Source of the DNA: a virus
Strand: one strand, 5' to 3'
IMG/VR virus record: IMGVR_UViG_3300023174_008595
Span: 1 to 32,477 of that record
Length of the DNA stretch: 32,477 nt
Every line of letters starts with the position of its first letter. Positions within the stretch are counted from its first letter, which is position 1. Shown here piece after piece: positions 1 to 32,477 of this stretch. Below the pieces are notes generated by a model. It did not search any database. It was not told the DNA's origin and was given only the letters and a program-made list of their open reading frames with translations. Made by a program: the position numbers and the translations under genes.

Positions 1-1680
1 TGTTGAGATGCTTGAATATCTTCTTAACATTCCAAGCGGAAGATAATCATGTCTATTTTTGAAAGTTGCATAGCATCCAGATGAAGGAAGAGCAAGATAT
101 CCTTGAACAACAACAAGTATTCTATTCGTTATAAGCAAAGTTATTGGAGAAGATATTGTCCAATCAATCTTTAAGTGAGTCATGCTCACGGAAAGGTCTT
201 TCTCTTCTGTAGTACCAAGAAGAGTCGCCGTAGATCCGTTCCAAGAGTAAATTTGAGCTCTAATTTTGCTAGAAGATCCTTGACAATTCAAATAAAATGA
301 CCAGGTTCCCGCAGAGATTGTTGTAGAGCCGGGGTCACTATTGTTAGTGATCCATGAAACAGCGGGTGAAGAAATACCTGTTAAGTCGACCCAACCAGTT
401 GGTCCGACTTCGCTTGATGTTCTTGTAAATGTTTCAGTTGTTCCAGGGTTTGACCTTATTAAAGATCTGTCATCAGATTGCCTTCTTGTTGCTTCAGCAG
501 ACCCTGCAGGCCCAGAGAAGTAGTAGGACACCAATCCGCTTTGCTCAAATTCTTCTTCGTATGAACCGCTTACAAGACTGTAATCATATTGTGAATACGT
601 CATATTGTTCAGATCACCAAATCCAAAGAAGAATTTGATTAAATCATCAGTTGACATAGATCCAGTAAGAAGTTCATTTCCAGGGTCAGCCACCGAAGGA
701 GTCAAAGCTCCTAAAAAAGAATGGTCGGCATACTGACCAAGGTTAACATCAGAAGGAATTAAAAATGAAACACCGGATACATCATTCAGACTAGAGTCTA
801 CTCCGTAGATCGCTTTTGCACTATAAGAAGCATTTCCAAAAAAAGTCCCTCTTAATGAGTTCCTTCCTCCTGCAGGAGAAATAATGGAAGATTCTAATTT
901 TCCGGGCAATACAGGAATTATTCCCTCCAATTTTAAGGGCTTGTCTCCGAGCTCTGTGATGTTATCTAGATTTATGTCCCACTCTTTGAAATAGGAAGAA
1001 CTACCTAGCGTCACATTCCAGTCAACTTTTAGGTCTGTAAAATTTATTCCAAGAGTTGAAGTTGTTCTTACAGTCCTGTTGTTGGGGAAATACTTGTTTT
1101 CATAAGGATAAGACCACGTCCATTCATTGTTCACTGTTGGATCTTTTGTGTATCCTTCGGCGCTTCTATCTGAAAGAACTGAATTAAAGATGATAAAACC
1201 ATTGGCATTTGTGTCAATGTTTCCATACGGGCTTAATGTGGTCTTTTCGTCTGCAGCCCAGACTCTTGATTCATTTGAATTAAAGCACTTTTTTAAATCA
1301 GGAAGACATGAGTCATAATATCTTTCATTTGTGTCGAAACATTGAATGTTTCTAAGTGAAGTTACAGAAATTTTTTCAGACCAAGGTTGTTGCCTAAATG
1401 CCAACGAAGGAATTTTGCCTACTGCGTCTGACCCATAAGTTGAATCAAGAGGTGGCTGAGAACTTGCATATAGCTTGCTAAAAGCGCTGCCTCTTGAACC
1501 TGTTATGTATCTTTTTGTTGGGCCAACAGTCTCTATTGACAACAAAGACCCGGTGACATAATCGTCTTGAGAAGACCCGTAGAAAGAATTAACGTAGTAG
1601 TTGTCGAACTGGTCTATGACTGGATCGTTGCCTATGACATCTTTTATCGCGTCTGTGAATATGTTCTCGTAACGGCTCAT
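1..1680 (-). CDS. Large virion structural protein, tail fibre/baseplate-associated (3'-partial)
   Basis: Reading from the ATG at 1680-1678, the minus strand stays open for 560 codons to the left edge, so the C-terminus lies outside the window. The protein starts MSRYENIFTDAIKDV and is rich in Ser, Thr, Gly, Asn and aromatic residues, with no signal peptide or membrane segment, as in its upstream neighbours. Residues about 428-545 form a beta-rich stretch (ISAGTWSFYL, then alternating strands to LVVVQGYLA) that resembles the jelly-roll domains common in phage tail proteins; this is pattern recognition only. Its ATG overlaps the TGA of the upstream gene as ATGA, implying translational coupling. 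The role is inferred from position at the distal end of the tail operon. That this is a real gene is nearly certain; the exact function is unknown. Confidence 0.85.
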   Translation of the reverse strand, partial: MSRYENIFTDAIKDVIGNDPVIDQFDNYYVNSFYGSSQDDYVTGSLLSIETVGPTKRYITGSRGSAFSKLYASSQPPLDSTYGSDAVGKIPSLAFRQQPWSEKISVTSLRNIQCFDTNERYYDSCLPDLKKCFNSNESRVWAADEKTTLSPYGNIDTNANGFIIFNSVLSDRSAEGYTKDPTVNNEWTWSYPYENKYFPNNRTVRTTSTLGINFTDLKVDWNVTLGSSSYFKEWDINLDNITELGDKPLKLEGIIPVLPGKLESSIISPAGGRNSLRGTFFGNASYSAKAIYGVDSSLNDVSGVSFLIPSDVNLGQYADHSFLGALTPSVADPGNELLTGSMSTDDLIKFFFGFGDLNNMTYSQYDYSLVSGSYEEEFEQSGLVSYYFSGPAGSAEATRRQSDDRSLIRSNPGTTETFTRTSSEVGPTGWVDLTGISSPAVSWITNNSDPGSTTISAGTWSFYLNCQGSSSKIRAQIYSWNGSTATLLGTTEEKDLSVSMTHLKIDWTISSPITLLITNRILVVVQGYLALPSSGCYATFKNRHDYLPLGMLRRYSSIST

Positions 1681-3401
1681 GGAACGTATTTATTGCCTTC
1701 TCTTACATAGGATCCATAAACAGTGATGTTGACAGAACCCGTGTTGAATTGTACATCGTGCCCAGCAGACCCTTCACCACTGTAATAAGAATAAGACTGA
1801 AGTGTTGGTCTTCCTGTATTGTCTGCATTTGGGTCAGATATGGTATCTACGTCTATTTTCATGCTTAACATTGCAGGTCGAGTCTTCGAAGCAGCCAAGA
1901 CGAGTTTTTCTCCAGGATATATCAAGTAAGGTGATGATCTTTTTGATCCAATGAAAGCATATGCAAGTGCATCTACTTCGTTTTCATTATCACTAAAAAC
2001 ACCTAAAAGGCTTTCGAGCACCTCGGTGCGCTTCGTTTCATCTGAAATGTAGTATGGGTTCTTTATGGAATTGTCACGCCTGAGAACGTCCTGTTGAGGT
2101 GAAGTATATTCTCTTCCAAAAATTGAGGCTCCGCTCGGAGCAAAACCTGTCATGCCTCTACCGTATACATCTATTCCGGTGAGATAAGATGAGTTTAATC
2201 CGCTGCTTGCATAGTTGAAATTGAAGTACTCAGAGGAGAGAAGACTGTTCATGAATTTAGTGAAGTCTTCGGTCGTGACAACTGACTCCTCTCCTATAAT
2301 TCTTTTTAGAAGAGTACTTGTTGTGTGAATCCTGCAGCCATTCGAAATTTCTGCTTCTGTTTTCACCGATACGCTGCCTGTAAATACAGACTTAGGAACA
2401 GAAGATTGAGGAGAAACAACTGCGTCGACTTCACTTTCATCTATTCCCAGAACATTTGCTTGCCACCGATAGAATCCTTCAGGTGGAGCCCCAGACCACC
2501 CATTAAGAACCTTGTCTAGTGATACAGACTTGTCAACGTCTGACTCATGTGTAAAGAATCCTCTGCTGACTAAATCTCTTATTGAAAAGACACCGTTATT
2601 TTTTTGACACAAAACAGCCAGCGTTATGCCAGGTCCTCCCTGGTCTACACAGATGACAGGCCCGGCCCCTGAGTCTATTGAAGAATAGTTCACTCCATTT
2701 AAGGTAAAGTCGCTATCAAATGAAGTTGCATAACAGAGATTTGTTCTGTCTTGAAACCAGCTGTCTCCAAGACAGAAAGGAACTTCTAAGACGATTTTCT
2801 CTATGAGAAAAGGCTGGGTTATCGGTAACAAAAAAGCCTCAGAGTCGCTTGCGGCGTATCTTGGATTTCTCTGAAAGCTTTTTGGAAAATCCATCGCCAT
2901 ATTGGGTGCTATATCTGAGTATTTGAGACCATTGTCGGACACAGCCGCTATGGAACTCTCCTCAGTTATTTTTTGTGTGTAAGTTGAGACAGAATTTCTA
3001 ATAATGTTCAAGCTTCCAGATGCTAGTGAATTGCCGTGCGCATCGAAAGCAATTGTGTCTTCTATGAACCTAGATCCTCTGGTTCCTACAAAAACTCCAG
3101 GAGACTGCTCTCTGTAAGTGTTGACACTAAAATTTCCTCCCGGTCCTATATGGTCAACCGTGGATTTGTTCGGTATGCTCCATTGGCTTTGACCTACATT
3201 AAAATAATAGATGCTGCTACTGTTCGGGAGCATCTTTACTTTATTTTTTACGGGGAAAGACAACCTAAATTGTGTTTTGTCTCTAAGGGCAGATGTAAAA
3301 GTTCCTGGATTTTCCCCAATTCCTGGATTCGATCCCGTCGAATAAAAAGAATCATTAAATGCACCCTGCTCAAACAAAGAGTTTTCTGAAAAGGCACCCA
3401 C
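1677..3401 (-). CDS. Virion structural protein, unknown tail/baseplate component
   Basis: The product has 574 residues, with no family I recognise. It is a soluble, beta-rich protein dominated by Ser, Asn, Gly and Tyr, lacking membrane segments. Several Cys are scattered through the middle (around residues 210-265). A helical patch near residues 365-395 (TLLKRIIGEES to FMNSLLSSEYFNFNY) interrupts otherwise beta-like sequence. The start is a GTG that shares one base with the TAG of the upstream gene; a GAGAGAGG element about 8 bases upstream is a good ribosome binding site and decides this start. It sits in an unbroken run of virion genes with 1- to 4-base overlaps, so a tail-fibre or baseplate-periphery role is inferred from context only. 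Confidence 0.8.
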   Translation of the reverse strand: MGAFSENSLFEQGAFNDSFYSTGSNPGIGENPGTFTSALRDKTQFRLSFPVKNKVKMLPNSSSIYYFNVGQSQWSIPNKSTVDHIGPGGNFSVNTYREQSPGVFVGTRGSRFIEDTIAFDAHGNSLASGSLNIIRNSVSTYTQKITEESSIAAVSDNGLKYSDIAPNMAMDFPKSFQRNPRYAASDSEAFLLPITQPFLIEKIVLEVPFCLGDSWFQDRTNLCYATSFDSDFTLNGVNYSSIDSGAGPVICVDQGGPGITLAVLCQKNNGVFSIRDLVSRGFFTHESDVDKSVSLDKVLNGWSGAPPEGFYRWQANVLGIDESEVDAVVSPQSSVPKSVFTGSVSVKTEAEISNGCRIHTTSTLLKRIIGEESVVTTEDFTKFMNSLLSSEYFNFNYASSGLNSSYLTGIDVYGRGMTGFAPSGASIFGREYTSPQQDVLRRDNSIKNPYYISDETKRTEVLESLLGVFSDNENEVDALAYAFIGSKRSSPYLIYPGEKLVLAASKTRPAMLSMKIDVDTISDPNADNTGRPTLQSYSYYSGEGSAGHDVQFNTGSVNITVYGSYVREGNKYVP

Positions 3402-4606
3402 TATTTTTTACCTCTCTCTGCAATTGAATCAACCATTGCATCATCGAACAAACCAGAGCTTAAATTCATATCCACTTCAATGCTTCCCGATGAGTATAAC
3501 TCTACAATGCTTATGGAGTCTATATCGTTCATTGATGTCACATAGTCAACAGGAATCATTGCAGGATATTGAATTTTCTGTCTTGAAAAATTCACAGTTT
3601 TTTGGTCATTAAACATGCCGTTTTTTATAAAACTCGTAGAATTTCTGTCATTCAGAGTTTTTCTTGTCTGTCTCCTTTTGTTTCTCGGAGGAGTCATTCT
3701 GAAAGTTGCGCCCCTGTCTAATCCGGGCCAATCTTTTTTCATGTCTAGAGATATCGTGTAATTAGAGGTATTTGTTCCGTCAGAGTCCGAGTAAGCTCCG
3801 TTGTATATGCTTCCTCCGTTCTTGTATTGACCCCGCGAGTCTTTTCTTAGCACGTGAGAAAAATCTCTGTATCTATTAGACGAATTTATGCATGCAAACA
3901 TGCCGATAGATGCAGACTCTAAGTCGTTCCCGTTGTATGATCTTGGCGAGTACCTAAATTCAATTATTCCTGATTCATATAGAACAACATCGTAGGATGC
4001 GACATTAAAATAACCACCACTGACATTAGTGAAAACTTTCCACCTAAGCATAAAGAATCTACCGTCTCTGTCATCAAAGCCGCTAAATTTTTTTATGCCT
4101 CCTGCGCTTGAATCCAATCCTGCAGGTGCAAGCGATATTCCAAGTTCAACATTTTTAGAGATCAAACCAAGACTGGACAGATAAGATGATGCTCCGGAGT
4201 CGCTGGTATACCTAAATACACTTCTAACCCCTGAGTCCCACCAAGGAGACAAGACTACATGCGCATCTGACCATGCCGTCATTATGATGGAACTATTATC
4301 CGATGGGTCATCCATTGTGGCTTCTGTAACATAGCCTGGATCAGCACTTGGATCAACAAGTATTGCAAATCCATAGGTGCTCACGTATATTTTGTCATAA
4401 TTTCTGCCATCAAATTTAAAAGTAAATCCAATGTCCAATATCTCGTTTCCGATGCTGTAAGGCGCCCCGGTCCCACTAGCAACAGAAAGATAAGACATGT
4501 TGAAAGTTGATACAGGGTAAAGGCCTTGTCCGACCGTGTAAGTCAAAACATAGTCTTCAAATTTGTTAGAAGGAGAATTTCTTTTTGTTCTAGGAGATGC
4601 AGACAT
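3401..4606 (-). CDS. Virion protein with nidogen/PCMD-like beta-sandwich domain
   Basis: The product has 401 residues. Residues about 50-235 follow the pattern of extracellular nidogen-like (PCMD-type) domains: IGFTFKFDGRNYDKIYVSTYGF, parallel to the family's FxFxFxGxxYxxxxVSxNGF; then a region with WSDAHV where W-D-D/N-L is usual; then RFFMLRWKVF, VASYDVVLYESGIIEFRY and SASIGMFA, matching the usual rFvvqW, fQvvLyE-g-I-f-Y and atIGi strands. Such domains occur in secreted bacterial adhesins and peptidases and are thought to be binding modules. A basic linker (PPRNKRRQTRK) follows near residue 310, then a C-terminal region of unknown fold. The ATG shares one base with the upstream stop (TAATG). 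A tail-fibre or receptor-contact role is inference from domain type and neighbours. Confidence 0.8.
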   Translation of the reverse strand: MSASPRTKRNSPSNKFEDYVLTYTVGQGLYPVSTFNMSYLSVASGTGAPYSIGNEILDIGFTFKFDGRNYDKIYVSTYGFAILVDPSADPGYVTEATMDDPSDNSSIIMTAWSDAHVVLSPWWDSGVRSVFRYTSDSGASSYLSSLGLISKNVELGISLAPAGLDSSAGGIKKFSGFDDRDGRFFMLRWKVFTNVSGGYFNVASYDVVLYESGIIEFRYSPRSYNGNDLESASIGMFACINSSNRYRDFSHVLRKDSRGQYKNGGSIYNGAYSDSDGTNTSNYTISLDMKKDWPGLDRGATFRMTPPRNKRRQTRKTLNDRNSTSFIKNGMFNDQKTVNFSRQKIQYPAMIPVDYVTSMNDIDSISIVELYSSGSIEVDMNLSSGLFDDAMVDSIAERGKK

Positions 4607-5673
4607 TAGTAAAGTAATCCTCCATATGCTATTGAATCAGTTCCTAATTCATTGTTGTCATACGTGAAACCACAAGAAAAAGAGATCTGTTTCTCGTTTA
4701 AATACGATGTTTCTCTTGGAGGCATTGCATTGACTGCACTGAGTAGATCTCCTGTGAGTGAAAGACCAGGTGTGTTTCCGCGAGGTGGGATAAAATCAGC
4801 AAAAGGTGTTTGATAGTTTTTATCCAAATTAAAGTGATCTATTCTTGTTTTTAGAGATCCTGTGATTTGAGAGTCTAAAGAGATTAGATCTGAAGAATCT
4901 AAATACCAAGTTCTATTTTCTGAAGTAGGCAAAAAATAGCCGTGTGAAACAACTAAATCAGATGAAAAAGTTTTATTCTGATTTCCTGATTCCATAGAGG
5001 CCTTAAGTTCTCTTGGTTCAAAAGGAAAATTTATTGAAAAATTAGAAATAACTTGCCTGATTGGGAAGGGCTCTATAATCCCGTCAAGTATAAAATTTTC
5101 TTCAAGATTTCTATCAGAGCTAACAATTGGATAAGTGAACTGTCTGTAATCACCTCCTGTTTCAACAAATTTTACAGGATTGAAAGTTTCAATTTCATAA
5201 AATTTGTCAGCAGAAAGAATGGGAAATCTTGGGACACCGTATCTGGATTCATCAAAAAGATGTCCTGGTGTTCCTGCAGAAATCTTTGCAACTCCAGCAG
5301 TCCAATGCTTTTCTTCAGTTATCTCAGTTCCTTGTCTGTAAGCATCTACGCTAGATGACACCAAGTAATCATTTGCAGCAGAGAGTATTTTTCTGTCAGA
5401 ACCACTGCTGTCTTTAATTGTCGAACCAGTAGGATAACTGGATGAATTTGAAATAGAGTCAGGATATGTGTTAAAATTTTGTTGATTTTTTATTCGAGGT
5501 CTATTGTTCTGCAGAAGACCTATTGCAGTGTTCGATCCAGAGAGCAAAGACGCAATGGAGACATCTTGAAAATAATGGGTCTCTCTCTTAATCACCTGCC
5601 TTTTTGTATCAAAGTAGGTGTTATCACTGTCTATGTTGAGGAAATCAATCTTTTTGGCAGTTATGTTGCTCAT
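4606..5673 (-). CDS. Hypothetical virion structural protein
   Basis: The product has 355 residues with no recognised domain. The first 100 residues are polar and Asn/Ser-rich and look extended or disordered (for example NTYPDSISNSSSYPTG). The remainder has beta-type alternation with many aromatic residues (FPIRQVISNFSINFPF, SHGYFLPTSENRTWYLD). There is no signal peptide, membrane helix or coiled coil. The ATG at 5673 lies 3 bases after the stop of the 1154-residue protein, and its stop overlaps the next ATG, so it is translated as part of the tail operon. A structural role, probably joining fibre or baseplate parts, is inferred from position and composition alone. Confidence 0.78.
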   Translation of the reverse strand: MSNITAKKIDFLNIDSDNTYFDTKRQVIKRETHYFQDVSIASLLSGSNTAIGLLQNNRPRIKNQQNFNTYPDSISNSSSYPTGSTIKDSSGSDRKILSAANDYLVSSSVDAYRQGTEITEEKHWTAGVAKISAGTPGHLFDESRYGVPRFPILSADKFYEIETFNPVKFVETGGDYRQFTYPIVSSDRNLEENFILDGIIEPFPIRQVISNFSINFPFEPRELKASMESGNQNKTFSSDLVVSHGYFLPTSENRTWYLDSSDLISLDSQITGSLKTRIDHFNLDKNYQTPFADFIPPRGNTPGLSLTGDLLSAVNAMPPRETSYLNEKQISFSCGFTYDNNELGTDSIAYGGLLY

Positions 5674-5676
5674 GAT

Positions 5677-8600
5677 TTAGTACTTCTTCAGCTTTCCCAC
5701 CAACAAGAAGGTGTCCTGCAATTCATCTGCGCCGCGTCTATAAACGTTCTTGTGCCTCTCCAGCATGTGAGATTCTACGACATAGTTGCTGCCTTTGAAG
5801 TTTGTTTTGCTCGGTATAAGCTGTTCTATGAATGTTGATATTGAAAGATCGAACCATCTATAAAATTCCAAGAAATTTCTAAAATCTATCTTGCTTGAAA
5901 GCCTATTGAAGTAGACGTCTCTAAGCACCTCGAGGCGAGGATAATCAGGAGAGAACATCAGCTCAGGAGATCCAAGTGCATCATTTAAGGGGTCAAGCGA
6001 TGAGAACATTGACACAATATCTTTGTCTAGAGAATCAACAACAGAAAATTCTATTGACAACCTATTGTCATCAATAGGTTCTTCTCTCAAGAACATTTCA
6101 TTGCTTAAGTAGCTTGGAGTTTCGATGGCCCATGGATTTTCTAGAAGATTGACTGAATTTTCAAAACTTCTGAGTCGTATTTTGTCATCTGTTGCAGCTT
6201 CATCAAATGCAGGAGACAAATAAGAATAATTGAACATATCCCCGATTAATGCCCGAGACCCAGATATGAAACCAGTTCCCCGGGAAGAAGACAGAGAAGT
6301 TGAATAATCAAGAAATTCAATTGTTCCATCGGAATTGGGGTATTTGAAAGACTGTTTTTGAAGAGTGTCAATTCTCAACTTCTGGAATGATCCTGACATT
6401 CTATCTACGTAGTTGTAGTTGATGTAAGGATTGTCGACTCCAACAGACTTTGGGTTTCTAACGTGCTCTTTCCATTCGTCTTCTGACATAGACTTCGACC
6501 AGAATTTTAAATTAGATACCCAACCTGAAAAGTCTGTTGTGCGTGCTATGTCTTCAACTTCGACGGTTAAAGAATCGTTTAAAAAACTATATGCTGCCCC
6601 AAAAGGTATTGATTGATTTGGTCCTACACAAATGTAGGCACCAGAGACATTTAATTGAGTTGATCCACTGCGGAATGCATTTCCTTCTGATGCAATTTCT
6701 TCAAAAAAATAAGATGACGTAACATATGTCTCTTTTAAGTCGCCCGACTCAGTCTTTCCTACTCTAAGATAATATGAAGATGAAACGTTCGACTGTATCT
6801 CATCGTTTCTATGACAGCCGAGCGCCACATTCCATCTATCTCCGTCAAATATTCCACCTCCTTCTAAGTCTAGGCTCATTTTTAAGACCGGGGAGCTATT
6901 TGAAAATCCAGGTCTGATAAAAGCTTGAACTCTAGCAGCTTGTCTTGGGTGATCCACAAATTGCGTTGCTATTACATTTGCTATAAGACCAGGTTTACTG
7001 TTTGCAGAACTACCTGTCACTATCATTCTCATAAGAGATTGATTGCCATCTGTGTCTGCAATCTCTAAATATTTTTTAGGAGGTATTTTGAAGGATGCTT
7101 CAATGTTCCAAGACCCTGAAGTCAACAGGTTGTCATAGGTCCACGTTGTTCCTATCACATCATTGGTTATTGGATCTTTTACAAATGTCCCTCTAGGTCC
7201 TGGGAATCCTGGTTCTGTTCTTGGGGCAAAAAGGTGTGGAGTTATGACAAACGATGTCGCAGAGACGTCCACCATTGCACCGGGTTCTATTCTTTTTTCT
7301 CTTGATGTTGTTAGCTGTCTTACGGTTGGCCCACCATACTCTCTTATCTTAAGTGAGTTGTCTGGATCTATTCCAGCAGACCTTAAGAACGATCTTATGC
7401 TGTGTTGTGTTCCTTTTGATCTGACTATGTCGGGAAGGTTTACAAGTATCCTTCGGGTCAAGACTGATTGTATCTTTTTTAGGCTCATGCTTATATTTGA
7501 CAGATCTTGAATGTTATCACCATCTGCAAATTGCTCCACTGACGCATGAGAAAAGAATTTTGGAAGATGAAACCCATAATATCGGACCATGTCTTCAACA
7601 AAGTTGTCGGGGACTGTGTCGTTTAGCTCATATCCAACAGTTCGAAGAGTTGCAAATGAGTCTATGTAGGTCTTAAGGTCGTCAAAAAATTTTGACCAGA
7701 TGTACAAGAACGACAAGATGATTTGAGAAGACCCCCAGTTTCCTTGTCCGGGTATTCCTTCTCCACCAAATGCATCTCCTGATTGACCCTCGACTTCTTC
7801 AAATCCATCTTGAAGAGCTCCTTCCAAGAGATAATGCCGAGGGACTAACCTCAAGATGTTGTTAGGATTTGCCTTATCATAATTGCTTGCAGATATGAGA
7901 AGACTATTGTTGAGATCTATTATTTCTTGATATGCGGGAAATAGAATTATCTTAAATTCATCTCTCTCATTTGTCATTATAGGAGAAGAAATAGCCCTTA
8001 AATTGTGCTTAAAGTTATTAATGTTTGAATGTAAAGAATTTCCTGAGCTATCTAGCACTATCGAGTCAATGGCTGTATTCCCATTTATCGAAAGAGAGCC
8101 TGAGGGTTCATTAAATCTGTAATACAGCTTCAGCTCAGGAGTTGAATAGATTCCTCTCGATGCATACAGTTTTTGAGTTTTTGAATCTCTGACTAAATGA
8201 AACACTCTCATTTCATCCAGGCTTCCGCTGAACGTTTGAACAGGTGTCACAAGTATTTGCTTTGAATAGAATGAGCTACCTGAGCCTATCACAAAATCTG
8301 AGTCATCTATATCTAGTTTTCCAAAATTTATTCTCTCATAGCTCTGAGACACTAGCTGTTCATTTAGATAGAAATCTAAAGTATGTCCCACTGAATCTTG
8401 CTTATTTAGTGTCAGCCCCAAGTGGTTGAATAAGCCTTTCTTTAGCTCACAAGACACAGAATTCCTGGAAGATCCAGAAGATATGCAGAAAGTTGCTGTT
8501 GCATATTCCGGAGAAGAGCTTTGCTGCAAAAAGAGAGTCATTTCGTCCTGCTGAGAAGACGACTTCTGAAATATTACCTGAATATCATTTGCTATAGTTG

Positions 8601-9141
8601 GAAGAAATACATGAGCCTCAAACGTGAAAGAACTCTCTTCTGAAGGATTAATAACGCTTTCACCTTTGTTATTTTTTGCCAACTCAGGATACAGGTTTCC
8701 CGATTTGTCTTTTACAGCTATCCAGTTTCCTTTGGTTGATGAAGGCACTTCACCAACTTGAGTACCAGAAAAATGAAGAGATCCTCCCCATTTAGGAAAA
8801 GAGTCAAAGATCCATTTTTCAAATCCAGTCATTGAATCAAAATAAGATTCAACTTCAATTAAGCTACCGTCGAAGGGATAGTTGTTTATAAGCTTATTAA
8901 ATGATTCATTTACCTTTACCTCCGCCGAAGAGAAAAAGCAATGATTTTCAAACTTAGACCAGTCGAGGTTGAGCTGTTGAGTGCTTTTTAGAGGATATCC
9001 AAGTGGATCATATTTAAAAGAACTAGAGTTTCTTTGATTTCCGTCAACGTAGAAGTCAGAGTTCGACATCTGGACAGGCCTGGAGTCTTTAATTGCAGAC
9101 TTCAGAAATTGAGGTACATATTGATTTGATCTTACGGCCAT
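5677..9141 (-). CDS. Giant baseplate/tail protein: tail-protein-I-like core with two LamG-like domains
   Basis: The product has 1154 residues. Residues about 168-350 look like a LamG/concanavalin-type domain (SFTFEAHVFL, LDFYLNEQLV, FSGSLDEMRVFH, LKLYYRFNE). Residues about 475-605 are helical and resemble P2 gpI / T4 gp7-type wedge proteins: WSKFFDDLKTYID, PDNFVEDMVRYYG, and LPDIVRSKGTQHSIRSFLRS, the latter recalling the KGT-x-x-x-(I/L)R signature of that family. A second LamG-like segment spans about 680-905 (GSWNIEASFK to SGWVSNLKFWSKSMSEDEW). The C-terminus (FRNFLEFYRWFDLSISTFIEQLIP) is helical. Gene order after spike, gp25 and gp6/J supports the tail-I assignment. The ATG has AAGG 5 bases upstream. 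LamG modules usually bind glycans or proteins, so this protein may both build the wedge and contact the cell surface. The fusion is unusual; domain edges are approximate. Confidence 0.82.
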   Translation of the reverse strand: MAVRSNQYVPQFLKSAIKDSRPVQMSNSDFYVDGNQRNSSSFKYDPLGYPLKSTQQLNLDWSKFENHCFFSSAEVKVNESFNKLINNYPFDGSLIEVESYFDSMTGFEKWIFDSFPKWGGSLHFSGTQVGEVPSSTKGNWIAVKDKSGNLYPELAKNNKGESVINPSEESSFTFEAHVFLPTIANDIQVIFQKSSSQQDEMTLFLQQSSSPEYATATFCISSGSSRNSVSCELKKGLFNHLGLTLNKQDSVGHTLDFYLNEQLVSQSYERINFGKLDIDDSDFVIGSGSSFYSKQILVTPVQTFSGSLDEMRVFHLVRDSKTQKLYASRGIYSTPELKLYYRFNEPSGSLSINGNTAIDSIVLDSSGNSLHSNINNFKHNLRAISSPIMTNERDEFKIILFPAYQEIIDLNNSLLISASNYDKANPNNILRLVPRHYLLEGALQDGFEEVEGQSGDAFGGEGIPGQGNWGSSQIILSFLYIWSKFFDDLKTYIDSFATLRTVGYELNDTVPDNFVEDMVRYYGFHLPKFFSHASVEQFADGDNIQDLSNISMSLKKIQSVLTRRILVNLPDIVRSKGTQHSIRSFLRSAGIDPDNSLKIREYGGPTVRQLTTSREKRIEPGAMVDVSATSFVITPHLFAPRTEPGFPGPRGTFVKDPITNDVIGTTWTYDNLLTSGSWNIEASFKIPPKKYLEIADTDGNQSLMRMIVTGSSANSKPGLIANVIATQFVDHPRQAARVQAFIRPGFSNSSPVLKMSLDLEGGGIFDGDRWNVALGCHRNDEIQSNVSSSYYLRVGKTESGDLKETYVTSSYFFEEIASEGNAFRSGSTQLNVSGAYICVGPNQSIPFGAAYSFLNDSLTVEVEDIARTTDFSGWVSNLKFWSKSMSEDEWKEHVRNPKSVGVDNPYINYNYVDRMSGSFQKLRIDTLQKQSFKYPNSDGTIEFLDYSTSLSSSRGTGFISGSRALIGDMFNYSYLSPAFDEAATDDKIRLRSFENSVNLLENPWAIETPSYLSNEMFLREEPIDDNRLSIEFSVVDSLDKDIVSMFSSLDPLNDALGSPELMFSPDYPRLEVLRDVYFNRLSSKIDFRNFLEFYRWFDLSISTFIEQLIPSKTNFKGSNYVVESHMLERHKNVYRRGADELQDTFLLVGKLKKY

Positions 9142-9157
9142 GTTGCCCTTATGTCGT

Positions 9158-10663
9158 TTATGTCAGATTCTCTATAGTGAAATTCGATGAGACGTTCATG
9201 AATTTCTCCTTAATTCCATTTGTTGACAACAGGACGTCTATTGTGTATGCACTTCCTGGTCTCAAATTTGATGTGTCGAATTTGAAAAACATTCCTTCTG
9301 AATCACTTGAAATCTTTGTAGAGCCCTTCTGTTCATCGAAAGGAACTACAATCTCATTTGTTGCCACGTCTCTAATTTGATAATATGCATTCTTTATCAC
9401 CGTATTTGGAGACTTTATGGGCAATTTTGTCAAAAATATTCTTGGATTTGTCTGATCAAATATGTTCAGCCTGACTGTAGGTTCTGCATCTACGGGGTAT
9501 CGAGAATTTAATTCAGAAATAGACAGTGCATAATTTTTTATGTTCCTATCGCTTGTTCGGTCCTGTTTTCTGAAAGTCAATTTACTTCCTGTCACATATG
9601 CAATGCTTTTGTCAATTGAGCTCCAAATAGGCGTAAATTCTATTGACCCAGACTGAGAAAGCTTTTTGGAAAGATTTGCATCTGAAGAGAGTAAAATGAC
9701 TGATGCTTCATAAATTCCATCTGCATAATTTGAACCAAAAGAATGTTGAGACCCTGTCACTTGATAGGAATATACTCCTCCCGATATAGGGGTCTCTAAT
9801 CTGAAAAGCAGGCAGTTGCTTCCAGTTATCTGAGTCAAAGAACTGCCTGACACAATGTTGCTGATATTTCCTGCAGAATAGTTGTACAACTTAATATTGC
9901 ATGAAGTGTCAAGTGTCAGATTTTTAGTATCATCCGATATAGAGTCATCAAAACCAACGATCAAAGACGGATGTTTTGTGACATCGTATGCATTTCTTGA
10001 ACCAAATCTTTTTACGAAATAAGATTTGGTGTTGTCTTCCAAGTCATTTTTAAAAGATATTCTGAATCCACTGTCAGGTATGTCTCCTGCCAAAGTGGCA
10101 GACACTATCTTGGTCACGTCAACAATGAGATCTTCTTCTCCTGATGCAAAAACTTGAGTGACTTCTGTCGATGCAATGCTTGTTGAGCTTGTTATGTAAT
10201 CTCCGGACCCCGTAGAAAAACATGCAAGACCACACCCTGATACAAACCACTGTGTTCCCTTTGAGGATGTGAGCCAATTGCTGACATCATAATCCGAATA
10301 GTATGTTACATTTTTTCCTATTCCTTCGTCAAATGAAGAAGACATAGGAAATACGCTTATAGAGAAATTTGCAGGTGTAGGTTGACCGCCATAGACGTCT
10401 TTTAGTCTCATCTTGCAGAAGAAACTTGGATCATTAATGTCTATTTTGCTTGAACTGAATAATTCTTTGACGCTAGACATGTCAAAATGAATAAGAATTC
10501 TAGAAAGCTCTCTGTTAGGAGTCGAGCCGCTCATTGAAGCCCCATAGAGCTTAAAGAGATCAAGTGTTCCTGCATAGCCGACGTTTGAATTTAGTTTTCT
10601 TTTTCTTTTGACGACCTTGTCAGTTATGTAAGTGTCTTTGTCGGATTTGAGTATCTTCAGCAT
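9158..10663 (-). CDS. DNRLRE (CBM96-like) domain virion protein
   Basis: The product has 501 residues. The N-terminal ~235 residues follow the DNRLRE/CBM96-like layout: KDTYITDKVV at the start, GYAGTLDLFKLYG, then ELSRILIHFDMSSV (compare R-LLRFDLSS), CKMRLKDVYGG, a middle with VDVTKIVSATLAG, DSGFRISFK, and a closing SFYFKRF-type strand (seen as SYFVKRFGSRNA) with PSLIVGFDD. Members of this family are beta-sandwich modules of secreted wall or sugar-binding proteins. The C-terminal half has Ig-like strand patterns (SGGVYSYQVTGSQ, SAYTIDVLLSTNGIKEKF). The ATG has GAGGA 7 bases upstream. It sits between gp6/J and the tail-I-like gene, where P2-type phages usually have no gene, suggesting a baseplate-attached accessory or decoration protein. 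The virion location is inference. Confidence 0.75.
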   Translation of the reverse strand: MLKILKSDKDTYITDKVVKRKRKLNSNVGYAGTLDLFKLYGASMSGSTPNRELSRILIHFDMSSVKELFSSSKIDINDPSFFCKMRLKDVYGGQPTPANFSISVFPMSSSFDEGIGKNVTYYSDYDVSNWLTSSKGTQWFVSGCGLACFSTGSGDYITSSTSIASTEVTQVFASGEEDLIVDVTKIVSATLAGDIPDSGFRISFKNDLEDNTKSYFVKRFGSRNAYDVTKHPSLIVGFDDSISDDTKNLTLDTSCNIKLYNYSAGNISNIVSGSSLTQITGSNCLLFRLETPISGGVYSYQVTGSQHSFGSNYADGIYEASVILLSSDANLSKKLSQSGSIEFTPIWSSIDKSIAYVTGSKLTFRKQDRTSDRNIKNYALSISELNSRYPVDAEPTVRLNIFDQTNPRIFLTKLPIKSPNTVIKNAYYQIRDVATNEIVVPFDEQKGSTKISSDSEGMFFKFDTSNLRPGSAYTIDVLLSTNGIKEKFMNVSSNFTIENLT

Positions 10664-10675
10664 GATATTTCCTCA

Positions 10676-12550
10676 TTACGTATTGGATACGCACCTTCCA
10701 ACTATGTTGATATCCGGGTATTTAAACTCAAAAATTCCTCCATCAGGCGGGTATATCATCTGATTTCTTGTGTTTAATTGAGGATCAAACGATATTGATG
10801 AATATTGCCTGTTTTTTATTGTTCCGTGTAAGTTGTTAAACTTGATGGAATCAACAGAGATTACTCCCGGTTTTGAATATATGGTTGATATTACATCGGA
10901 GATAATTAGCGGTTGTCCTATGTGAAAGTTGTCAACAGACAACTGTGCACTAAGATCAGAAATGATGCTCTGCAACAAAAGGGACTTATTGAGAGAAGGA
11001 TCTGCAACTATTTGAAAGAATAGCTCTAAGTTTATTATGGAAGCATCAAATACGTCCAATGCATCTGACACCATTCTATAAGAATTTAGATATCTCTTTA
11101 GATTGATCTTTAGGCTGTCAGGGGATGTGATCAACTCTCTGTCGATGTTTCTTGAGATTATGTAAAGCCTTGATGCAAGCGGGTTGTTCGGATTTCTCGT
11201 CACAGATGCCCTGTACACTCTGCCAAAGTTGCTTGGCATAGTATAGATTCTTGCAAGAAGATCTTCTTTTGTGACTATTCTTTCCTGAGAATTTTTTATT
11301 GAAGGCACAAGAGCAAGCAATTCCTCTGCAGTTGGGGCATCTTCGCCACCTGCAGCAGCTGCAGGATTGGATGCCTCAATGGTGCTTCTGATCTGAGCCT
11401 GCTGTCCAGCAGTAGGGTTTTCAGGAAAAGAGACAAGAAGGTCTGATATATTTGTCACTGTTCCTGGAAGAACATTGTGTGTCAATCCTCCGCCACTTCT
11501 GTAGGTTATAGTTAAAGTCGTATTGCTTGCTGCAACTCCTAAGGTTGACGTTTGCAACAGCTTTTGAGGATTAAGAGACACTCTTGAAAATGTCTGTGAA
11601 TAAGGAAGGGGTATTGCAAATTCGGATGGGTCAGGAATAATATCGTCTTCAAATGTCTCGGCTGAACCTCCGCCAAAAACAAGTGTAGATCTTCTGTCTA
11701 TTAGTGACACCTGCCTTAAAAATCTGTAAGGAGCAGGTATTATCTTTAGATTGTCCTTGACGAGAGTGTCTATTCCAGACTCATATGAATTACTTGTGAC
11801 ATTTTTATAAACAACGTCATGAGTTAGATTGTCGACTTCATAGTACACATTTCCAAAACCGTCGACGACGCTTACGATCTGAGTTATGTCTGTTTGTGAC
11901 AAAGTTATGCCTCTGAATTGGAAAAAATCTCCAATGTCAAATGTTTCTGTTGTCAAATTTCCTGACGCACAAACCCCTCTTTTCCTTAATATTTTTGTGA
12001 CTATATTTCCGTTAATTCTTCTTCCGTTTGCAACATCTACGGTCGCTGTATCCACAGATATTTGTCCTGTGACAGGGTCCGACTTCCAAAATTTTATGTC
12101 TTCAAGTAGCGTGAAATTGATTCCATTTTCTGAAGTAACAATGGTGTTTGTTAGGATTGTTGGAAGAAGAACAGGATCAACCCTTAGTGTTCCATCATTT
12201 AAGACGGGTATTTCTGCATAGAAATCTACTGACACTATTGCCGAAGAAGCTCCGGCTATTTTTATCCCTGAATTTCTAAGTATACGTTCTACATTTGCAG
12301 TTTCGACGACTGTGTCACTGTTAAGCTCATTGTACAAGTGATCCATGTAAAAAGACATGTTGTCTCCAACGTAGGCCGCCATATCAAGGAAAAGACCTCC
12401 CATCGAAGACTCAGAGAAATCTTGTATCCTGTCTGGATAGTATTGACGGGCGTATTCTAAGAGAACACTTCTAAAGCTGTCAAAATCTCTTGCGAGATAG
12501 TTTTTTTGCCTAATTGACTTTAGGGCTGTTTTATTGTCGTTTATAGCCAT
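10676..12550 (-). CDS. Baseplate wedge protein, T4 gp6 / P2 gpJ family
   Basis: The product has 624 residues from ATG 12550. The N-terminus has the signature of T4-type gp6 relatives: KNYLARDFDSF, LEYARQYYPDRIQDFSESS, GGLFLDMAAYVGDNMSFYMDHLYNE. The C-terminal part (from KEDLLARIYTMPSNFGRVYRA to about residue 590) matches baseplate J: SLKINLKRYLNSYRMVSD, DASIINLELFFQIVADPS, QPLIISDVISTIYSKPGVISVDS. gp6/J proteins form the ring of the baseplate wedge around the hub. An in-frame TTG at 12565 would add five residues, but a GAGGGTG element sits 6 bases before the ATG at 12550, which decides the start. An insert rich in Ala, Pro and Glu near residues 375-415 (NPTAGQQAQIRSTIEASN, AAAAGGEDAPTAEELLAL) is less conserved. 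Very secure. Confidence 0.93.
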   Translation of the reverse strand: MAINDNKTALKSIRQKNYLARDFDSFRSVLLEYARQYYPDRIQDFSESSMGGLFLDMAAYVGDNMSFYMDHLYNELNSDTVVETANVERILRNSGIKIAGASSAIVSVDFYAEIPVLNDGTLRVDPVLLPTILTNTIVTSENGINFTLLEDIKFWKSDPVTGQISVDTATVDVANGRRINGNIVTKILRKRGVCASGNLTTETFDIGDFFQFRGITLSQTDITQIVSVVDGFGNVYYEVDNLTHDVVYKNVTSNSYESGIDTLVKDNLKIIPAPYRFLRQVSLIDRRSTLVFGGGSAETFEDDIIPDPSEFAIPLPYSQTFSRVSLNPQKLLQTSTLGVAASNTTLTITYRSGGGLTHNVLPGTVTNISDLLVSFPENPTAGQQAQIRSTIEASNPAAAAGGEDAPTAEELLALVPSIKNSQERIVTKEDLLARIYTMPSNFGRVYRASVTRNPNNPLASRLYIISRNIDRELITSPDSLKINLKRYLNSYRMVSDALDVFDASIINLELFFQIVADPSLNKSLLLQSIISDLSAQLSVDNFHIGQPLIISDVISTIYSKPGVISVDSIKFNNLHGTIKNRQYSSISFDPQLNTRNQMIYPPDGGIFEFKYPDINIVGRCVSNT

Positions 12551-12571
12551 TTCATTCACCCTCAATTATTG

Positions 12572-13039
12572 TCATATCACGTAAAGCATCACCTGAAGCC
12601 CCTTGCGTGTGACTTCTAATGCGGGTATGTTGTAAGTTATGTTTATTCTTAATATTCCTGTATTGTAGTTTTCGTTCCTGTCGATTATAGACGAGTAATC
12701 TTCAAGCTCAATAAAAGGCATCCATTTCTCAACAGCATTCCTGATTCTATCAATTGCTTCATTGTCAAAAGACTCTTGTGAAACAAATTCTGTAGTCAAA
12801 GGTTTAAGATTTGCGCCAAATTGAAATAATCCTAATCTTTCGCCCCAATTAGTCTGCAAAAGATTTCTTAAATTATCTGCGAACTGCTCTTCTAAACTGT
12901 AATTCATGGCCAAGATGCCGTCTTTGGTCGCAATTGAAAGAGGGGTTTTTATGCCATAAGGCACCGGAGATGATACTAGCACCTCTTCTTTTTCTTGCTG
13001 GCGTGTCTTTCCTGCGCTTTTAAAGCTATATGTTGCCAT
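12572..13039 (-). CDS. Baseplate wedge protein, T4 gp25 / P2 gpW family
   Basis: The product has 155 residues, normal for the gp25-like (GPW_gp25) family. Recognisable features are YSLEEQFADNLRNLLQTNWGERLGLFQFG (helix followed by the R/E-x-x-x-x-FG core), KPLTTEF, then NEAIDRIRNAVEKWMPFIELEDYS and a final strand pair GILRINITYNIPALE. gp25 binds the sheath-facing side of the wedge and links gp6 to the hub and sheath. It lies directly upstream of gp6/J, the order seen in P2 (V-W-J-I) and many myoviruses. The ATG at 13039 follows an 88-base gap shared with a divergent plus-strand gene, so it may have its own promoter. Secure. Confidence 0.93.
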   Translation of the reverse strand: MATYSFKSAGKTRQQEKEEVLVSSPVPYGIKTPLSIATKDGILAMNYSLEEQFADNLRNLLQTNWGERLGLFQFGANLKPLTTEFVSQESFDNEAIDRIRNAVEKWMPFIELEDYSSIIDRNENYNTGILRINITYNIPALEVTRKGLQVMLYVI

Positions 13040-13127
13040 GTCTTCTAACTATTGGTAACATTAAAACTCAGATTTAATACAGTTCATAAGTTTTTACTTT
13101 TAATCATTGAAGTGATACATTGATCTT
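13040..13127. promoter_or_regulatory. Divergent AT-rich intergenic region, candidate promoter
   Basis: This 88-base, AT-rich gap separates the gp25-like gene (minus) from the only plus-strand gene (13128). On the plus strand TTGGTA at 13053-13058 and TAATAC at 13075-13080 are 16 bases apart, a poor match to a host sigma-70 promoter. On the minus strand TGTATTAAATC is the closest thing to a late-promoter TATA box. Neither is convincing alone. The divergent arrangement itself is the main argument that a promoter is here. Confidence 0.25.
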
Positions 13128-13388
13128 ATGTTGACAGATGAAGTTGCAAGGCAGTTGGCAGAAACATTGACCTCAAAATTGAAATCCGCAGAAGGTCTTG
13201 ACACAAAATCTACTTGGACATTAATTTTTTCAGAACTTTTTAAGTCTTTAAAAGATAATGGGGTCATTGAAGTAAAACAGCTTGAAAACATTGATGTCAT
13301 TGGTCCTTCTTTGATGGGAACAGCAGGTCCCGTTGTTGGGACAATATCTCCTCCTTCAATGGTGAGCTTAAAGGGAAAAATTACTTGA
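13128..13388 (+). CDS. Small acidic protein of unknown function, opposite strand to the operon
   Basis: The product has 86 residues: an amphipathic helical N-terminal half (DEVARQLAETLTSKLKSAEG, then LIFSELFKSLKDNGVIEVKQLENID) and a Gly/Pro/Ser-rich tail (GTAGPVVGTISPPS). It is not a known family to me. Codon choice (GAA, AAA, ACA, TCT) matches the surrounding genes, whereas the overlapping minus-strand frame gives an atypical Ser/Phe-rich peptide; this is why I prefer the plus strand. It is the only gene on this strand in the window. It converges with the spike gene, overlapping its 3' end by 8 bases. No strong ribosome binding site precedes the ATG. A virion-assembly or regulatory role cannot be told apart. 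Confidence 0.6.
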   Translation: MLTDEVARQLAETLTSKLKSAEGLDTKSTWTLIFSELFKSLKDNGVIEVKQLENIDVIGPSLMGTAGPVVGTISPPSMVSLKGKIT

Positions 13389-14865
13389 TTAACACCTTTG
13401 AAGCATAAATCCCAGTAACGCTAGATCCTTTTACTCCTATGCTTCCTCCCATGGTATCTGTCAAGGGAGCCCCTGTTACTTCTCCGGGGGCGACAGGTAT
13501 TTGTTTGCTGCAAAGAATTGCTTTATCTGCGTCTTCACCACCAAGCTTTAATAAAGCCTTGCTTCCAGGTTTGATTATTATCTCACCTTTGTTGTTGATG
13601 GTAATGGATCCCCAATTGGAAGAATCTATTGATTCTGACTTTATGTCGACTCCAGTGGGGCTTTTGTCAATTTCGAATCCAGTTACAAGTATTTGAATGT
13701 CGCTTCTTGCTATTAACCTGACTTTATCAGTCTTAATGACTATTGCTGCATCTCCTAGAGATGAATCTTCAACATTAAAATCTTTGTTTGATTCAAGTCC
13801 AAAATATTTGTCTGGTGATGTTCTTTGAGAAATCAGAATTCTGCTTCTATCGCTCTTATAGTCAGGATCACCTTCGGAATCTTTTAAGTTTTCGGTGCTT
13901 TTGTCTATCTCTTTTCTAAGAATAGGGCCCTTTATTAGACCTTTTGCACCCAATGTGCTTGTCACAGGCATTTGTTTTCCAAATGTCTCAGAGGATTGTC
14001 CTCTTCCTGCAACAATGTCTATAGACCCGGAATCTTTAGAGAAATCTGTTTTCTCTGGCGATCCGATTCTGTCTGTGCCAAGAACAACAAGTGTATTATT
14101 TGTTCCTTCAAGAACAACGTCACCAGGTCTTTTTGTGAATCGAGGAATAGGTTCATATTCAAGCAGTTTGGATGCACTGGTTTCCGAAATAAGTCTCTCA
14201 AATATGTCTTCTTGCTCTCCAGGAAGAAGAACTGAATCTCCTCTTGTGAATCTATCATTTTCGACAGTTATGCTCGGTCCATTCCTCATCTCAGACCAAT
14301 CAGACTTAGGGTCTTCTGATTCATTTTGTTTATCTTGAGATTCTTCTTCTTCTGAAACAGTTTCTTTTGAAGCAGAATTATCAAATTGGTCTTTTGTGGA
14401 TGTTTTCTTTTTTATCTCGTAGACATTTCCTGGGTGCGAATGATTGACATCATCTGTTTGATGAGTGTCAACAACTCTGCTTATCCAAAAGGCTATTTCA
14501 GAAATAGCTCCCGGTTTCTCGAACATTGCCCATACGGCTTCACCTGGTTTGCAAGGAAGAGATAAGTGTGAAGGAAAGAACGGCACCATAAACATGGGCT
14601 TGTCATATCCTCCTATCAATTTACCTATTATAGAATTTCTCGGAAGAAATTCTGCAAATCCTGGGTTTGAAACCTTCTTTTTCCACTCTTCTATTTTTTG
14701 TTGATCTTTTATGTCTTTATTTGGGTCGTTTATTGTTTCAATGACAACGACCCTGACAAACGTGGAAGGAGTTATTGGTTTATAATTTCTTATGTCATCA
14801 GGGTCAAGAGCTCCACGGGATGCGTCGTCATTTTGTTCTGCTCTTGTTTTAAAAGGGTCAGACAT
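13381..14865 (-). CDS. Baseplate central spike / hub protein (gp5/gpV-like, no lysozyme domain)
   Basis: The product has 494 residues. Residues about 70-155 look like an OB-fold hub domain (RNSIIGKLIGG, FFPSHLSLPCKPGEAVWAMFE, SEIAFWISRVVDTH). A long acidic, low-complexity linker follows (about 155-200: KETVSEEEESQDKQNESEDP). The C-terminal third has the strand repetition of a needle-like beta-helix: DAAIVIKTDKVRLIARSDIQ, GSITINNKGEIIIKPG, SKALLKLGGEDADKAILCSK. This architecture fits the cell-puncturing spike of contractile tails. Unlike T4 gp5 there is no lysozyme motif between OB fold and helix. It lies upstream of gp25 and gp6/J, the V-W-J order. The ATG at 14865 follows the previous stop by one base. 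Spike assignment is strong by context, moderate by sequence. Confidence 0.8.
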   Translation of the reverse strand: MSDPFKTRAEQNDDASRGALDPDDIRNYKPITPSTFVRVVVIETINDPNKDIKDQQKIEEWKKKVSNPGFAEFLPRNSIIGKLIGGYDKPMFMVPFFPSHLSLPCKPGEAVWAMFEKPGAISEIAFWISRVVDTHQTDDVNHSHPGNVYEIKKKTSTKDQFDNSASKETVSEEEESQDKQNESEDPKSDWSEMRNGPSITVENDRFTRGDSVLLPGEQEDIFERLISETSASKLLEYEPIPRFTKRPGDVVLEGTNNTLVVLGTDRIGSPEKTDFSKDSGSIDIVAGRGQSSETFGKQMPVTSTLGAKGLIKGPILRKEIDKSTENLKDSEGDPDYKSDRSRILISQRTSPDKYFGLESNKDFNVEDSSLGDAAIVIKTDKVRLIARSDIQILVTGFEIDKSPTGVDIKSESIDSSNWGSITINNKGEIIIKPGSKALLKLGGEDADKAILCSKQIPVAPGEVTGAPLTDTMGGSIGVKGSSVTGIYASKVLIK

Positions 14866-14866
14866 A

Positions 14867-15217
14867 TTATGAGCTCAACTTCTTAAACATCTCTTCGGGG
14901 TCTATTTCTTCTTCCCTTTTTGACTCTGCTTTAGAAACTAATTCAGACAATTTTATTATCTGATCATTTGCTCGACTCATTCTTTCAATATAAATTGCAA
15001 GAGTCTTTCCGTGAATTGCATGTTCTGTGCTTTTTTCTTGAACTATGTCCACCAAAGTATTGAAGAGCACGTATGCATTCTGACGATCTGTTATTGCATT
15101 CTCATAAATTTCTTTCCACAGTTTCTTCTTTTTGTCAGTAACGTTGTCGATCTGATCAAGAAGGTCAGAGAAGTCTTTTATCTTGTCGCCCGAAGTATTT
15201 TCTGTGTTCTTCTTCAT
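14867..15217 (-). CDS. Small helical protein, possible gp16-like small terminase
   Basis: The product has 116 residues and is almost entirely helical and charged: KDFSDLLDQIDNVTDKKKKLW, then RQNAYVLFNTLVDIVQEK, TLAIYIERMSRANDQIIKLSEL, ending EEIDPEEMFKKLSS. The spacing of the central helices (Y/W-x-x-I, a patch around STEHAIHGKTLA, then a helix with RANDQIIKL) recalls the coiled-coil centre of T4-type gp16 small terminases (there ATEHPRAYEV and DxNxxLLxL). This is resemblance of pattern only, not a firm family match. It lies between the sigma factor and the spike; terminase genes are not otherwise visible here. Other possibilities are a chaperone or any coiled-coil assembly factor. The gene itself is well supported. 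Confidence 0.75.
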   Translation of the reverse strand: MKKNTENTSGDKIKDFSDLLDQIDNVTDKKKKLWKEIYENAITDRQNAYVLFNTLVDIVQEKSTEHAIHGKTLAIYIERMSRANDQIIKLSELVSKAESKREEEIDPEEMFKKLSS

Positions 15218-15230
15218 GATTACAATATAT

Positions 15231-16043
15231 TCAATTGTCTTTATAGTCTGACTTCGATTTTTTATATCTCCTTTTTATGGACTGCATTGCAGTTGTCAAC
15301 TGTTTTGGAGATAAACCTGAAAGCTCTCTCATATAGAGAAGAACAGCACTTTTGTTGAGAAGATCAATGTCATCAATGTTTTCAAAAATTGTGATGATGG
15401 CATTGATGCAAGTCAACTCATTTTCAGTTTTTACTTTTGACCTAATGTCATATAAAAGATTTACTGTATTTTGTGTAAAGAATTGTGTCTCAAATAAAGT
15501 AGGTTCTGGCATTACAATGTTATGCTCTTCTATTATCAAAGACTCATGAGAAGTAAGTGTTGCTGGATCATCTAAGCTTACATTTTTCTTTGTACGTTGA
15601 GCCTTTTGTTTTGTCCTAATGATTAACCAATTTTTGGCAACAACATTGAAGTAGGAAAATGCGTTAGTTCCTCTTGAGGCATCGAACTTGTGAATCGTTT
15701 CAAACAAGAAGTTGATACAATCATTCTTCAGATCATCATATGTGTCATGCATTCCAGTGAACTTGTGGATGTTTATTAGATTTTCTACAAGCTTCTTAAA
15801 GGCAGGCAATATCTCTTGGACATAGAGCTTGTCTTTGTCTTTTTTTACAGAAGAGTTCTGGTAATTAACGATTGCCTCTTGTGTCCCCGCATTGAAATAC
15901 AGCTTTAAGTTAATTTTTTCTGTTTTTTCTCCTGCTGTAGATTCGGGCGATTGTTCAATCTCAACGACGGCTTCTTCTGACAAAGCAATTGAAGTCTTTC
16001 GTTTTCTAGATCTCCTCTCCGGATTTTTCTTTTTTTCTAACAT
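15231..16043 (-). CDS. Phage late-type RNA polymerase sigma factor (gp55-like)
   Basis: The product has 270 residues. Residues about 75-150 match sigma region 2: EILPAFKKLVENLINIHKF, DDLKNDCINFLFETIHKFDASRGTNAFSYFNVVAKNWLI, which parallels the housekeeping pattern DLxxEGxxGLxxAxxKFDxxRGxxFSTY with a helix for polymerase binding and -10 recognition. The C-terminal LLYMRELSGLSPKQLTTAMQSIKRRYKK resembles a reduced helix-turn-helix, as in region 4. The N-terminal 45 residues are basic then acidic and look disordered. T4-type phages use gp55 to direct host RNA polymerase to late promoters, and this protein likely drives the virion genes downstream. It is longer than T4 gp55 (about 185 residues). 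The ATG at 16043 lies 6 bases after the upstream stop. Sigma identity is fairly sure; late function is inferred. Confidence 0.8.
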   Translation of the reverse strand: MLEKKKNPERRSRKRKTSIALSEEAVVEIEQSPESTAGEKTEKINLKLYFNAGTQEAIVNYQNSSVKKDKDKLYVQEILPAFKKLVENLINIHKFTGMHDTYDDLKNDCINFLFETIHKFDASRGTNAFSYFNVVAKNWLIIRTKQKAQRTKKNVSLDDPATLTSHESLIIEEHNIVMPEPTLFETQFFTQNTVNLLYDIRSKVKTENELTCINAIITIFENIDDIDLLNKSAVLLYMRELSGLSPKQLTTAMQSIKRRYKKSKSDYKDN

Positions 16044-16049
16044 AGTCTT

Positions 16050-16346
16050 TCAATTTTCTTCCAACGCTATAGAATCATCTAAAATTTTTGCAACAACAAG
16101 CACTGAGTCTCTTGCAACCGCTATGTCTCTTACGAGCTCCTTCACCAAGGGTTCGTCAGAAAATATCTCTATTTTAGACTTCTCTAAGATTCTTTCATGT
16201 TGCTCCACAAGAATGTCAAGTGACGTTTGTATTGCCTCTTGCAGCTCATCCATTTTTTCAATATGTGCCAAATTGATTTGCACACTATAAAAGAGTGCAG
16301 ATGCACAGGCACAAAGAGCAGTTGTAAGAGCTATCGAAAGTATCAA
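16050..16346 (-). CDS. Small membrane-anchored helical protein, unknown function
   Basis: The product has 98 residues. The N-terminus ILSIALTTALCACASALFYS is a single hydrophobic segment, probably a membrane anchor or uncleaved signal, followed by a soluble helical region rich in Glu, Asp and Leu (MDELQEAIQTSLDILVEQHE, FSDEPLVKELVRDIAVARDS). The start is TTG in a TTGA overlap with the upstream glycosyltransferase stop, with AAAGG 6 bases upstream; the first ATG would remove the membrane segment. The segment is not a clean lipobox. Similar small phage proteins with an SDEP-V motif are common and uncharacterised. It could act at the host membrane, but nothing shows lysis function. Confidence 0.65.
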   Translation of the reverse strand: MILSIALTTALCACASALFYSVQINLAHIEKMDELQEAIQTSLDILVEQHERILEKSKIEIFSDEPLVKELVRDIAVARDSVLVVAKILDDSIALEEN

Positions 16347-17536
16347 ATCATACCTTTTGTAATTTCATTATAAAACTTTTCGATATTCTCGTGTGAGAAC
16401 TCTTTTATTATTTTTGACTGCAATTCTTTTGCCCATTCTTTTGGTAAGGCAGATGAATTTCTAAATTTCAATACTTTTCTCTTGAAATCATTTTCATCTG
16501 CAATTGCCCACTTTGATCCTTTCATAAAGATCTTGTTGTCAATTCTTGTTGGATGAATTTCCGTCAACTTATAGTCAACTTCTATAAACTTTCCTAGCTT
16601 CAAGAAGTCTATATGACCAGACCATCCAGTTGCTATTACTGGTAGACCTGAAGCTGCTGCTTCCAATATAGGAAGTCCGAACCCCTCTCCTTTTGTCAGT
16701 GAGATTAATGCTTTAACTTTTGGATGACTGTAGAGTGAAGCAACTTCTTCGTCGGTCATGTCTCCATGAATTAAATGCATCCTTGGGAACGGACTTTTTC
16801 TGACTTCACGGACAAGATTTTCAAATGTTTGTGTGATTAATTTTCTGTCTATGCAGGTATTTCTACCTGAGTTTGTTTTTAGGATTATTCCTACGTCTTT
16901 ATCATTCTTAAATGCTTCACAAATCCACTTAATCGTGTAAAAGATGTTTTTTCTTTCATTTTCTGGGTTGTTCCCAGTAATCTGTCCAAACAACAAAAAG
17001 TTAAAAGAAGTTGAAAAATCTAGTTCGTCAATCTTGTTTTTCTGGTCTTTTGTTATTGAAGAATTGTAAGATTCAGGTATGACATGAACTGGAACGTTGA
17101 TAACTCCTGAATTAATGATTAAATTCTTGGAGTGATTAGAAGGAACTATTACCATGTTCATTCTATTACAGAATGTAACCCATTCAGGATTGCAGACATC
17201 TGTTTCTACTCCTGCTGTTATTCCTATGTTGCAAGGAGAAAGACTTGAATCCCATTCGTTAGGAAGCTGCAATTGAACTGTTGCATCATATTTCCTTCCG
17301 TTTGGGTCAACTGTTTTTTCCATTATTTTCCCAATAAGACCTTCTTGTGCTTCACTGTCTATGAGCCATGGGGTGTCTCCCCAGGGAAGGGCTTGAACTT
17401 CTACATCTAAGTCAGCCCTGTTTAATAGCCAAGAAGCAATTTGTCGAGAGTGAACTCCGTACCCTGATTGAGTCAAGACCGGTCCGCGGAGAAGAACTTT
17501 TTTCTTTTGAGTTAGTCCAAAAAAATAATTGTTCAT
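16343..17536 (-). CDS. Glycosyltransferase, GT-B fold, GT4-like
   Basis: The product has 397 residues from ATG 17536. It has the two-domain GT-B layout: an N-terminal acceptor half with LLRGPVLTQSGYGVHSRQIASWLL, and a C-terminal donor half with FNFLLFGQITGNNPENERKN, MHLIHGDMTDEEVASLYSHPKV and the E-x7-E-type motif EGFGLPILEAAASGLPVIAT, which binds the sugar nucleotide. These retaining transferases add hexoses or related sugars at the cytoplasmic side. An ATG 18 bases further upstream (17554) is in frame, but 17536 forms an ATGA overlap with the preceding gene, the commonest junction in this window, with GGAG upstream. It pairs with the next GT4-like gene, possibly by duplication. Donor and acceptor are unknown. 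Confidence 0.88.
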   Translation of the reverse strand: MNNYFFGLTQKKKVLLRGPVLTQSGYGVHSRQIASWLLNRADLDVEVQALPWGDTPWLIDSEAQEGLIGKIMEKTVDPNGRKYDATVQLQLPNEWDSSLSPCNIGITAGVETDVCNPEWVTFCNRMNMVIVPSNHSKNLIINSGVINVPVHVIPESYNSSITKDQKNKIDELDFSTSFNFLLFGQITGNNPENERKNIFYTIKWICEAFKNDKDVGIILKTNSGRNTCIDRKLITQTFENLVREVRKSPFPRMHLIHGDMTDEEVASLYSHPKVKALISLTKGEGFGLPILEAAASGLPVIATGWSGHIDFLKLGKFIEVDYKLTEIHPTRIDNKIFMKGSKWAIADENDFKRKVLKFRNSSALPKEWAKELQSKIIKEFSHENIEKFYNEITKGMI

Positions 17537-18783
17537 AGCTCTGTTATTCTCCATCTTGACGGATTATTCTTCCATAATTTAATTGTTTTTTCAAGTGATT
17601 CGTCCCAGCTGGAAACAACCTTTGATAGATCATATTCTTTTTGAACTCTCTCCATTGCTTTTCGACCCAGAGATTCTCTTGACTCAGGTCCCATCTTATA
17701 CATTTTAATGAATGCATCTCTTAAAGTTTCATGAGAAATAAAGTCTTCATAGATGTAAGGAACCATGTGGTTTCCAACCATTGTTCTCACTTCAGGGTCA
17801 AGCCCTATTCCGACTTGCTCTCCCGAGTCAGGATCTTCAACCTGTCGCGTAAGACCGCCGGTCTTGATGGCTATGACAGGCTTTCCGCACATTGCCATTT
17901 CTAATGTGGGAAGACCAAATCCTTCATTACAGCTTCTATTCACGATTGTGTCACAGGCATTATAGAGAAGATTCATCTCATTAAAACCAATCCTGTCTTT
18001 AGAAAAGACAACATTGTCTTTCAGGGAAAGGATGTCGATCACTTGATGTAGATTTGTTCCTTCTTGATCCATAGGATCTGTGTGCATAACAAGGGTCGCT
18101 TTTCTGTGACCTTCTGTTCTCTCTAGCTCGTCCACAAACATCTTCCAAGATGCCAATATATCGCTTGGCATTTTTCTTCGAGCATTCCTCGAGACGTAGA
18201 GGCAGGTGAAATGATCTGCCCTGTTTTCTCCAATGATCTTCTTTTTTAATGCCAGTTGATCTTCTTTTGGAAGAGGATGGTATAAATCTTTTGGAACTGC
18301 ATGAGGAATGTATCCTGTCTTCTCAGGAAATCTCTCTTTGACCATCTCATAAGTCGGATAATTAATGCAATTGATCAAATCATTTGATTCATATAGAGGC
18401 CTATTAAATTCAGGCCACGGTGGATTATCCCAAAGGTGCCAATAGACTATCGGGCAGATCTGATGGATTTCATCTTCCATTTCCCAGGTCCAAATAAAAA
18501 ATCTTGGATCTGTGAATAGAAATAGAGCATCAGGGCGTACTTGCGCCAAAGTCTTTCTTAAGAGAGCTTTGTCTCCGAAGCCATTGGTGGGCTTTATGAC
18601 AAAATCTGGATTAACTGTCACGATGTCATAATTGTCGTGCCTAATGGCTCCTCCAAAGCACTTAAAACTATATTTCCCAGTGTTTATGAGCCCCGTTATG
18701 AGCCACCGCGCTTGTGTCCCTACTCCTGAAGTAGAAAGGGGGTGATCTGACAAAAATAATATTGTCTTTTTTTGATTCTGCAT
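17533..18783 (-). CDS. Glycosyltransferase, GT-B fold, GT4-like
   Basis: The product has 416 residues. The N-terminal domain carries the glycine-rich acceptor loop (LFLSDHPLSTSGVGTQARWL), and a segment with PIVYWHLWDNPPWPEF follows. The C-terminal domain has FTCLYVSRNARRKMP, DNVVFSKDRIGFNEMNLLYNACD and the donor motif NEGFGLPTLEMAMCGKPVIA followed by TGGLTRQVEDPDSGEQVG. It is probably a retaining GT4-type enzyme using a nucleotide sugar. The ATG at 18783 is separated by 45 bases from the upstream nuclease gene, so this gene starts a short unit with the next GT and the sigma block. Its location away from the main glycan cluster, next to the sigma factor, is curious. Specificity cannot be read from sequence. 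Confidence 0.9.
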   Translation of the reverse strand: MQNQKKTILFLSDHPLSTSGVGTQARWLITGLINTGKYSFKCFGGAIRHDNYDIVTVNPDFVIKPTNGFGDKALLRKTLAQVRPDALFLFTDPRFFIWTWEMEDEIHQICPIVYWHLWDNPPWPEFNRPLYESNDLINCINYPTYEMVKERFPEKTGYIPHAVPKDLYHPLPKEDQLALKKKIIGENRADHFTCLYVSRNARRKMPSDILASWKMFVDELERTEGHRKATLVMHTDPMDQEGTNLHQVIDILSLKDNVVFSKDRIGFNEMNLLYNACDTIVNRSCNEGFGLPTLEMAMCGKPVIAIKTGGLTRQVEDPDSGEQVGIGLDPEVRTMVGNHMVPYIYEDFISHETLRDAFIKMYKMGPESRESLGRKAMERVQKEYDLSKVVSSWDESLEKTIKLWKNNPSRWRITEL

Positions 18784-18802
18784 TGTCTCTATATTACCTA
18801 AA

Positions 18803-18830
18803 AACGAAAAGTTGTAATAAAAGTTTCGTT
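18803..18830 (-). terminator. Weak hairpin at the 3' end of the nuclease gene
   Basis: AACGAAA (18830-18824) and TTTCGTT (18809-18803) form a 7-base perfect inverted repeat around a 14-base loop, followed by more Ts, overlapping the stop codon of the Cas4-like gene. The stem is AT-rich and the loop long, so it may be only a weak Rho-independent terminator or chance. Confidence 0.25.
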
Positions 18831-19641
18831 AAGTGCAATGCTCTGTATTTCTGTATTCACAGTACGTGCATGAGTCACGATTCTTCAGAGCAATTCCACG
18901 TTTGACTGAGGTAATCATGTTGCTGACTACCTTAAGAGACCTCTTGATGGGAACCTCCCCCATTGAGACGCAGAATAGTTCGCAGTGTTGCCCAGGCTTC
19001 GCTGATTTTTTGAGGATAGCGAAGGCGCATCTAATGTCCTTGAGCGGAACATGAGGATTTTTCTGATGCCAATAGTTTTTGTAGAGAGCCAGCTGCGCCT
19101 TGACCATTTCGTCAGAGCGCTTTTCTTTTCTCCACCCATTTGCAGACGTCTTCCAGTCTATGATCCAATAGAGGTCTTCACCTCGCTTACCTTTGCACTT
19201 GATCACACCATCGATGAAACCCTTGAAGGCGTGAGGATGTCCCTCTACCGTTTCATATAGGGAATGCTCAGCATCAACCACGGTCCATTCAGGAAACTCC
19301 CTATCCAGGAAGGCAGGTACCTCGGAGAGAATTACTTCAGACTCTATCTTGGCAACCTTTAATGCTTTTTCTGAGAATTCTTCTTGACCGCTGTGTTTGG
19401 ACCAAGACTTATCGAGTGCATCGTTGCACAACTTCACATCCATCTCTCGAGTGAGCAAGTACTTCTCGCAGGAAGCATGGACTGCTGTACCGAACTCAAG
19501 CACAGGCGAAGGCTTGAAGAAATCAATCTTCTTTACATGTGTGAGATGATGCCTATAGGAGCAATCCTTCCAGGTCTTCACCTCAGAGAAAGATACGTGA
19601 GGTTTTCCCGTCGGAAGGATTTGAAAGATTGATTCTTGCAT
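18829..19641 (-). CDS. Cas4/RecB-like PD-(D/E)XK exonuclease with Fe-S cluster
   Basis: The product has 270 residues, of the PDDEXK_1/Cas4-type nuclease fold. Seen in order: a first Cys, C27 (WKDCSYRHHLTHV); the His of motif GTAVH (H55); the acidic motif GFIDG (D144); IIDWKTS (D162 and K164), the D-x-K active site; Q183 and Y187 (QLALY), the QxxxY motif; and C258, C261 and C269 at the C-terminus. The four Cys match the 4Fe-4S arrangement of Cas4 and AddB. Such phage enzymes degrade or process single-stranded DNA ends in replication or recombination. No CRISPR genes are nearby, so a Cas4 immunity role is unlikely. The ATG at 19641 lies in a strong inverted repeat and has no obvious ribosome binding site. 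The gene looks GC-richer than the flanking glycosyltransferases. Confidence 0.88.
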   Translation of the reverse strand: MQESIFQILPTGKPHVSFSEVKTWKDCSYRHHLTHVKKIDFFKPSPVLEFGTAVHASCEKYLLTREMDVKLCNDALDKSWSKHSGQEEFSEKALKVAKIESEVILSEVPAFLDREFPEWTVVDAEHSLYETVEGHPHAFKGFIDGVIKCKGKRGEDLYWIIDWKTSANGWRKEKRSDEMVKAQLALYKNYWHQKNPHVPLKDIRCAFAILKKSAKPGQHCELFCVSMGEVPIKRSLKVVSNMITSVKRGIALKNRDSCTYCEYRNTEHCT

Positions 19642-19661
19642 GGTAGATCAATACTACCATG
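19639..19661. promoter_or_regulatory. Inverted repeat covering the nuclease start codon
   Basis: CATGGTAG (19639-19646) and CTACCATG (19654-19661) form a perfect 8-base inverted repeat with a 7-base loop. On the minus-strand mRNA the 3' arm contains the nuclease's ATG, so the hairpin would hide the start codon; as DNA it could be an operator. No ribosome binding site is visible upstream of that ATG. Confidence 0.45.
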
Positions 19662-19676
19662 GTGTGAACCAATAGT

Positions 19677-20420
19677 TCAAATGCTAGACTGGGCGACATT
19701 CAGAGAAGTTGATTCTCTTTGTATGTCAATTCCTAAGTCTCGAAAAACTTCTTTTGTGACGAGATAGACCTCAATATTTGGATTGCATTCTTTGATTGCA
19801 CTGAACTTGTCTCTCTGTAATTCGTTAAAGAAAGCTCCTTTTACATCTACATAAACGTCCATTGCAGGAATATAAAAGTCTGGATGATACGATCTTTCAG
19901 TCTCTCTGTAGAAATATTTGATCGTTCCTCTGTGAGCTTCATATTCTATGTTGAGTCTGTCCATGTGTTGAGCAAAGACAACTTCCCACGTTCCCTGGAG
20001 CTTGACAGTAGAATTATCTGGTTTTGTGTGGACATACCATTTGCAACGTCCAACAGGAACATGATCAAATTTTCCTTCTGCCCAAGCTTTTCTAACATAC
20101 CTTGAAGTTCTTTTTGACCATTCAGGGTCTGTTGCAAACTTATGACTTCTTGTTTGACCCTGTCTCTTTGCAACATCAGGTTTCTTCATGCCGTTCTTGT
20201 CGCCGCTGTTTATCTCTCGTTCTGTTGAAGTCTTACTGATCTTTTCTGCCCATTCAGGATGGGTCTCCTTTGTTCGATAGACTTTTCCAAACGAAGGATT
20301 GCCGCTTCCTACGAAAGATCGGTTAATGCAGTCTCTTGAACAATACTTCTGTTTTCGAAGTTTATAGTTGACTTCAAAGATGCAAGAACATCCCTTGCAT
20401 GTAAGATTTACTTTAGCCAT
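19677..20420 (-). CDS. Free-standing homing endonuclease, NUMOD3 plus PD-(D/E)XK/EDxHD-like
   Basis: The product has 247 residues from ATG 20420. The N-terminus is a likely zinc finger (C8, C11, C27, C31: CKGC and CSRDC). NUMOD3-type DNA-binding motifs follow at GSGNPSFGK (39-46) and GDKNGMKKPD (73-82). The catalytic half has GTWEVVFAQHMD (E146), SYHPDFYIP (H179, D181) and VYVDVKG (D192, K194), a pattern of PD-(D/E)XK or Vsr/EDxHD-type phage homing nucleases. An in-frame start at 20483 would make it overlap the dehydrogenase by 38 bases and is less likely. No clear ribosome binding site precedes 20420; TATATGTATAC upstream might be a promoter. It is a selfish mobile gene inserted between the dehydrogenase and the Cas4-like nuclease. 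No intron is evident. Confidence 0.8.
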   Translation of the reverse strand: MAKVNLTCKGCSCIFEVNYKLRKQKYCSRDCINRSFVGSGNPSFGKVYRTKETHPEWAEKISKTSTEREINSGDKNGMKKPDVAKRQGQTRSHKFATDPEWSKRTSRYVRKAWAEGKFDHVPVGRCKWYVHTKPDNSTVKLQGTWEVVFAQHMDRLNIEYEAHRGTIKYFYRETERSYHPDFYIPAMDVYVDVKGAFFNELQRDKFSAIKECNPNIEVYLVTKEVFRDLGIDIQRESTSLNVAQSSI

Positions 20421-20445
20421 AAAGTATACATATAGGGCATGATGG

Positions 20446-21417
20446 TTACTGTTTATCCTTTTTTTCAGAGACTGCTCTTCCAATTAGATTTTCCCAGTCA
20501 CGCTCTGGTCTTACTTCAAGATTTTTTACCCAAGACCCATCCATAACGGGTGTGTCTACATTAAGGTCGTCAGCAACTTTGATCATTGCATTTAAATCCT
20601 TGACAAAACAATGTCCCCCGAACCCACGATGACCATCAGGCCCAGGAACTGACCAGTGGCTGTCTCCCAACCTCTTGTCATATTTCGCATATTCGACCAC
20701 CTTGTCATAATCCACATTTAGACCTGAATTATCTAGGGCTTCACAGATCTGTGCCATCTCGTTGGCGAAGGCCACCTTTACAGTGAGGAAGTTATTAGTC
20801 ATGTACTTCACCATTTCAGCAGTCGTTGAAGACGTTTTTATGATGGGCACTTGTGGAAATGCAGCCTGGCATATCTGTTTGACAGTATTTACCCATGGTC
20901 TCGGACCACCAAGAATAATCCTGTTCTGATTTCTCATATCGTTCAGAGCATTTGCTTCCGTGAGAAATTCTGGATTAAAGATGACTCTGAGTCCTGTAGA
21001 TTCGTACTTCTTGTTCCACTTCTCAGTAGATCCTGGTGGGATCGTTGACTTAACGACGGCGATTCTATCTCCGTCGATGCTTGATAATTCATCAAGAACA
21101 CCTTCAACTATGCTGAGGTCCGCAGAACCGTCTTCATACATTGGGGTCGGAAGACACACGAAATAGACTTTGCTAAAGTTTAAGTCTTCTTCACCTTCAA
21201 GAAGAGAGACAAGAAGACTGACTGATTCCTTTGGTTGCTGAACATGATTGTTTGTCAAAGAATTGTTGTAGACATTCCCAAGAGGAACCCCACCAGGTGC
21301 AGTCTTGTGTTTTCCCGCCTTGTCATATGTGAATACAGTGAATCCTCTCTCTGAGAAAACCGTTGTGAGAGATCCACCAACAAAACCTTGTCCAATGACT
21401 GCAATCGACTTCTTCAT
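20446..21417 (-). CDS. UDP-glucose/GDP-mannose 6-dehydrogenase family, short form
   Basis: The product has 323 residues. It carries the NAD-binding Rossmann start AVIGQGFVGGS (residues 6-16), FVCLPTP (86-92), VVKSTIPPGST (121-131), FNPEFLTE (147-154), the central helix EMVKYMTNNF (201-210; K204, N208) and the catalytic Cys in GFGGHCFVKD (C270). Such enzymes oxidise the C6 alcohol of UDP-glucose (or a similar nucleotide sugar) to the uronic acid. The usual C-terminal nucleotide-sugar-binding domain (about 100-130 residues after the Cys loop) is missing; the protein ends soon after NLEVRPERDWENLIG. It may be a naturally short phage form rather than a broken gene, since the frame is intact. The ATG overlaps the fucose-synthase stop (ATGA). 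The substrate is uncertain. Confidence 0.85.
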   Translation of the reverse strand: MKKSIAVIGQGFVGGSLTTVFSERGFTVFTYDKAGKHKTAPGGVPLGNVYNNSLTNNHVQQPKESVSLLVSLLEGEEDLNFSKVYFVCLPTPMYEDGSADLSIVEGVLDELSSIDGDRIAVVKSTIPPGSTEKWNKKYESTGLRVIFNPEFLTEANALNDMRNQNRIILGGPRPWVNTVKQICQAAFPQVPIIKTSSTTAEMVKYMTNNFLTVKVAFANEMAQICEALDNSGLNVDYDKVVEYAKYDKRLGDSHWSVPGPDGHRGFGGHCFVKDLNAMIKVADDLNVDTPVMDGSWVKNLEVRPERDWENLIGRAVSEKKDKQ

Positions 21418-22328
21418 ATTCCTCTAACGTTCGGATAGTTTTTTACAAAAAAATCTATAGAAGATTCTAAGCCCACTGAGAGAGTAGTGTACTTAATCTC
21501 ACACCCGAGATCCCTCAATTTATTGTTGCTTGTGGGCTTCCTAAATTGACCTTCAAGCTTTGATGTATCGAACTTGATTTGCCCCTTGAAGCCCATGATT
21601 CTTCCGATCTCACGAGCGACGTCACCGATAGAGACCTCATCTGTATTACCGATGTTGACAGGGTCTGAATCATTGTAGTTCTCAGCACACCACCAGATGA
21701 TTTTTGCAGCGTCCTCTGAGAACGTGAACTCACGGAGAGGCTTACCTGAACCCCATACAGTAACATCAGTCCCAGCCAAGTGGGCCTCGTAAAACTTTCG
21801 AATAAGCGATGGGATTACATGCCCATTGTTTACGTCGTAATTGTCGTGTGGTCCATACAGGTTGTTGGGAACCACTGTAATGAAGTTGCATCCCCACTGT
21901 TGCCTGTAGGCACGAGATCCCACGTCAAGCATCCTCTTGGCATACGCATATCCGTAGTTCGAAGGGTGGGGAGGTCCGTTGTGGAGTTGATCCTCTGTGA
22001 TGGGATAGTTAACGTATTGAGCGTCTGGATAGATGCATGTGGAGAGGATGGAGACAAGTTTCTTGACGCCGTTCTCTCGTGCTGCCTCGAGGACGTTGTT
22101 CGCTATGTCGATGTTGTCTCTGTAGAAGTCTCCTACGAAATCTGTGTTGCCTTTCACACCTCCCACTTTTGCCGCGGCATTGATCCATAGGTCGTTATGA
22201 AAGCTCGTTGAAACTATCTTCTTCGTTAAATCTCCGTAACGACGGCTGTGTTCGAAAACTTCGGTCTTAGAAGTTTTTGATAAAGCCTTTCCCAGAAGTC
22301 CTTGGGAACCAAATATCGTTGCCTTCAT
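21414..22328 (-). CDS. fcl: GDP-L-fucose synthase
   Basis: The product has 304 residues, usual for the family. It performs the epimerisation and reduction of GDP-4-keto-6-deoxymannose to GDP-L-fucose. Seen: the nucleotide-binding start TIFGSQGLLGKAL, INAAAKVGGV (50-58), the catalytic Ser and Cys in LSTCIYP (S96, C98), the YxxxK pair Y127 and K131 (YGYAYAKRM), NNGHVIPSLIRKF with the catalytic His, and GSGKPLREFTFSEDAA, a signature of fucose synthases. It is coupled by ATGA overlap to the dehydratase upstream that makes its substrate. Like its two neighbours it is GC-richer than the downstream cassette (for example 30 G/C in 21961-22020). Confidence 0.95.
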   Translation of the reverse strand: MKATIFGSQGLLGKALSKTSKTEVFEHSRRYGDLTKKIVSTSFHNDLWINAAAKVGGVKGNTDFVGDFYRDNIDIANNVLEAARENGVKKLVSILSTCIYPDAQYVNYPITEDQLHNGPPHPSNYGYAYAKRMLDVGSRAYRQQWGCNFITVVPNNLYGPHDNYDVNNGHVIPSLIRKFYEAHLAGTDVTVWGSGKPLREFTFSEDAAKIIWWCAENYNDSDPVNIGNTDEVSIGDVAREIGRIMGFKGQIKFDTSKLEGQFRKPTSNNKLRDLGCEIKYTTLSVGLESSIDFFVKNYPNVRGI

Positions 22329-23293
22329 TTTGACTCTTTCTTGAGGTCAGATTCATACATCATTCTAACCAGATCTTCAAAGGAGTGCTTGGGCTTCCAG
22401 CCTAATATCTTGTTCGCTTTCGAAGCATCTCCTTTGAGATGAGGTACCTCGTGAGGTCGATAGTACTTTGGATCTGTCTCTACGTACTTCTCATAATTAC
22501 CTAGCCCTGCAATTTCAAACGCTAGTTCAGCAAACTCTTTCACAGAGTGACACTCTCCCGTGGCAACGACGTAATCGTCAGGATTTTCTTGCTGTAACAT
22601 CAGCCACATTGCTTCGACGTAGTCACCTGCAAATCCCCAGTCTCTTACGGCATCAAGATTTCCAAGCTTGAGAACTTTCTGTTTTCCAGTTTTGATTCTT
22701 GCCGCTGCTTGAGTAATCTTTCTGGTCACGAAGGTCTCACCTCTCCTGGGCGACTCGTGGTTGAAGAGGATGCCTGAGGATGCATGCATTCCATAGCCTA
22801 GTCTATAGTTCCTCACAATATTGTGACCAAATAATTTGGCACATGCATAAGGGGATGCAGGCGTCATTCTAGTTTCTTCATTCTTCAACTCATCAGTATT
22901 ATCGCCATACATTTCTGAAGATGATGCCTGATAAAATCTTGATTTTGGACATACATTTCGACATGCTTCAATGAGTCGCATTGTTCCCATTGCAACTGCG
23001 TCTACTGTCTCTTCGGGAACGTCGAAAGAAGTTCTCACGTGACTCTGAGCTGCAATATTATACACTTCATCAGGCTTGTAATCATGGAGAACTCTATACA
23101 TTGAGCCTATGTCGTTCATGCTACCATAGACCATGGAGAAATTTCCATTGTCATACAGGTGATCAACATTTGACGTATTAATCACCGACGTCCGTCTCTT
23201 TAGACCTATCACTCTATACCCTTTGGAAAGGAGTAGTTCTGCTAAGTAAGATCCGTCTTGTCCCGTAACTCCTGTTATTAATGCTGTCTTCAT
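22325..23293 (-). CDS. gmd: GDP-mannose 4,6-dehydratase
   Basis: The product has 322 residues. It converts GDP-D-mannose to GDP-4-keto-6-deoxymannose, the first step to GDP-fucose. Seen: TGVTGQDGSYL (7-17, GxxGxxG), IAAQSHVRTSF (80-90), SSSEMYG (124-130) with catalytic Ser/Glu, the Y149-x3-K153 pair (SPYACAKLF), LFNHESPRRGETFVTRKI, LKLGNLDAVRDWGFAGDYVEAMW, and DPKYYRPHEVPHLKGD near the end, all standard. GDP-mannose itself must come from the host, since no mannose genes are visible. Its ATG at 23293 directly follows the TAA of the decayed glf frame, suggesting glf was once translated just ahead of it. Confidence 0.96.
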   Translation of the reverse strand: MKTALITGVTGQDGSYLAELLLSKGYRVIGLKRRTSVINTSNVDHLYDNGNFSMVYGSMNDIGSMYRVLHDYKPDEVYNIAAQSHVRTSFDVPEETVDAVAMGTMRLIEACRNVCPKSRFYQASSSEMYGDNTDELKNEETRMTPASPYACAKLFGHNIVRNYRLGYGMHASSGILFNHESPRRGETFVTRKITQAAARIKTGKQKVLKLGNLDAVRDWGFAGDYVEAMWLMLQQENPDDYVVATGECHSVKEFAELAFEIAGLGNYEKYVETDPKYYRPHEVPHLKGDASKANKILGWKPKHSFEDLVRMMYESDLKKESK

Positions 23294-23597
23294 TTACCGA
23301 ATTCTTTTCTCAGACACGTGAAGTGTAGATCCAACCACTTGATGCATGTCTCAATATTTGTACTCAGCTAATCTTCCACCAAAGATGAAATTTGTACACG
23401 ATAACGAAAGATCTTGTAACTTCGTTGTACCTTGTAGAATTTTTCTTCTCCTGCTGGTATAGAAAAGAGTGGACGCTCTGGTTATGTTGGGGGAAAGAAA
23501 TCTCCCCCTCATGCTTATTGTAAATGTTGACTTAAAATGATAAAATGACATGAACATATTTTCCAAGCTGTATCTTCTTTGATCGTGCTGCAACTAT
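23294..23597 (-). pseudogene. glf: Remnant of a UDP-galactopyranose mutase gene (3' end)
   Basis: This 304-base gap holds a decayed gene. On the minus strand it reads NFIFGGRLAEYKY, then a TGA (23353-23351), then DMHQVVGSTLHVSEKRIR and TAA at 23296-23294, right before the gmd ATG. FGGRL-x-x-YKY-x-DMxQV is the C-terminal FAD-region signature of UDP-galactopyranose mutases. Upstream of it the frame no longer resembles the family; in another frame RPLFSIPAGEEKFYKV looks like the family's PYYP-type segment, which suggests frameshifts. Only roughly the last 50-60 codons are recognisable of about 380. The 80-residue open frame here (23593-23351) is therefore probably not a real gene. Confidence 0.65.
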
Positions 23598-24230
23598 TTA
23601 GACTTCATCGTGATTTTGACTTCTTAATAAGAAAAAACCATTTCCTTTTTCATAGTTCGACCAATTGTCTTTGATTCCGACAACTCTATAGGAAAAATGT
23701 AATTCACTAAAACCTGATTCCGAGAAAATTTTCATCCACCAGTCCTTGTCTTCTCTTATGACGTGTGTGATATCATTTTCATATTCTTCTATGATATATT
23801 TTCCATTAAATCCTAGAGGAATAATCACCACTAGTTTTTTAGTTATATTTGAAAATTTTTTCAGTACGTCTTTTAGATCTTCGTAATCAAGATGTTCAAG
23901 AACATCTTTGCATATAATGCAATCATGTTTTTCGTTGTAAAAGTCTTCATTGAGCAATGACAATCTATCTTTTATTAGAGGATCTGAATTCTCTATCGCA
24001 TATTCACTGATGTCTATACCGACACAATCATAACCTAGCAAAAACATAGCTTTGACAAGAAATCCTTTTGCGCATCCAAAGTCAACGATCTTGTCACTTT
24101 TCGACAAGCCTGCGAAATTTATAAGAGACTCACACATTTTAAGAGTTGGAGACTCAAGCCATCGGTAATTTTCATACCCACTTATTTTTTTCTCTACTCC
24201 TCTTTCATAATAGTCTTCATTGTATTTCAT
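23598..24230 (-). CDS. Class I SAM-dependent methyltransferase
   Basis: The product has 210 residues from ATG 24230. It shows motif I DKIVDFGCAKGFLVKAM (47-62), the acidic residue ending strand 2 in GIDISEYAIENS (D73), and motif KDVLEHLDYEDLK (108-120) of the Methyltransf_11/23 type. The N-terminus NEDYYERGVEKK and ENYRWLESP resemble small-molecule or sugar methyltransferases found in glycan loci. An upstream in-frame ATG at 24248 lies inside the radical SAM gene; a GAGGAG element 10 bases before 24230 supports the shorter form. Position directly after the radical SAM gene, two bases from its stop, suggests they act on the same substrate, perhaps a sugar or a nucleotide-sugar. Acceptor unknown. 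Confidence 0.85.
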   Translation of the reverse strand: MKYNEDYYERGVEKKISGYENYRWLESPTLKMCESLINFAGLSKSDKIVDFGCAKGFLVKAMFLLGYDCVGIDISEYAIENSDPLIKDRLSLLNEDFYNEKHDCIICKDVLEHLDYEDLKDVLKKFSNITKKLVVIIPLGFNGKYIIEEYENDITHVIREDKDWWMKIFSESGFSELHFSYRVVGIKDNWSNYEKGNGFFLLRSQNHDEV

Positions 24231-24231
24231 G

Positions 24232-25587
24232 TTAGACGAACTCCTCATGTTTCATGGAATCATTAAATTCGTTAAAACGATCGATCTTGTCGTTTTTCCA
24301 TGCATCTAACATTTCTACATTTTCCGTAAAGACGCATCCACTGCAATGATCCTTTGGAGAAAAATTCATTTTTATTTTTCTCTCCAAGAAATCTCCAACG
24401 TCTTCTAGCTTGCAAATCTGATATTTCGTTGAAAAATGAGCTGTTGATTGATTCAAAACTACGGAATCACATGGATAGACGGTACCTGGTTCTCCGTCCA
24501 TCCAAGGCTCTTCCGACAAATATGGCCTAAAATGAGCTTGATGACAACTGTCGACATTTGGAGTTTTATGGATCTTGTATTGTTGAAAATACCGGGAATC
24601 TTTTGCTTCTTTCAGCAAATTTTCTAGAGATTCATGCTGAAGTAGAAGCTGGTTCTGCTCAAGAAGACAGTTTGGAAGAACTCTGATGTAAGTTGCACCA
24701 CATTGGTCGGCAACAGTTGAAACTTTTCTAAACAGCTCTACCCAGTTTGTCTGTTCTTTCTGACTTAACTCATGTTCACCAGTGTAAACTATTGAACAAC
24801 CAATTACACAATCTTCAGAAACATCCTTATAAGGGAAAAGAATCTTGTTCTGCCAGTCGTCAAAAATATTGATAGAGACCCTGACCCAAGAAAAATATTT
24901 CAAAACTTCTTTTGAAATTCTGTGAGTTTGAGTTCCGTTGGTTATTAAGCCAATAGAAAGATTTTCTTTGTGAAGCCACTCTACTAATTCGTTGAAATTC
25001 TTGTACAGAGTGGGCTCACCACCACCAGTTAGGATAACAGCTTTGAGCCCGTATTCTTTTAATTTAGTTACATAGCTTTTAATTCGATTGATCTCTATTC
25101 TATTGTGTGTATCTCTGTATGTCACAGAACAATAAGGGCATTTTAAATTGCATGCACCTTCCGGAGATATGTGAGTTGAGATTATTGTTTTTGGACTTTC
25201 ACTCTTAAAAGAGGACATTTGTTCTGGATGTCTCCAGAACTTTATTCCTGTCGACGTATACTTGTGTTCTGATTCAGACTTGGTCCAAGTTAATTCTTTT
25301 CCTTTGTATTCATTGAAAATGAAAGCATCTGACCACTTGTGAGTGGTTGATAATCTATTTAAGATTATTTCTGCTGTCATCAGATCAAGAGCTTTTATTG
25401 TTTCATTCTTGTCTTCGTCACATACTGTGTATGTGTCTATGTAGTTTCTTATTCCGCTTCTTAATGCAATCTTTTCAATCTGAACATGGTTCTTATCGTC
25501 GACAAGAATGTTGACTTTGTAGTCTTCTTTCGAGTCGTGAACACTCTTGGAAAGAGTTTGTTTGATTATGTTTAGTTTTTTCTTCAT
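24232..25587 (-). CDS. Radical SAM enzyme with SPASM/twitch-like C-terminus
   Basis: The product has 451 residues. The radical SAM cluster motif CNLKCPYC gives C146, C150 and C153; GGGEPT (188-193) is the SAM-binding loop, followed by GLITNGTQ (213-220). The C-terminus carries further Cys (C348, C373 in VYPCDS, C392, C415 and C418 in CSGC) arranged like a SPASM or twitch auxiliary Fe-S site. The first 130 residues have no family I recognise. These enzymes use a 5'-deoxyadenosyl radical for difficult chemistry, including epimerisation or dehydration of sugars and modification of peptides. It sits among glycosyltransferases and next to a methyltransferase, so a sugar substrate is the simplest inference, though peptide modification is possible. 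No Shine-Dalgarno is visible at ATG 25587. Confidence 0.9.
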   Translation of the reverse strand: MKKKLNIIKQTLSKSVHDSKEDYKVNILVDDKNHVQIEKIALRSGIRNYIDTYTVCDEDKNETIKALDLMTAEIILNRLSTTHKWSDAFIFNEYKGKELTWTKSESEHKYTSTGIKFWRHPEQMSSFKSESPKTIISTHISPEGACNLKCPYCSVTYRDTHNRIEINRIKSYVTKLKEYGLKAVILTGGGEPTLYKNFNELVEWLHKENLSIGLITNGTQTHRISKEVLKYFSWVRVSINIFDDWQNKILFPYKDVSEDCVIGCSIVYTGEHELSQKEQTNWVELFRKVSTVADQCGATYIRVLPNCLLEQNQLLLQHESLENLLKEAKDSRYFQQYKIHKTPNVDSCHQAHFRPYLSEEPWMDGEPGTVYPCDSVVLNQSTAHFSTKYQICKLEDVGDFLERKIKMNFSPKDHCSGCVFTENVEMLDAWKNDKIDRFNEFNDSMKHEEFV

Positions 25588-25591
25588 TAGA

Positions 25592-26281
25592 CTAGTAGTG
25601 AATTTTGTAGTTGTGTATCAGAGGATAAATTTCGGGATTCGGGTATGAGTCATGGTTAATCTGTGATAACCATTTAGAGAGCTCATAAGGATATCCTCTT
25701 TTGCTAAAATGATACGTTAAGTTAGCATCAAAAGCACCAACTTGAGAATAATCAGGATTTTTTGTTATTTCATCGTGCTTTTCATTGATTTCTTTGATAA
25801 CACTATCATAAATGCTTAAAAATGTTTTTGAGTTATAGATGGAACCACCACACATTCCGTAAAAAGGAACTTCTATTCCGTTACAGGATCTAATGTCATT
25901 TTTAACTGATTCTGGAAAGTTGGGACCTCTAACTCCTCTTTGGTGAAAATCATCATCGATAATGATTGAATTTTTTACATAAACATCATCTTCCATTATC
26001 ATCATGTAGTCAGTTTTGCAATACTCTATTGCTCTCTTGTGTCTTTCCCACCAACCTCTGATTCTAAAAGATTCATGCGGGTAGTTTCCGTTAGTCCCTT
26101 GAATGTTTTCATATTCAACAAACTTGCAATTGAATTTGTCTGCCAAATCTTGGAAATTATCTCCGCCGTCTGACATCAGGTAAATTGGATTTTCAGGGAA
26201 ATGATTTCTAAAATTTGTTAATGCAAATTCTGTTGCTTTTTTATTTTTGTAACAAGAATAGACGGCACCTAAAGTTTTCAT
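25592..26281 (-). CDS. Glycosyltransferase-like protein, GT-A fold
   Basis: The product has 229 residues. TLGAVYSCYKNKKATEFALTNFR (3-25) and ENPIYLMSDGGDNF (30-43) resemble the nucleotide-binding start of GT-A transferases (family GT2-like). KTDYMMIMEDDVYVK (89-103) has EDD at 97-99, the likely metal-binding DxD equivalent. FYGMCGGSIYNSKTF looks like the acceptor-side loop, and FDANLTYHFSKRGY like the later active-site region. It is short for the fold but appears complete. The ATG overlaps the upstream stop (ATGA). Donor and acceptor are unknown. Family assignment is by pattern; catalytic function is likely but unproven. Confidence 0.75.
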   Translation of the reverse strand: MKTLGAVYSCYKNKKATEFALTNFRNHFPENPIYLMSDGGDNFQDLADKFNCKFVEYENIQGTNGNYPHESFRIRGWWERHKRAIEYCKTDYMMIMEDDVYVKNSIIIDDDFHQRGVRGPNFPESVKNDIRSCNGIEVPFYGMCGGSIYNSKTFLSIYDSVIKEINEKHDEITKNPDYSQVGAFDANLTYHFSKRGYPYELSKWLSQINHDSYPNPEIYPLIHNYKIHY

Positions 26282-27174
26282 TTGTTTTCTTCGATTATTT
26301 TTTGCAAAAGAGAAGCTCTTGAATCTGTCGAATGAAATTTTAAAACATGTTTGTATGCATTCTTTGAGATCTTTTTTCTAAGTTCACTATTTGATAAAAG
26401 CATTTTTACTTTTTCAATGCATTCTTGAGGACTATCATAAAGAACTATGTGTTCATTTTCTACGAGACAGTCACTAAGTCTTCTTTTTGCCTCAAGACGA
26501 TCTGCGACTACTACTCTTTCGCATATTGATGCTTCAAACAATCTCCGGGTTATTTCTCCAGACGAAGACACTTGCACTACGACATCACAATTCTCATAGA
26601 GATCTGAATTTTGTTTTGGGCTAATGTAATCTCCACCTTTTAGACGAGGGTTAACAAATTTTTCTCCCAAATTTTCAATTAGAGCATGCATGCAATTTTT
26701 CCACTGACCTTTTCTTGGACCTGCTGTTGAAGACACAGCACCAGTGTCTCTTGGTTCAGATCTCAACCAGACACTTTCGTCTCCCCAGTGAGTAAACCAA
26801 TAAGCTTTTTTTCCATTAAATTCATATAGGTCTCGACAATGTGCATCAGGAGTTAACACAACATCTGCTGGTAGTGTATGAGTTAAGTTATATTGAAATA
26901 TTTGGGGGTCATCCCCGCTTTCAGCAACCATTAGTGTGTTTGAGAAATTTTCTTTCTTCCATAGTGCAAGGACGTCTTGTTTGACTTCTCCCGCTTCCCA
27001 AAGAACTACAGCATCATATCGATGATGATTAGTTTGAACAGTCTTTAACTCGTCGATCTTCTTAAGATCAAAACGATCCAAATGATGACCTTTTTTCTTA
27101 AGTGCTAAGGAAAGACCCCCGGGAGTGCTCCACATATCTTTGTGACAGTCATTGAATATGAAAGCTATTTTCAT
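26278..27174 (-). CDS. Glycosyltransferase-like protein, GT-B fold (CgeB/PF13524-like)
   Basis: The product has 298 residues. The pattern is that of CgeB-like GT-B proteins: an N-terminal half beginning KIAFIFNDCHKDMWSTPGG with YDAVVLWEAGEV and LMVAESGDDPQIFQ, ADVVLTPDAHCRDLY and KKAYWFTHWGDESVW, then a C-terminal donor domain, SDLYENCDVVVQVSSSGE, TRRLFEASICERVVVADRLE, ENEHIVLYDSPQECIEKVKMLL. The latter matches the Glyco_trans_1_2 region. The ATG at 27174 overlaps the 3' end of the preceding gene by 26 bases. It is probably one of the glycan-assembly enzymes; linkage unknown. Confidence 0.8.
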   Translation of the reverse strand: MKIAFIFNDCHKDMWSTPGGLSLALKKKGHHLDRFDLKKIDELKTVQTNHHRYDAVVLWEAGEVKQDVLALWKKENFSNTLMVAESGDDPQIFQYNLTHTLPADVVLTPDAHCRDLYEFNGKKAYWFTHWGDESVWLRSEPRDTGAVSSTAGPRKGQWKNCMHALIENLGEKFVNPRLKGGDYISPKQNSDLYENCDVVVQVSSSGEITRRLFEASICERVVVADRLEAKRRLSDCLVENEHIVLYDSPQECIEKVKMLLSNSELRKKISKNAYKHVLKFHSTDSRASLLQKIIEENK

Positions 27175-27985
27175 AATTTTTTATCCTACGATTTACGGCG
27201 TCAGTTATTGCTTTGCTGTGATGATACTGATGAACAATACAAACTTCTTCGTTATTTTCATTGACTATCTTGTCTTCGAGAACTTTTGGTTGACATCCGA
27301 TTAAATTTCTGTTAAACCCCCAAGACTCTCCTCTAACATCATTTGATGATGTTCCACACTGATAACTCCAACCGTCTGAAGGAGTCGTAAACTTAAAAGT
27401 TTGAGGTTCCAAGACTCTTGCTATGACATTTAGTGCAGCTTGATCAGGATTGTGTACAAGATTGTCCTTGCTAAGATCAAATATTTTCTTGCAAATTCTT
27501 GCAAGTTCTTTTGCTTTGCCACCAAAAGACCCAGCATTCATTATCTCGTGGTCTTTGACAAAATCATAATAATTTGGGAATGACTCTTTTAAGTTATTAT
27601 TTCCCCAATTTTCGTCTGCGTATCTAAGCTGCTCAGATCCTACAACCAAACCAGCGTCTCCCAAGTATTTTTCCATCCACGTAAAAGGATTCTTTTGAAA
27701 ATGAATGTCAGCTGCATCTACACAAACTGCATAGTCGTAATGAAAATTTTCAAGAAACTGAGAATAGACTAAAAATCTATTGACGACTATTCTATTGGCA
27801 AACTCTTGAGGAGCTTGGTAAATTTTGAAGTTGTAGATAGTTGAATTTATTATAGTGTCTTGATCGGGATTGCAAAAGCTAAAAATTACAAGATCATCAT
27901 TGGGACAGATGTATCTATATGAGACTACAACTTGTTTAAGTTGCTCCCAAGTATATCCATAGTATGATGTTAATGCAACATTCAT
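27149..27985 (-). CDS. Glycosyltransferase-like protein, GT-A fold
   Basis: The product has 278 residues. VALTSYYGYTWEQLKQVVVSYR (3-24) and DDLVIFSFCNPD (30-41) form the likely first Rossmann strands, and YDYAVCVDAADIHFQKNPF (83-101) contains the presumed DxxD metal site (D90, D93), similar to eukaryote-like nucleotide-diphospho-sugar transferases. ADENWGNNNLKESFP, IMNAGSFGGKAKEL and HNPDQAALNVIA follow the usual order of acceptor loop and active-site elements in these enzymes. GGAG lies 8 bases before ATG 27985. A 114-base gap precedes it, so transcription may restart here. Specific sugar not assignable. Confidence 0.75.
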   Translation of the reverse strand: MNVALTSYYGYTWEQLKQVVVSYRYICPNDDLVIFSFCNPDQDTIINSTIYNFKIYQAPQEFANRIVVNRFLVYSQFLENFHYDYAVCVDAADIHFQKNPFTWMEKYLGDAGLVVGSEQLRYADENWGNNNLKESFPNYYDFVKDHEIMNAGSFGGKAKELARICKKIFDLSKDNLVHNPDQAALNVIARVLEPQTFKFTTPSDGWSYQCGTSSNDVRGESWGFNRNLIGCQPKVLEDKIVNENNEEVCIVHQYHHSKAITDAVNRRIKNYENSFHIQ

Positions 27986-28099
27986 GTAGTTTTCTCCATA
28001 TAGTCATTTTCCTTCACTTTATAAGTCAACATTTGATCTATGGAAACATCCAGTTCGATATATCTAAAGTAGATCTTTTAGATTTTTCATCATAAAAAC
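27986..28099 (-). promoter_or_regulatory. Intergenic gap with possible late promoter
   Basis: This is the longest true gap within the cassette. On the minus strand TTATAAAGTG (about 28024-28015) resembles the T4-type late box TATAAATA, some 30 bases before the ribosome binding site of the next gene. TCTAAA/TTTAGA further upstream forms a weak 6-base hairpin (no T run). Both signals are AT-rich and could be chance. Confidence 0.25.
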
Positions 28100-28762
28100 T
28101 TAAAGCTTTCCTAAAGTTTTTCCATAAAGATTTTCTCTTTTTCCGTTAATAGAGCTCACAAAGCTGCCGTCCTGTGATCCTTGTCTCGTAATTGGAGGTT
28201 CGTGCCAAAAAACTTTTAAGTCGTGTATCATCATTTGATAGTTTAATTCCCAGTCTATCGGTAGATGAGTTTCTCTAAGAGATGATGAAAGTTTTTTTGC
28301 AGCACTGGGAGTTACGATATAACAATCAGTACATTTTGAAGCTGGGTGGTCCTTCTTTATCAGACCTTGACCGCTCATTCTAAGATTACAACCGCTTCCA
28401 GGGAAAACTACATCCCAACCTTCTGTTTGAAGTATTTGACTGACGACTTCGAAGAAATTAGAAGATAAAATTGCGTCGTCTTCTAACACAAGACTTGGTT
28501 TATCGCTCTTTGATGCGTCTAACATGAACATGAAGTGTTTCCATGCTAGGGATTCTTCAGCACGAGTTACAGATGTTCTCGGATTACCTCCAAAATTTTT
28601 CATCTTGAAGTCTCTTTTTGCAAAGTCATCTTTGACCCACCCTTCAGGAGGTTCTTCAATAACCATCTTGTAATCAACACCTTTTAATTGATTACTCATT
28701 AATTCAAGACGATCAACAAGCGGAGTATAATGAAGCAAATACACGTCACAATTCAGCATCAT
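28100..28762 (-). CDS. Glycosyltransferase family 25-like
   Basis: The product has 220 residues. It resembles GT25 (LPS/LOS galactosyltransferase-type) proteins: CDVYLLHYTPLVDRLELM (5-22), a gap with PEGWVKDDFAKRDF, then TRAEESLAWKHFMFML (66-81) followed by PSLVLEDDAILSSNFFE (EDD 94-96), CTDCYIVTPSAAKKLSS and LPIDWELNYQM, and EPPITRQGSQDGSFVSS at the end. GT25 enzymes add galactose or related sugars to lipooligosaccharides, or to collagen in animals. An AAGGAGG ribosome binding site lies right before the ATG pair; the first ATG overlaps the upstream stop (ATGA). The donor is not predictable here. Confidence 0.85.
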   Translation of the reverse strand: MMLNCDVYLLHYTPLVDRLELMSNQLKGVDYKMVIEEPPEGWVKDDFAKRDFKMKNFGGNPRTSVTRAEESLAWKHFMFMLDASKSDKPSLVLEDDAILSSNFFEVVSQILQTEGWDVVFPGSGCNLRMSGQGLIKKDHPASKCTDCYIVTPSAAKKLSSSLRETHLPIDWELNYQMMIHDLKVFWHEPPITRQGSQDGSFVSSINGKRENLYGKTLGKL

Positions 28763-29634
28763 CTAACCCTCCTTAGTATTTTGTCACAAGTTGCAGGTAT
28801 AGAGAAATGGTCTTGCCAGACTCTTTGCACTTGGTCTTGTATCTTTCTTATTATACTTCCTTGACTCCCAATCGTATTTCTAAGAATATTAGGTAATTGA
28901 TCCGGAGACACTGTTATGCAAAACTCACTCCAATCCAGCTCATCCGACCATGGGAGTAGATGTTTATCTGAAACATAAACTGGTATTGCTCCTAATTGCA
29001 TTGCTTCATACAAACGGTAACTTGTAGCTCCGTAGCCTCGAGGGCATAGGCTAAAAATAGACCTACTCGTCACTTGTTTGAAAATATTGACCTTGTCTTT
29101 TGGTACTTCCGGAGACCATTCCATTGCATTCAAGTAAACTCCGGAAACATTCTGAAGACCTTGAACTAGTGACCTACGAATGGGATGAGTCAAAGATCCT
29201 ATGAATGACATTGGAATTATTCTTACGGCGTCTTCTATGTCTTTATGCGGTCCACATGTGAGAGGTATAGGAATGTCTATTCTGTTAGAATTTCCTCCTG
29301 CACTGAAGACTAGAGTGTCTGGTGGTAGATCTTCTGATGGTGCATCATCATGGGTACAGACTATGAAGTATTTGTCTTTGGGGTCAAGTGACTTTAAGTA
29401 AGTCTTGAGTTCGTCTCGAAGTCTTCCATTCGGTGTGTTGTTTCCGAATCCTTCTTTGGCCCTGTAGTTGTAGACTGCTGTCCAATGAACAGGAATTAAC
29501 TTCCTTTTTTTGTTTCCTTCCGATTCCCAATACTTCAAGAAGAATTCTTCTAGATGATCACCCGAATGGTGCGGCGGATAGTTTGGATCGTCTCTATTTA
29601 GTAGAAACTCATTTGATTTGACTGAAGTTTTCAC
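28759..29634 (-). CDS. Exostosin-like glycosyltransferase (GT47-like)
   Basis: The product has about 291 residues from GTG 29634. The C-terminal half matches the exostosin family: RSIFSLCPRGYGATSYRLYE, AMQLGAIPVYVSDKHLLPW and ELDWSEFCITV, equivalent to F-L-P-G-x-x-x-S-x-R-x-x-EA, G-IPV and DW-x-x-F. The N-terminus NRDDPNYPPHHSGDHLEEFF is also typical of bacterial and viral members. An upstream in-frame GTG at 29682 would overlap the preceding gene by 74 bases; 29634, with GAGAG just ahead, is preferred but the start is unsure. GT47 enzymes transfer xylose, glucuronate or galactose in plants and animals; viral and bacterial ones are less known. If this one uses UDP-glucuronate, the dehydrogenase at 20446-21417 could supply it, which is inference. 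Confidence 0.82.
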   Translation of the reverse strand: MKTSVKSNEFLLNRDDPNYPPHHSGDHLEEFFLKYWESEGNKKRKLIPVHWTAVYNYRAKEGFGNNTPNGRLRDELKTYLKSLDPKDKYFIVCTHDDAPSEDLPPDTLVFSAGGNSNRIDIPIPLTCGPHKDIEDAVRIIPMSFIGSLTHPIRRSLVQGLQNVSGVYLNAMEWSPEVPKDKVNIFKQVTSRSIFSLCPRGYGATSYRLYEAMQLGAIPVYVSDKHLLPWSDELDWSEFCITVSPDQLPNILRNTIGSQGSIIRKIQDQVQRVWQDHFSIPATCDKILRRVR

Positions 29635-30448
29635 TGTTGCTCTCGATGTATTGTAACAACTCGCTGTATTTTTTATTGTCACAATTTTTCATCAGAGTCA
29701 TTATTCTATCCATGAAGAACTTACCGTAGTTAGTGTAGTCAAGTTGCTTCAATGCATGTACGTGAAAACAGACAACCTTGTTGCCGTCGAAATAGACGTC
29801 TTTCCCATCTTCGACAAGAAAGTTTAATCTCATTTTTGAATGATTCTCGTTGAATCTCCACCAGCCGACGTTGTAATAGATCGGTAAATTGACAGTCAAG
29901 AAATTGTAAGAACTGAACTGCAAAGGTTGTTGTTCGTAGTACATCCCCAGCTCCTTGTGATTCCAGGACATTTCTTGGTGAAGCTTCAGATATTCAAGAT
30001 TTCTCATTGAGAAAAATCCAACATTGAAGTGACCGACTTGAGACTCAAGACCCAGGTTGTTTGTCATGTGTGGACTCAATACAGCATCAATCGATGGATT
30101 TTTCATTAAGTCTAAGACTCTATCTTCTATGGGTGCAGTGAAAAATATATCAGAATCAATGAAGATACCATACCCATAATCAGATATTGCAGCTTTCATC
30201 GCGTCGAACTTAGTCATTACAAGTTCGAGAAACAACCTGTTTTTTACAGGATCGTTTGTTCCATGACTGCAGTCATCTGTCTTTACTAATTTTTGTAAGC
30301 GAATATTCTTGTACGGAGAGAGTTTTGAGAATGCATACTCATCGACCGATAAGTACCACATAACATTATGATATTGTTCAAGACTGAGTTTAAGAAGTAG
30401 AAACTCAGTCAAGCTTTTCTGTGTTACAACCGAGGCTACAGGAATCAT
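29609..30448 (-). CDS. Glycosyltransferase-like protein, GT-A fold with DSD motif
   Basis: The product has 279 residues. The N-terminal strand SVVTQKSLTEFLLLKLSLEQ and YHNVMWYLSVDEYA resemble GT-A folds; the run NRLFLELVMTKFDAMKAAI and YGYGIFIDSDIFFTAPI (DSD 98-100) gives the metal-binding motif. HFNVGFFSMRNLEYL and MYYEQQPLQFSSY follow in the order of the acceptor loop and the conserved active-site Q of nucleotide-diphospho-sugar transferases related to GT8/GT77. KVVCFHVHALK near the C-terminus has the His seen in such families. The ATG overlaps the upstream stop (ATGA). Retaining or inverting mechanism and donor are unknown. Confidence 0.78.
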   Translation of the reverse strand: MIPVASVVTQKSLTEFLLLKLSLEQYHNVMWYLSVDEYAFSKLSPYKNIRLQKLVKTDDCSHGTNDPVKNRLFLELVMTKFDAMKAAISDYGYGIFIDSDIFFTAPIEDRVLDLMKNPSIDAVLSPHMTNNLGLESQVGHFNVGFFSMRNLEYLKLHQEMSWNHKELGMYYEQQPLQFSSYNFLTVNLPIYYNVGWWRFNENHSKMRLNFLVEDGKDVYFDGNKVVCFHVHALKQLDYTNYGKFFMDRIMTLMKNCDNKKYSELLQYIESNSENFSQIK

Positions 30449-31374
30449 GATTTAACCTCACTATGATACCTGAAATAACCATCTTCGCACAGAACTAAAT
30501 AGTCGGGAAAGTAACATCTTCTAACATCTTCATTTCTGACAAGGGGATCGTTTAGTGTGTCTATTCTCACTGTATTCTCAAAGACATCAAGCTTCCAGTT
30601 TGCATAATTGTCTTTCCACCATCCCATGTGTGCTGCATAAGGAGGATTAGTGTCATGACCCTTTTTTTCACATTGAGTCTCACGGTTCCATGGGTAAAAA
30701 CATTCTGCAAAAGTAGAGACAGGGTCTGGTCCTACTGTGAGAAGAGAAGAAGAATAACAACCTGCTAATCCCCAGTCTCCTGGATAATCGTACCATACTC
30801 TCTGTGCTAGATCGGGCTGACCTCTCCTGCTTCCATCAGGTAACCTAACGCAAGGCCCGTTAATGTGATCAAAGTCTGCCATGTAAGACATGCAAAACCA
30901 CTCAGAGTCCATGAAAGGATTCTTCATGTTTCGAAATCTCTCAAAGATTCTTTCCCTAGAGTTTAAGAACATGATGACATCGCTATGGACTGACATTATC
31001 AGAGAATTTGGGTATTTTGCCCTAACGTAATTGAATCTCTTAGACATCGCTTTTGCCCAAGAACTCTTTGGAACTTTCTCTATTGAATCATAGCTTGTAT
31101 TGGCTCTCGGGCATCTTAGCCATGGCCATGGGTCTATATGTCCCATTTCTAAGAATTCAACTTTGTGTGCTTGTGATGGATAGTCCGACAAGAATTGATT
31201 TAGATATTTAAGTGCTCTTGGTGTTGCACTATCTCCTCCTACAAAAACATGATCAAACACTTGACAGGCATTCTGTAGACACGCGTATATTGTCATCCAC
31301 TCATCGACTAAACCGACACATGCAACAAGAGGAAGTTTCTTGCTATAGCTACTCCAAGACTCTGCTTCTATCAC
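30445..31374 (-). CDS. Glycosyltransferase-like protein, possible GT-A fold
   Basis: The product has 309 residues. LVACVGLVDEWMTIYACLQNACQ and FDHVFVGGDSATP (40-52) suggest a nucleotide-sugar fold; SLIMSVHSDVIMFLN (124-138) has HSD at 130-132, the best candidate for a DxD-type metal site. The rest is Trp- and Cys-rich (DPWPWLRCPR, YDYPGDWGLAGCYS, FYPWNRETQCEKKG, MGWWKDNYANW). I do not place it in a named family; the call rests on this pattern and on neighbours. It starts with GTG in a GTGA overlap with the upstream gene, with GGAG about 10 bases upstream. Confidence 0.62.
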   Translation of the reverse strand: MIEAESWSSYSKKLPLVACVGLVDEWMTIYACLQNACQVFDHVFVGGDSATPRALKYLNQFLSDYPSQAHKVEFLEMGHIDPWPWLRCPRANTSYDSIEKVPKSSWAKAMSKRFNYVRAKYPNSLIMSVHSDVIMFLNSRERIFERFRNMKNPFMDSEWFCMSYMADFDHINGPCVRLPDGSRRGQPDLAQRVWYDYPGDWGLAGCYSSSLLTVGPDPVSTFAECFYPWNRETQCEKKGHDTNPPYAAHMGWWKDNYANWKLDVFENTVRIDTLNDPLVRNEDVRRCYFPDYLVLCEDGYFRYHSEVKS

Positions 31375-32231
31375 TTAATGCTTACTCCAATTGATTTCAT
31401 TCTAGCATACAAAGAATGATTTGTGTATGAGATCTCAGAAGAGGGTATTAGTTTATCGATTGAATTGATCTTTTTCTTTAGATCTTCGTAATCTTGAAAG
31501 AAGAAGACCGATGGACAATCTTTCAGTAATTCTTGATGTCTCTTGTAATTTCCGACTGTGTGCTGGAGGAGTAGGCGATTAGAATAAATCGTCTCGTATG
31601 CTCTTGTATTCAGAGCTTTGATAATTCCTACAGGATTTAAAATAACTTTATGTCGCAAAAAATTATCTACGTACTGATCCCATCCCAAATTCCTCTTTAC
31701 ATTGGTTATTGAAAGTTTTTCTTTTATCTCTGTGTCTCTTGATATGAGGTCAAGTAATTCATTTCTTGTATGATATTCTGGTCCTCCCGCTTGACCACTG
31801 AAGAGTATTCTGTGGTCTTGAGGAAGGATATCTTTCTTGTCATAAAACTTTTTTGATGCCCACTGTGGCAACCAATCAAGTCCGTATTTGTCACAATCGT
31901 CCTCGTCGCATGCTAATATTCTCTTGCAAAATTTCTCTGCAATAGAGAGTGATAGATGACTCTTGTGTTGCCATGCAGGCACTATAGCATCTATTCTTTC
32001 AAAACACCATACCCAGTGTTCGAACTTATTTTTCCTTGACATCCATTTCTTGATTTTTTCTTCATTGTTCCAGAGATAGAAGAGAAAATCGTGTCCAATA
32101 AATAAAAGATCATCTTCTACATCGAAAACATGATCATAGTTCTCTTCTGAGACTACAACGACGTCTTGAATTCCGTAATCCAAAATGGATGAAGATGTAC
32201 CGCATCCGTAATCATTAGTAACAAGCTTCAA
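31371..32231 (-). CDS. Glycosyltransferase-like protein, GT-B/Glyco_trans_1_2-like
   Basis: The product has 286 residues. The C-terminal region (HKVILNPVGIIKALNTRAYE, TIYSNRLLLQHTVGNYKRHQ, SVFFFQDYEDLKKKI) matches the donor-domain end of CgeB-like GT-B proteins: strand, N-x-R-xxE helix (the usual glutamate contacts the sugar nucleotide), short strand, then a Asp-rich turn. The N-terminal half (VVVVSEENYDHVF, DLLFIGHDFLFYLW, WVWCFERIDAIVPAWQHKSH) fits an acceptor domain. The start is TTG in a TTGA overlap with the preceding gene, with AGAGG just upstream. It begins the main glycosyltransferase run in transcriptional order. Confidence 0.75.
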   Translation of the reverse strand: MKLVTNDYGCGTSSSILDYGIQDVVVVSEENYDHVFDVEDDLLFIGHDFLFYLWNNEEKIKKWMSRKNKFEHWVWCFERIDAIVPAWQHKSHLSLSIAEKFCKRILACDEDDCDKYGLDWLPQWASKKFYDKKDILPQDHRILFSGQAGGPEYHTRNELLDLISRDTEIKEKLSITNVKRNLGWDQYVDNFLRHKVILNPVGIIKALNTRAYETIYSNRLLLQHTVGNYKRHQELLKDCPSVFFFQDYEDLKKKINSIDKLIPSSEISYTNHSLYARMKSIGVSIK

Positions 32232-32477
32232 GATCGCCTCTTCACCGCAGATATGAAGAAGTCCCCGAAAGGAGTTCCATTCATCATTGTTGCCATCAAT
32301 GCCAATTCTTTTGTTGGAATATTCTCTATCTTGGCACGCTGTGTGAAGATGGCTGGGTCTAACTCTTGATTACCATTTACTTCAATGGAATCGTAGTACA
32401 TCTGAGAGAGGAGATTGACTGCCTCGTTATCGAGAGGTGTACCCGCTTGCTTGATTATCTCTGTCAATGTGTAAAAG
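32228..32477 (-). CDS. Unknown small protein, 5' end probably beyond the window
   Basis: The frame is open from the right edge: FYT precedes an in-frame TTG at 32467, so the true start may lie outside; from that TTG the product would be 79 residues. It is soluble and helical: TEIIKQAGTPLDNEAVNLLS, IPTKELALMATMMNGTPFGD, ending ISAVKRRS. No known family is recognised. Its C-terminus is coupled by TTGA overlap to the next glycosyltransferase gene. Its base composition is GC-richer (29 of 60 in 32401-32460) than the cassette it precedes. Confidence 0.7.
   Translation of the reverse strand, partial: FYTLTEIIKQAGTPLDNEAVNLLSQMYYDSIEVNGNQELDPAIFTQRAKIENIPTKELALMATMMNGTPFGDFFISAVKRRS

Follow-up and report, generated by a model that had tools for sequence, protein, structure and literature searches.

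The window analysed here is one viral record, 32,477 bases long, and encodes a 1154-residue protein in which a baseplate-like part and lectin-like domains occur together, which raises the question of whether carbohydrate-binding modules can be built into the baseplate wedge itself and where in the wedge protein they would lie. The first-pass annotation had proposed a core at residues 475-605 similar to P2 gpI and T4 gp7, with LamG-like segments before and after it. Our preferred reading, to which we assign a probability of roughly 0.6, is a BW3/gpI-like wedge protein carrying two inserted LamG domains, for which contact with glycans is the leading putative function (Table 1). The open reading frame on which the annotation was based is real, being located on the minus strand, starting with ATG and remaining open across the matched stretch in all 85 relatives, eight of these being truncated at the 3' contig end.

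Table 1. Features of the wedge gene and of its upstream neighbours in the window
Feature	Residues	Positions	Strand	Evidence
Whole gene, gpI/BW3-like wedge protein with two LamG-like insertions	1154 aa	5677..9141	-	Open reading frame, translation, homologues
Second part of the gpI-like core	1025-1132	5746..6069	-	C profile in 81/83 distant rows; hhalign to the immuto core
LamG2 and following strands, main part of the site-2 insertion	612-975	6217..7308	-	Predicted beta strands; tandem LamG alignments; hhalign to distant site-2 inserts
First part of the gpI-like core	404-608	7318..7932	-	K profile in 83/83 distant rows; 0/200 shuffles as good against gpI
KGT motif, in register with KGT of P2 gpI	576-578	7408..7416	-	Alignment, hhalign register
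LamG1, site-1 insertion	123-398	7948..8775	-	Pfam Laminin_G_3; predicted PAPP-A LamG fold, Z 20.6; short site 1 in distant rows
Conserved N-terminal helical block with FSSAE and GFEKW motifs	52-122	8776..8988	-	High conservation; distant-family profile match
Neighbour p501, distant relative of a Mel-JY01 CBM96-like protein	501 aa	9158..10663	-	hhalign; 80/80 family loci
gp6/J-like baseplate wedge protein		10676..12565	-	phrog_10646 E 3e-9, phrog_219 E 3.1e-8
gp25/W-like baseplate wedge protein		12572..13039	-	Pfam GPW_gp25 E 1.1e-6, over the cut-off

A first scan with the protein as query returned 7 loci, and a second scan with the alignment of these loci returned at least 470 relatives among 598 matched stretches in IMG/VR, the best 80 of which were kept. 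Some of these relatives lie on contigs of 298, 309 and 369 kb, so that at least some belong to jumbo phages. Among annotated phages, the sole direct match is LR756508.1 (484 kb), whose protein led in turn to homologues in Microcystis phage Mel-JY01 and Flavobacterium phage immuto, annotated as hypothetical in both of these isolated phages. A scan from the LR756508.1, Mel-JY01 and immuto homologues gave at least 573 relatives among 600 stretches, of which the best 80 were used to build the distant set, and a scan with the immuto homologue alone gave 21 loci. The loci are partly redundant, 69 of 86 proteins being left at 90% identity. In addition, four loci (L086-L089) were obtained from a genome scan, one of them (L086) being an incomplete homologue carried on a 6.6-kb contig that was assigned to a Rhodospirillales bin and the other three matching only about 80-130 residues near the end of LamG1. 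The 1154-residue protein has no match in PHROGs, and searching PDB sequences with phmmer and with profiles gave nothing relevant, with ribosomal S7 at E >= 0.6.

The first lectin-like domain is recognised by both sequence and predicted structure. Pfam Laminin_G_3 matches residues 169-318 (E 5.4e-7, 30.3 bits against a cut-off of 27.6) and is found in all seven members of the first alignment. The AlphaFold2 model of the whole protein, based on a 67-row alignment, has a mean pLDDT of 79.6 and a pTM of 0.64, with values of 88-96 by ten-residue block over residues 161-320. A VIA comparison of this model aligned residues 117-391 with the LamG domain of PAPP-A (Z 20.6, 208 residues, 2.9 A), and approximately the same segment with pentraxins and laminin G domains (Z about 15-17). 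The structure prediction thus agrees with the LamG-like character that had been proposed for the first segment, and the predicted LamG/pentraxin fold of LamG1 (approximately residues 118-398) is secure.

The second domain, LamG2, has no Pfam match in the window protein, and Laminin_G_3 is matched by the LamG2 region at E <= 0.1 in 4 of 41 window-family slices (the raw count is 5 of 42, one row being the full-length window protein, which matches by LamG1). However, tandem LamG pairs of laminin and neurexin align over both LamG segments in Foldseek and VIA. These VIA alignments, made with the model of the whole protein, cover about 330-355 residues with an rmsd of 17-22 A, a high value that is expected if the two LamG domains differ in orientation. 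Moreover, hhalign links the LamG2 profile to the distant-family inserts at site 2 (97.8%, E 7.6e-13), and the LamG1 profile to the same inserts (95.7%, E 1.1e-8), whereas the LamG1 and LamG2 profiles have no direct match to each other and are linked only through these inserts, 25 of 78 of which contain Laminin_G_3 at E <= 0.1. LamG2 (approximately residues 612-975) is probably LamG-like, as judged from predicted fold and profile links.

The positions of the two domains were determined by searching all rows with profiles of four conserved blocks (residues 52-122, 404-440, 470-608 and approximately 1025-1132). Block 52-122 ranks among the most conserved parts of the protein, and the N profile of the distant family matches 63 of the 85 window-family rows at E <= 0.01; the profiles of block 404-608 (K) and of residues 1025-1132 (C) match nearly every distant row (Table 1). 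Site 1, between blocks 52-122 and 404-440, holds 272-317 residues in 84/85 window-family rows and 4-59 residues in 79 of the 83 distant rows, the other four not being measurable. Site 2, between blocks 470-608 and approximately 1025-1132, holds 352-476 residues in 83/85 window-family rows; among the 81 measurable distant rows out of 83, it holds 281-440 residues in 80 and 50 in immuto, a frequency of filled sites that is biased upward because the distant loci are the best matches to a query with a site-2 insert. In the 21 immuto-like loci, site 1 has 22-25 residues in all 19 that are measurable, and site 2 has 50 residues in 17, 56 in one and 95-99 in two, one fragment being unmeasurable. Three states are thus present, namely both sites empty (immuto), site 2 alone filled (LR756508 and Mel-JY01) and both sites filled (the window family). 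The same fusion, which the first-pass annotation had suggested seeking in other phages, recurs in the window family, in which both sites are filled. The simplest reading of the three states is that site 2 was filled before site 1, and the empty site 2 of immuto may represent a loss as an alternative to its never having been filled. LamG1 splits a conserved helical segment just before the gpI-like core.

The identification of this core comes from profile comparison, predicted fold and gene order. The tripeptide KGT is invariant in the 67-row alignment, and the window protein segment RRILVNLPDIVRSKGTQHSIRSFLRSAG aligns with KRAVIRDAYFIHCHKGTIGAIRRVVEPLG of P2 gpI. When the window-family core and the empty core were each compared with a gpI profile made of 13 gpI sequences (80 nearly identical gpI loci being left out), none of 200 column shuffles was as good for either profile, and the reversed control was low; the hhalign probabilities of these core comparisons are low in absolute terms (1-14%). 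Residues 1025-1132 match the empty immuto core (hhalign 95.5%, E 1.5e-8). Pfam Tail_P2_I (PF09684) does not match anywhere in the window at E <= 10, and the protein is therefore termed gpI-like, outside that Pfam family. The model of the empty immuto core (48-row alignment) has a pLDDT of 64.9 and a pTM of 0.41. Its top Foldseek match is a baseplate chain of a contractile injection system, with an E-value that is not significant (best 1.5). When VIA aligned 294 chains with this model of pLDDT 64.9, baseplate chains took the first five places, from A-1(L) (Z 8.2), a Streptomyces CIS (5.3), Pam3 (4.9), phiKZ (4.0) and phage 7-7-1 (3.8). The best of these is the A-1(L) wedge protein gp32 (8kea_c), aligned over 170 of 190 residues at a Z of 8.2 that is near the level of common arrangements. 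In the comparison with the whole model, the VIA rows were filled by LamG, so that the core was scarcely probed and the absence of a family from them excludes none.

As for the gp7 part of the original proposal, the T4 gp7 profile gives no hhalign signal with the core, but gpI and gp7 give none with each other either, which leaves the comparison powerless; T4 gp7 itself is not among the Foldseek and VIA rows listed for the whole model and the empty core. P2 gpI and Tri2 of the R2 pyocin are readily related (E 1.6e-39), Tri2 being PA0619, a pyocin R2 protein. The sequence of A-1(L) gp32, among the named wedge proteins, matches only Tri2, at an E-value of 0.033 and amid chance-level matches.

Taken together, the gpI-like part probably consists of residues ~404-608 and ~1025-1132, and its resemblance to gpI is drawn from a modest profile signal and a low-confidence predicted fold. 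The core first placed at residues 475-605 is thus supported as gpI-like by the KGT register and the shuffles, but it was drawn too short, conserved blocks being present also at 52-122, 404-440 and 1025-1132. Similarly, the LamG-like segments described on either side of the core are both retained, LamG1 by Pfam and fold and LamG2 by tandem alignments and profile, except that LamG2 probably interrupts the core rather than following it. The predicted strands 598-602 and 1027-1033 border the site-2 insert, and their counterparts in P2 gpI come soon after the KGT helix, so that LamG2 probably occupies the tip of a beta hairpin in the core. The core could instead belong to another peripheral baseplate protein that is no counterpart of BW3/gpI, the KGT likeness being fortuitous, as the missing Pfam match, the low-confidence fold and the weak hhalign probability would allow; we consider this improbable in view of the 0/200 shuffles, the five baseplate chains at the top of the fold comparison and the gene order.

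In the direction of transcription, this order is gp25-like gene, gp6-like gene, 501-residue neighbour and LamG wedge gene. By tblastn, the gp25-like gene is present in 79/80 family loci, and the gp6-like gene and p501 in 80/80, a count from which five loci are left out for being the most distant or incomplete (L005, L006, L007, L086 and L090). The wedge setting suggested in the first-pass annotation is supported by this arrangement, in which the gene follows the gp25-like and gp6-like genes in nearly every family locus. The immuto homologue likewise lies downstream of annotated baseplate assembly and baseplate wedge genes, with two hypothetical genes between. The p501 protein matches the corresponding neighbour protein of Mel-JY01 (hhalign 98.8%, E 1.2e-16), which matches CBM96 below the curated cut-off; no Pfam match to CBM96 was found in p501 itself across 29 family members. 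Downstream of the LamG wedge gene lie four large genes without clear family.

Within the preferred reading of a BW3/gpI-like wedge protein, the gene product would be the outer wedge protein (BW3, the counterpart of P2 gpI) of a contractile-tailed and probably jumbo phage. The need to assemble with the gp6-like and gp25-like wedge proteins would have preserved its core, and two LamG domains would have been gained within the protein, LamG2 at the core hairpin tip and LamG1 between the helical segments before the core. In phage Mu, the BW3 protein is described as lying at the baseplate periphery and docking a fibre, and inserts in BW3 could therefore be exposed (PMC11915804). Should this baseplate have six wedges, like those whose structures are solved, as many as twelve LamG domains would surround it in each virion.

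Several known systems resemble this arrangement in part. P2 gpI and Tri2 of the R2 pyocin share the KGT in the same register and the gene position after gp25-like and gp6-like genes, but P2 gpI has 176 residues and no insertions, as compared with 1154 residues and an intervening p501 gene in the window; A-1(L) gp32 differs in having 191 residues and no LamG. Gp119 of the Bacillus phage Vp4 (Herelleviridae) is a BW3 wedge protein reported to bind bacterial cells, its BW3 part being flanked by two folds predicted to bind carbohydrate (PMC11406892). These folds are described as CBM16-like and xylanase-CBM-like rather than LamG, a comparison that is made by description. In AlgoCIS, the wedge protein Alg11 is described as carrying two carbohydrate-binding modules in one additional domain, and the gp7-like part of Alg12 is termed a re-engineering hotspot (PMC8894135). 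Compared again by description, the Alg11 modules differ in forming a spike cage, in an extracellular injection system and not in a phage. Variants of the wedge protein GP075 of phage K8 bind a surface glycan, the core oligosaccharide; this protein is gp6-like, and the available text on its point and duplication variants reports no lectin domain (PMC9887876).

Carbohydrate-binding modules within a wedge are thus already published, for Vp4 Gp119 (BW3) and AlgoCIS Alg11. In the literature searched, most subscription papers lying outside it, no LamG domain is described in a gpI/gp7-type wedge protein, nor did we find the LamG version with its two fixed sites and graded series. In one paper that mentions LamG together with baseplate, the LamG is described in other proteins (PMC8541153).

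The rates of change bear on what the LamG domains may do. Mean identity to the window protein within the family is about 49% for LamG1 and 47% for LamG2 (46-49% for the LamG parts). The two core parts reach 57% and 68%, and the N block 66%. The four downstream proteins have mean identities of 32-36% over partial coverage and were found in fewer loci, a lower count that contig ends explain in part. The LamG domains therefore change slightly faster than the wedge core but much more slowly than the genes downstream, and are not hypervariable, unlike host-range parts. Receptor choice is a poorer fit to this slow change than a structural contact or a conserved glycan contact of a weak or broad kind.

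A structural role, in which the LamG domains would make protein contacts between wedges or dock peripheral proteins encoded downstream without binding any glycan, is a possible alternative to be taken seriously. Animal LamG folds often bind proteins, and the domains here evolve slowly and vary little in length, in contrast to the downstream genes with their 32-36% identity. An insertion domain in another wedge protein, gp31 of A-1(L), is described as holding the long tail fibre (PMC10966104). On the other hand, a lectin-like fold is predicted at two sites, a CBM96-like relative adjoins, and Vp4 Gp119 with its CBM folds is described as binding cells (PMC11406892). The LamG domains might also bind sugars that the phage would attach to its virion proteins through the sugar genes of the window, which between 16343 and 23293 encode glycosyltransferases, epimerases and a UDP-glucose dehydrogenase, a suggestion that we consider highly improbable, as no evidence of virion protein glycosylation was found.

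Glycan binding by the LamG domains, as the preferred reading has it, is plausible. We would put forward tentatively, as something that may quite possibly be the case, that they make weak and broad contacts with surface glycans which aid the fibres in adsorption. It is a more doubtful suggestion that, across a widespread clade, the outer wedge protein could serve as a chassis in which two fixed sites were filled stepwise, giving a conserved ring of putative low-specificity glycan holders that would keep working while the fibre genes change. The series of empty, singly and doubly filled proteins, two of whose three states are represented among isolated phages, makes the effect of LamG on adsorption testable, and a role can be proposed for a family of at least 470 IMG/VR members, the immuto and Mel-JY01 homologues of which are annotated as hypothetical.

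Some further components were observed around the baseplate genes. In the window, a minus-strand region near them (16343-25587) codes for two glycosyltransferases, a UDP-glucose dehydrogenase, two nucleotide-sugar epimerases, a methyltransferase and a radical SAM protein, and an exonuclease gene sits within this sugar/modification cluster. Just upstream of the baseplate genes, also on the minus strand (15231-16043), lies a gene for a late sigma transcription factor-like protein (phrog_234, E 7.4e-7). An additional 358-residue ORF is present between the gp6-like gene and that of the 501-residue protein in one relative (L005:5259-6335), and the motif at its start reads like that of what is presumably a GIY-YIG homing endonuclease. 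Finally, a protein end with GSTGPQG-type collagen-like repeats, cut by the end of the locus, was identified downstream of the baseplate genes in another (L004:18406-19507).
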